Shown piece by piece: positions 1 through 64,000 of a stretch of DNA of 64,000 nt. A model generated the notes under the pieces. The model ran no database searches. It saw nothing but the letters and a program-made list of their open reading frames with translations, and was not told the origin of the DNA. The stretch is from contig OY821518.1 in NCBI GenBank assembly GCA_963682025.1, forward strand, positions 145,330,731-145,394,730, in the 5' to 3' direction. The stretch is from Cordilura impudica (Eukaryota; Arthropoda; Insecta; Diptera; Scathophagidae). Each line of letters begins with the position of its first letter. The stretch's first letter is position 1. A program made the position numbers and the translations under genes.

Positions 1-1093
1 GCTCTGTATTGAAAAGCACTTGAAAAAAATAGTGCAATATTAAGTTTAAAATTTAAATTATTCTGAAAATAATTTTCTTTCACTCATATTAATTTTTGTA
101 TGATTTGCTTTCAAAAAAATTTAGACAAACATAAATTACGTAAATAGGTATATTTAAGATTTTAATTTGAATAATATATTGAAATTATCATGGAAGAGTT
201 AAAGGCGATTTGGAATAATAATTTTGTTTTTTAAGTAAAACTAATACTTCCTTATTTTATATATTTTTTTTGATTTATAGATATCTGGAAAAAATGTTCG
301 CTTTTTACAGTTCACATTTATGATGATATATGAAATATTTTTTTCTCTTTTTTGTAGGTGTATTGGTGTTTGCACTTCCTTAAGGGGTGGTAGGTTTTAA
401 AACCTTCTTTTGCATTTCTCTTTCTGAATGCACAACATTTCGAGAGTGTTGTGTCAAAATTTTAAGTAAATCAGAGCAAAACTTAACAAGATACAGCGTT
501 TCCAGCGACCAGCCTCACACGGTATATAGTATATAAATCATAGTATATAAATTCGAAGTCCGTCAACATCATAGCTCAAAATCTACTTGACCGAATCTTT
601 TGCAATTTTAGACACTATATTTATACATAAATCATCACGTAACCACGAATGGTTTTATTTAATTCCATTTTCTTTCCCATTTTTTAACTACAAATTCCCG
701 AAATTGTATAGCAAAAATCGTTTTTCACTTCAAAATGCTGCCAAAAAAAAAAGTTGAAAAACTCTTCGTCACTACCACAGGAAACATGAAACGCGTTCCG
801 ATTTTTTTATTTCACATGATACGGTAACGAGTTATGATGTTCACCGCAAAACAACAACGCCTCCGGAGATTCGCGGACTTATTTATTAAAATTTTTAATT
901 GAAATTTTTTTCAAAGATTCTTCAAATATTATGCTATAACGTATATATGAAATAAATAATCCGCCATTATTCATATCCTCAAAAAAGAATTATGAAAATA
1001 CGACTTTTTTAACTTTTAAACCCCCCTTAAGAAACTTTTAGGAACCTTGCTCTAAAACGCTTTTTTTTCTATGCTATTCTATTTTTTCTACAA

Positions 1094-1747
1094 TAAAATG
1101 GAGTTAGTTTATAGCGAACTCGGCGGGACCGGCCAAATTAGTTCCTTATAGACTAAGTTCGTTATAACCGTAGTATTTTTTGATTTGTCTGAAAGGTTTA
1201 AAAATATTTTTTTTAGTTGAATAAGTTTATTTATTTTGGGGCATTTTAAAAAGTTATAAAACATAAATTAAATTGCTAAAAAGATACATATTAATTGTTT
1301 GTCTTAATGAGACTAAAATTACCGAGTTTCTATCAAAATAAAATATTTTTTTAAAATCATATAATATGAAAAACGCCTTATGTATAGAAGCAGAAAGTAC
1401 AAAGCAAAGGTTGGCTACTAGCAAACTTTTACGAAAATATACATAAAAGGACCTTTTACAAAACTTCATTTGAAAATCGAAGTTTTTGTTTTGTATTAAA
1501 ATTAAATGAAAATAAAATAAAATTAAATTAAAACTATTTTTTTTTTAAATATATATAATATAGGAAAATTCTGAAATGGAAAAAAAAAATTGTGTGTTAA
1601 AGTCAAAAGTTTGATATAACCACTGTTCGCTATAAGAGAAGCAATTTGTATGAAAAATGTGATTAAAACTCTTGGGACCGAAGAAATTCTTCGCAATAAA
1701 CAAAAATTTATTACAACCAGGGTTCGTTATAAGCGAACTCCATTGTA
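1094..1747. mobile_element. MITE inside Helitron A, pogo/Tigger-like ends
   Basis: Inverted ends: AATGGAGTT...TATAGCGAAC on the left and GTTCGTTATAAGCGAACTCC on the right, beside TA. The same insert is at about 54033-54684 in the inverted Helitron copy, so it entered before that Helitron was duplicated. The end style (TGGA..TTCG(C/T)TATAACGAAC) resembles known pogo/Tigger termini, but there is no coding capacity, so the assignment is inference. Confidence 0.5.
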
Positions 1748-2044
1748 TTAAATTTTAATAATTTTGGGAATCTCCAATCTCCTCACTTTCCCCGGCCTTC
1801 CCACGTTCAAGTCAAATTGATCACACATACAATAGTAAAAAAATTGTTAAGCAACTGTCCCATTGAAAAATTGAAAGAGAGAATGGAAACGTATGATTGT
1901 TTAGTAAAAAAGAGTAAAAAAGTGTGAGTGCATTATAACCTGAAAGCCAAAAATTTAACGTGTGAAGGACGGGTAATATCTTAAATATATTTACGTTGAT
2001 CCCTGACTCACTGACTGACTGACTGAGAGACTGACTGATTCTGT

Positions 2045-2412
2045 AACGCTTACCAAAATGATACGGTTATAATTCCTAGGATTGATCTCGCCCCAACCGA
2101 CACCACATTACCTTTCGTATTAAAACGCCGCCAGTTTCCAGTAATTCCTGCATACGCAATTACCATAAACAGGGCTCAAGGCCAGTCATTTGATTATGTT
2201 GGCATTAATTTGGAGACCGCGGTGTTTTCACACGGGCAACTGTATGTGGCTTTGTCACGATCAAAAGCGGCAAGCCAAGTTAAGATACGTATTCAATCGA
2301 ACCCACAGCAAGGAAAACTATTAAATGACCAACGATTTTTCACACGAAATATAGTTTTTCAAGAGATTCTAAATTCAAAAACATTTTTGCCAAATATTTC
2401 TTATCTGTTTTG
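2045..2412 (+). pseudogene. Helitron Pif1-like helicase, C-terminal fragment
   Basis: Only the last 110-120 residues of the helicase half of a Helitron RepHel protein remain. The recognisable signatures are AITINRAQGQSFDYVGINL and, shortly after, VFSHGQLYVALSRS, the last conserved motifs of Pif1-family superfamily-1B helicases. The frame runs to a stop at 2411-2413. In active Helitrons this domain unwinds DNA during rolling-circle transposition; here the Rep nuclease and the upstream helicase motifs are missing, so the fragment is inactive. It is nearly identical to the minus-strand fragment at 53434-53784. Confidence 0.85.
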
Positions 2413-2569
2413 ATACTTATGTATACAATTTCTACAAACACAATCTTTTTTCATATGTACATATGTAACAATATAATTTTTACTTTACTACTATAATTAA
2501 AGGAATCTAATTTATTATAAATTTTTCGTGTATTTAAATTTAAACTGTTTTATTCATAATTTTTAAACG

Positions 2570-2597
2570 GGCGCCTAGGCGCCACACAATCAACTAG
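2570..2597 (+). repeat. Helitron A 3' terminal hairpin and CTAG
   Basis: Perfect palindrome GGCGCCTAGGCGCC at 2570-2583, then ACACAATCAA and CTAG, then T. Helitrons end in a short hairpin about ten bases before CTRR and insert between A and T. The inverted copy at 53210 has the same arrangement with a less perfect hairpin. Confidence 0.85.
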
Positions 2598-3209
2598 TTT
2601 AATTATATTGGTCCAGGAAAATGATTGTCCACATAATAAATATAGTGATGGGTATAAGCTTTCCGACAGGAAAAAAGTGTTTGGAAGCAAATTGGAGAAG
2701 GGCACTGTTTTTATAATTGTATAATATCGATCCGGAATTCGCAGGACATTTAATGGCCACAAGCTCTCCCTCAATATCTCTAACACAATTTGGCATGTTC
2801 AACATATCGCACCTGTACCTCTAAAGTGAGTCAACTCAAAATTTTCAATTTTCACTTTTTGCAAGAAAACGATAAACAGTAGTCATATCTATCCACTGTA
2901 AAAATCTTACATCGATTTTTCTAGTCTTTCGCAAATAAATACAGTTGTAATCCTCTTTGTGGTATAAGAGTTGCTTCTTTAGAATCCACTAAAAACACAT
3001 ATTTTGAGTTGCACCCAAAAAACTTGTTATATTTGATGATCACTGAAAAAATCGCAAAAACAACTACTGTTGTATTCTTATTATTCGCAATTCTTTACAA
3101 TGAAACAACTGCCTTTAAAATTTATAGTACATATTAAAAAAAAAACCGTTTTTACAGGTGCAAAGTTAAAAGTAAGTCGAATATTGTTCTTGACATTCGC
3201 TATGTCTAA
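2598..3209. other. Non-coding stretch with a decayed MITE
   Basis: No gene seen. Bases about 2805-3035 resemble the MITE at 26516-26742: TATCGCAC near the left end, then GTGAGTCAACTCAAAA, and TTTTGAGTTG in inverse orientation near the right end. The remainder is AT-rich sequence without a recognisable feature. Confidence 0.4.
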
Positions 3210-4008
3210 ACAAGTAAGAAAATTATAGTCGGTCTAGCCCGACTATATGATACCCTATACCATGGTTAAGATACCCTATCTCTTCGGTCCAACTATTTGG
3301 ATATAGCAAATAAGCATAAATCAAATTTGAGTGGCATTTTTATTAATATTTTTCGCTGCAGATATGAAAAAGTTCATATCGGATACTATACTTATATAGG
3401 GACTAGGTCGAAAAATGGACCGATCATGACCATATTTGGTAAAGTCACTTATACTTTGAAAAAATATATACAAACCAAATTAGAGAAAAATCTGTGCAAT
3501 ATTTTCGTTTTTTAATAGATTTAAGTGAAGATCGGGAAGCAGCTCTGTATGGGGCCTATGACTAAGAATTTTCCTATAGGGAGTATTTTTGAACTACTGA
3601 TTAATAGATGTAATAAACACATACAAACCCAATTTGACTGAAATCTATATGATAATTTGGAACTTATGGCAATTTATGTCGATTTCATAGGGGTCATTTG
3701 TATGGGGGTAGGTCTGAATATGGACCGATTCTCACCAATTTCAACAGCGTTCATCCCATGGCCGATGGAAGCTTACATACCAAATTTCATCAAAATATAT
3801 TCATATTTGCGACCTGTAGTTTGATTACAAGCTTTACATGGACACACAGGCGGACGGACGGACGGACGAACATTGCTATTTCAATTGAAAAGTGATTCTG
3901 AGTCGATCGGTATAATTAAAGATGGGTCTAGGACGAATATTTTTGGTTGTTACAAACAGCAGCACAAAGTCATTATACCCAAACCACATAGTGGTATAAG
4001 GTATAAAA
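3210..4008 (+). repeat. RepA interspersed repeat, copy a
   Basis: Unclassified repeat of roughly 750-800 bp. The plus orientation begins ACAAGTAAGAAAATTATAG, followed by a near-palindrome (GTCGGTCTAGCCCGAC) and GATACCCTATACCATG. It ends with a (GGAC)n tract, CACAAAGTCATTATACCC and GTGGTATAAGGTATAAAA. The motif ATACCCTATACCA therefore occurs near both ends in inverted orientation. Small open frames across these repeats drift between copies, so I treat the family as non-coding. No transposase or RNA polymerase III box was recognised. Confidence 0.85.
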
Positions 4009-4257
4009 ACTGTTGCTCATTCATACTTTTTTTTATATTGGCAAAATCTTTCCGGTGGTAGCCACTTGCGACCCAATGTTTGTTTATTGGACGAACATCC
4101 CATCTTAATGTTCGTCATTTTTTCCCCATATGTTCAGAATATATTTCGCATAAATTTAGGAAGCTTAAGGCAATAAATAAATTAGACGCATCCATTTTTT
4201 TTTTTAACAATATGTCAAAATATATGATACATTTATATTTTTCGGTAACTGCACATT

Positions 4258-4608
4258 TTTTTATACCCTATACCACTATGTGGTTTGGGTATAATGACTT
4301 TGTGCTGCTGTTTGTAACTACCAAAAATATTTTACTTAGACCCATCTTTTATTATACCGATCGAATCAGAATCACTATCTGATTCGATTTAACGATGTCC
4401 GTCCGTCCGTCCGTCTGGGTGTCCATGTAAAGCTTGTAATCAAACTGCAGGTCGCAAATATTAATATATTTTGATGAAATTTGGTACATAAGCTTTTATC
4501 GGACATAGGATGAAGGCTGTTGAAATTGGTGAGAATCGGTCCATGTTCAGACCTATCCCCATACAAATGACCCCTATGAAATCGACTTAAATTGCCATAA
4601 GATCCAAA
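4258..4608 (-). repeat. RepA interspersed repeat, copy b, cut by Helitron
   Basis: Starts with TATACCCTATACCACTATG, the 3' end of the family read on the minus strand, and follows the consensus through the (GTCC)n tract to the phrase GCCATAAGATCCAAA, where the Helitron 5' terminus (TC at 4609) interrupts it. The rest of the copy is not found after the Helitron 3' end at 8169, so a deletion or rearrangement followed. Confidence 0.85.
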
Positions 4609-7600
4609 TCTAATATATATAAAAATGAGTTGGCGTGTGTTTGTGACAGCATAACTAAAGAACGGAATGACGGATTTGGCTGATTCGGTTTTAATTTTGT
4701 TCACTGTTGTCCCCGAATAGTTTGTAGACAAAAAAATTTCCATAATTTTACATATATTTTTTATATATATTTTTGCAAACAAAATCGCAATATTGATTGC
4801 CTGCTCATACTACACGAGGTTATGATACGTTTTGTGCAAAAAAAAACATATTTTGCTAAGAATTTTTAAAATTCTCATTTTTTTAAAAAAAATTTTTAAC
4901 ATCAACTTCTTATCTGAATATGAGTGAAAAAAACAAAATTGTAAGTAAAACCATTTTCCAATTATTTTCAAATGAAAAATATCCATTAAACTTCAAAATA
5001 CTTATACACTCTCAATGTTTGTAATTCATTTGAAGTTTGTATATCCTACTGTGACAGCACCTGCTAGCTACTGCACCAGCTGATGACTACTTTTATTAGA
5101 TATTTTTCAATACAAAAATATTTGCTTTTAAAGTCAGAAGTTGTTTGACGTCCGAACAAATTAATAAGTTTCGGTTATATTATAATAATGATTTTGTTTT
5201 CAATTAACTTTAATAATAAGTGAGTGAGATGCCGCCAATCAGACGTAGGAACATTGGTCGCAGAAGCCGTACGGCTACAAGCTCAAGAAATTCTCGAGTT
5301 ATTGAAAGTCCTGAACATCGGGCAAATCGGATTGAGAGGAACAGCCAACGGATATTAGAATCCCGATTAATTCAGTCACATGAAGATCGAGCTATACGAA
5401 ATGAAGATAATCGATTGAGACAGAGACGTCGCATTACATCTATTAATCGATCGGATGATAATCATCAAGAAAACAATATAGCTAGATGCGTGCAACGACA
5501 AGCTGGTGTACCGACAGCTTATTTACGTACAGCCTTCCGCTATGATTCATCTACTGATTATTCTACGGATAATAATGTTGAATCGGCTCTATGAGCATTG
5601 TATGTTCTCATTGCAAGGCTCTGAAATTTCCAAAAGAATCTCAAGGGTTATGCTGCGCAAATGGAAAGATTAAACTACCACCATTAAACCCACCACCTGA
5701 GCCACTGTATTCATTGGTTTCTGGATCAGCACCTCTTTAGAAGCATTTCCTAACCAATATACAAAAGTACAATTCTTGCTTTCAAATGACTTTGTTCGGC
5801 GCCACGAACATTGTCCGAGACAATTTCGTGCCGACATTTAAGGTAACTCATTTGCCACATGTAAATAAATTTAATTTTTCATCAGTTCACACCACCGTTG
5901 CAGAATCAAGGTCAAATTTACCATAGAGCTGGTTCGTTGTTGCCAAACGTTGATGCAGACTATCAATTTCTGCAAATATATTTTATGTGGAACTCAAACG
6001 ATGAAGTCGCTCAACGTTGCACATACAATGCCTCTACTAAACTGGAAATAGTGCAACAGTTGCAAAGTATCCTTCATGAACACAATGCATTAGTTGGGTT
6101 GTTCAAAACGGCTCTTGAACAAATGTCGTCAGACAACCACAAAATTGTTATACATTCCGATAGAAGGCCAGCTGGGGAACACGCCAGAAGATTCAATGAT
6201 GATGTTGCAATAGGTGTTGTAGGTGAAAATTTGGCTTCACGTGATATTGTTCTCCATCGTCGTAACGACCGATTACAGCGTGTGCCCTGTACTCTTTTGG
6301 CAGGGTGATGATGGCTATCATTTCACAATCAAGATGGTAAACCCATTAACCGGTGAGTACCATGAAATTTCAAAAGTTAAATTGTAATTTTGTTACCAAC
6401 AAATTACACACTTGAAATTGTAGGCGCCGAGACGAACAAAAAACTGAGTTCCATGAACTTCTACGCATTCAGATTGATGGTTCGTGAAAACGACTACAAT
6501 TACATTTTAAAATGCAATATGCTGTTGACATGTACGTGAAGATAGAAACGGAGCGGCTGACTTTCCTCAGACTCAATCTTAACCAACTCCGTTCTGAAGA
6601 CTACATACATCTTCGGGACGCTATCACCATAGATGGCAATGGAAACAATGTCGGTAGATTGCAGATTTTGCCAGCAACGTATATTGGAAGTCCGCGACAC
6701 ATGCATGAATATGCACAAGATGCGATGTCGATGTTCGCCAATACGGTCGTCCGGATCTATTTATAACATTTACATGTAATCCACAATGGGATAAAATAAA
6801 AGATCTCCTGTTTCCCGGTCAATCATCGGTACATCGACATGACATAACTGCACGAGTCTTTGGACAGAAACTAAAATCACTGATGCATTTTGTGGTGAAA
6901 CTTAGAGTGTTTGGAGAAACGTGTTGTTGGATGTATTCCGTCGAGTGGCAGAAACGAGGTTTACCCCATGCACATATTTCAGTTTGGTTAAAAGAAAAAT
7001 TAAAACCTGATGAAATTGACGATGTCATATCAGCTGAAATTCCCGACAAACATATTGCAACTGCAAAACGATCCCTCAGCAGATGTTTTTTCGGTGCAAT
7101 TGTTGGATATTGGAAATGGAAAAATTCCCATCAACGTTATGACTGCTTTAATAAAGTTACCTAATGACTTCTGCCATTTCATTGAATCAAAAGAGGAGCT
7201 AATTCATAGTGTGTTCCCCAACATTTCGCAGCATTACAGGAATCACGATTGGCTAGGAGAACGAGCAATATTAGCCGCTAAAAACAAAGACGTCGATGAG
7301 ATAAATGCAACGATTCAAATGGCCATTGAAGGACTAATAGTGTCTTACAAATCAATTGACACTGTCATGAATCAGGAGGATGTTGTGAATTATCCAACAG
7401 AATTTTTAAATTCAATCAAGTTGTCAGGTTTGCCGCTACATTATCTACAGTTGAAGGTTGGATCCGTAGTTATAATGATGCGTAATATCAATCAGCCTCG
7501 ACTTTACAATGGCGCAAGACTTACTGTCAAAAAATTTATGACAAACGTCATTGAAGGAACAATTATGAAGGGAAAGTACAAGGGGGAAGACGTACTCATC

Positions 7601-8169
7601 CCACGAATACCAATAATTCCCAATGATTTGCCATTCGATTTCAAACGCCTTCAATTTCCAGTTAGACTTGCATTTGAAATGATCATTAATAAGGCGCAGG
7701 GACAGTCTTTCAAAATTTGTGGCATCAATTTGTAGTATCCATGCTTTTCTCATGGCCAGCTCTATGTGGCATGTTCTCGAGTAGGCAAACCATCGGCGTT
7801 ATTTGTTTACGCTCCCGACAGACAAACAAAGAACGTTGTACATCTGAAAGCGTTGCAGTAATTTAAAATCTCAATTAGATTGACTTTATTAAAATAATCA
7901 TTAAAAACTTAACAAAAATAATATTTAAAGCATTTTTTTAAATAAACATACTTTTGTAACACAATTATTTTCTCAATTTAAATTAAATATTTAAATACAG
8001 AACCATCTATCCTGAAAATTATAAATTTTTAATTTACCACCTTTCAAGACAGGACGAAATTGGCCGGGTCAGCTATTGTATATATTACAGCACTTGAATA
8101 AAATGAAAAAAAAAATCTGTCTCATTACAACTACAATTCAGGGGTAGCGAAGCGCACCGGGTCAACTAG
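4609..8169 (+). mobile_element. Helitron with both termini, internally deleted
   Basis: The 5' end reads TCTAATATATATAAAAATGA, preceded by host A at 4608. The 3' end reads GTAGCGAAGCGCACCGGGTC then AACTAG, with host T at 8170. This gives the A-T insertion pattern and the TC...CTAG termini typical of Helitrons. Length is 3561 bp, well short of a full RepHel element, consistent with the internal deletion in its gene. The 3' terminal block closely resembles that of the small Helitron at 26948-27353, which suggests the two share a mobilising family. Confidence 0.9.
5228..7863 (+). pseudogene. Helitron Rep-helicase (RepHel), deleted and frameshifted
   Basis: A Helitron replication initiator-helicase gene in pieces. 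5228-5594 encodes an Arg-rich charged N-terminus (MPPIRRRNIGRRSR). 5898-6308 encodes HRAGSLLP and PAGEHARRFND, typical of the Helitron-like N region. 6500-6770 encodes VETERL-type and GSPRHMHEYAQDAM segments. 6883-7060 carries the Rep HUH motif in RGLPHAH, with the two His codons at 6967-6969 and 6973-6975. About 7050-7080 the frame jumps directly to helicase sequence (LLDIGNGK, then NKAQGQSF, then FSHGQLYVACSR), so roughly the first half of the helicase is missing. Frameshifts and stops, including TAG at 7733-7735, separate the pieces. Confidence 0.9.
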
Positions 8170-10329
8170 TTTTATATATATATATATTTAATTATAAATT
8201 GTTTTATAACTAAATCATTATTATAATTAATAATGAACTAGTAAGAAATTATCAAAATTTATTATTATAAAGTTTAGAAATATGATAAAATTTATACAAA
8301 AATTAACATATAAATTTAATTATTTTATATTTACTTTTAATTAAATATTTATTGTAAATTGATTAAAATTATAAAATTTATAGTTATAAAATATATAGAT
8401 AATTAAAACTTCTTCTTAAAAATATCATAAAAAATCAACTAAATCAATTTTTAAAATTACAATAACATTAAATCATCATTCGAAGACGACCTGATTTGAT
8501 GCGAAAGCTACGAAATCAAAATTCAAATGGTGATTGACGTACTTATTTGTACGTCGCCTTTAAAGCTTCAAACACACGACACTCACACATATGCACTGCT
8601 TGATGGGTTTATTTGATCGTCGCTGGCGGCCTTAAAATTCATATACATAATTTTAATTGATATAAAAAGGAATGAAAGGGAATACTTTTGAAAAAAAAAA
8701 CAAAAAAAAAAAAACACAAAACGGAAAATACAGTTTAAAGATATTATTTTGTAGTTTAATTAATTAAGTATAGTAATTTATTTAGAATAATTATTGAAAA
8801 AGTTAATATAAATATGAAAACAATTGGTGTGAATATGCCAATTGTTTGTACTTTATTGATTATTGTTGGGTTCTTTTTAATCGGAGATGGAATTCGCTCC
8901 TTGAAATCTATAGAGGAATAAAAATTGTGTTTTTTTTGGGGGTTTATTTGATTTATTTGCAATTTGACACGGGTTGACAATTTCCATAAATCTCATGAAA
9001 AATTGTGGTTTGGGTTAGGCAATAAAGAATATGAAATAAAAGAGACAGCTTGAGTTTAGTTAAAATTTCTTTTTTGAGCTCACGCAGTATCAAAATCCGA
9101 GTGAGTTACTTCTTCAACACTGACTCTTTAGCTTCGGTTTACATTAGTCTTTTTTTCTTATTCGAAAGCGTATTTAGGAAAAAAGGTAGTAAATTGACCT
9201 AAAAGCTATCGACACTTTTTTGTTTATTAATTTTGTGATGGTTTTAGCAGCTAGTGCTTAATTAATATAATTTTGTAATAATTTGTTATTATATATATAG
9301 TTATATATTAAATAAATAAATAAATAAATCAATGTTTAATTTAAATATTATTTTTAATTTAGTGTATAGTATAAGTTATTGATTTGAGACAAAATATTTC
9401 TTCGGAAAACAACTACATTTTCATTTGTTCTGAAAACTTGTTGCTGGAGCGGTCTATACCAACTTTAATTTTCTCACTTTTCTTTCTTATAAATTATATT
9501 GATAGGCCTTAAAAGTTAATTTGTTGTTCGTCTTCATAATATATATCATTTTCCTCCTTCGAATCCGATAAGAGTGACATGCCTTCACAATACTTTTGAA
9601 CTTGCACTACAGCATAGAAAATAAAATAATGAATGTAGTTATAAAAAATTTTCTTTGGAAAATATTTTCGTTTCGTTAGGGTTTTTCAACAATTTTTTTA
9701 GCACAATAATGTGCTGTTTCTTTGTTCGATATGCATCTGCCTTTAAGTACACTGCACTGAACAGTGTGGCTGTATTCTTTTGCGGAAGTACTTTAGTATG
9801 CGTCATCTTCCGAGAAAAAAATTTACTTTTTTTACTTATTCATTGTTCCTTTTATTTTTATTTTTTCTTTTTAACTGTTGTTTATATCTTTTCTATATCT
9901 ATATAATAAAAAGTATATTGTGTTTAGTACTTTTCATTTATTTTGTATTTTATTACCAACGAACTACTTCGCTTGCACCTGTCCCTTGTCTTACGCAAAA
10001 TATCCCTTGAACATAAGTTTCACATCTGTTATATATAATATATTTCCCAAGTCGACTTGTATCTGCTTATTTAAAAGCTTGAAGGGAGGGTCATTATTAT
10101 TAAATTCTGCTCCACATCCTTAATATTCACCGGTTATTTAAGGTGAAAGTGCGAAAAGAAAAAGACAGGAATTATATTTTTCCAAACAAGTATTCCAAAC
10201 ACAATTGATATAACGCACTGCTGTTATCAAATTACAGCATAAAACGAGAAAGAAAATTATGATCAGTTTAAACAGACTACGATACCCTGTATCTTGAATT
10301 TTGAGAAATGGTCTTAAGCCAACACCAAA
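8170..10329. other. AT-rich non-coding stretch
   Basis: No gene recognised. 8170-8460 is very AT-rich with a short (TA)n run. 8480-8640 is a slightly more GC-rich patch (GACGTACTTATTTGTACGTC is a short palindrome). Homopolymer A runs lie at 8690-8715. Short open frames at 9655-10123 are Phe/Tyr-rich translations of T-rich DNA and show no family resemblance. Confidence 0.5.
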
Positions 10330-10790
10330 TATGAGTTGCACAGTTATATATTTGTGGCCTGCAGATATGAGAACTAGGTAAAAAAACTGACCGATATTGA
10401 CCCCATTAAAAAAGTTTATTATTATCTCAAAAACGTTAACCAGATTTGCGGAAAAATTATGAAATTTTTTTTAGCTTTATATGGGAACTTCGACTAAAAA
10501 TAGGGTATATTTTATATATCTATATTTAAACGATATCTATACGACAATCTGCATTTTACGATCTAGATCTGCTAGGTCTGAACATGGACCTACTTTCAGC
10601 AACACCGATCATCCTATGGCGAACAAAAGCTAAAATAACAAATTTTAACAAAATGTGTTTATATTTGTAACTTAGCTAAAAACTTTATACAGGTATACGG
10701 GTCAACAGGCGGACATATGGATACCGCTAAATCGACTCATCAAGTGATTATGATGGCTTTGTTTGCCACAATTTAGTTATAAGAGAGATT
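10330..10790 (+). repeat. RepA copy c, strongly diverged
   Basis: Segments follow the RepA order: a GCAGATATGA phrase, ACTAGGT..AAAA..TGACCGAT, then GGTCTGAACATGGACC, TCATCCTATGGC, and a decayed tract corresponding to the (GGAC)n run. Much more diverged than copies a, f, h and i, so an older insertion. Confidence 0.6.
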
Positions 10791-11454
10791 TTACAGACAT
10801 AATATATAATTATGTAGACAAAAAGTATTGTTTGTTAATTATTCACATTTTAATTAGCAATATCCGTCCTTCCGTTTGTTCTTATATTAAATATTATAAC
10901 ACTTGGTCCAAAACTAATGTAATACCATTAATCTAATGATATTATTTTTCTGTGTATTTTGTTGAAAATGTGAAAACTTATTGTTCAAACTGTTCTAAAT
11001 TTCATTCTGACGTAGTTTAAGCAAAATAACCCATTTTATTAAAAACATTTGGAAAACGATTTTATCAAGAAATCAGTTATTCATATACTTACCTTAAAAC
11101 ATGTAACTATAATTTTAACACTAAAAAAAATCACCATTCTGTCTGTTTAAAATTTGTTCAAAACATACATAACTCAGAATTACTATACACATCTCTCAAT
11201 ATATAAATAGTTACCCTATGGTGCCTGCATTCTCATTTTGAGAAGAGACTATTAATTTTGTTTTACTTTAATTTATTTGCTTTATTTATTATCAATATGA
11301 AGAAACCAAATAATATTTTTAAATCATATTTTTTAAATTCAGCAAAATTTTGTTTAAATTCATCTAAATCGTTATATGGGCTTAGGGTTCATAACACAAA
11401 AATGGTAAAAATCACACATTAATTTCTGTAATATATTTCTTTTTATCGTACTAA
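10791..11454. other. AT-rich non-coding stretch
   Basis: No open frame of note, no inverted ends and no resemblance to the other repeats in the window were seen. Confidence 0.4.
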
Positions 11455-12181
11455 TAAGTAAGAAAATTATAGTCGGTCCAGACAACTAATTGGATATAGC
11501 AAATAAGCCTAAATCAAATTTGAGTGGCATTGTTATTAATTATTTGGCCAGCAGTTATGAGAATGTTCCTATGGGATACTATATTTATATGACGACTAGG
11601 TCCAAAAATTTACCGATCATGACTATACTAGGTAAAGTCACTTAGTTTTTGCAAAACCATATACAAACCAAATTTAAGAAAAATCTGTGCAATAATTTCG
11701 TTTTCCATAGATTTAAGTGAAGATCGGGAAGCAACTTTATATGGAGGCTATGAGTAAGAACTGCAATTGAACTACCGATTAATGGGTGTAATAAATACAC
11801 ACAAACCAAACTTGACCGAGACTCATAGATAGTTTGGATATTACGGCAATTAAGTCAACCTCATAGGGGCCATTTGTATGTGGAATAGGTCTGCACATGC
11901 ACCGGTTTTCTCCAGTTGCAATAGCGTTTGTGCAACGGCCAATAGAAGCTTATATTCCAAATTTCATAAAAATATATCTACAGTTGCGAAGCTTACTTCT
12001 ATTGCAAAGTTTACATGGACACACAGACGGACCGACGGACAAACGGAAGGACGGACGGACATACTTACATCGGTAAAACGTCACTGGGAATGATTCTGAG
12101 TCGCTCGGTATGATGAAAAATGGCTCAAATATTTTTGATAGTTATAAACACCAGCACAAACTCATATTTATAGGATATAAA
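11455..12181 (+). repeat. RepA copy d, moderately diverged
   Basis: Begins AAGTAAGAAAATTATAGTCG and keeps the family order: GCAGTTATGAGAATG, GGTAAAGTCACTTAG, GAAGATCGGGAAGCA, TCATAGGGGCCATTTG, then a (GGAC)n tract near 12030. The leading palindrome and the terminal GGTATAGGGTATA are partly lost. Confidence 0.8.
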
Positions 12182-12245
12182 TATGAAAGCTAGAACTATG
12201 TACACAACATTGATAACTATCATAATAAAATGAACAATTTATAAA

Positions 12246-12946
12246 CAGCCCAATTCTAAATATTCCCAGGGAAATGAGTTCCCGGGGAATTCATTTTTCC
12301 CGAGAATAAATCCTCCTATTCTAAACAGACGGGGAGAAGAATAATATGGGAGAGAGAATTTCAAGTATTCGAAGACAGCTGTTTTGCTTCAGTTGTTTTG
12401 TTTTGTTTACAAATTTAAAAATTTTTGTGGAAATTAATAGTAAAACTTTTTTTAAAATCTTTAATAAATTAAAAATAAATACAAAAAATTTTCAGTGTAG
12501 CGTTTCTGATGGTAGATGAAGCAGAAGAGCAGAAGCAGGACAAGACGGAGCAAAGCATGCAACATCAGGGTTGGCTTGCATTTTGTTCAAAAGAACATGA
12601 ATTTGTATTTTGTTTGTTGCTTTTGACCTGAAAGCAACGGTAATGCCATAATAATATTATTATACGAAATTTTAAATGATATATGTTACTATTTTTCTTA
12701 AAAATATTAAATAATTAAATTTTTCGCAGCACTGCCTCGTAGTTTTTTGGCGGAATTATTCCCATATTATTCTCCCTTTTATTGACATTCTACTATTTTC
12801 CCGGGGAAGAGTTTCCCATTTTCGAAGTTCTTTTAGAATAAGGGTAAAGGGAAAAGAGAAAAAATTCCCGGGGAGATTTTATTAAGAATAGGGGAACAGG
12901 GAATAGGGAAAAAATTCCCAGGGAATTGTTATTGAGAATTGGGCTG
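12246..12946. mobile_element. MITE with CAGCCCAATTCT termini
   Basis: Left end CAGCCCAATTCTAAATATTC, right end (complement) CAGCCCAATTCTCAATAACA; both are followed inwards by clustered TTCCC(A/C)GGGAA motifs. About 700 bp, with no transposase frame. The flanks (ATAAA left, AAAATA right) do not give a clear target duplication, so the superfamily is left open. Confidence 0.72.
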
Positions 12947-13262
12947 AAAATATAATTTTTATGCATATCATGTTATGCTTTTATTCAAGCATACTAGTAA
13001 AGTAAGTTAAGAATGATATAACTTATAATGACGACATCCGAATGTTTTCCCGTTATATGACGTATTATGTCTCTCGCAAGGGTTACCAAGTCTGTTTGAT
13101 GTAAGAAAATTATAAATCTTGCGAAAAATTAATGCTTTATGTGATAGTTGGCAGCCCTCAAATTAAAATCACTTTGACAGAACTCACAAAAATAACAAAT
13201 CACTTCTTATTTTAAATTACGAATTTCGCTTTATTTATTTATTTTTTTTTTAACAACATTCA

Positions 13263-13529
13263 ATGTTTAAAATAAATAAAAAAACATTCAAACGGCATAA
13301 AGAAAAACTGAAAAAAAAACAAAAAAGGAGAAAAAGACGTAAACATCAGGTATGCAGTGGGCTAAGGGTGACAAAATGCAAGCAAACAAATAGTAAAAAA
13401 GAAGTGAGAAATTGTGCGAAAAACATTTTGGTGTTTCTAATGAAAAGATTATATTTTTTTACGAAAACTTTTTTAAACTTAAATATAGACTTCGGTCATA
13501 TATTCTGGGCTACAACGAATACATTTTAG
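13263..13529 (+). CDS. Lys/Arg-rich small open frame, unrecognised
   Basis: An 88-codon frame beginning MFKINKKTFKRHKEKLKKKQ, strongly basic for its first 30 residues. I recognise no domain. A donor-like CAG|GTATGC at 13346-13355 and an acceptor-like TTTCTTCAG at 13635-13643 would allow a spliced form, but no downstream frame is convincing. It lies between two transposons and could be a chance frame in A-rich DNA. No promoter was identified. Confidence 0.2.
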   Translation: MFKINKKTFKRHKEKLKKKQKRRKRRKHQVCSGLRVTKCKQTNSKKEVRNCAKNILVFLMKRLYFFTKTFLNLNIDFGHIFWATTNTF

Positions 13530-14653
13530 GTATTAACGCAAATACAATACTCCCGACTTAGATGTACATAAACCTTAAACAGGTAAAACCCAACATACAA
13601 TTTGAAATAAAACAGTGTTTAATTTTCCTTGTGGTTTCTTCAGGTACTACAGTTAAGGGTATTAATCCTAGCATCCAAGAAGATGTATTACAATCAGAAA
13701 ATAACGAAAATGAATTAGAAATCGTGTGATGCAATATTTTAAAAATAAAATAGCGAAAAATTGTAGCTTAGAAGCGGACATTTGCAAAAACATTTGTTAG
13801 AAGCAAAGGATATTGAAGCAAAAATGAAGATGCGAAAAACTTTTTTTAGATGTAGAATGTACTTAAGAATAAGTTTACTATATGCCGAGATTCGTCTATA
13901 ATATTAATAGGCTAGGCGATTTCTTGTGACCGATAATTTGTTCCACCGTTTTATCCCGATTTTGAGCAAACGTATATTATTTGAAAGGTATTTCTTTTTA
14001 GCCGTTTTGCAGATTTTTAAATTTTTTCCTTTATTTCGATTAAATTGCATTTAAAGTTTCTACCAATACATACATAAATTATACAATGCAATGTGTGTGT
14101 TTATTAAATTTGTTAATACGTTTGTAATAAAAATGAGTTTGTTTTTTGTGTTGATTTGTGAATTGGCTATAATTGATTAACATACATTTAGGGTTTTTAT
14201 ATAATGAAAAAATAAAATTTCCAAGAATTTGCACTCGAATTTCGAGGGCTGGAATCTGATAGTGTCAATAAACGAAAGAGGAAATTTAATAAAATAACAA
14301 AGTAAATAAGCATACCTGGTGACCTTATTCTAAAGTACAGAACAACGGCCTCTGAATATTTCTTCGAATATTGTTAGACCATTTCTATTTAGTGAATATA
14401 AAATAAATTAATTAACAAATTTATAAAAAATAAATTTTTTACTTACAAATAATTTGATGAGAAAAATAATAAATTATCCCACTGTTACAATGTTATTGTT
14501 AATGTATAAACATACACATAAACATAATAGTTTGTCAGCTGAAAATTACACTGTGCGACAGCCAAATCGGGATGGGATGAAACCGTAGGGGAAAGTTATA
14601 TCGGTCAAAAAAAGTTATACGTGTCCCGGCGTTTCGCTGGGTCACGTCTAGGG

Positions 14654-15436
14654 ATCGATATATCTGTGGTTTTCGTGAATAACCGCGTATGTCATTAAAT
14701 CAAAATATTCAAAGGAGCCAAAAAAGGTTATATTTGAAATTATGGGCTCGATATAAAGATTTTAGAGCTTTTTATTTAACAGCCCTGTAAATACGGGCAA
14801 TAAATACTTTATATAAAATTTTGAGTCAAAAATCTTCAAAGGAATAGATCCTAGAGAAGGACGAAAAACAATATGTAAATTACACTTAAAGTGTGTGCAG
14901 ATAAAACAACTTATGTCGACAAAAGTCGTTTTCTTTGAAAAAGAAAACTACCAATGCAACCACCCATGTGGACATAAGTTGTTGTTGCTTGAAAAATTGA
15001 TTTTTTGTTCGTCAACAAAAAGTTAGTGGGCCTTAGGATGAGAACATAACAACGTATCAAGAATAATACTGACAAAAAATAACAGAAATAAACACTCAAG
15101 TTTTTATAAGTGGTTATAAACTGAAAAATAATCTAAAATTATTTTGCATTTTTTCATTAAAAACAACGTATGTCGCTATGTGTCGTTTTCTGAGAAAATA
15201 ATTTGTCAGCGATCAAACGTAGGTTGACATACGTCGTTAGTGCTGCAAATTAATTTAATAAACATTTAAGTTACGTCGTTATGTAAAGAAAAAACTCAGA
15301 AATGGTCAATATCTTTTTTTTTTTTAAATTTAACACATGTAAAGAGCGTTAAAAATTATTATATTTGGCATCGTTAACTCAAAACTGACAAACATGGACA
15401 TACGCTGTTATTCCAGAAAACCACAGATATATCGAT
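14654..15436. mobile_element. MITE with 40-bp inverted repeats, inside the CACTGTG element
   Basis: The 40 bases at 14654-14693 and the complement of 15397-15436 differ at only three positions; both begin ATCGATATATCTGTGGTTTT and end GCGTATGTC. The interior has several spaced copies of an (A)CGTATGTCG-like motif in both orientations (for example near 14905, 14968, 15168, 15220). No coding capacity. The ends begin with the palindrome ATCGAT, so the exact boundary and target duplication are unclear. Confidence 0.75.
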
Positions 15437-16345
15437 TTGAACTTATTAAATATTGTATAGGGGAATTTGTAACGTTTTGGGCTTTTTGTTTGACATAACA
15501 CGAGAACTACGTGTCCGATTTTGCTGAAACAAATTTGAAAAAATTAAGAATTACAATAGCTTTAATCTACTTCTACACCATTTCTCAACGCAATCAACAG
15601 TGTCGCAGTTATTAATAAATTTATGAAGAAACAAAATATTTTTTTGCATAAAAAATTAAAATTTTGTATATTTAAAAATCATGCAAAAGCCAAACCGGGA
15701 AAAAGTGTCAAGTGTCTTATTACTTTGGCGTAAAGTCACATAACCTGTGCACAAAAAGAGACGTGGATCATGAAAATTTAAATTCACAATTAAGGTATCT
15801 ATCTCATTTTTAAGTAAAGGCTTCTCATTGGAAAAAATGTTGATGACTTTTTATAATTCTCAGAATTAAAATAAGAAATAAACAAAAGGTTTTTTCATTT
15901 TTATGATGGCGGTAACAAACTAAAAAACGGTCAAAAAAGTGCATAGACGCTGAATTTCTCTTCTTGTTCCTTCGTGATATCTACTCCGTGCACAGACAAT
16001 TAAAGGGAAAAAAGGAAAGTGCACTTTTTTATTGATGTGGGGTTTGCCCTTGCCTACCTGTAAGGGATTATTTTTTTTTACAGAAATTCCACCCACATTT
16101 ATGAGTTTTCATTATTTGGAAAGATATAAAAAAATTTGAAACGAATTTGTATGAGCCCTGGTTTTAGAAGGTTCAATCAGGTAAATATGTTCCCTTAACA
16201 GATGCGTCCATTTATAAGTACCTGTCAGTTAAATAATGGAAAATACGTAGTCATTGTCGTTTTATGTCATTCAACAAGTGTCTAAAAACGCGAAAAGTAC
16301 GGTTTTTTAAAAGTGCCGAAAAAGTAATAAAAGTATAAAATCGAA

Positions 16346-17330
16346 ATGAGTGCAAATTGTCCAGAAAATATCAATTTATTTTGTTTCGTTTGTGGCAAAA
16401 AAGCTTTTTCAACAAATACTGCATTACTAACTGAACAAGTCAAGCGTGCTTTTAAACTATGTGTTGCTACAATGCTCTTAACATGTGGATTAAAGGGAAA
16501 CGCACTTCACTTTCTTTTGGTGTACCAATGATTTGGACTGATCCAGGAGAGCACAATTCCGACAACTGTTATGCTTGTGCAAACAAAATACATGGAGTAA
16601 ATCGTAAAGGCCTTTAACAAAGAGTTTACATCTTTGTTAAAAGTGCACAAACACCATTCGGATGATATACCAATTCCACCGCTTCTAAGTCCTGAAAGAG
16701 AAACTTATTTTTCTATTGTAACAACGGATCAATCGGATTCCACCTATGAACCAATGCCAGAAGCCGGCCCATAGAAATATATTCTCCCACGAATCAGTGA
16801 AGCAAAATTAAAGGAAGGTGTTCTGAATGGGCCCGATATACGGAAGCTCATGCATTAAAAAAAATTTAAAGACGCTTTAGTCAGTAATGATTACATTGCG
16901 TGGAGGGCGGTGAAGAAAGTCATACGATTTTTTTGAGAAGTGAGCGAGCACACAATTACCGCGCTACTGTGACCAAGATGTTGGAACATGTCTCTTAAAA
17001 TTCACTTCTTGCAACACAATCTCGATTACTCCAGCAAACAGCATGACGAGTGCTTCCATCAAGTGGCCATGCCCTTGTAAACGCGATATAAAGGCAAAAA
17101 GCTCGACTCGCTGGTGGCTGAAATTTGTTGGTGGTCGCAAAAGACGTACGATCTCGACAATGAAGATGAAGAAGAAGAATGTAAAATGGAAGTTTCCTCC
17201 AAGGGTAAGTCACAAAATTGAAGTTATCTGACTGATTAAAAACATTTGAATATTTTTCCAGATGAAGACAGATCCTCATCCGATTCAGAGTCTGAAAAAG
17301 TTGGCGAACCACCACGCAAGAAAGTAAAGT
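16346..17330 (+). pseudogene. Transposon-encoded protein with N-terminal CxxC, degraded
   Basis: The first frame (16346-16531) starts MSANCPENINLFCFVCGKKA, with a Cys-x2-Cys. Continuing in shifted frames are LSPERETYFSIVTTDQSD, RISEAKLKEGVLNGPDIRKL, AWRAVKKVIRFF, NMSLKIHFL, HDECFHQVAMPL and RYKGKKLDSLVAE, then an acidic tail (DNEDEEEE). I recognise this as a family found repeatedly in insect and cnidarian genomes as transposon-derived protein, but the middle part of the usual protein is absent, so an internal deletion plus several frameshifts and stops have killed it. It sits centrally between the CACTGTG ends, so it is the likely transposase of that element. Confidence 0.6.
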
Positions 17331-17649
17331 AAATTTATGCGTTAATCGATTTTTATGATCTATGTATTTATGTACTAACCTGATATTTTTAATTTTACGT
17401 GTTAATAATAATAAATATTATCGACATTCATTGAAACCTAAAATCAATATTCTTGTCAAAATGAAATACTTTTACTTAATTGTGAATAAAACCGAAACGC
17501 GTAATCTATACATATCTCTATATCTAATTTTGTGCACAGGTTATGTGACTTTACGACAAAGCAATAAGACTTGACACTTTTTCCCGCTTTGAATTTTTTA
17601 TGAATTCCCATCCCGATCACTGACCCCTACCATATGTCGCACAGTGTTA

Positions 17650-18086
17650 TTAGCCAATAAGAACATAGTTTGCGTGACGTCACACACCTAACAGGAGCAG
17701 ACAATTTTAATAATGGCAGCACGATGGCCCAATTTTTATTCTATCATACTTGGATAACGGTCGGCTCTAAAAGCCATTTCTGATATATTAGTGAAATAAT
17801 GTATAATTATTATATTTAACCCGAAGGGTTGATTTTTTTGTAAAAAGAAAATATGCATACATCATTTAGTGAAGTATTTAAAATTTATTAGGACAATATG
17901 ACATTTCAAATGGGGCCCAGAGCATAAAAGAATAACTGTACTAACAGATGGCAGAACATGACTTAACGCATTTTCAACAATTCTTCCCAAATATATGTAT
18001 GTAGATATACGAATCAATTATTAACAAATAATATTTTATGTTCAAAATTATATATTATCTCTGTTAAAAACATTTTTACCACAAAG
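17650..18086. other. Spacer before the outer Transib
   Basis: AT-rich flank between the CACTGTG element and the outer Transib. No gene, repeat or inverted structure seen. Confidence 0.4.
18082..18086. repeat. Target duplication CAAAG, left of outer Transib
   Basis: CAAAG immediately precedes the left terminus at 18087 and recurs immediately after the right terminus at 24820-24824. Transib insertions create 5-bp duplications. Confidence 0.85.
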
Positions 18087-18121
18087 CTCAGTGGGCGATT
18101 GGGCCTCGTTAGCGGCATTTA
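18087..18121. repeat. Transib-1 left inverted terminal repeat
   Basis: Matches the complement of 24785-24819 with three or four differences, including the second base of the heptamer (CTCAGTG instead of CACAGTG). Confidence 0.9.
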
Positions 18122-18282
18122 ATTAATAACTTCTAAACGAAAAAAGATATCTTCACTCGGTTTTTTTCACAGATCTTTAAAAAGTCATAGAATTTTTTAA
18201 GAAAACAAAATTTTGTTTAAATTTATTTTTTTAATTTTTTTAAATTTTTTTTTAATTTTTTTTTAATTTCAAAAATTTTTTT

Positions 18283-18440
18283 TAACTTCAATAAACAAAT
18301 TTTATAAATCAAAATTATCTTCGGAATCTTTTTAATATTTTTTTTAAATTTTTTTAAAATTTTTTTTTAATTTCAAATTTTTTTTTTTTTAACTTCAATA
18401 AACAAATTTTATAAATCAAAATTATCTTCGGAATCTTCGG
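18283..18440. repeat. Tandem duplication of about 109 bp at the Transib-1 3' end
   Basis: The segment AACTTCAATAAACAAATTTT...ATCTTCGGAATC occurs at about 18283-18330 and again at about 18392-18440, separated by T-rich sequence that is itself similar. The second copy contains the transposase stop codon (on the minus strand), so the duplication covers the last codons and 3' untranslated part. Confidence 0.75.
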
Positions 18441-20171
18441 AATCAGAATCAGGCATATCTAGATGCTTCAGTAAAAGCAAGCTCTTAACATCATCGTCCA
18501 TAATAATATTTTTTGCAGACGAAATTGAAGACCCATTTGACAATGAAGATATCAAAGGGTCAGACGAAACTAATAAAGCATTTATGATATCTTCCATTGA
18601 ATTTTTCCTGCAATTTTTTCTTTTATTGCTCTCGCGTATGTTTCGATAGTCCTTGTTCCTGGCTTCAAGAGCTTCTTCGGACATCATACCAATCGGAAGG
18701 GAAAAATGGTTTATTATATCTGCTCCATGAATTAAAATTCTGTGAACAGACGATGGCATGTAAAACCAGGAGTATGCTTTAACAAAAATTTCGGCAGTTT
18801 CCAATGCGTACGATCCGAATGCGTCCGAATTTATGTCGTATCCACAAGCCAATGCTCGTAAGACTACGCTAAATCGATATATTAAATCATAGCTTACTCC
18901 TGTTATACGAGCAGCCAAATGTGGTTGTTGGAAAAACCTCCTTGCAGTGTTTCCGCTGTTCGTGCTGTCAGTACCAGCCATTGGTATATCCACCAACAAA
19001 TGCATTTCTTCCCTTAGCTTCTGCTGAATACTTCTTTTATTTTTTCAACGACATCCTTGTCAGCACCACGAGCTTGCCACTTTTGTATTGGTATTCTATA
19101 TGCAATGTGCAAAACACACTCGAAAAACCTAATCCATGCGTGGAGACTTGATAAGCCATATTCAAATAGGTTTGCATTAATAGGAAAGCTTTTCACCAAA
19201 TTTAGATCGTTCATATTTTTGGGAGTCGCGCTACAGATTCCGCATGTTTGCGAAGCCGATTCCGATATGACACTGAACGTTTTGCCATCAAGCATGGTCA
19301 TATGAAATTGGTGATCAATTCTTAAGGTACTCACAAATTTTGGAAAAATATTTAATATTTGGCTGTTAATGTTTTGAATTTCTCTGCGAGACAAGTCTGC
19401 CGATTCTTTCTCGCAAAGTAATTTAATGGGTCGACAATATCGGGTAGAAGAAGGCCGATTGTTTTTCCATAAAACTGTCGGTCCTTTCTGCACTATCAAT
19501 GGTACCATACAAATTGAAAATAAATATTGATCTATCATGTCTCCATCGAAGTCATTAAATTTTTGCCTGTAAGTAGAATGGCCGCTGCTGCCATCACAAC
19601 CCCATTTGTAGGTAGCAGTTAATTGGGTGTTATTATTATTTTCAATATGGTTTTGAAAACTTTCTGGGTGTGCTTCAATAATCCTAGCAATCGTATGGTC
19701 TACTAAGCTTTGTAATGGTACTTCAGCGAAATGATCAGTGACCGTGATGACACTAGGATAGCATTTTTTTTTCGCACAACGCAGTTTGTCGTAGCATGGA
19801 TATATATCGGCGTTTTGCCCTTTAGCGGCTCTCTTTGACAAATTCCATGTGTACTTGGTATGTCCAACATCTACAAATAGCGCCAGTGCTTTTTCATCAG
19901 AAAATTTTGTTGGTAGACGCTGAGGGGTACTCATAGTTTTCAAAATCTTACCGCTTAACTCTTCGTCGGCGTTTACCATTGACACCACCTGTGAAGCACT
20001 ACGTTTTCCACCTTTATACAAGCTGCAGCTTGCAGCTACCAACAATGCTTCTGATGGCACATCTTCAGTAAGGCCTGCCAATTTCTTAACTTGCGTTTTT
20101 TTGCAACACTCCGAAATATCTTTTTGTGGACGTCCAATAATTTCGGAAGATGATCTTTCAATCAATACTAA
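18409..20171 (-). pseudogene. Transib-1 transposase (RAG1-like), main part
   Basis: Encodes the catalytic core of a RAG1-related DDE recombinase. Read on the minus strand: GRPQKDISECCKKTQVKKL near the start, WGCDGSSGHSTYRQ (first catalytic Asp codon 19593-19595), MLDGKTFSV (second Asp 19287-19289), zinc-binding C-x2-C in CGICSATP, NSGNTARRFF, H-x4-H in VHRILIHG, and EEALEARNKDYR (candidate Glu codon 18664-18666), then an acidic C-terminus. In RAG1 the same order holds: Asp, Asp, CxxC, HxxxxH, Glu. One frameshift near 19010-19020 separates 19014-20171 from 18409-19005. The N-terminus (24029-24200) was split off by the Transib-2 insertion, so the gene is dead. Confidence 0.92.
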
Positions 20172-20176
20172 CGGCG
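20172..20176. repeat. Target duplication CGGCG, left of inner Transib
   Basis: CGGCG immediately before the inner left terminus (20177), repeated immediately after its right terminus at 24024-24028. A GC-rich 5-bp duplication is typical of Transib. Confidence 0.95.
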
Positions 20177-20214
20177 CACTGTGGCTCAAATTTTGATTTC
20201 ATTGGCCAAAAGTC
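20177..20214. repeat. Transib-2 left terminus: heptamer, 22-bp spacer, A-rich block
   Basis: Heptamer CACTGTG at 20177-20183, 22 bases, then CCAAAAGTC at 20206-20214. The opposite end has CACAGTG at 24023-24017 (minus strand), 22 bases, then CCAAAATTC. The layout resembles a RAG 23-bp recombination signal (heptamer, 23-bp spacer, ACAAAAACC nonamer), though the nonamer match is only in its A-run. Confidence 0.85.
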
Positions 20215-21248
20215 AAATTTTTTTTTGTCATCGATTTTTAAAATTTTTACTCCTTTTTGTAGCTTATATATCCAGATTAAGGTAGCCAAAAAATTAGGTT
20301 AAACTATTGATAATTGTGGGCGTGGCATGCTGTCAAACTCAACTTTTTTTTTTAATTCAGCAAAAGGTGTTTTTTTTTTGTTTTTTATCAAAAATAAATG
20401 GTTACTACTCGCAAGCTATCATCGATATTGGCCTGCGGTCTTTTTTATAATGTTAGTAGGATTATAGTCTTTAGTTTTTGTAAGTAGTCACAGTTCTAAC
20501 GTTTGATATTAGGGGCGTTATGAAATATTTATGAAACCACTATATTTTTCTCAAATTTAAACTTTAGTGGAATAGAACTTCTAAAGGAAGTAAGGGAACA
20601 AGAAACGTATACCACCCGGAGAAAGGCGAATGTATCCTGTTTAACCCTATATATACTTTTGCACCCCCCACGAGCCCCCGGTAGAACACTTTTTTCATTT
20701 TAATGAAATTACTCTAAAAAATTACTCTAAAAAAAATTTTGTTTTTTTACTTTAGACTACGTAAAAGTAAAATAATTAAATAAAATACCTGCGAAAGGGT
20801 TTATTGGCTTTGTTTTGATCAGCAAAAAAATAAGTCATAAAATGATCACAATAGGTTCTACAGTAAACAAATGATCTCTTTCTTAATTTACCTGTTGTCA
20901 AATTTAAGGGTCAACCAAAGTCATAAACAATTTTATAAGTTTGTCAATAATCGCGGCACTAAACCACTAAAGATAAAAAACCACCCCATATTGGCGAGAA
21001 ACTAATTAGTTTTACCTGATATTGAAGTCTGGATAACAAGTGCAGTTTTGTTCAATTTAAGTACTACCTGCTATGAAATTAAAGATCAATGTGTGAATAA
21101 CATGTACCTAAAAATGTATAAAATGACGGATTCTATAAGGGATTACTCAATAATAAGTTAATACTTCAAGTGTACGGACGTATATTCGCAAGTGATAAAA
21201 AGTGATAAAAAAGTGATAACAGACGCAAATAAAAATATTAAGAAAAAT

Positions 21249-23270
21249 ATGGAGAACTTTAGTTATAAAGAACTGGCCGAAGAGTATTTTCGAAACAAAA
21301 ACCAGGAAGATGTTCTTAGTTACGTTAAAATAAAATTAAACTTAAATTCGTCTAGTACCGAAATACAAGAGCAATTATCTAATTTCGTCAAAGTACTAAA
21401 AAAACGATTGAAAGAAGTTAACTACTGTAAACAAAAGTTTTATAATAAAAGTGCAAACTGGTTAGAAGGCCAACTTAATGTTGGTGGAGAAACAGCAAAG
21501 CTAGATAAGGCTGGAAGACCACGCAAATCATTGGACAACTGCAGCGATAGATCTAAGAGGCGGAAACTTAAAAATTTTAACGAGGAAATTGGTTCTACAA
21601 ATATAAAAGAATCTTTTCTACATCAATTATGAGCACAAAACCAATTAACAAAAGTGGATATCATTGAAAAAACTTGTAATGCTAGTCCAGTGAGAACAAA
21701 GCGAATTCTTAAAAGTATACCAACTCCGAGCGATGCAAAACAGTTCACAAATGAGGAGGCATTAGCATTATTTCTGGATTTGAAATTAACAAAACACCAA
21801 TATATTCAGCTCAGATTGCGTGCGATTGAAAAAGGCTCAAATATGTATCCAGCATATCATCACATAACAGCTGCTAAAATAGACTGTTTGCCATCAAAGG
21901 ACACTATTACAATCACACCAATTTCGGCAGAAGTACAACTACAATCTTTACTTGATCACACAGCCAAACGCTTGCTACAATCAATAACAGGAACTGAGTT
22001 AAAGAAATATGGAAACACAAAGTTAATTCTATTTTGTAAATGGGGATGTGATGGTTCTTCGGGACAAAAACAATACAAACAAGTTGTATGTGAAAATATT
22101 TCGGACTCAGATATGTTCATGGTATCATTTGTACCATTGCGATTGAAAAAGATTTTGGAAGATTCGGAGCCTTCGAGTAGTACAACGCAAACAATGGATA
22201 TTTGGAAAAATGAGACACCATCTTCTACGAAATACTGCAGGCCAATCAAATTTGAATTCAAAAAAGAAAATCATGATGCCATTAACAAAGAAGTTAGTGA
22301 TATCAAGGCCCAAATAGCAACACTACAGCCATTACAATTACAGTTAGATGGGCAGCGAATTGAAGTAAGCTACCAATTAGTGCTGACAATGATAGATGGA
22401 AAAGTAGGTCAGGCTTTGACTAACACGAAGGCTGCATCCAGCTGCATTATATGCCAAGCAACATCAAGCCAATTAAACCAAGTCCCGACAAAATCATTCG
22501 ATAATACCGATGCCTTCGAATTTGGATTATCACCACTACATGCAAGAATACGACTTATGGAACACATACTAAAAATCAGTTATGATTTGGATTTCGGGCC
22601 TTCAGGATCAATAAGAAACAACGAAACCAACAAAGAGTTAAGAAGTTCAAAAAAGAAACATGTTCAAGATGAATATCGCAAATTTGGATTGATTATAGAT
22701 CAGCCAAAACAAGGGTCAGGCAATACAAATGATGGCAATACCGCAAGAAGATTCTTTTCAGATCCAGAAACAGCATCTGAAATAACAGGAGTGGATTTAA
22801 ACCTTATTTTCAGATTTAAAATAATCCTAGAAGTACTTGCGTGCAATGAAGAAATTGACTCTAGAAAATTTGGAGATTATGCTAAGGAAACTGCAAAAAT
22901 ATATACAACCAACTACCCATGGAGAAATATGTCTGCAACAGTCCACAAAATCCTTTATCATGGAGAAGATGTCATTAAATATCATTTGGTGCCACTTGGA
23001 GATCTATCAGAGGAGGCTCAGGAAAAAAGGAACAAGGATTACAGATTTTATAGACAGCACAATACTAGAAAAATGTCACGAAATTCCACAAATGAAGATC
23101 TATTTAATATATTATTGGCAACGTCAGATCCGTTCATCTCCAGTATTCGAAATCAATGGAAAGTGGAACATCGGGATTTAGATGAAGAAGCCAAAAAACT
23201 ACTAAAGAACAGAAATAGCACAGAACAAAATATGGAATATTTGCAATCAATATTTGAGTCTAATGAATAA
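21249..23270 (+). pseudogene. Transib-2 transposase (RAG1-like), one stop codon
   Basis: From ATG 21249 (MENFSYKELAEEYF) to TAA 23268-23270, 673 codons in one frame, interrupted only by TGA at 21630-21632. Basic GRPRKSLDNCSDRSKRRKL follows the N-terminal coiled segment. Core landmarks, numbering the stop as a residue: D268 in KWGCDGSSGQKQYKQ, D383 in MIDGKVGQA, C399 and C402 in CIICQATS, H566 and H571 in VHKILYHG, and candidate E592 in EEAQEKRNKDYRFY. These parallel the DDE triad and the zinc-binding CxxC and HxxxxH of RAG1. The 5' upstream in-frame extension from 21192 lacks an ATG. The protein would cut at heptamer-like ends and integrate with 5-bp duplications. With a single nonsense codon, it is the least damaged Transib gene here; related copies at another locus could be intact. 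Confidence 0.93.
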
Positions 23271-24023
23271 TAATTATAATTGCCTTTCATTGTTATTTAA
23301 GTACGAAAAACATAGTATTAGTAAAAAATAATAATAAAAAGAACCAACCATTGTTACAAATGCTATTTAAATCTATTGCAGTTTTTATTCTTAAAAGGTT
23401 TCCCACATATGAATGCAATGTTTTAATAGATAAGAAAGATTCAAAAAATAAGAACCCATATTTTCATATCAAAATTAAAAAAAAAATTAGAATCATTGCG
23501 CTAATGTTTAGCAGATTTATTTAGCTAGTGTAACAAATTAGGCAGCAAACACTAATAAATTTTTCTGTAGTAATAATAATATTCCTTGAGTGTAAGCAAA
23601 TTGCAAATTTGATAGCAAACATTTTTAATTTTTTAGTAATACTAGTTAAATTTCTAGTGAATTTTACTATTTTGTTGCGTGTAAAAATTTTTTTGAGTGT
23701 AAAAATTTTTTTGAGTGTAAGCATTAAAAAAATTTCATTATTACAAAAAATGTTTATAATAATTATTTAACTCCAAATATGACACTTTCTAATAAATAAA
23801 AATAAATAAAAAAAAACATATATCACGCTAAAAGTTAAAAAAAATCAAAAGTTAAACTTTGACCTAGAATTCCTTAAAAAGTACTCAATCAATTTAAATG
23901 AAATTCACACTGAGTCAAGATCAACTATCTATCTATCTACTAAAAAAAACAGTACTAAAATATTTTGATCGGTTCAAAAGTTACAGAATTTTGGCCAATG
24001 AAAAATGATTTTCAGCCACTGTG

Positions 24024-24028
24024 CGGCG
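24024..24028. repeat. Target duplication CGGCG, right of inner Transib
   Basis: Partner of 20172-20176. Confidence 0.95.
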
Positions 24029-24200
24029 TATCTAGCCATTCCTGGTTTTTGTTTTCAAAAAAAACCTTATTTCTTCTACAGTTTTTCCACTTTTCTACAA
24101 GCTTACTATTAGAATTTCGCAGCTTTTTGCCAATCTCGTACTGCTCCTCCTGAGTATATTTAAGGTTTTTGCGAACAGTACCAAATGCAAAGTTTTCCAT
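24029..24200 (-). pseudogene. Transib-1 transposase, N-terminal exon-like piece
   Basis: Minus-strand frame from ATG 24200 (MENFAFGTVRKNLKYTQ) ending ...NKNQEWLDTP at the Transib-2 junction. NQEWL matches the corresponding N-terminal segment of Transib-3 (NQEWLRNKL). If Transib-2 and one CGGCG are removed, the CCG codon of TSD sequence is followed in frame by LVLIERSSSEIIGRPQK at 20171 and below, so this is the missing amino terminus of the 18409-20171 gene. Confidence 0.88.
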
Positions 24201-24784
24201 GGTGAGAAACTTCTTGGTTGGATCGCTTCTTCATGCCATACTAAAAAAAGTACCCGTTTTGCTACCGACATTGTTCCTAACAAGTGCCATGATTTAAAGG
24301 TTAGCAGGTAATAGCAGTTCATATTACACATTTTGTACGCACAATGACTCATACTTCTAGCTAAAAAAAGAGTTAGACCGAATCCGTGCGAATCTTGTAA
24401 GTTCTACTCCACGAACGACAGGTGCACGCTAGTGCGGGCTAGTTGTTAATACACTTAATTACCGCTACGTTTTATGAACAACACATTTATAGACCGGTCA
24501 CAAACACTGATTTTTTATGTAATACATACCTTGAAGTTAATAAAAAGCCACACTTTTAATAAAACAAGTAAAAATTGTAAATTTACAAGGAGCTCGAAAT
24601 CAATGCGCACAACAAAGAAAAAATATTGTAAAGCACTTGCTAAAACATATTTTGTGTTTGACAGCTCACAGCTGATGATCGGCTGATCGTAGAGCTTATA
24701 AAAAACCGCCAAAAATCTAATCAAAGCATCTGTTATCGATTTGTGAAAAAAAATTAACGCTTTTTAAAATTTGAAAATTTGAAT

Positions 24785-24819
24785 TAAATGCCGCTAGCGA
24801 GGCTCAATCGCCCACTGTG
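24785..24819. repeat. Transib-1 right inverted terminal repeat
   Basis: On the minus strand starts with the exact heptamer CACAGTG, then GGCGATTGAGCCTCGCTAGC. Followed on the plus strand by the CAAAG duplication at 24820-24824. Confidence 0.92.
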
Positions 24820-24824
24820 CAAAG

Positions 24825-25960
24825 TGCAGAAAATGCTGATAACATCATACGATTTCTTATAAGTAACTAAAGGTTGTTCACGAATCCACATGCAAAAAAT
24901 ATTTGTAAGTACCGAACGGGAAGTCAACCCATATGATAATTCCACAATAGGTTAAACATGTCTACAATTAGATTTCTTTCATTATGGAACGAAGTCTTAA
25001 CGTTATCTAAAAATTTCAGTATAAATTATCCGTAAATCGCGGCTAAAGTTTTTGAAGGTTTTTTTTTTGTCGGACGCTTGTTGCATTTCTTAGTTATTGT
25101 AGTTATTTTATTGCTTGTTGTAGTTAGTGTCAATTGTACATTTGTGTCCTTTTTATTTTCACAAGTAATAAAGTTAATCTTGTTAGTTTTTAAACTTGAA
25201 ACAATTTTTTTATTAAATGTTTTCAAAGTCTTAAAATATGTTCAAGAAAAAAAAAACTATCAAGAATTTGATATGTTTCTTTGCAGATGGATGTTTAAAG
25301 TAATATGGAAAAATAGTTTATGTTTTGTCCAAATGTCCCTGAATGTCGCTACAAAGTTTTAGTTTGTTGTTAAGTTAAAGTTTTATTTGGCCAATAACCA
25401 GCTTGAAGAATATAATCTAAATAGCAAATATATATGATGCACTAGACTAAATATGGTTAAATATCTATGGAAATAGTTCAGCAAGGACCATTACTTTAAA
25501 TTCTTTGTTAGAGAAAACGAGAATTCTGCAGCAAGAAGAGCCATTATAATGAATCTTCTTTACCATTCAGCAGAATAAAGAACAAGATTTTTATTTAATT
25601 GTTATACACAAGAACATAACAATATATCAAAACAATTAAAATGAAAAAAATATTCATGTTTAAACATAACAACCTTAAAAATGTGTTTTCTAAATGGAAT
25701 TAAAATAGCACACTTTTCTTTTATTTATTTTATTTTATTATAAAAACAATAACTATGTATTATTAAAGAGAGATGGTTAAAACTACACAGTTACATACAG
25801 TCATTTTAATTTAAAAAGTTAATAATTTAATTTAATAATTAATTATTTTAATTTAATAACTAACACTAAATTAGAAAGGGAAGGAAAGTATTAAAGTATT
25901 CATAGAAGAGCGGATACACTACATACGAGTATATATGTAAGTATATTCGAATCACATCCC
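24825..25960. other. AT-rich non-coding stretch
   Basis: No gene recognised. Short frames at 25026-25362 are low-complexity translations. No inverted ends noted. Confidence 0.4.
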
Positions 25961-25964
25961 AGTT

Positions 25965-26400
25965 GGTAAAATCGTCGTAGACGACATTGTCCTTAGCGAT
26001 TCCTTTAAGACATTTTACATTTTATCAAGCACGACATTTGTCGATGAAGTTCTCTGTAACGACGATATAATGGATATTGTTGTTAACGTCCAGCTGGGAA
26101 GCAAATTACTCAGATGGTCATGTATCACATCCCGTTATGTATCACATCTATATTGTCGTGTATCAAGGTCGGTTGACGACAATATGAGCGACAACGTCTT
26201 GTATTTGTCGTCCGTCGAACTATGAGTTGTTCATATATAAGCTTTGCGTGTAAAAAAGTAAAATAACGGGACTTAATAACGGCTGCAAGACAAAACAAAA
26301 AAAACTAGAAAAATCATTATGATGTGTAAGAAATTTTCGCTAACGACAAGATAAGCGACAAAGGCCTGAAAGTTGTCATATAGTTTAATTGTTAACAGTT
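25965..26400. repeat. CGAC/GTCG-rich decayed repeat, left block
   Basis: Many spaced CGAC and GTCG words (for example GTCGTAGACGACATTGTC, GACGACAATATGAGCGACAA) in otherwise AT-rich DNA. Similar in composition to the array at 27440-27690, and probably the same decayed tandem family now separated by later insertions. Confidence 0.5.
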
Positions 26401-26515
26401 TTATATAACTATGATGGCCGCAAAGATAAAAGGCCATTTAAGAAATACGAATATTTACTCAACGCTTTATATGGTAAATATTTTTTAAGACGTGAACACA
26501 TTATTATATTTGAAA

Positions 26516-26742
26516 TATCGCACACATAGTTCAAAAGTGACTCCACCTCAAAATTTTCATTTTTTAGAAAACGACAATTGAAACATAAAGAACGACATAA
26601 CCGATTTTTAGTAACAGTTAACAACAACAAAACCCACTGATATTTTTTTATATATAAACATATGTACTGTGCATAGTTTAAGCATATAAATGTGAAAAAT
26701 GTAAATTTTGAGTTGAGTCACTTTTGAGCTAGGTGTGCGATA
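26516..26742. mobile_element. Short foldback MITE, about 227 bp
   Basis: Left arm TATCGCACACATAGTTCAAA and right arm (complement) TATCGCACACCTAGCTCAAA; both go on to AGTGACTC.A.CTCAAAATTT. Arms of about 45 bp and no coding capacity. TA at each outer edge would fit a Tc1/mariner-type origin, which is inference. A decayed relative is at about 2805-3035. Confidence 0.7.
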
Positions 26743-26947
26743 TATTTTATATAGAACCTACAAAGAAGGAGGGACATACATATGACGACTTCATAAGAGA
26801 ACTACGGGTTATCTTTCGTCGAACCAAAAACACCTACAACAAAGAGAATCTTGACTTCTCATGACAAGGAAAACCCTTAAATAATAAAAAATATTATCTA
26901 CTTATACTTTGAGAGTACTGATATAAATTATCTTGGAAAATTTATAA

Positions 26948-27353
26948 CTAGATGTAACCCGGTGTGCTTCGCTACCCCCTCGCCCCGAATCCTAATCAAA
27001 TGGCTCACGCAAAGTATATCACATTTAATATTAAGTTTGGATGGGGGTGCCATGCGCATTTGTCCAATCCCGCCCATTTTTTTGTCTGACTAATCACGTT
27101 AATATTAGATGACCTGAGACAAATTTGCAAAGCTATCATAGTACTAAATATTTATGATATTAAAAATTTACTTTGTGTGGGAGGTGCCACGCCCACTAAA
27201 GATATTTAAAAAATTATAGCCTATAGCACATCCCATATCCGCAGTAAGACTCTGTGAAAATTTCAGGAAGATCAGATGGGTAGTTACGGAGATTATATCC
27301 TACAAACAAACAAACAAACATTACCTCTTTATTATATTAATTATTAGTATAGA
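26948..27353 (-). mobile_element. Small non-autonomous Helitron
   Basis: On the minus strand: 5' TCTATACTAATAATTAATAT at 27353, then AAAGAGGTAATGTTTG and (TTTG)n; 3' end GGGGGTAGCGAAGCACACCG, GGTTACAT, CTAG at 26948. Host A precedes and host T follows, the Helitron A-T insertion pattern. 406 bp, no gene. The 3' block resembles that of the 4609-8169 Helitron. Confidence 0.85.
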
Positions 27354-27439
27354 TTAATGAAAATGTTTAAGTCTATGTTTTTGTATAAATTTTTTAATAT
27401 TATTACCAATACGACAAAGTAGAGGACGATAGATGTTGA

Positions 27440-27690
27440 CAGAACGTTGACGAGAAAGTGAACGATATTGTCATCCATACAATCATTACCGACAAAGTTG
27501 TGGCCATTGTCGCCTATGTAATCGTTAGTGACAAAGTAAACGATATTGACGCCTAAATAGTCGTTGACGATAGTGGACGACACTGTAACCCACATAATCG
27601 TCGACGATAATGTGATGGAATTAATCTTCTATAAAGTCGTCAGCGACAAACTGAGCGACATGGTCTCTCTTTTAGTCTTCCACGATTTCC
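27440..27690. repeat. Decayed tandem repeat with 39-bp period
   Basis: About six units of 37-42 bp, each beginning GTT/GTC and containing GACAAAGT or GACGATA, ending in ..TA.(A/T)(A/G)TC; a representative unit begins GTTAGTGACAAAGTAAACGA. A 39-bp period equals 13 codons, and open stretches with D-rich 13-residue periodicity (IVDDTVTHIIVDD, VVSDKLSDMV) exist on the plus strand but shift frame. No recognised family. Confidence 0.6.
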
Positions 27691-28084
27691 GTGACATTTG
27701 TTCGAAAAAGTCTTTGACGATTTGTTCCGGCTGTCCTAAATTTGACTTTACATTGTCATGCACCCATCATTAGGGATGTCTTGAAGACGTGGTCAACTGC
27801 GTTATATCGCAGTTCACAACTTAAATTGATGAAAGTCAAAATTATAACAAGACATTAATGGGTATAGAGATATAAGAAAAGAATATAGATTTACCAATGT
27901 TCCTATGTTCAGTATATTCTTGAATGACTACACGTAGATCGAAATTTGAAAGTAACGTCATGGTAACCATTCATAACCATTTTCAAAACCTTATTTTGAG
28001 AGATTTCAGGCAATAGTCTGAAAAATTGTTTTTTACAAATGTTATTTTTCTATTCTATTTCTTAAAGGGTACAACATTTTAATC

Positions 28085-28640
28085 AAAATAATATTTTTTT
28101 TTTATAATATTGATCGTGTGCTCTTTAATCGCAAATCGTCAGTCAACAAAAACTCCACAATATTTAACGTTGTTAGACCAGGGAATATCTGTATCGTTTA
28201 GAAATAAATAAGGGCACGGAAGGTTTCAATGAATGGTCTCTTTTGTTAAAAAAAAAGTACAGCTTGTGATTGTCCAGCATTTATTGTGATTTTTCCATTT
28301 AACAAAATATTGTAAAAGGCTTTGTAGGGCATTTTGTATATTTGTTGTGATAGGCTGAGGCAATTAATGAGAACAATAAATTGCTTTATCATTGGCGTAG
28401 AAAGCGTAAATATATTCCGAAATTTTAGGAATGTCTGAACAATATAAATAAATTACAAAGGTCCTAAGACAGATTTGATAAAAAGCTTTATACAGTTATA
28501 TGATAGTGGGGAAAACCAAAATTAATTAATTTATATTAGTCCGTTGTGCTATACTGTATCAACTGCGTTCTCTATATCTAATAACATCATAGCGGTTGAC
28601 CTTTGTTCCGAAAATTTATTTTTAACAAAGTTTGAGATCG
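28085..28640 (-). pseudogene. LINE reverse transcriptase fragment, heavily decayed
   Basis: Minus-strand conceptual pieces in several frames: MLLDIENAVDTV (first RT Asp region), VLGPL (from the GPLLF block), FYANDKAIY (decayed YADD), then LLQYFVKWKITINAGQSQA, and NNVKYCGVFVD. The order is that of a jockey-superfamily reverse transcriptase. Many stops and shifts. Confidence 0.6.
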
Positions 28641-28880
28641 GTTTTACTTTTTGTGTTGTACTGAGGAAGGGTCGAAAATCAAATTTCTCTTTGGGAATAA
28701 AATTGTAGCTGTCAATAAAGATACTTAATTTTTCTTTTACATTTTCTCAAAGATTTTACGTAAATGGCCTACAGCATCCCGTTTCAGTAGCAGTTTTATT
28801 CACTTTGAGAATGTGTAAAATAGGGGACTCTATCCCATAGATTGTAGTTAATACCAAAAACTTTAAGCAATATATATATT

Positions 28881-30280
28881 GCCAATTGCCATTCTTTGCT
28901 TTCTCCAATTGCCATTCTTTGCTTTCTTTCAAAAGTACTGGAAAAGATTCTACATTCTCAAATGTGTAAATATATTAAGGACAAATGTTTAATGACTGAA
29001 AAACAATCAGGATTTCGCTCAAACCACAGCTGTATTACTGCTTTGGTTTATGTTGCAGAAAATATTCGGAGTGAACTAGATTATGGAAAAATTAATTTTT
29101 TGGTGCTACTTTATCATTCTTACACAGTTGACCACTATACTTTGTGCATGAAACTTCAATATTTCTTTAAATTTTCATCAACTTCAACGCGGCTCTTACT
29201 TTTATATCTAACGGAACGAACACAATCCGTATTTTCTAATAATACTTGGACAAGTCCATTAACCCTTAATAGGGGAGTTCCAAAAAGGTCGATTCTGGGA
29301 CCATTACTTTTCTCACTATATGTGAATGATTTGCCAAAACAACTTTCTCATAGTAAAATGCATTTGTATGCGGATGATGTCCAAATATATCTGACTAGCT
29401 CAATGCAATCAATTGATGCAAATTTGATTAAGCTAAACGATGATCTTAGAAAAATCTATAATGTATGGTAATTCATAAGAAAAAAAACTACTTTCAATGA
29501 ATTTGTAAAAATTAATAACGAAAGAATAGAGATCGTGCAAGTAACGAAAAATCTCGGACAAGTCACATTAACTCGTTGGTTGGAAAAACGTACATTAAAC
29601 TTAGGTCCCTCTGGTCAACGCAGTATTTTACACCTTTAAGAGTTCGGATATTGTTGGCAAAATCATACCTTATTCCTGGTCTAATGTATGGATGTGAGCT
29701 CTTTGCACATTCTGATGCCAGTAGCAAACGTAAGATGAATGTGCTGTATAATAATATCGTTAGATATGTCTTTAGTATCAGGAAGTTTGAACATATTTCA
29801 TCTTTTACAAAAAGCCTTTACAGCATATCTTTTGAAAACTTGCTTAAGATTCGAGTACTAATATTTTTTCACAAAATTATTTATACTCAAAATCCACCTT
29901 ATCTTTACGCAAAAATTCGTTTCGCAAGATCACAAAGAGGTATGAAGATCATTCTCCCTAGGCATTAATATCTTGTATCAGAATGGCAGTTTTATACTAG
30001 TGCTATACGTCTTTGGAATATTATTCCACAAAACCAGCAACTTAACAGCAACGCAAACACTTTTAAACTATTTTTATTTAAATTTTTTGCCTGATTTTAA
30101 AATAATATTATATTGTAATAAATTAAAAATATATTAAATTAAAATATTATTATTAGTTTTAAGTATTCAAATTTTGTTAAACTTGAACATCTAACAACAA
30201 TGCTTTCCTGTACTGTAATTATAAGATTTAATCTTGTTGTACAGGAAATTATCAAATAAATAAAAATAAATATATTTTAA
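28881..30280 (+). pseudogene. LINE reverse transcriptase and 3' tail, decayed
   Basis: 28896-29471 encodes RT blocks: LSKVLEKILHSQM, EKQSGFRSNHSC, NRGVPKRSILGPLLFSLYVN and LYADDVQIYL (YADD codons 29367-29378). The first catalytic block is degraded (LLYHSYTVDHYTL lacks the usual FDTVDH Asp). 29576-29968 encodes the downstream thumb and C-terminal part, with LIPGLMYGCELFA and IRLWNIIPQNQQL just after a TAA at about 29967. It ends in an A-rich tail (CAAATAAATAAAAATAAATA) near 30278. The C-terminal part resembles 57548-57868. A CR1/L2- or jockey-related clade is likely; I cannot assign it firmly. Confidence 0.82.
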
Positions 30281-31502
30281 CCAAGTCCATATTTTAGTTT
30301 CGCTCTTAGTTATCAATTGACGGGTAATACATAAGTTAAGGATTTTATGTGATCGGGATTGACTTTTTGAAATCGTTTTGATTTAAATTTAACCGTTCTC
30401 TTTCACACACATTCTGTTAAAAATTAATGCTAGTGACAGTTTATAATAAGACATTCACATTGAAAATATTTTAATGACACGAGTAGACAATTTACATTAT
30501 ATATTTACTTATCTTTGTATTAAAAAATTTGGCTGTATCCCTATCGGACTGAGATCTAAATGATCCTATCTATTATCGTAATAATACAGTTTGGATCAAG
30601 TACTTTTTCAATATTCATTTTGAGTAGTGTAGTTATTCAAAACAGAATCACTTGACTCTACTTGTTGATTCACAATTCAATCAACCAATTATGACCTTTA
30701 GAAAGTTTTTATATAGAAATAATATCAATTGTTTCAAAATTAATTATAGCATGAAATCTCTTAGAAACCACAGTATCAAAACAAACACCATACAATGCAA
30801 TGATTTTGAAAATAGAAAACACATGAGTAGTTAATTCATAAAATCCATCAATAATTTCCCAGCAAACCGCAAATACCAAAACACGAACACAGAAAGACAT
30901 TATATTTTTGATTGTAGCAACAGAAATTTAATAGGAACTAATCATTTTATGTTGTCATGAAATAAATATTACTATTATTGAGATAATCGTAATCAGTCCG
31001 AAATTTAGTTATTAACATCATTCAAATTCAATTGACAATAAAATCGGTGGTCACAATAAATCTGTATTCTGAGTGTAGATTCGAATGTATGAAAAAAAAG
31101 TAGGAAATCTCTAAATAATATTTGGTTTTTCTGTAAAATTTTTTTTTCAATCATTTTTTTTCGCCACTTCATGTTGATGCAAATTCGTATACTAAATATC
31201 AGTATTCAATGCAAGCGAAAATGGTTTTAGTTTGTGATGATGCATTTTTCCTAAGATTATATATTTTTTTTTTGTTATTCACTCTCTCACATGTACATGC
31301 ATACACACAAATTCATAAAGCACACAATAAAAACGAAATAAATATGTATATAACGCATTCGGGTATGTGTATGTTTGCAGTTTATATGAATGCGGTGCAA
31401 CACAAAAGTGAATTGAATAAAAAAAAAAAAAGAAAAACAAAACATTTTGCTAGGAAGTAACTATGAATTTGTAAGTCATCATGTTATTCACATATGTACG
31501 TA
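30281..31502. other. AT-rich non-coding stretch
   Basis: No gene recognised; short frames carry no known motifs. Confidence 0.4.
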
Positions 31503-33060
31503 TACAGTGTACGCTCGGTATTCACGACTACCCATTATCGCAGCAGTCCAGTTATTGGGGCCCAGTTATTGCATTACAGGTTTCATAATAGCGGCACTTG
31601 AAAAAGGGTTCTATATTCGCGACATTTAATTGCTCCTTCAAATTATAATAAGAATTTCTACTTCCCTGGATTGATTGCAAACATTTGCCATATTTTTTTT
31701 TTTTTTTACCTTGAATTCCAATGTTTTCGTACATGAATCTCTGAAAAATTTTGGTGTTTCATTTTATCAGTTTATTTTATTCTGTTGTGGTGCTTGTTTG
31801 CAGTGGATTGTTTGAATATGGAAAAATTTCAAAATAGTTTAAAGCCCACGATTACCCAAAAATTAGAGATTAAAAATAACTCTAAAGTGCAGATTCCATA
31901 ACATCAATTTCCGTTCGGCTTACAGCATTATAAAACAAGGAAATCCAATTAAATCCCTACGCTCGAAAGTGGCCTTGTCAAACATTGCACTTTAAAGAAA
32001 GCAGAGTACCACAGAATGGAAAAAGTCGCTTCTAAGTGGTTGCATCCCAAAGTTTTAATAAGTCTAAATGTCGACATGGAATTCGGATTTCAAAAATAAC
32101 CGGCGCACAAATTGTCGTCGAACCGTCATCCTCTTGATCCATATGTGCAAGAGTTTTATGATTAAGTTGATAAGCATGGGTTGAACCTTTATCAAACCGC
32201 TGACGAATCCGCTTCATAATATCGGATACTTTGAAATCGCATTTTTGTCACATGTAGTGAGACAACGGCATCGGGATGGAAAGTTTATGAGGGCGAATAA
32301 CTTTTTTGCCCTGTTCAAATGCGAATGGCGCAGACAAACTGGAATTGTTGGTGGATGGAAAAGCTAAAAATCGAAATGCTTTTAAAGGAGTAAGCCAGTA
32401 ATATACAAATCCAGTAAGAACGTGTAGTTGACATAATTAATTTTCAAGGACTGGTTTTATTTCGAATTTTTTCCCCATGTATGTTAACTTTGTTACATTT
32501 GGTAAAGTTAAAAAGTACATTAAAAAAACTTTTTAGCTTCGAAAGGTTCACCGCGTAGAGAACTTTTACTTTTGGATAAGCGCGGAACTAAAAAGTGTTG
32601 ACTATTTATTCAAACGAACTACACATCCATTTGCAAAGAGGGGATAAATATGGAATTAGAACAAAAAAAATTTACTTTAAAAAAAGCTATTAGATTCTAG
32701 CTCCGTCCTGGGACAAAATATGTTCGTCCAATATTAACAAATCTTAGAATGCTTTGCTGAAACTCAATAGCAATTGGAGCGCAAAAGGTAATAAGCCATC
32801 AAACCTTTTGCAAACAAAAATGCGGGAGGAAAGTGCAGAGCTTTTAACTTTTAACATAATTTCACAGACGTCTACATAAACAAGATTCAAGAGGAAATTC
32901 CAATAGAAAGTAATGAGGAGCAGATAAAATTATCTCAAATGGAAGCAGAGGATTCATATCACAATGATCATGAAAAAAACAAAATTAAAGTAGACGATGC
33001 TTACCATGGGTTTTGGAAAATGACAGCCGACAACAGGACTACATGAAAAACGTGATTCCA
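31503..33060 (+). mobile_element. pogo/Tigger-like element, decayed
   Basis: A pogo-type terminus TACAGTGTACGCTCGGTA begins at about 31503, followed by a CENP-B/pogo transposase pseudogene at 31818-33060. The right terminus was not found, so the element is probably truncated. Confidence 0.6.
31818..33060 (+). pseudogene. pogo-like transposase (CENP-B/jerky type), decayed
   Basis: Conceptual pieces in shifting frames: MEKFQNSLKPTITQKLEIK (first CENP-B helix-turn-helix), EYHRMEKVASKWLHP (second DNA-binding segment), YVQEFYD, HGLNLYQTADESAS (block with the first catalytic Asp), FVTCSETTASGWKVYEGE, then further down FKKSY and LAPSWDKI, the late DDE region. Order and spacing match pogo/Tigger transposases, but at least ten stops or shifts are present. 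Not functional. Confidence 0.65.
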
Positions 33061-33299
33061 CCGTTATTGTAAAAAGTAATTTGCCAAAAAAGCAACTATT
33101 TGAAAAATATTTAAAATGCCAATTTTTCACAAATATATAAATAGACGCGAATACAGAGCATGCACTGTACATATATTTTTGCCTTGTATATCCATACACA
33201 TACACACTCGCGCATCCACATGTTTTTGCTGTAAGGCAACGTTTATTAGGATTCTTTAATTGAACTCTGCCAAGTGGTGGATAAGTAGCATGTAATGTG

Positions 33300-33740
33300 T
33301 AAAATTACATACTACATGGTACTTACTGCCTCGGGAAGCATAGCTGAATGCTATCAGACGCGTCCACGGGTTGCGGATAGTGGAAACCCCAGCAGATATG
33401 TTGGGATGCTGCGAATAAAATAAGCAGTCGCGGACAACTCAGCGGTCTCAAGGGGAGAGTCTCGGGGGGTCTCGTTTAGAGCACCTGTAAATACCCGAGT
33501 TGCCAATGATCCTTGGAACGACGTGGCGAGTAATTGGCGCCACTCAATAGCCAATCTCAACAACTCGTTGAAAAAAAAAAAAAAACAGCATTTCTGGATG
33601 CTACAATCGGCAATCCCGGTACCAGAATCGGATGCGATCGGCTAATCATCGGTTCATCTTAAACTCTACTGATTAGAGAAACCACATTTTATTCTACGGC
33701 CCTTTGTTCCAACTTGGAACCATTGGAATCAATATATATA
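33300..33740. other. GC-richer island ending in poly(A), possible retroposed RNA
   Basis: 33330-33567 is markedly more GC-rich than the surroundings (GTCTCAAGGGGAGAGTCTCG, ACGACGTGGCGAGTAATTGG) and is followed by a run of about 16 A at 33568-33584, then GCATTTCTGGATGCTACAAT. This looks like the 5' region or body of a LINE/SINE, or a retroposed structured RNA. I could not match it to rRNA, tRNA, 7SL or snRNA. The minus-strand frame 33354-33563 has no recognisable motif. Confidence 0.35.
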
Positions 33741-34709
33741 TATATATAATTGAACTCATTTGGCAAAATTTAGATCTACAGCAGTTAGCAGTTTTAGTAG
33801 AAATTTTTAACTAAATTATTTTCAAAAACCTATAATCCAAATTGTATAACACGAAAAACTTAACGTTGTAGTTTAAATACTTTTCGAAATATCAATTGAT
33901 TTAATGTGCTTTTAATTTAATAACTTTGGTTATTGCAAAACTAAGACTATGGTAATCTATTTGTTCCAAGTATTTTGATCTAAATTTAAAACTCATCTTA
34001 TTTTTAAAACTAAATTTTTTTTCAAAGAATGGCTTCTCGTGTTGCTACCATTTCTTCCAGTGGAAACTTGTATAAAACATAGCAAAATATGGTAAAGAAA
34101 ATGTTTTAAAAATCTATCTTATCTAAGTTTATTGATTTAATAAGTCATAAGAGCTAACTTGTGTAACTTACGATAACTTTAAATAATTCTAAATATATGT
34201 GCCACCTTTATTAACAAACTCATTGAAATATTCAGTATGATTGTGTAATAATAATAATGGTTCTTCAATTTATTTTACGTAGTATCCAGAATACTGCACT
34301 TGCAGTTGATGTTATTGATATAGAAGAATAGTCAATGAACTCTGATTGATTTTGTATTTGATTTTTTCTAATTTCACAACAAAACTGGAAATTGTTGATG
34401 ACCAGACACTTGATTGCAATACAACTAAGGGTATAACTGAAAAGTATTATATGGACAGTGAGTAAACTAAAAGATGTGCATCAAAAACTATGTTCAAAAG
34501 TCTTAAAAAAAATATTGAAATGTATAGAAAGAATTACCGGAAAAAACTAAATACATAAATTTACAATAAATTAAAATACACTCATAATCATAACTGTGTA
34601 ACAAATTCAGAACTTTGCTACTGTACCAAAATTGAAAAAAACAATCATTTCTTATTCATAGTTCAGAGGAGGTGTCTATAAAGTTACTACAAGTAATACT
34701 TCATGTTTT
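33741..34709. other. AT-rich non-coding stretch
   Basis: Nothing recognised apart from a short (TA)n run at 33732-33748. Confidence 0.4.
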
Positions 34710-35100
34710 AATGCCAAACCGGTCAAGATCGAGAATATCAAACACTACCATATTGAGATCATAAATGGATATAAACAAACTTAAGATTATATTGTAGTGA
34801 ATTTTTTTATGGTTAGAAAAATATCATATTGGATGCTAAATATTTTTAGCTCAAAATTTCTCATGTTTATCATGATAAATATACGAAGCAGATTTCAATA
34901 AAATCTTGGCTAATTTTTGTATTTGATAGATTTAACTGAATATTAGGAAGCACATAAACTAGCTCAAAGCTTATAACGGACGCAGGATATAAAAATAAAT
35001 GCATATGTATATTTGGAGGTTATAATAAGAGAAAGTTGTACTTGGTATTCAGTTGTCGGATTATTTGAAAATCAGATGATCCATCTTTACATGAGTGTTG
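34710..35100 (+). repeat. RepA copy e, very old
   Basis: Weak but ordered similarity: GATAGATTTAACTGAATATTAGGAAGCA corresponds to the family phrase TAGATTTAAGTGAAGATCGGGAAGCA (broken here for length), preceded by TATCATATTGGATGCTA. Much decayed. Confidence 0.35.
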
Positions 35101-35938
35101 GTTTATTGTTTCAAAAAACCACAGTGTTGTTGCATTTTTCGACTGACTGTATGTCTAATTAAAAATTTGAAATGCATAAGTGAAAGGGTTAAGATATTTT
35201 TTTATTTGTACGAAATGAATGGTTTGATGATTGATTTAGAAGTTTTTCGTTATATGGCAATGTTTTGATATTGGATGCGAAGCAAGTTTTTCACTTTTAC
35301 ACTTGTAGAAACAACAGGAACATATTATTAATATTATCAATACCGCTGTTTTAAAATATTTATTTACACATATATATGATTAGGCTGAGTTGACGAAAAG
35401 ATTAGAATACTTTTCGGTAATTACTACTTGTCTTCGGCATACTTATTGTGCTAAATGTACCGAATGATTTATAGTTTCCACTAGCATCAGAATTTTATAT
35501 CGGTTGAATACAATTTAATACAAAATATTTTATATAGAAACTTATAATGTCAAATTGGGATGTAATGTTTCTATAAATAGACATACATTGTCTGATCGAC
35601 TTCCCCTATTAAAATTCTAAGAGATCGTACGTTGTTCTTGTATGTGTATCATCACAGTCAAACTAAATGCTCTGATTGATTTTATATTCACATAATAAAT
35701 GGCGTCCCAAAATACACGCAAAATTTAGATAGAACAACGCGTTTTCATTGTTGAACACTATTTCATGTAACCATCCAGACGAAAAAGCCAATGGTGGTTC
35801 TGAAATTTGGTAAAGTCTTCTATTAAATACGTCGTACTAGATAATTTCAGAAAATCTTTTCTCTAAGCAGCTGATATTTAAATTAGAACTGATAATAACG
35901 ATGTTTTAATTTATGCTTATAATTTCCACCAAAAAAAT

Positions 35939-36496
35939 ATGCTAAAATTAATATTTACAAGACTTGGATCCAAATTGTTCGTTGGATTTGGCTTCAACGC
36001 CAAGTACCAAGGATGGAGTTTAAGACTAACTAACCCCAAAGGTAGAGAACTTTACAAAAGTATAGTTCATAATAATTACCAAGTTCTGTCTACAGGTAAA
36101 TCCCTGAATGATACCAGACTTAATCGATTTTGTTATGTACTCGGGAATTTTAAGACATCTTTTAGATATTTTGGGTTCCGATGAACTGAGTTCTGACCAT
36201 TCGCATCTTGTCACTAATTTTAACACGTGTTTTTCAGCAATGAACAAAACGTATATAGTTATAGACTGGATAATGTTATTGAAGGTTTTAAAAATTTGAT
36301 TCATGAAGCTGCCTTTTTCCGTACCCCTACTTTAATACAAACAATCAATCCGAATAAAGTGCGAGTATCTGCAGAAGTCAGAGAGCTCATGAAAAATAAA
36401 GAAGATTGCGCAAAATATGGAAACAAACTAGAAACCCAGTGTAAAAAAAAATTTAAATCGATCAACGAATGAGTTAAAAATCGTTTAGGAGAAATA
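35939..36496 (+). pseudogene. Jockey-like LINE endonuclease domain, truncated
   Basis: Two overlapping frames give the C-terminal half of an APE-type endonuclease: FGFNAKYQGWSLR (from the GDFNAKH.GW block, with D changed to G), GRELYKSI, YQVLSTGKS, then in the shifted frame IPDLIDFVMYSGI and ELSSDHSHLV, the SDH motif holding the last catalytic residues. A third frame continues HEAAFFRTPT and VRVSAEVRELM, the linker towards reverse transcriptase. The 5' half is missing. RepA-f interrupts at 36497, and the LINE resumes after 38390. Confidence 0.82.
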
Positions 36497-36586
36497 ACAA
36501 GTAAGAAAATTATAGTCGATCTAGACCGACTATACGATACCCTATACCATGCGTTTATAGATCCTATCTGTTAGGTCCAACTAATA

Positions 36587-37000
36587 TCTTCTTAATATAT
36601 AAAAACGTTGGTGCGTATGTTGGTACTCTAATAACTGTTGAACCACTAATGCTAGCGACTTCTTATTCATACCATATGTTCCTTTGGTTCTCCGATTTGC
36701 ATAACTTTTTTTTGTACCCGATAGGTGGCGCTGGGGTCGAGATTTTCCCAAAAAATTTATTTACGGTCCAATTTAGCTCAAATTCGCAAGATATATTATG
36801 TACATAAAACTAAAGCTGCAGACAAAGTTTTTCACCTGTAGGTGGCGCTGGTGTTAAAATATTCAAGAAAACGTATATTTTTTTTCAGTCATAAGGGAGT
36901 TCGTGCTTTACTTTTTCCCGAAACTCGGTATTAAAATTTAGATGCAATATAAAATCCAGATGTTTTCTTCGGGCCAGCAACGCGGACCGGACTCAGCTAG
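36587..37000 (+). mobile_element. Small non-autonomous Helitron
   Basis: 5' TCTTCTTAATATATAAAAAC after host A; 3' GGCCAGCAACGCGGACCGGA, CTCAGCTAG, then host T. 414 bp, no gene. Two internal copies of TAGGTGGCGCTGG at about 36724 and 36839. Another Helitron family than the one at 26948. Confidence 0.85.
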
Positions 37001-37679
37001 TATAGATATAGATATATGATATAGAAAATAAATAGAAACCAAATTTGAGTGACATTGTTATTAATTTTTTTGCCTTCGGATATGAAAAAGTTCCTATCGG
37101 ATGGGAACTAGGTCGAGAAGTGGACCGATCCGCACCATGTTTGGTGAAGTTACTTTTATTTTGCAAAAACATGTAAATTATATTTGAGAAAAATCTGTAC
37201 AATATTTTTTCGTTTTTTGAGAGATTTAAGTAAAGATCGGGAATCAACTTTATATGGGGGTTATGACTAAGAATTGCCCTATAGGGTTTATTTTTTAACT
37301 ACTGATTAATAGATGTAATTAACATACACAAACCCAATTTACCCGAGATCTATGAGATAATTTTGATATTATGGCAATTTAAGTCGATATCATAGGGGTA
37401 ATTTTTTTCGGAACTAGGTCTGGTCATTGACCGATTGTCACCAATTTCAACATTGGCCGATTGAAGCTCATATACTAAATTTCATCGAAATATGTTTGTA
37501 GTTGCGACCTGTAGTTTGACTACAAAGTTTACATGGACACACAGACGGACGGACGGACGGACATCGTTAAATTGAATCAGCTAGTGATTCTGATTCGATC
37601 GGTATAATAAAAGATGGGTCTACGTCTAATACTTTTGGTAATTACAAACATCAGCGCAAAGACATTATACCCTGACCAC

Positions 37680-38360
37680 TAGGGCGGGTAGATTTAAAAA
37701 GTGACAGGAAAAATCGTATTCTAGGGATAAAAATAAAAAACTTTGCCCAAAGAACCATACCTTTAAAACGAATTGTGATGTTCCGACTTTTGACCTGCCT
37801 GTCTGTCTGTCTCATTTTGACAAATTTAAAGTGCCCCAGTAGAATCCAATGTATGATCGACCGCCACTAACTTTGGAGAGCCGACCCACCCGTGCCAAAG
37901 GCACACCCCTTGAACCCCCAGAGGGGTTACCCATACAAACATTTCAAAAAATCACCATTTTTTGTTTAGAATTGGGCTGACTATGTTTCATTTAATATTA
38001 AAATTAAAACCCATACGTATACGTATCTTCAACTCTGCTAATAAATAAGAATCATACGCCTTGACTATGTAAATACGCCGGATGAGGGTAAATAACTTTA
38101 AGACCACTCCGTGAGTATGCGTGACTCCCCAAAATTAATCTGTTGTCACAACAAGACTATGGGCCAAGTTTTAGATCAATTGCATTAGGGGGAATGGGGT
38201 TATCCCATGGCAGACAGACATATAGGTCAAAAGTAGGGACATCAGAATTAGTTTTAGAAGTATGGTTCCTTGGCCAAAGTTTCTTATTTTGATCCCTAAA
38301 ATATGATTTTCCTTGTCACTTGAGCGATTTTTTTGCCTCCCTACAAATCGACCCGCCCTA
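37680..38360. mobile_element. hAT-type MITE with 8-bp target duplication
   Basis: Ends TAGGGCGGGT(A/C)GATTT; the inverted similarity extends beyond 100 bp with gaps (GGAAAAATC, TAGGGAT.AAAATAA.AAACTTTG.CCAA, GGAACCATAC). CTGACCAC lies at 37672-37679 and again at 38361-38368, an exact 8-bp duplication as made by hAT transposases. 681 bp and no coding capacity. Confidence 0.93.
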
Positions 38361-38390
38361 CTGACCACATAGTGGTGTAGGGTATAAAAA

Positions 38391-39900
38391 GTGAACAGTT
38401 CAGCTATTATATAAAAAGTCAAAATACTGCAAATAATGAATTGAACGAACACAACTTCTTGAATGCCACAAAATATTTAAAAAGACCACCGAAAAAAAAT
38501 ATACCTGAAAAAGATCCAAATGGTACTTGGTGCAAATCGGACCGTAGCCACTTTCAAACCATTTCCTTTTAATAATGTTGACGAGGTCATTACTATTGTT
38601 ACTATTCTGGACAACACATGCCAAATGGATTATCCTATTAACCGTATATCTCCTAACGAATTAGAAAAAAGAATATCAATATTAAATAATAAAAAATCAC
38701 CTGCTTATGATGTAATAAGTGCAAAAAAAAAAATTAAAGCATTGCCAAAAAAAGAGATTGTGTTTTTAACATTAATCTTCAACTCGATTTTAAGATTTTC
38801 CAAGACAATGGAAATGTGCTAAATTAATAATGATGCCAAAGCCTAATAAATCTGAAAATGACATTAAGTCATATAGGCAAATAAGGGCCGTAATGCAAAA
38901 ATTTTAAAGTGTACTTCAAGTAGACTTTATCAACAAATTTTGTATGAAAAACCTACAATAAAGTCTACTTGAATTACACTTTAATTTTTTTGCCTACGGC
39001 CCTTAGTCTTTTATTAGCATTCTCTGTTTTAAATAACCTGAACATCAGTTTAGTTTCAAACATAAACACGGCACACAGTGTGGCATTTTGGCCTCCTGTT
39101 TAAACAAAATAATTGCTTCCCGCCCATTCTTCTTGAAAGCTACCTACAAGATCGTTATTTTTACGTAAAAATAAAGGACGAAATCCCCAATATCAGCGAA
39201 ATAAAAGCTGGCATACCTTAGGGTAGTGTTCCGGGGCCTGTAGCTGATAATGTCACTGTTGCTACATATGCGGATGTCGCAGTTAGTAATGTTAGTAATA
39301 TACAAGCTTCACGATTGATTCAAAAAAACTTTAATAATATTTCAATATGGCTAAAAGCATTTACGCGAATGCCGAAAAATCGGTACATGTCACATTCGCA
39401 CTTAGAAAAGGTTATCCGACAGTGTTAAGTACCTTGGGATGTATATAGATAGAAGGTTGACGGCAAAATTATTTAATAATTATGACTATGTATTGGTATG
39501 TATTGGTTACTATGCCGAAGATCGGAGCTAAATTTTGAAAATAAATTTCTACTATAAACTAAAACCCGTCTGGACATACGGAATATAACTTTGGGGTACT
39601 GTAATCAACTCCAATATTGAAATTCTTCAACGTTATCAATTTAAAAAGCTTAGAGTGATCGATGACGTCCCGTGGTATTTGACTAATGATAATATACACA
39701 AAAAGACCTTACCGTACCAAAAGTTAAAGGAGAATTCAGAAGATTTAGCTTAAAATATATTGAAAGACTTAGCAATCACTTTAACTTATTATCCATTTAT
39801 TTTATGGGATGATAGTGAAGAAATACAAAGACTAAAGAGACATCATGTTCCTAACTTACTTTTTAGGAAATAATTTTGTGAATATGTAACTACAATTATG
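38391..39900 (+). pseudogene. Jockey-like LINE reverse transcriptase, decayed
   Basis: Continuation of the LINE at 35939-36496. LNATKYLKRPPKKNIP and DPNGTWCKSDRSH (pre-RT), then 38520-38822 with ISPNELEKRISILNNKKSPA and IFNSILRFSKTMEMC, then MMPKPNKSENDIKSYRQI. A Harbinger-like MITE interrupts at 38884-39003. After it come PEHQFSFKHKHGTQ, KYLGMYIDRRLTAKLF, KPVWTYGI.LWGT, NSNIEILQRYQFKKLRVI and DDVPWYLTNDNI, the conserved C-terminal stretch of jockey elements. The YADD block is not recognisable. Confidence 0.82.
38884..39003. mobile_element. Foldback MITE, PIF/Harbinger-like
   Basis: A 120-bp near-palindrome; arms AGGGCCGTAATGCAAAAATT and (complement) AGGGCCGTAGGCAAAAAAAT continue through AAAGTGTA.TTCAAGTAGAC. 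It interrupts the LINE reading frame between SYRQI and SLLLA. If the target was TTA (now TAA on the left, TTA on the right), removing the MITE restores the LINE frame, which favours a 3-bp TWA duplication, as in PIF/Harbinger, over TA. Confidence 0.8.
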
Positions 39901-40289
39901 TAAACATGTACATATATACTAATGAAATAAATATAAAAATGTAGGCTACAAAAGTACAAAAATGTATACTAATATATCCATGTTTGAACCTCAGTGGAGG
40001 TTCAATTTTTATTTTTAAATAATTTGCTTATTATTCTGAAGCAAATTGCAAATAAATGTATGAAAAAAAAAATCGGGTTTTTAATACTTAAATAAGAAGA
40101 ATTAAAAGTTAAAAAAAAAAAATACAAAGCTTAATCTCAATAAAAACTTTAAACATTTTATTAAGACTCAATAAAAACTTGAAACTTTACAAAGCTTAAT
40201 TACGTAACAAAGAAAATTCATTAAACTTATAAGGTTCCTGGCTTAGCAGATAAGAAAAATATAAAAAACAGCAATAGAAACAAAAAACG

Positions 40290-40678
40290 TACATTTCATC
40301 TACAAATCAAACACAACTCTTAAGACAATTTCCTCTAATGTTAAAGAACCTGTAGATAAATATCAGCAGAATAATGTTGTTTACGAAATAAAATGCAAAG
40401 GCAACAAAGAACAAAATTGTGTCTTGATATACATAGGAACAACAAAACGAACTTTGGAGACAAGAATGAACGAACATAAAAACGATATTGCTAAACATAG
40501 AGAAAACACAGCACTATCACAACACATGCTCAAATTTGGTCACATAGCTGATTTAGAGGGAATCAAAATATTAGATAGGGAAAACAAAGAAAGAAAAAGG
40601 TACAATATAGAAAGCCTTCTAATCCAAAAAAAAAAAAAACATAGCAAGAACTATGAATTTACAAGAAGACACGGGTAA
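40290..40678 (+). pseudogene. Penelope-like element GIY-YIG endonuclease, C-terminal part
   Basis: Frame from about 40300: IYKSNTTLKTISSNVKEP, NNVVYEIKCKGNKEQNCVL, then IYIGTTKRTLETRMNEHKND, TALSQHMLKFGH and IKILDRENKERKRYNIESL, with stop at 40676-40678. The VYEI.C...C..YIGTTKR.L..R..EH layout is that of the GIY-YIG nuclease at the C-terminus of Penelope-like retroelements, which nicks the target for priming. Tyr-Ile-Gly, Arg and Glu core residues are present. The reverse transcriptase that should precede it is absent, so it is a truncated insertion. A GTCGAAACGTCGG motif follows at about 40782. Confidence 0.85.
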
Positions 40679-40849
40679 AATTAATACTAGCTACAAAGTT
40701 GCAATAAACTGACATCTACCTGTGAAATTTGTAATAATGTTATGTTTTTTTATGTTATGAAATTTGTAATAATGTTAATTGTCGAAACGTCGGATGAAAT
40801 ATGTAATAAAGAGCTTGTTATTTACATTAATACATTAGGCCTGATTAGC

Positions 40850-41702
40850 TTGATAATAACCAATTATATAGAACAATTAACTTGGCCAAATTTATAATAA
40901 AAAATATAATAAGGTAATATTCTTTGAACGTTTCGTTATCCTTTTGTAAATAAAATTTGTGTTATTTTTAAAATAAATAAACAATACAACAACTAAATAC
41001 TGGTATTTTTCCTGCAGTATGCTTAACGTGACCAGCTTTTTTGAACCAAAAAGCATTATCGTAAAGAAAACAAGTAAGAGTGTTAAATTCGGTTGTACCC
41101 ACTGATGCTAACTCAATATTATGACCCATGCCTAAACTGAACTTTTAATTACTAATACAAATTTAAAGTTAGTTGCCGTTTTTATCAGTATTTATTACAA
41201 TTTCTAATTTATTGTTTTTACATACAAAAAAAGAATTTTTTGTTATAGAAAGAATTAACTTCTATCTAAAAAATTACATTATTTTTCTATTATTAGAGTA
41301 GAAAAAATATTAAGGTACCAAAAAGCAAAGCAAGAAATCATGCATTGTAATGACTAAAGAGCTTAAAATTTATGCGTTATTTACAAAAAGTTTAAAATTA
41401 GTTTTGTCTAAAAGTCCTATATCAGTAAAATGTTCAGATATTAAATAAGAAAAGAAATTGTTTACTATTTTTATTACAAATAATTTAAAGATATAAATGT
41501 AGATTGTTTACTTATTTAACATTTGAATATCTTCGCATGCTGAGAGGAATATATATTTGCGGACTCCGAACAATTTTAAGCATTTATATAAATATTATAT
41601 ACATTTTTTCATAGCTATCGTATTTTTACAAAAAAAAAAAAAAAAAATAAATAAAACATAATAATAAATACATATCAAAACAATTATAAGAAAATAGTGA
41701 TG
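40850..41702. other. AT-rich stretch with a short repeat start
   Basis: No gene seen. At 41069 AAACAAGTAAGAGTGTTAAA then TTCGGTTGTACCC resembles the beginning of another dipteran repeat class related in layout to RepA (ACAAGTAAG, then a TCGG..CCGA hairpin). Poly(A) at 41630-41646. Confidence 0.35.
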
Positions 41703-42440
41703 TACACTCACTTGATTAGGTTCATAATTTATTGCAAAATTATGTTCATTCCTCTTAATATATACGTTAAGAGAACGATTTATTTAAACCAAAATTGAGA
41801 AATACTAACATTATAATTAATCGTTGCTTTGATTATTTCTTCTATGTAAAAATGCAAGAAAAATATATGTAAATATTAGCTCATTTGATTAGATTCAATA
41901 AGAATAAATTCAGTTTAACAAGTAGGGGACTTTAAGCTTCAATTTGCGTGTTCAAACGTAAAAATCGACTGATGGGAACGTAAGTAATTTGGAGTTAAAA
42001 ATGCATTTTAATTTTTTGTTGAGTTTCCATGTAAAAAATGAATATTTTGACATTTTAAATAGGTATTTTTTTTTATAATTTCTTATTTTCTTCAATCGTA
42101 TTTTACAACCAATACTTATTTATTATTCCTAAACTTAATTTTGGTCAGAAAATGCCAACATTTGGCCCCTGACATTTATTTAGTCTCAATATTCACAGGG
42201 GCCAAAGGTTGTTTTTTTTTGGAGAAAGCAAATTCTTGTGAGGATTAAACTGAAAAATAACACTGAAATTCTCAACAATATCAATACCATTTGGATATAT
42301 TATATACAGAACACAACATCGATAAAATTTTAAGTAAACTTTTACTATTGATTTAAAGTGCACATATATTTTATTTAAATGTATTAATAAAAATTTATAC
42401 TAAAATTAGAAACAAATTATAATCTTTAAACTAGTATTAA

Positions 42441-44472
42441 TTAAACAATATTAGTAAAAATTTCTTCCAAATAGCTTTGATTTTCATTTTGCAGTAGTTG
42501 TTTAGCTTCTTCATCTAACTCTAATGAGGTTGATTTCCATTTTTGTCGAATACTGGACATATATGGGTCTGATGTGCACAACAAAATATTAATAAGATCT
42601 TCATTAGTACAATATCTGGAAATTTTTCTTGTATTGTGCTCGCGAAAGAATCTGTAGTCTTTGTTCCTTTTTTCTTGGGCTTCTTCTGAGAGATCTCCAA
42701 TTGGAAGCATATTGTGCTGAATTATTTGTTCCCCATGGAACAAAATTTTGTGAACTGTGGTTGGCATATGTCTCCATGAATATTTTTGGTTATAAAGGGT
42801 TGCTGTCTCATTAGCATACTGACCAAATTTTTTTGCATCTATCTTTTTGCTACATGCTATAACTTGTAATATGATTTGGAATCGTCGTATTAAATCATAA
42901 TCTACTCCAGTTATAGAAGCTGCAGTTTCTGGATCGGAAAAAAATCTCCTTGCTGTGTTTCCATCATTAGAATTTCCTTCTCCTTGCTTTGGCTGGTCAA
43001 TTATAAGGCCTATCTCATGGTATTTTTTTATTTGAATATCTTTTTTTTTTGCTTTCTTTTTTCCAAATTTTCTTTGTTGCTTCTCACTGTTTCGCCTAAC
43101 GGGCCAAATTCCAAATCGTATCCCAATTTAAGAATATGCTCCATAAAACGAATTCTAGCATGAAGAGGTGACATTCCAAATTCATATGCTTCATTAAAAC
43201 TATCGTCTTGTGTTGGTGGTTGGCTCAATTGACTTGATGTTTTTTGGCATATGGTGCAGCTTGACGATGACTTTGTTTTGGTTAAAGCTTGTGCAACTTT
43301 TCCATCAATCATTGTGAGACACATTTTAAAATTTACTTCAATGTCTTGGTCATCAAATTTAAATGTTACTGGTTGAAGTTCTTTAATTTGATCATTTATT
43401 TTTCGAACTTCTTCAACTATGACATCTTGAGTCTCCTTTTTGTAAGCAAACTTTATTGGTCTACAAAATTTTGTTGACGAGGGAATTTCATTCTTCCATA
43501 CATCTATCTCTGCAGCTCTACTAGTTGACGGCTCGGAACCAATATAAGTTTTTGTTAAACGTAATGGAATGAAAGAAATCATGAATAAATTGGCATCTGA
43601 TGAATTTTCCGCATTACATTGTTTGTATTGTTTCTGGCCAGAGGACCCATCACATCCCCATTTACAAATTAAAGTCATGCTGCAATTTTTAAGCTTCTTT
43701 AAATAGTCAGCATCAAATGTCTTTAATAATCGTTCTGCAGTATGTTCAAGAAGATCCTGTAATTTTATTTCTGCTGAACTTGAAGTTACACTAATAGCAG
43801 TTGGTGAAGGTAAGCAATCTTTTTTGGCAGAAACTATATCTCGATATGATGGAAAAATTCCACAATTTTTTTCATTGGTTCGCTTCCGCAATTCTGTATA
43901 TTGGTTTTTACCCATTTTCAAATCCAAAAATAGTGCAAATGCTTCTTCTGGAGTAAATTTATTTTCTTCAGTTGGTGGCGGCATACTTTCTAAAATCCTT
44001 TTTGTGCGTCTGGGGCTTGCTTCCACTATTTTTTCAATGATAGCAATTTTACCCTTTTTAGTTTTCGATGGTTGAATTTGATGCAGAAATGAATCCTTTA
44101 TGATGCTACAAGAAACTTCTTCATTGATATGTTTAAGCTTGCGTCTTCGTGATCTTTCACTACAATTATCAATTGGCTTTGCTGGTCGACCACCTTTTCC
44201 AGTTTCCGTGGTAGTTACTGATGGCTTTTTAAAAATAAGTTTATTTCTTAGCCATTCTTGGTTGCGTAAGTAAAACAATTTCTTGTTTCTGGAACATTGA
44301 TTGTACCGTTTTCTTAAAGTATTTTAAAAGTTTTTTATTTTTAAGTTATTTTAATTTCTTGTTTGTCGCATATTTTGAAGAATGGATTATTCATTATATG
44401 TAAAATAATGTCGTTTTTATCTTTCCGTTCAAAATATATATCAGATAGAACACTATAACTGAATTTAGCCAT
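42441..44472 (-). pseudogene. Transib-3 transposase (RAG1-like)
   Basis: Minus strand. ATG at 44472 begins MAKFSYSVLSDIYFERKDK, parallel to the Transib-2 start MENFSYKELAEEYF; a stop and frameshift lie between there and 44278. The long frame 44278-43028 has GRPAKPIDNCSERSRRRKL, KWGCDGSSGQKQYKQ (Asp codon 43649-43651), MIDGKVAQA (Asp 43304-43306), CTICQKTS and LHARIRFMEHILKLGYD. One frameshift in a poly(T) run near 43040 leads to HEIGLIIDQPKQ, NDGNTARRFF, VHKILFHG (H-x4-H) and EEAQEKRNKDYRFF (candidate Glu 42672-42674). Closely related to Transib-2. The length of the homopolymer at the frameshift makes an assembly error possible. Confidence 0.9.
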
Positions 44473-44573
44473 TGTTTAAACAATAATGAAGAAAAAAAAT
44501 GAATGCATGGATTAATATACTATTGCTCGAAGTTTCAACACGATCTTTTTTACCTCTTTGAAACATAATATAA

Positions 44574-44890
44574 CAGGTAGTTGGTTTTACCAGTTATTTC
44601 CATTGGTTTTAAATTTATTTGAAATTTTCACGTATTTAAGTTGTGTAATATTAGATGGCAATAAAATCTTTTTTACCTTTTCCAAATGAATTGCTAGATA
44701 CCACATAATTTGAGAGTTAACAGGTACTGGCAATAATATAAAAGGTACTTGGTTTTACCAGTTATTTCCATTGGTTTTAAATTTATTTGCAATTTTCACG
44801 TATTTAAGTTGTGTAACATTAGATGGCAATAAAATCTTTTTTCCTTTTCCAAATGAATTGCCAGATACCACATAATTTGAGAGTTCTATT
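44574..44890. repeat. Tandem duplication, unit about 170 bp
   Basis: A block of about 145 bp starting AGGTA(G/C)TTGGTTTTACCAG and ending ACCACATAATTTGAGAGTT occurs at about 44574-44720 and 44743-44887 with few differences (for example GTGTAATATTAG and GTGTAACATTAG). It lies upstream of the Transib-3 start codon, in its leader. Confidence 0.85.
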
Positions 44891-44899
44891 GTCATTTTT

Positions 44900-45060
44900 G
44901 TCAAAATTTTGATACACCCTTCTATGTGGACTAGGTCCAAATATGGGCCAACTTCTCCTAATTTCAACAGAATTATTTTTTGGGTCAATAAGAACTCTTG
45001 TACAAAATTTCATCAAAATATATGCATAATAGCCACTTTTACATACAAATAACTTCCCAA
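44900..45060 (+). repeat. RepA copy g, fragment
   Basis: Contains GGACTAGGTCCAAATATGGG, TTCAACAG and CAAAATTTCATCAAAATATA, in RepA order. Only the middle of the family remains. Confidence 0.5.
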
Positions 45061-45631
45061 AAAATATGACGTGTATGTGTACCGAATATCTTACCTTGGG
45101 TCAGAAAAATTGCTGTAGCTCAAAAAGTGCAGTCCCGATGCATAGACAAGTGTATATAGCAATGTAGGGGAGAGTTAGGACTACAAAATAGTAAATTAGT
45201 GTTTTGACTCAGCTAGACTCACAGGAGTTGTGCTCTATGAAGTAGGAAATTTCCGAGAAATTTGACCTTTTTTAAAAAAAAAATTTAAATTGTTCTGAAA
45301 ACAGTAGAGCTTTAAGTTTTTTACCAGTAATAGGAAATAAGTTAGGTTACAACACAAAATTTATTTCGTCCAAAAATCTTGAAACACAAAAAAGTTATGA
45401 TCATTTAAACTTTAAAAATTAACTAAAAATATCATAAATTTTCTAAATTCTGAAAAAGCCCATTTTGGACCACCCTGTTCTCAGTGAAATAGTTGAAATA
45501 GAGTTCTAATTTTTTGGCTCCCGAGGTTTACTACTGTCTACTTTCATATGAGTCTAATAACTTTAAAATCGGAGAACAAAAACCAAAAGGAGTTTTGGCC
45601 GCTATCTCAAAATATTGACCACAGTGAGCCG

Positions 45632-47206
45632 TTAAGCGAATAAGAAAAAGAATCGGGGCTAAGCCATATGTATATTGCAAAAAACAGGCGTTAGAGCAAG
45701 CCTGGCTACTGTTAAACGTATTATACGGAGTGCTAAATATTGAAAAAGATTTAAAGTTGAAAAAAAAAAACACCTCTCAATGCCATTCGTAAAGCAAAAC
45801 GTCATCAGTTTGCCCGTGAATATATGTGTTATAAAAAGGAATGGCAATGTATTGTTTTTTCAGATAAAAAGTAGTTTACGGTAATAATTTTTATTTCCAC
45901 GACTTGCGAAAAGAAGAACGCCATTTGAGTCGTCTGCATAGTTGTGAGGGTAGTGTGATGTGTGATGGTGTGGGGGTCAATTTCATACTATGGTATTTAT
46001 GAGCTCCAATTTCTTTCATCTATTATGACAGCAAATAGTTACAAAGGTGTACATGAAAAGGCTTTTCCATATTTATACCCTATACCACTATGTGGTTTTT
46101 ATACCCTATACCACTATGTGGTTTGGGTATAATGACTTTGTGCTGGTGTTTGTAACAACCAAAAATATTTGACCTACACCCATCTTTAATTTTACCGATC
46201 GAATCAGAATCACTATCTGATTCGATTTAACGATGTCCGTCCGTCCGTCCGTCTGTGTGTCCATGTAAAGCTTGTAATCAAACTGCAGGTCGCAAATATG
46301 AATATGTTTTCGTGAGATTTGGTATTTGATCTTTTATCGGCCATGGGATGAACGCTATTGAAATTCGTGAGAATCGGTCCATGTTCAGACCTAGCCACCA
46401 TACAAATGACCCCTATGAAATCAACATATATTGCCATAAGATCCAAATTATCACACAAATCTTAGTCAAATTGGGTTTGTACGTATATATTACATCCATT
46501 AATCAGTAGTCCAAAAATGATCCTTATTGGACAACTCTTAGTCATAGGCCCCATATAGAGCTGCTTACCGATCTTCACTTAAATCTATCAAAAGACAAAA
46601 AAATTGGACTAATTCTTCTCAAATTTTGTTTGTATATATTTTTGCAAAATACAAGAGACTTTACCAAACATGGTCAGGATCGGTCCATTTTTGGGGATAG
46701 TCCCCATATAGATATAGCATCCGATATGAACTTTTTCATACCGGCAGCCGAAAAAATTAATAAAAATCCCACTCAAATTTTTTTATGCTTATTTTCTATA
46801 TCCAGTTAGTTGGGCCTAAGAGATAGGGTCTCTAAACGCATGGTATAGGGTATCGTATAGTCGGTCTAGACCGACTATAATTTTCTTACTTGTTTTCTAC
46901 AGTTTTTGGGCCCATTCCGTGGACATTCCAACAAGATAATGCTCCGACCACACTGCAAGGATAGTAAAACAATCGATTCGAAGCCAAAGTGTCTATACTT
47001 TGGAGTGGCCACCGTACTCTCCTGAAGTGAATATTATAGAAAATGTTTGGGGATTGCTTTCTCGCAAAGTATATCAGTCGAGCAGACAATATCAAACCAA
47101 AGAGACTTTAATTGAAGGAATTAAAAAATCTTGGGCCGAAATATCTTTACCAATAATTGAAAAACTTTATTACTCCCTCCCATATCGTATTTTTGAAGTT
47201 ATATGA
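45632..47206 (+). pseudogene. Tc3-like DD34E transposase, interrupted and decayed
   Basis: Begins in mid-protein after the Transib-3 end: LQKTGVRASLATVKRIIRS (second helix-turn-helix), then PLNAIRKAKRHQFARE, KEWQCIVFSDKK (first catalytic Asp block, FSDE.K), FHDLRKEERHLSRLHS, VMVWGSISYYGIYELQFL and YKGVHEKAFPYLY. RepA-h (46074-46892) interrupts. Afterwards come QQDNAP-derived sequence (second Asp block, in a shifted frame) and 47000-47206 EWPPYSPEVNIIENVWGLLS, whose Glu in NIIENVW is the third catalytic position, ending in YRIFEVI. The stop at 47204-47206 matches the family C-terminus. Confidence 0.88.
46074..46892 (-). repeat. RepA copy h, inserted in the Tc3-like gene
   Basis: Minus orientation: at the right edge, CAAGTAAGAAAATTATAGTC and the perfect 16-bp palindrome GTCGGTCTAGACCGAC (around 46859-46874). 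The left edge has TATACCCTATACCACTATGT present twice in a row (46074 and 46098). Because it splits a known transposase, this copy defines the family boundaries: roughly ACAAGTAAG to GGTATAGGGTATA. No clear target duplication seen. Confidence 0.9.
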
Positions 47207-47754
47207 AATAAAGGAGGATATACCCATTACTAAAACTTTATGAAAACATTCTATGTTTTATTTATTTAATAATGTTGAACCTATTAAAATGAGCCAAAAT
47301 AATAACCGTTTAAAACATGCTTTTTTAGAAAAAAATATTATATATTTGTTATATATTGTTGCTGCTTTTTTTTCTTTTAAATGGTTGGATATGAAATACT
47401 TTACAATTTAAGTACCATAACTATTTTCTTTATTATTTTCTCAAAAAAATAAAATAAATTTGAATGTAAGGAAAGTTGTGAACCTTATCAAGTGAGCGGC
47501 AGTGTATATAAAATTTAAACGAACCGAGTGTTTGTTTATTTTTAAAGCCGAATGTTACCAAAGCTATACCAAAAATGTGTATATCGAATTTTTTGATATT
47601 TTTAGGCTTTCTAAGGTTAATAGATCCCTTTGTGAAAATTTAAATTATTTTTTGCTCCATTTTCTTAATAAAAAATAAAAATCAATTGATAAAATCTGAT
47701 TCACAAGTTGTCCGCCAAATACTTGAATGCGTCAATAACAATTATATGAGAGTT

Positions 47755-48657
47755 AAAGAAGTAAAGTAAAGTAAACCTTTATTGAGTCTTTTGAAACATA
47801 TGTTTAGATACAAAGCGACAGTATCAGAAAGGTATATGCTCCTAGAACTATATTCGTATTGTTCTAATATACAATGAAAACTGTAAGTTACGCGTTAAAC
47901 AGAGATGGTTGTTTATAAAAGTATGAGATATTGTAAAAGTATTTAATATTACTGTTTGCTCGCGAAATTAACGGTGACTTGAAATCTGTTAAAAAAAAAT
48001 AAATTAAAAAAAAATTAACACTTATAAAAATTAACAAAACACTATCTGATAGTATGTTACTATGAGGACATCGCAGATTAGTTAGGTGAATCGAGATGTA
48101 TTAAAAGATACAAGTATACATTTACAAATATCGAGTACGTGTAAGTATAAAATAAACAAATATAGATTAGATACAAATGAATGCAATAACAATTCAAAAC
48201 AGGTTCAAAATATCATATATACGTAATTTTCAGCCTCCATATGAGCCAGGTAAAAAAAATCTAAGTAGATGTATTGCGGTTGTGAAAGCCTCGTACAAGA
48301 TACCAATAGGAGATAAGTATCCAGAAGTAATCCAATTAACGTCCTTTTCATATTCAAATATTTCGTTTAAGATGTAGTTGTCGTGAGATACAAGTTTGTC
48401 TACAAATCGCCATTGTAGCGAAAGCGCATATGAACAAAATGGGACCACTGAAGAACTACTATAGATTGTATCATTTGAGTGTCGTTTGTTATATGAAGAG
48501 AAATTCATGTTGATTCATTTCCTAATTATCGTCCTCTCAAAAACTTCCAATTCAATAGCCACAGTAGGAAAAATATTAAACCATATTGGGAAAGCATACG
48601 TAAAAATTGATCTGATGGCTACCTTGTATAGGAGTAATTTTGTATTTTCTGGAAGGC
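47755..48657 (-). pseudogene. LINE 3' end with C-terminal coding remnant
   Basis: Minus strand from about 48657: NTKLLLYKVAIRSIFTYAFP, IWFNIFPTVAIELEVFERTI, then 48508-48230 MNFSSYNKRHSNDTIYSSSS, ..WITSGYLSPIGILYEAF. The KLLLYK..IR...TYA.PIW and EVFERT segments are the C-terminal conserved region of jockey/LOA-group LINEs. It ends near 47780 with AATAAAGG followed by a (TTTAC)n tail at 47761-47777 on the complementary strand, a typical LINE 3' microsatellite tail. 5'-truncated. Confidence 0.7.
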
Positions 48658-48870
48658 ATTAGGAAATATCGCCCAAAAAAAAAAAAAATTAAAAACGCCC
48701 AAATAAAATATTGCCAAAAAAAAAAAAAATGAAAAATCATCCAAAAATAGAGATACGAAATTTCACCAAAAAAAAAAAAAAAAAAAAGAAACGAAAAATC
48801 ACCCAAATATGAACAACGATTTTTTGCCCAAAATAAAAGAAAAATCACTCAAAGTATGAAAAATGTTCTT
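48646..48870. repeat. A-rich repeat with spaced ATC(A/G)CCCAAA motifs
   Basis: Begins GGCATTAGGAAATATCGCCC and then carries repeated GAAAAATCACCCAAA-like words separated by poly(A) runs. A related segment in inverse orientation ends CGATATTTCCTACCGCC at about 57472 (57230-57475). Perhaps a MITE; exact ends unclear. Confidence 0.5.
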
Positions 48871-48879
48871 CATTTTCAA

Positions 48880-49336
48880 ATGAAAACATTCATTGCTTCT
48901 TCAGCAGCTGCGCGACAGTATGGACAGAAGTACTGGTTTAAGCCTTCAGCCAAACTTTTTGCCTGCAATTAAAGTACGCACTCATTGCAGTATTTCAAAT
49001 GACGGCAAGGCAACAATACTGTATTGGGAGATTGCTCCAGGCATATTATGCATTTCGCAGTACTTGAACTTCTGTTGTCTTCATCTGGTGGCTCGTCTTC
49101 AACATCTGTTTCCTTCGATTCACTTTCAAATATATCGTTGTAAGGCTCCCAATCGGTGCATATGTTATTTTTGGTAGATTCCATTCTTGTAAGGAAAGAA
49201 GTAATAGTTATAGTTCCTGCTTCCAAAGCTTCTGTAGCCTCTAATATTAAACGTGTTTTCTCCGCATATGGTCGCCTTATTCTTTTTCCTCCGAGTATGC
49301 CACCACTTTCGACTAAAAGCTTCATAGCCGTGCTTT
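48880..49336 (-). pseudogene. RING-finger (C3HC4-like) C-terminal fragment
   Basis: Minus strand: AMKLLVESGGILGGKRIRRP, YAEKTRLILEATEALEAG, an acidic linker (SESKETDVEDEPPDEDN), then CIICLEQSPNTVLLPCRHLK, YCNECVL, a stop, and in the same neighbourhood LAEGLNQYFCPYCRAAAEEA. The Cys/His pattern C-x2-C, C-x-H, C-x2-C, CPYC fits a RING-HC finger, usually an E3 ubiquitin ligase module. The apparent first 19 residues of the frame come from the adjoining RepA copy, so the N-terminus was lost there. It may be a host gene fragment or part of an unrecognised element. Confidence 0.55.
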
Positions 49337-50090
49337 TCGGTCTAGACCGACTATATGATACCCTATACCATGCCCTATCTCTTAGGCCCAACTAACTGGA
49401 CATAGAAAATAAGCAAAAACCAAATTTGAGTCTGATTTTTATTAATTTTTTTGGCTGCAGATATGAAAAAGTTCATATCGGATGCTATATCTATATGGGA
49501 ACTAGGTCCAAAAATGGACCGATCCTGATCATGTTTGGTAAAGTCTCTTGTATTTTGCAAAAATATATACAAACAAAATCTGAGAAGAATCAGTGCAATA
49601 TTTTTGTTTTTTAATAGATTTAAGTGAAGATCGGGAAGCAGCTCTATATGGGGCCAAAGGGATCATTTTTGGACTACTCATAAATGGACGTAATTAATGC
49701 ATATAAAACCCAATGTAAGTAAGATCTATATGAAATTTGGATCTTATGGCAATTTATGTCGATTTCATAGGGGTAATTTGTATGGGGGCTAGGTCTGAAC
49801 ATAGACCGATTGTCACCAATTTCAATAGCGTTCATCCTATGGCCGATAAAAGCTTATATACCAAATGTCATCAAAACATATTCATATTTGCGACCTGCAG
49901 TTTGATTACAAGCTTTACATGGACACACAGACGGACGGACGGACGGACGGACATTGTTAAATCAACTCAGAAAGTGATTCTGATTCTATCGGTATAATTA
50001 AAGATGGGTCTAGGTCAAATATTTTTGGTTGTTACAAACAGCAGCACAAAGTCATTATACCCAAACCACATAGTGGTATAGGGTATAAAA
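49337..50090 (+). repeat. RepA copy i
   Basis: Starts within the palindrome (TCGGTCTAGACCGA), lacking the first 20 bases of the family, and runs to CCACATAGTGGTATAGGGTATAAAA (broken here for reading: CCACATAGTGG, TATAGGGTATAAAA). The (GGAC)n tract is at 49930-49950. Very similar to copies a and h. Confidence 0.9.
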
Positions 50091-50350
50091 ATTGGTTTCT
50101 TAAATACATCCTCTGAGATTATTTGTAGTTATATATACTAGTATCTAGGTTGAGTATAACTAAGATTCATGAATAATAAAATTATTGAGTCAGGTTTTAC
50201 GTAAAGGGTGGAAATAATCATTTTTAATATTAAAATAATTTTAATATTTTCAATAAATATTTAATAGTAATTGTTTTCTTTAGTTGTTTTTGTTTAATAT
50301 TATTAATAATATAGATAACAACACATAAATACACATAGAGATTTTAATTT
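50091..50350. other. Trailer of Transib-4, no terminus found
   Basis: AT-rich sequence downstream of the Transib-4 stop codon. No heptamer-like end is visible, so the left terminus may have been removed when RepA-i or the RING fragment came to lie here. Confidence 0.35.
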
Positions 50351-52234
50351 ATTCACTTTCATATGCATCGTTAAAAGATTCTTCCTCTTCAAAAGCATCA
50401 ACAGATAACAGTGAAAGAACTTCTTTTGTTATCAAACCTCGAACCGTAAGGGAGTATGACGCAAACTTGCGATAAAATGATCTGAAGAAATAAAGAGTCG
50501 ATTGAAAAGATCTGTATTTGTGTCTATTCTCGATGTTTTTCTCGTAAACAACTCTCTAAATTTCCTCGTGTCCTTATTTCTTGCTTCTTGAGCTTCTTCT
50601 GACAGCTGTCCTATAGGAAGAATGCAAAACCTAATTATGTCTTTTCCATGAAAAAGGATTTTATGGATGCTAACTGGCATAATGTACCATGGGTATTCGT
50701 TTAAGTATAAATTTCGTGTGGCAACAATAAAACTTTCAAAAGCATCTTCATCAATAGGGTAACCACTACTTAAAGTTTCCAAAATAATATGAAATCGATC
50801 AATTAATTCTTTATTGACACCAGTGATTTCTGAACTCTTTTCTGCTGCTCTAAAGAACCGTCTAGCAGTATTACCGTCATTCGTATTACCTCCTTGTTGA
50901 ATATTTTTTTTTCAGCCACTCTGTTGAATATTTTTTTTTTCAGCCACTTTTGATTTATTTTCCGGTCCTCGAGCTTGCCAGGTCATTATAGGAAGCTTAT
51001 ATGATAATGTGTAATACACACTTCATAAAATGGATCCATGAATATAGTGGAGACATTCCAAATATTAAAGATCGTTCATCGACAATTTTGCTTAAAATCA
51101 CAGAAGGTTTATTTAGTTCACACGATTTCGCTCCACGTTTGAGAAGAAGAAGTTACAGATGATAGTGCAGTAAAAATTTTACCGTCTATTACAGTAAGCA
51201 TAAAATTAGACTCAACAAGAAAACTTTGTTCGCCATTTGTGATAAGAGTTGGAGACAAATCTCTAATTTCTTGCTGTACTAAATTAACTTCTTGAGAAAT
51301 CAACTCAGTAGACTCTTTGGTAAAAACAAACTTGATTGGACGGCAGTATCTTGTAGATGAAGGAGTAGGATTTTGCCATACAGTTATTTTTCTTTGTGTA
51401 GAGCTCAAATTCATTTGAATAGGAACCATTGAAATACTAAATAAACTTTCTGTTTATAATGCTTTTGCTGAGCCCCATCGCATCCCTATTTTATCAAAAT
51501 ATTAAGACGATTTTCATCAGTTTTCACTTCATCAATACCGATTAAAACCTCTTGTTGAGCCAAACAAATCCTTTAAATAGTATGATTCACTGATGACTGG
51601 AGTGAAATTTTTGCATGCATCTCAGTGATTTCTTTTGCAGCTAGATAACATTTTTTCTTAGCTTGTTGAACATTATTGTAGAAAGGAAAAAGATTTTTGC
51701 ATTTTGCGTTGAATTTTAGCCGAATAATGTATGGATGTTTCGATATATTAGCATCAACCATTAAAGATAAGGCTTCATCGGAAGAAAGCCTCCCTAAAGG
51801 TACAGGCTCAGAGCTAAATCTCTTACATATTTTTTTCACTTCCGTACCTTTACTGGATGACGCTTCCGACAGATCTTTGACAAGTCTGGCGGAATCTCGC
51901 TTTCCCATTTTGCGAAACATTTGCTCACTAGCTTTAATAATTTCTCGATGGTCAGCTGAATCTAAAATACTTTGTATATTTCTTGTTTTCGATTTTTCAC
52001 TATAGTCATCAAAGTTTTTCGGTTTTCTTCCAGCTTTTTTACAACTTTTCGGTGGTACACTTACAGGCAATACCTACGGTTCATTAAGCCAAACTGAATT
52101 TGATGTTAAGAAACGGTCACGATATCTTCTACTTTTTATCCATTTTTCTGCTATCTTAAAACAAATAATATATGTATTTTGGGAGTTTTTACCCATTCTT
52201 CAAAAATTTCCTTTCGCGAAAGAGTGGAGGTCAT
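50351..52234 (-). pseudogene. Transib-4 transposase (RAG1-like), decayed
   Basis: Minus strand. ATG 52234 begins MTSTLSRKEIFEEWVKTP; a TAG near 52072 precedes VLPVSVPPKSCKKAGRKPKN, FDDYSEKSKTRN. The first Asp is in GCDGAQQKHYKQKV (near 51478-51484, in a frame not long enough to stand alone), the second in MLTVIDGKIFTALSS. The zinc CxxC is damaged, followed by LIFGMSPLYSWIHFMKCVL and WQARG, as in Transib-1. H-x4-H is in IHKILFHG and the candidate Glu in EEAQEARNKDTRKFR (50782-50432). The last codons, in another frame, are VDAFEEEESFNDAYESE ending at 50351. Several frameshifts and a 29-bp tandem duplication near 50896-50950. Closer to Transib-1 than to Transib-2 and -3. Confidence 0.88.
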
Positions 52235-52776
52235 ACTGGAAAAGTGAAAAAAATGTATGGCGGTCGCAAAAATGCGCAAAATGTTTTTGATTTATCTTAA
52301 GATGTTTTCGAAGATTAACCCAAATATAATTTTAGACCGGAACTATCCGGAATAAACAGCTTTAGCTCTACTTGAAAAAAGGAAATATTTTATTTTTGCA
52401 CTTTTTGAACTTCTCACAAAAAAAATATTTTTTTAATACTTATAATGGAAATAATTACAAGAAAATTGTAATATATTTCCACCAAATGGAGCTGAATAAC
52501 AATAAAGAAAATTATGACAATAAAGTCACCGTAGCCTTTTTAATCATTAACCAAAGTCACACAAAAAATACGCTTCCCTTTGAAATCTGAATACACGTGT
52601 TAACAACAACTGAATTTAAAGCTTACTTTTTTCCTATTCAGAGCTAAAAACAAAAAAACAAAAATATGAATTACAGTTACCTATTGTATTGAGAAGCTCA
52701 CTAAATGATCAGAAAGAATGTTGCCAGACATTTTTTTTTTAATTTTGTCCAGCCAGATTTATGACTTACCACAGTG
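50351..52776 (-). mobile_element. Transib-4, RAG1-like element of another family
   Basis: Probable right terminus, read on the minus strand from 52776: CACTGTGGTAAGTCATAAAT, CTGG, CTGGACAAAATTA, in which the A-rich block lies 21 bp inside the heptamer. TGAAC follows at 52777 as a possible duplication. The left terminus is not found. Contains the gene at 50351-52234. Confidence 0.7.
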
Positions 52777-52949
52777 TGAACCTTAGTGTTTTGCGTTTGG
52801 AAATTTTTTTAAAGAACTTTGCAATGCAGTCTCAAAGTCGGTCATGAAACTGTATGCCTCCAAATTATTATTTATTATTGTGTTATTTGGCTAATATCCT
52901 TTTGTTTGTTTTATTTCAACATAAGCTAATACGGCCTAAGATTTTTAAT

Positions 52950-53110
52950 GTAAATAAAACTGCATTTAAATTACATTTCTTTCCGACGTTTCGTCAATTC
53001 TTTGTTGACTTTCTCAAGGAAATTAGTAACATGAGTATTATTTATCACATTTAAAAATGAATTTAATTTACATCCAACATAAACAACAGAAATTACATTG
53101 AACATAATAT
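52950..53110 (-). repeat. Penelope-type terminal repeat remnant, copy 1
   Basis: About 160 bp that recur inverted at 56690-56860. On the minus strand they contain CTTGAGAAAGTCAACAAAGA, ATTGACGAAACGTCGGAAAG. The GACGAAACGTCGG motif is shared (GTCGAAACGTCGG) with the 3' flank of the Penelope-like fragment at 40290-40800. Classification as a Penelope-like terminal repeat is inference. Confidence 0.45.
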
Positions 53111-53433
53111 CACAGTCTGTGATACTTGAAAAAAGTATTACAGTCTGTGATATTATTTTAAGCTGAGTACTTGTTATAAATTTTAAGCTGAGTACTTGTT
53201 ATTAATATACTAGTTGATTGTATGGAGCCTAGGCGCCCGTTTAAAAATTATGAATAAAACAGTTTAAATTTAAATAGACGAAAAATTTATAATAAATTAT
53301 ATTTCTTTTAATATAGTAGTAAACTGAAAATTATATTGTTACATATGTATGTAGATATGAAAAAAGATTGTGTTTGTAGAAATTGTATACATAAGTATCA
53401 AAACAGGTAAGAAATATTTGGCAAAAAAGTTTT

Positions 53434-53784
53434 TCAATTTAGAATCTCTTGAAAAACTATATTTCGTGTGAAATATCGTTGGTCATTTAATAGTTTTCCT
53501 TGCTGTGGGTTCGATTGAATACGTATCTTAACTTGGCTTGCAACTTTTGATCGTGACAAAGCCACATACAGTTGGCCGTGTGAAAATACCGCGGTCTCCA
53601 AATTAATGCCAACGTAATCAAATGACTGGCCTTGAGCCTTGTTTATGGTAATAGCGAATGCAGGAGTTACTGGAAACTGGCGGCATTTTAATATGAAAGG
53701 TAATGTGGTGTCGGTTGGGGCGAGATCAATCCGAGGACTTAGAACCGTATCATTTTGGTCAGCGTTACAGAATTTGTCAGTCAC
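53434..53784 (-). pseudogene. Helitron Pif1-like helicase C-terminal fragment
   Basis: MTDKFCNADQNDTVLSPRID, then KCRQFPVTPAFAITINKAQG, QSFDYVGINLETAVFSHGQL and YVALSRSKVASQVKI: the last helicase motifs, as in 2045-2412 with a handful of substitutions. The stop follows FQEILN, earlier than in copy A. Fragment only; inactive. Confidence 0.85.
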
Positions 53785-54032
53785 TGAGTCAGGGATCAGC
53801 GTAAATATATTTAAGATATTACTCGGCCTTCACACGTTAAATTTTTGGCTTTCACACTTTTTTTACTCTTTTTTACTAAACAATCATACGTTTCAATTCT
53901 CTCCTTCAATTTTTCAATGGGACAGTTGCTTAACAATTTTTTGAATATTGGATGTGTGATCATATTGACTTGAACATGGGAAGGTCGGGTAAAGTGAGGA
54001 GATTGGAGATTCCCAAAATTATTAAAATTTAA

Positions 54033-54684
54033 TACAATGGAGTTCTCCTATAACGAACCCTGGTTGTAATAAATTTTTGTTTATAGCGAAGAATTTCTTC
54101 GGTCCCAAGAGTTTTAATCACATTTTTCATACAAATTGCTTCTCTTACAGCAAACAGTGGTTATATCAAACTTTTGACTTTAACAAACAAATTTTTTTTT
54201 TCATTTCAGAATTTTCATATATTTTATATATTTAAAAAAAATTAATTTCAATTTAATTTAATTTTATTTTCATTTAATTTTAATACAAAACAAAAACTTC
54301 GATTTTCAAATGAAGTTTTGTAAAAGGTCCTTTTATGTATATTTTCGTAAAAGCTTGCCAGTAGCCAACCTTTGCTTTGTACTTTCTGCTTCTATACATA
54401 AGGAGTTTTTAATATTATATGATTTTAAAAAAATATTTTATTTTGATAGAAACTCGGTAATTTTAGTCTTATTAAGACAAACAATTAATATGTATCTTTC
54501 TAGTAATTTAATTTATGTTTTATAACTTTATAAAATGCCCCAAAATAAATAAACTTTTTCAACTAAAAACACTTTTTAAACCTTTCGGACAAATCAAAAA
54601 AATGCTACGGTTATAACGAACTTAGTCTATAAGGAACTAATTTGGCCGGTCCCGCCGAGTTCGCTATAACCTAACTCCATTTTA
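54033..54684. mobile_element. MITE inside Helitron B, same insertion as in copy A
   Basis: CAATGGAGTTCTCCTATAAC at the left and the matching inverted GTTCGC..AACTCCATT at the right, with TA at the outer edges. Occupies the same site as 1094-1747 in copy A. Confidence 0.5.
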
Positions 54685-55963
54685 TTGCAGAAAAATAGAA
54701 TAGCATAGAAAAAAAAAAAAACGTTTTAGAGCGAGGTTCCTAAAGGTTTCTTAAGGGGGGTAAGGTTTGGGAAATAAAAAAATCGAAACGCGTTTCAAAG
54801 GTGCCATGTTTCCTGTGGTAGTGACGAAGAGTTTTTAAAAATTTTTTTTTTTTGGCAGCATTTTGAAATGAAAAACGATTTTTGCTATAAAATTTAGGGA
54901 ATTTGTTGTTAAAAAATGGGAAAGAAAATGGAATTAAAAAACCCTTCGTGGTTACCTGATGATTTATGTGTCGATATAGTGTCTAAAATTACAAAAGAAT
55001 CGGTCAAGTAGATTTTGAGTTATGATGCTGACGGACTTCGAATTTATATACTATGATTTATATACTATATACCGTATGAGGCCGGTCGCTGAAAACGCTG
55101 TATCTTCTTAAGTTTTGCTCTGATTTATTTAAAATTTTGATACAACACTCTCGATATATTGTGCATTCAGAAAGAGAAATGCAAAAAAAGTTTTAAAACC
55201 TGCCACCCTTAAAGAAGTGCAAAAACCAATACACCTACAAAAAAAGGAAAAAAAAATTTTCATATGTCATCATAAATGTGAACTGTAAAAAGCGAACATT
55301 TTTTCCACTTATCTATAAATCCAAAAAAAAAAAAAAAAACAAAAATAAGGGCGTTTTAGTTTAACTTAAAAACAAAATTATTATTCCAAATCGCCTTTAA
55401 TTCTTCTATGATAATTTCAATAAATTATTCAAATTAAAATCTTATATATACCTATTTACGTAATTTATGTTTGTCTAAATTTTTTGAAAGCAAATTATGC
55501 AAAAATTAATATTATGAGTGAAAAAAAATTATTTTCCGACCTCTCTTCTGAAATTACAATGTAATTTAATTAAGCAAAGTCAGAATAATTTAAATTTTAA
55601 ACTTAATATTGCACTATTTTTTTCAAGTGCTTTTCAATACAGAGCTTTAAACGAAATCATACGTTGGACAACAACAAAATCCACATTGAAGATCTCTTTT
55701 TTCTCAAATATTTATCAAAAAAAGTATATTCTTTGGTAAGTGCTGGCCATCAGAGAACCTGAGCGAAAGCACTCTTAACAATTCAAAACAATTTTGAGAT
55801 GAAAAACAAAACCGACAAACGGTAAAGTTTAGTTTGATAAAAAAAAATTATGTATGTGTATCGGACGACGTTAAATGAGAAAAATAAAAATGTTTAAAAT
55901 TTGCTTCATTACTTCATTCCATATGTAACACGAAATCTGCATATGTAGTGCTATTGTCGTTAG

Positions 55964-56521
55964 CAGTGCTGCTAATTTTGACAACTTATTTTAATTTCGA
56001 CGATTTTTCAATTTGTTAAAATGATTTTAAATTTTCAGTAGTATAAAAATTGGGATTTCAAGGGTTAACAATTAATGGGTTGTAAACCGAAAACTGATAG
56101 TTTTAGTTCAGTGTAAATGTAAATTACAAAATATGTATAGATTTAATTCTGGGTCAAGTCGTTTCAAAATGGAAATACCTTGAATAGCATCTCCATTTAA
56201 GATTTAAGTTTTAATTACGGCTATACTTTAAACCTATATTATATGTTTCAGCTATAGATAAATGTCAATGAAATTATTTAGTTGATTGCTGTGTTAAATT
56301 TTTTTCGTTGAAATTTCACCGCTAATACATTTTTATATATAGAAATAACCAATGCTGTAATAATATTCGTAATATGAGTGATATAAATAAATTTTATTGC
56401 TTCCTTTTGTAATATTTTTTCGAGTTTTATAAGCGGTAAAATTTTTTGTTTTAAAAATGACAATTTTGGCGATATAGTTTCCAAAATTGTAGATTTTCAG
56501 AAGATTTTATTAGCAGCACTG
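55964..56521. mobile_element. hAT-like MITE, CAGTGCTGCTAAT ends
   Basis: CAGTGCTGCTAATTTTGAC at the left and, inverted, CAGTGCTGCTAATAAAATC at the right. Flanks GTCGTTAG (55956-55963) and GTCGGTAA (56522-56529) agree at six of eight positions, consistent with an 8-bp hAT duplication that has decayed. 558 bp, no transposase. Confidence 0.7.
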
Positions 56522-56635
56522 GTCGGTAACAAAGAAGAGAGAAAATTGTGTGTGGGTTTGTATAAAATGAGAAAGATTAAATTTTGTTTGTGTATTTCCC
56601 ATAGCTTTGTAGGTAGTGCTATGTGTGTGTATTAT

Positions 56636-56702
56636 TTCAGCGTTACAGAATCAGTCAGTCAGTCAGTGAGTCAGGGATCAGCGTAAATATATATAAGATG
56701 TT
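56636..56702 (-). repeat. Short Helitron-related piece with (GTCA)n
   Basis: GCGTTACAGAATCAGTCAGT...GAGTCAGGGATCAGCGTAAA parallels the block upstream of the helicase fragments (about 1993-2055 complement, and 53760-53820), including the TCAG/GACT microsatellite. Orientation as in copy B. Confidence 0.6.
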
Positions 56703-56860
56703 CAATGTAATTTTTGTTGTTTATGTTGGATGTAAATTAAATTCATTTTTAAATGTGATAAATAATACTCATGTTACTAATTTCCTTGAGAAAGTCAACA
56801 AAGAATTGACGAAACGTCGGTAAGAAATGTAATTTAAATGCAGTATTATTTATGTAATTG
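56690..56860 (+). repeat. Penelope-type terminal repeat remnant, copy 2
   Basis: Inverse copy of 52950-53110, with ACTCATGTTACTAATTTCCT, TGAGAAAGTCAACAAAG, AATTGACGAAACGTCGG and GAAATGTAATTTAAATGCAG. Confidence 0.45.
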
Positions 56861-57547
56861 AATAGATGGTCGTAGCACTTTTTGGTTTTTTTTATCCATT
56901 AAAAAACAATAAGCGTTTTTAAAGTTATTTGTAAGATATAATGATTCATTTTGTTTCTTGCGTTTGACCAAAGCGCCGCAGATCATTTTTAGTTTCCGTT
57001 TATAAATTTCTTTATGCGCTTTATGCGATTTTTCCCCGAAAAATTTTTAATTTTGTCCAAAAATCGCGCGATTTTTTTTAAAAATTTTTCATTTTCAGTT
57101 TGTTTCTGTACTTATATTTTATGTCCAAAGTATTTACAACCAAACAAAACTAATCCTTCTCATTTATGGATAAAGACGTACATACTTTTTCATCAAAGTA
57201 ATGAACATGAATTACCAACAGTTGTTTGAAAACTCCAAATGGAACAATTTTGGCCCATGTTTCATATGTTATTTCTTGGTGATTTTTCGTAATGAAAAAT
57301 TACCCAATTTCATTAAACGAAATTAAGCCCAAAAATAACAAAAAAAAACCCAATAAATTTGGGTGTTTCTTCATATGAAATTTAACCCAATTTTGTATGG
57401 AATTTTTTGGGCGATTTTTCATTTATTTTTTTTTTTGAGATTTTTCTTTGGCGATATTTCCTACCGCCTTTCTGGAAGATGTCTGCTATTTAGTAAGCTG
57501 GAAAACATGCCCGCAATCTGTTTCGCCTTGGCTGGGAGCATCGTGCC

Positions 57548-58135
57548 ATGGTTGTTAAATATATGATGTTGTTTTTAAATGATATATTAATACCCTTAAG
57601 GGCTAGAAGACGGCGCTTGATTTCTGGACCACAAACATTCAATAACATTATTCGCTATATCTTTGGATTAAGAAAATTTAATCATGTACACATGTCTTTT
57701 GACAACCATATTAAATTCAAAAACATTATATTCCTACATAAAATTGTTATAACAAAGGCTCTAAAATATCTTTTTGAACGATTGAACTTCGCAAGATCTT
57801 CCAGTGGAAATCGAATAATTCAATTTAAATACCGGGAGCATGCCTCTGAATGTCAATTTTTATTCTAACTATTCGTCTCGGGAACCAACTTCCTAATGTT
57901 ATATAAAATACATGCAACGCCATAGGGTTTAGGAAATTACTATATCAATACTTTAATTGATTTTATTTGATTTTTTAATGTTTTTCAACTGTAATTTATA
58001 ATATTTTAAATTTAGATTAAGAGTTACTGATGTTAACTATAATAAATAACTTATCTGATTCCATTACTGTAGTTTATAATATAATGTGTATTGTTATAAT
58101 GGAAAATCAAATTTAATAAATAAATATAAAAAAAA
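57548..58135 (+). pseudogene. LINE C-terminal fragment with A-rich tail
   Basis: 57548-57868 encodes TFNNIIRYIFGLRKFNHVHM, HIKFKNIIFLHKIVI and RLNFARSSSGNRI, parallel to the C-terminal part of the LINE at 29576-29968 (NNIVRYVFSIRKFEHI; RFARSQRG). Ends with AATTTAATAAATAAATATAA and poly(A) at about 58135. 5'-truncated. Confidence 0.7.
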
Positions 58136-58139
58136 ATTC

Positions 58140-58620
58140 AAACCTCGGACATTTCCACGAGGCATTCCTAATGCATATTGCCTCCGATTTAGCAGCATTG
58201 ATTTTGATGGCCCCAGGTTTCGTAATAAGTACTAATTATTTGAAGATGATGGGCTGACTTTGTAAAACACTTTTAGGTGATTTTTCGTGAGAAAAGATTA
58301 GATAATCAACCGCATATAAAATTGCCATTGAATCAGTCGTTTCGTGTGAAAAATCGTTTTAAAAAAGGTTGAATAGAATTGGAGCTAAAATACTGCCTTG
58401 TGGGACACCACTTTTTACAGGTCCAAAATCAGAAAAGGAGTTGTTGATTTATATACCAAATTCACGTTGGCAAAAGTAGGTATTAATTAATCTTAGAAGA
58501 AATGGGTCAATACCAAGATACAGTATACCTTTATGATAAGCAGTGTCAAATGCTTTTTGGATATCCAATAAAATTGCAACAGTAGATGTTTGATTTCTGG
58601 GCAATTCCGTATGTGACGGA
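58140..58620 (-). pseudogene. LINE reverse transcriptase fragment
   Basis: Minus strand: STVAILLDIQKAFDTAYHKG (first catalytic block; AFD retained), IDPFLLRLINTYFCQREFGI, VKSGVPQGSILAPILFN (template-grip block), and ILYAVDYLIFS, a decayed YADD. No long open frame. Followed immediately at 58135 by the tail of the opposite-strand LINE. Confidence 0.72.
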
Positions 58621-59965
58621 ATGACATTCTGAGTTGTAGAATTGAAGTTAAGGCTATTCTACAAAGCTATTTTGAATTGAAAATTCATTCTTCAGTTTGA
58701 AAATGATTGTTAATGATTAAGAGATTTAAAAAAAAACTCTGAAACAATTTTTAAAACCTGGGAACTTTTGTAAATTAAGAAGCAAGTCAGATTTTATACT
58801 AATGCATATTTTACATATGATATATAAGCAATATAAAATTATAATTTAGAGCAACTGGCCTGTAATAGCATCGAATTTATTAGCTGTCGTTTGACGTGAC
58901 GGAATGACTAAAGTTTCTTAAACATGTATTAAAAAAATTGAGTGAACAGATAAATTTTATAATTATTTTATTATTTAGAATGCTTGTAAGGAATTACATT
59001 ATGTAACTTGGAACATATTTTAATATATTTTTAAACTTACTTCATGTGGATGAAAACATATTTTTTTTCATAAAAGTTGACATTTTTATGGAATTGCCCT
59101 TCTTAGGTTTATCCAACTTGAATTTTTGTATAGGAAATTGGTTTATTGTTTCAACATATGATTCTACTCACTGCTTTCAAATATCTCAATTATTAATTTT
59201 TACACCTGCTATTTTGGGAAAATATTTATTAGCTGTTGCAATTGGTAGAAATTTTGTTAAATTTGTTGCAAATATAAAGACTAAAAGTATTTATAATTAC
59301 GGCCTCACATTTTTTTTTTTGGTATAACAATGAACGCTGCTGTGCTTTTGCAATCGATTTGCTATTGATCTATTGATTTTTTTTTGGTTACAGTTCCATT
59401 TTATAAAAATTTTCTTTCTGAAAAGCAGCGCAAAGGTAAAAGGAATATTTAAAAGGGATATTTGCTATACTGCGTTTTGCACCACTTCCTGCTCTTGTTC
59501 GTACCAACTTTGATTAAATTTATTATAAATCAAGAAGAAATAAATCATCCCCATTGAAAGAGAAATGGCGTTAAATAAAATTTATTCAAATGTCAAAAAA
59601 AAAAAAAAAAACAATAATATTTCAATCTGATTTGCTGCACAAACATGGCACAAATTTATTTCGCTGAAATAGACAGAAAACTAGCAAAAAAAAATATAAC
59701 TTAAATAGAATATAGTTGAATCAAGGTTAGGGTATAGAGAAATATCATATTTTAAAGTGATATTGTTGCACTAAAATTTCTGTCTTTAGCTCTCCATATT
59801 CATTGAAAATTAAAAAAAAAAATCTATTCAATCAAGCGCTTAATCGCACTGCAACTTTTTTTCAATGAAATACTGTTAGATAAAGTACAGTTACCTGTCT
59901 GGTTCATTTAACAATAAGTTTTTTTTAGGTTAAATTAACAGCACAAAGACAAACTCAATTTAGTT
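58621..59965. other. AT-rich non-coding stretch
   Basis: No family resemblance found in the short frames, including 59046-59327. Poly(A) at 59598-59611. Confidence 0.4.
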
Positions 59966-61066
59966 TTAAGTGAAATGTGGGGAACTGGTGATGTTTATTA
60001 ATTTGGATGGTACGCCCTTGGCTCTTAATGCGTCCCGTATTATGCCACGTCTTATAGAATCGAATGCTTCTCTAAAGTCGACAAAGACTAAATAAAGCGC
60101 TGTGCGCCACTCTACAGACTGCTCAATTATGACACGAAGGGTATTTGTCTTATCTAAAGAATTCCTATGAGACTTGTTCTTCTCGCAGTGTCTGCACAAC
60201 GCACTGTAGTCTATTATTTATTATTGCAGCAATTACTTTATAAATGGTGTTAAGCAGGGTGATGCCCTTCCAGTTATCGCAGTTAACCAAACCGTTTTTC
60301 TTTGGAATCTTAATGATGGCTCCTTTTGTGCACGTTCTAGGAAACTATTCATTTGCCCAAGCATCACGAATATATGGCTGTAAAATTTCAAATGATATTG
60401 CATCATTAGCCTGAAGGAGCTCTGGTGGAATGACATCTTTCCCACGTGCTTTGTTTCTTTTAAGTTTTAAAATACCGTATGTAATATCATCGAAACTTGG
60501 ATAATTGTCAGCTATTATGTCATTAGCAGTTATAGTTGCTACGAAAGAAGATGAGGAGTTTTCTACGTGGTTGTCTTCGGCGATGTTTAGTGCTTTCGAA
60601 ATGTTGCTTTCATCGAAGAGTTCGATATTCTAGATTGGTAAGTAGCTGACCATTTCTATAGTTTATGGCATGGTTACAGCTCATGTTTTGATTCGAAAGT
60701 CGACCTATTAGTTGATGCAACTCTTTCATATTAGTCGCTCCAACAGCTGCTTCTCCTTCAATGGCTATGGTTTCGAAGTATTTTCCCTTGTCTTTTGGGC
60801 CGATGTCTTAACAGTTTTTGTTGTATTGTGGTTTTAGATTTAGGTTTTTGACAGAATTCTATAAATCTTTCTTCATTGTTGATTATAATTCCCATGCTAT
60901 GTGTTCCCATGATGTGAGATAGGCCATGGTTGTCAATACAATTCTTTGCATTAAAATCTCCACTCATCAAGAAGTTATCACGATTTGGTGTTTTGCGGAT
61001 TGTAGCAGTTAACTGATTGTAGAACTCATCTTTAGCTGAGTCCTCAGCATCCTCCGTTGGTGCGTA
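59966..61066 (-). pseudogene. LINE endonuclease and reverse transcriptase, truncated both sides
   Basis: Minus strand, from the interior: SYAPTEDAEDSAKDEFYNQL (endonuclease), MSGDFNAKNCIDNHGLSHIM, NEERFIEFCQ. Then pre-RT GKDVIPPELLQANDAI and RT GAIIKIPKKNGLVNCDNWKG, ITLLNTIYKVIAAII, TNTLRVIIEQSVEWRTALYL, VFVDFREAFDSI (first catalytic Asp) and ALRAKGVPSKLINI; the YADD block is missing. The DFNAK and YAPTED phrases are typical of RTE- or I-related LINE endonucleases; clade not fixed. The 61067-63233 transposon abuts its endonuclease at about YAPTED. Confidence 0.8.
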
Positions 61067-63233
61067 GCTAAATTAAAGCATTTTTTGCCTTTTTTCAAAA
61101 AGTGCATTTTTTTTCATAAGAAAGCTTAGGATTTTTCCTTTAAGAGCTTTTTGGTCGCTTAGTGGGATGGGAGTGGGATATCTATCAAAATAAATGGTTT
61201 GTAACTCAAGACAACGGTTTTTCAATTTTTCACAAATGCACTATTTTGAATTTTTCCCTATTTGTGTGAAAAACCTTACAAATAAAACTTATACTGAGAA
61301 ACTAGACAAATTAACCTTTCCGAAGGTATGTAACATACCTTCATAACATAACAGACGAGAATGGTTATCTGTAACCTGAAAGAGTTATTTGCAACATTTC
61401 AATCTGAATACGAGGATGTTAGAATTGGCTTCACGAAATTAACCCAAATGAACTCACCCAGCGGAACTCACACAGTATGCGTTTGCATTTACCATGAAAA
61501 TGTTAAACTGATGTTGAAGGAAATCAACTTAAAGTATTTAACAGTTGATTCGGCAGAAGATTTACCGATTACCTCGATTGCCTTAAATTGACTATGTGTT
61601 CTAATGCAACCACTTCTTGCCACTTATGTGAATGTACCAATTGCCCGAAAACCACATTCATCAAAGAAAATTTAATCAACTCTTTAGATCGAGAATATAT
61701 AGAGGAGGTCAAATTTGATTCTTGGATTCAGACCGACAGATGCACATTGAAAACAATCATTTTATATGTGGGTGATTTTGTGGAAGAAATATGTAGAGGA
61801 TTGATAAACTTGAGAACCCATCACTTTTTAGTCAAAGAGCAATGGTCATTCTTCAAGGATTTGAAGATACATTTGAAGTCTGGTGAATTCGTTATTTCAT
61901 ATGATTTCGCAGAAAACTATAAATATGTTCTTCAGGATGTCATATAAGCATTCCACTTCAATAACGACCAAGTAGTTATTTACTACATGAAAGATGAAAA
62001 ACTGGAACACAAAAGTATGGCAATCATATCTGACGATTTAAAACATGATACCGTTGCAGTTTATGAGTACCAGAAGAGAATACTAAAATTTCTAAAATAT
62101 AAATTTACAGTAAAGAAGGTATACTACTTTTCGGACGGAGCTCGTCAACATTTTAAAAACAAAAGTAGCTTGGCAAATCTTATGCCCACGAAAAAGATTT
62201 TGGAATGCCAGCTTAGTGGCATTTTCCTCCTACTGCTCATGGTAAAGGAGCATGTGACGGTATTGAAACAAACCTTAAAAGAAATGCAGCGAAGTATAGC
62301 CTACAATGCTCTCATAAAGATCGCATCTTAGATGCGACTGCTTTATTCCATTGGGCAAAGAGTTATTGTAAAGAAACTAAAATAGTTTTTAGTAGCAAAG
62401 AGGATCATCAGGAAACATTGAAAACACTGAAGAGCAGATTCGATGCTGCGGTAACAATCGCTGGCACCGCTCAATGCCATGCTTTTATACCGCTTGTCGA
62501 TGGAAGACTCAAGTTGAAAAAGTTTTCTACCTCTATTCAATGTGATTTCTTTCCAAAGACAACAAATAAACCAGCAGCGAAATCAACAGCTCAACCTAGT
62601 AACGCCAAGAAAGGATTGACAAAAAAACGCAGTAAATAAAGGCGACAAAAAAGCTGGATGAAAGACTGGGTATTTAAAAATTTACAAGACTTAAATACTT
62701 CATCAGCTACAATAAATTAAGTATAAAAATAGTTATGATATAAATGGATCTAATGCAATTAAGATTAATTTTTAATAAATTATTTATCTTTTTATTTTTA
62801 ATATTATTATTATATATTAATTTAATTATTATTACAAATAAATAAAAAATAATAATTTTTCAACATTTCTATAGAAAAAAATTGATTTTTTTTCGTGAGT
62901 TTAACATATTCTGGGTATTACAGTATCGAGGGTATGAAATCTTAGTTGGGTATGTTACATACCTTCGGAAAGTTTAATTTGTCTAGTTTCTCAGTATAAG
63001 TTTTATTTGTAACGTTTTACTCACAAATAGGCAAAAATTCAAAATTGTGCATTTGTGAAAAATTGAAAAACCGTTGTCTTGAGTTACAAAACATTTATTT
63101 TGATAGATATCCCACTCCCATCCCACTAAGCGACCAAAAAGTTCTTAAAGGAAAAATCCTAAGCTTTCTTATGAAAAAAAAAAAAAAAAAAAATGCCCTT
63201 TTTGAAAAAAAGGCAAAAAATGCTTTGATTTAG
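61067..63233 (+). mobile_element. DNA transposon with inverted repeats of about 270-290 bp
   Basis: The left arm runs from GCTAAATTAAAGCATTTTTT (61067) to about GGTATGTAACATACCTTC (61343), and the right arm mirrors it from about 62950 to GATTTAGC (63233): shared blocks include AAGCTTAGGATTTTTCCTTT, TTGGTCGCTTAGTGGGATGG, GAGTGGGATATCTATCAAAA and CTGAGAAACTAGACAAATTA. The arms are highly similar, which suggests a fairly recent insertion. One gene lies between them on the plus strand. The exact ends and target duplication could not be fixed; TTAA/TTGA lies inside the matching region. Confidence 0.85.
61361..62639 (+). pseudogene. Unclassified transposase of the long-TIR element
   Basis: Nearly complete protein in four pieces. 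61361-61591: FQSEYEDVRIGFTKLTQMNS, SGTHTVCVCIYHENVKLML. After a one-base shift near 61570: CLKLTMCSNATTSCHLCECT, NCPKTTFIKENL, WIQTDRCTLKT, ISYDFAENYKYVLQD, then an in-frame TAA at 61946. It resumes AFHFNNDQVVIYYMKDEKLE, IISDDLKHDTVAVYEYQKRI and KKVYYFSDGARQHFKNKSSL. After a second shift near 62195: WHFPPTAHGKGACDGIETNL and HAFIPLVDGRLKLKK, with stop at 62637-62639. I recognise the FSDGA..FKNK and HGKG.CDG layout from repetitive proteins in many animal genomes. The acidic residues in VSYDFAEN, ISDDLKHD and FSDGA are candidate catalytic positions, which is inference. Cys clusters suggest a zinc-binding knuckle. Confidence 0.72.
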
Positions 63234-63578
63234 CAAAAAAAAAAAGTCTAAAAATTTTTTTTAAGCATTTTTTTCCGAAATATTGAAGAAATAGCTATCT
63301 AAACTATTTGGGAGAAAATTTTCTAAGAACAATAGGTAATAAGTTACATGGATGAGAAAAAACACCTGTTAGGCCAAAATGTCAAATTTTGATACCCTCT
63401 AACTCAGAGAGCTCGTGACCGATCTTGCTGACAAATTGTGTCTAAACTACTATCCGATAGGACTAGCCTTGGTGCAAATTTCATCCCGATCGGAAGACAT
63501 CGGTTTCAAAAGTTGGTGGGTGCACTTGACATGAAACCCCCCATAAATATGTATATTAATGAATTAACTTTGACAATA
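63234..63578. other. Non-coding stretch before the mariner-type element
   Basis: Contains CATCCCGATCGGAAGACATC and a GGTTTCAAAAGTTGG phrase of repeat-like character, but no second copy in this window and no gene. Confidence 0.35.
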
Positions 63579-64000
63579 TAACGGGTGATTTTTTTGAGGT
63601 TAGGATTTTCATGCATTAGTATTTGACAGATCACGTGGGATTTCAGACATGGTGTCAAAGAGAAAGATGCTCAGTATGCTTTGACATTTCATCATGAATA
63701 GACTTACTAACGAGCAACGCTTGCAAATCATTGAATTTTATTACCAAAATCAGTGTTCGGTTCGAAATGTGTTTCGCGCTTTACGTCCGATTTATGGTCT
63801 ACATAATCGACCAAGTGAGCAAACAATTAATGCGATTGTGACCAAGTTTCGCACTCAGTTTACTTTATTGGACATTAAACCAACCACACGAATGCGTACA
63901 GTGCGTACAGAAGAGAATATTGCGTCTGTTTCTGAGAGTGTTACTGAAGACCGTGAAATGTCGATTCGTCGCCGTTCGCAGCAATTGGGTTTGTGTTATT
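63579..64000 (+). mobile_element. Tc1/mariner-type transposon, 5' part, runs off the window
   Basis: The terminus begins about 63579 at TA, TAACGGGTGATTTTTTTGAG, followed by a leader with GTGTCAAAGAGAAAGATGCT and CAGTATGCTTTGACATTTCA. The transposase gene starts at 63694. The right end is beyond the window. Confidence 0.8.
63694..64000 (+). CDS. mariner-type transposase, N-terminal part, open
   Basis: ATG 63694 opens an uninterrupted frame of 102 codons to the window edge: MNRLTNEQRLQIIEFYYQNQ, CSVRNVFRALRPIYG, RPSEQTINAIVTKFR, FTLLDIKPTTRMRTVRTEEN, IRRRSQQLGLCY. The first 60 residues form the helix-turn-helix (DUF4817-type) that binds the terminal repeat, and RR.QQLGLCY begins the second DNA-binding helix. 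No stop or frameshift is seen in this part. The catalytic domain lies outside, so activity cannot be judged. Confidence 0.82.
   Translation, partial: MNRLTNEQRLQIIEFYYQNQCSVRNVFRALRPIYGLHNRPSEQTINAIVTKFRTQFTLLDIKPTTRMRTVRTEENIASVSESVTEDREMSIRRRSQQLGLCY

Follow-up and report, generated by a model that had tools for sequence, protein, structure and literature searches.

One Transib transposon lies inside the transposase gene of another in the window analysed here (the whole stretch of DNA, 64,000 nucleotides). We are highly confident that this arrangement arose from two successive cut-and-paste Transib insertions, in which the inner element arrived later and entered the transposase gene of the outer one. 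Transib is the family of cut-and-paste transposons that gave rise to RAG, the antibody gene-shuffling enzyme. The outer element (18087..24819) carries its transposase gene on the minus strand and is interrupted by the inner element (20177..24023; 3847 bp), whose transposase gene is on the plus strand. Both match HzTransib, in line with a preliminary description of this DNA, which had recognised two RAG1-like Transib transposons in opposed orientation.

Because the inner element sits inside the transposase gene of the outer element, the outer element is the older insertion. The preliminary description had expected relative dates for both insertions. The order, with the outer element first, is indeed fixed, but dates are not: dating by divergence was abandoned, as the identities to the nearest proteins (96% for the inner and 97% for the outer element) show no age gap.

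Identity, boundaries and ends

The inner protein matched HzTransib (PDB 6pqn) in a phmmer search with an E value of 9.3e-115 over 483 residues, and the pieces of the outer protein matched it with E values of 8e-52 and 1.8e-47. D126, D225 and E436, the catalytic residues of HzTransib (PMC6941560), have aligned counterparts (D, D and E) in the inner as well as the outer transposase; by our own mapping, the published residue numbers exceed those of the 6pqn chain by 17. These residues are encoded at 22050-22052, 22395-22397 and 23022-23024 (plus strand) in the inner element, and at 19595-19593, 19289-19287 and 18666-18664 (minus strand) in the outer element. The 5-bp target-site duplication of Transib is likewise present in both, as CGGCG around the inner and CAAAG around the outer element. 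At an E value of 0.001, Pfam assigned no family to P0001 or P0121, which are close relatives of the inner and outer protein, respectively; a precomputed PF26100.1 was attached to P0001 in the protein search. Among the window pieces, the C-terminal part of the outer transposase hit RAG1 below the cut-off (E 0.0088), and the other Pfam hits were weak and unrelated. Rfam (gathering scores) and ARAGORN gave no matches. Seven open reading frames of at least 100 amino acids are present in 17000-26000, four of them Transib pieces and three of 101-114 amino acids. RAG-like (RAGL/ProtoRAG) transposons carry a RAG2-like gene convergent with the RAG1-like gene. Judged by length alone, none of the seven frames would be a RAG2, although a damaged RAG2-like gene may have escaped this count.

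The outer element is bordered by CAAAG at 18082..18086 and at 24820..24824. Its terminal inverted repeats (18087..18146, plus strand, and 24760..24819, minus strand) start with CTCAGTG and CACAGTG, which differ by one base, and 35 of their terminal 38 bases match. The inner element is bordered by CGGCG at 20172..20176 and 24024..24028. Its left repeat (20177..20214, plus strand) runs from CACTGTGGCT to CCAAAAGTC and its right repeat (23986..24023, minus strand) from CACAGTGGCT to CCAAAATTC, with 30 of the terminal 38 bases matching. The ends of both families are defined from this one locus.

These boundaries were recovered by a scan that was blind to the ends given earlier. It considered pairs of positions flanking each transposase gene, and accepted those with an exact 5-bp duplication, a C at the start of both ends, at least 6 of 8 terminal bases matching and at least 19 of 30 matching. 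Left and right ends were sought in 17000-18409 and 24271-26000 for the outer element, and in 19500-21249 and 23270-25000 for the inner element. Each search returned a single pair (27/30 terminal bases for the outer, 23/30 for the inner element), identical in position and duplication to that of the preliminary description, and hence the sole solution with a duplication and inverted ends for either element. As a random control, 38-base ends were compared at 200,000 pairs of positions in the window, drawn once and from an identical seed for the two elements; one pair reached the outer value of 35 matches and one the inner value of 30.

The window contains two further Transib copies, both on the minus strand. 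In the third (42456-44341), the transposase is broken, and its two pieces are 54% and 66% identical to P0001; the fourth (50456-52157) is a strongly degraded remnant with stops and frameshifts. The same scan with larger ranges found one AT-rich pair around the third copy (41671-47393; 22/30), which lacks the heptamer, is probably due to chance and was set aside as a candidate for its ends, and it found no end pair around the fourth. Transib-like ends at 45626 (CACTGTGGTC...CCAAAACTC) and 52776 (CACTGTGGTA...ACAAAATTA) are possible ends of the third and fourth copy, respectively; searches for a left end matching the former and for a partner of the latter found neither. The score of the inner element, taken alone, is modest and close to that of the chance pair around the third copy. 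For its boundaries, more weight falls on the terminal sequence CAC(A/T)GTGGCT and on the restoration of the outer frame described below than on the scan score.

Inverted Transib ends are expected to start with CAC, in a heptamer like that of recombination signals (RSS). Three of the four ends start with the heptamer CAC(A/T)GTG, the exception being the left end of the outer element. In the inner element, the heptamer is followed at both ends by a 22-bp spacer and then by CCAAAAGTC or CCAAAATTC, with an A-rich CCAAAA. At the place of the nonamer the outer ends have CATTTAATT, which is AT-rich and unlike the usual nonamer. A figure legend in PMC8355894 gives a symmetric spacing of 20-22 bp for Transib ends, and the same source describes a 12/23 asymmetry for some Transibs. 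The spacing in the inner element fits the symmetric pattern and not the asymmetric one.

Lineages, target sites and genomic setting

The two elements belong to different Transib lineages. P0121, the closest among the relatives listed for the outer protein, is 37% identical to the inner protein over 630 aligned positions. Our tree comprised 54 rows, 51 of them chosen from 237 fetched proteins and three from the window; it was built without the long-branched fourth copy and without five proteins used in an earlier tree, and HzTransib was not a row. The inner element grouped with P0001-P0006 and the third copy of the window (8 rows; 100/100), inside a clade of 25 rows (100/100) that includes P0087 of Helicoverpa armigera, a relative of HzTransib (E 8.9e-131). 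The outer element paired with P0121 (100/100) inside a clade of 21 rows (99/97) that includes P0128 of Drosophila obscura, the sole named Drosophila protein among the outer matches listed (51%). The terminal repeats are also unlike each other; a local comparison of the two right ends gave no better match than CACAGTGG, the first 8 bases. Since the inner and outer elements fall in separate, well-supported clades, self-insertion is rejected, and the 'self-transposition' of the preliminary description does not apply.

Rebuilt from the flanks, the target site of the inner element reads ACGGCGT, seven bases that are palindromic around the middle base. CGNCG is described as the preferred target of Transib (PMC4735498) and is also listed for Transib elsewhere (PMC5704228). 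The inner CGGCG fits this motif, whereas the outer CAAAG does not. In the empty outer element (2881 bp), CGNCG occurs at four places and ACGNCGT at only one, which is the site used; in the whole window, the numbers are 43 and five. The match of ACGGCGT to the published preference implies that the known mechanism suffices. The outer duplication lies within CACAAAGTG, which is palindromic at the outer three bases on each side. For hopper and transib2 of Drosophila melanogaster the target motif is CCANTGG (PMC3276498), which indicates that the target motif varies among Transib families. CAAAG fits CGNCG or CCANTGG only partly.

One alternative explanation might be that the inner transposase favours Transib DNA, for instance through residual recognition of ends or shared chromatin. 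Four Transib copies within 64 kb, one of them within another, would be compatible with this, and same-family nesting ('autoinsertions') is described for plant LTR retrotransposons (PMC6911290). However, the inner and outer elements are of different lineages with unlike ends, the insertion point is within a coding region and at a motif sufficient to account for it, and this is a single case. We therefore consider targeted insertion very improbable, and favour two successive ordinary insertions. A broader proposition, that Transib copies in this genome recurrently enter older Transib DNA of other lineages, is only slightly less improbable. If it were true, nests of RAG1-family transposons would accumulate, and their members would disarm each other.

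Nesting is expected in a region that holds two further Transib remnants and dispersed repeats. One family of dispersed repeats occurs at six places (3208-4010, 4258-4620, 11483-12165, 37018-37679, 46096-46895 and 49337-50091); its copies measure ~350-800 bp, are 70-92% identical and have CACTATG at or near several of their ends. The stretches 1-2607 and 53200-55645 share an inverted repeat in two pieces, with identities of 86% and 92%. An open reading frame at 7010-7735 (plus strand) has a Pif1 helicase 2B domain and another at 28896-29471 (plus strand) a reverse transcriptase domain; judged from these domains, they probably represent a Helitron and a remnant of a non-LTR retrotransposon, respectively.

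Transposase genes and the reading frame across the insertion

The inner transposase gene (21249..23270, plus strand) has 673 codons, of which codon 128 is an in-frame TGA (21630-21632). P0001, which has 673 residues and is 96% identical to the inner protein, has a sense codon at this position. The outer gene, on the minus strand, consists of an N-terminal part (24024..24271), a middle part (19035..20174) and a C-terminal part (18412..19044) in a frame different from that of the middle part. By its match to P0121 (670 residues), it starts with MSVAKRV at 24271. MENFAFG, which the preliminary description took as the start, is internal and lies 24 codons downstream, with a frameshift (within 24206-24221) in between. 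A second frameshift is located at about 19035-19044. P0121 is 93% identical to the N-terminal, 98% to the middle and 96% to the C-terminal part. At its 3' end, the outer gene is joined by a tandem duplication of ~107 bp (1.9 copies; 18235-18437) that extends into the last codons.

In P0121 numbering, the insertion falls at codons 81-83 and disrupts the outer gene there. When the flanks are joined with one copy of CGGCG, the outer frame runs without stops to 19035. Joining them with no copy gives 32 stops, and with two copies 23. The single-copy join thus reads from MENFAFG through LVLIERSSS to GRPQK, as the preliminary description had claimed, but this frame ends before the C-terminus, at the frameshift near 19035-19044. 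That description had also proposed a comparison with an empty copy of the outer element. P0121 runs uninterrupted across the insertion site as EWLDTPLVLIE (KNQEWLDTPLVLIERSSSEIIGRPQKD), and is such an empty site at the protein level. A search of viral_contigs for DNA relatives of P0121 gave no matches; for P0001, seven stretches in viral_contigs fitted the pattern and none was confirmed.

Another alternative would be a chimera, in which mis-assembly or ectopic recombination joined two Transib copies with no transposition. Assembly errors are plausible in a repeat-rich region with several dispersed repeats. However, a chimera would not yield two exact 5-bp duplications at inverted ends, it would not explain why one copy of the duplication brings the outer frame back, and it disagrees with the uninterrupted P0121. 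We give it hardly any credence.

Both transposons are complete in the sense that their ends are intact and clean. Their genes are broken, however, by the TGA in the inner element and by two frameshifts and the insertion in the outer element, and neither copy, as sequenced, encodes a whole transposase. A 22-base stretch of inner coding sequence (21287-21308) has a 91% inverted match in outer coding sequence (24039-24060), and both encode KNQE; these are non-homologous places of the two proteins, and the match may be due to chance.

Origin of the nest and comparison with known systems

Our preferred explanation, two successive insertions, runs as follows. The outer element integrated first, at CAAAG. 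Later, the inner element, of another Transib lineage, integrated in the opposite orientation at the palindromic ACGGCGT in the outer transposase gene. The sequence itself shows the ends, the duplications, the orientation, the order, the target and the damage to the outer gene. For the enzymology, previous work on Transib and RAG suggests that the inner element would have been excised elsewhere by its own DDE transposase or that of a sister copy, and that strand transfer staggered by 5 bp, with subsequent gap repair, would have left CGGCG on both sides. Two features are at odds with this explanation: the CTC of the outer left end departs from the CAC rule, and CAAAG fits the known motifs only in part.

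This clean nested pair establishes where the elements of two Transib families end, what target site they used and which was inserted first, and it adds one more natural CGNCG target. In the literature that we searched by titles and the openings of abstracts, we found no report of Transib nested in Transib. The nest is genuine and mapped with precision, yet an ordinary event of a known kind. Transposons are commonly found nested, and the two copies here are both broken, so the present picture of Transib and RAG is unchanged.

Among known systems, the HzTransib transposon of Helicoverpa zea (six PDB entries, including 6pqn) resembles the copies described here in a transposase that is homologous over most of the solved chain, in the aligned D-D-E, in its inverted ends and in a 5-bp duplication, which is GCTCG in HzTransib (PMC1852546). 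It differs in that the copies in the window are broken and nested. P0087 of Helicoverpa armigera, of the same family and a relative of HzTransib, is 46% identical to the inner protein. Hopper and transib2 share the 5-bp duplication and a palindromic motif that reaches beyond it, whereas their CCANTGG contrasts with ACGGCGT of the inner and CACAAAGTG of the outer element (PMC3276498). The closest counterparts are P0001 for the inner and P0121 for the outer element, both from public assemblies, with 96% and 97-98% protein identity, respectively. Unlike the copies in the window, these two, compared as proteins, are full-length without stop, frameshift or insertion, which implies that both families have coding copies without interruption somewhere.
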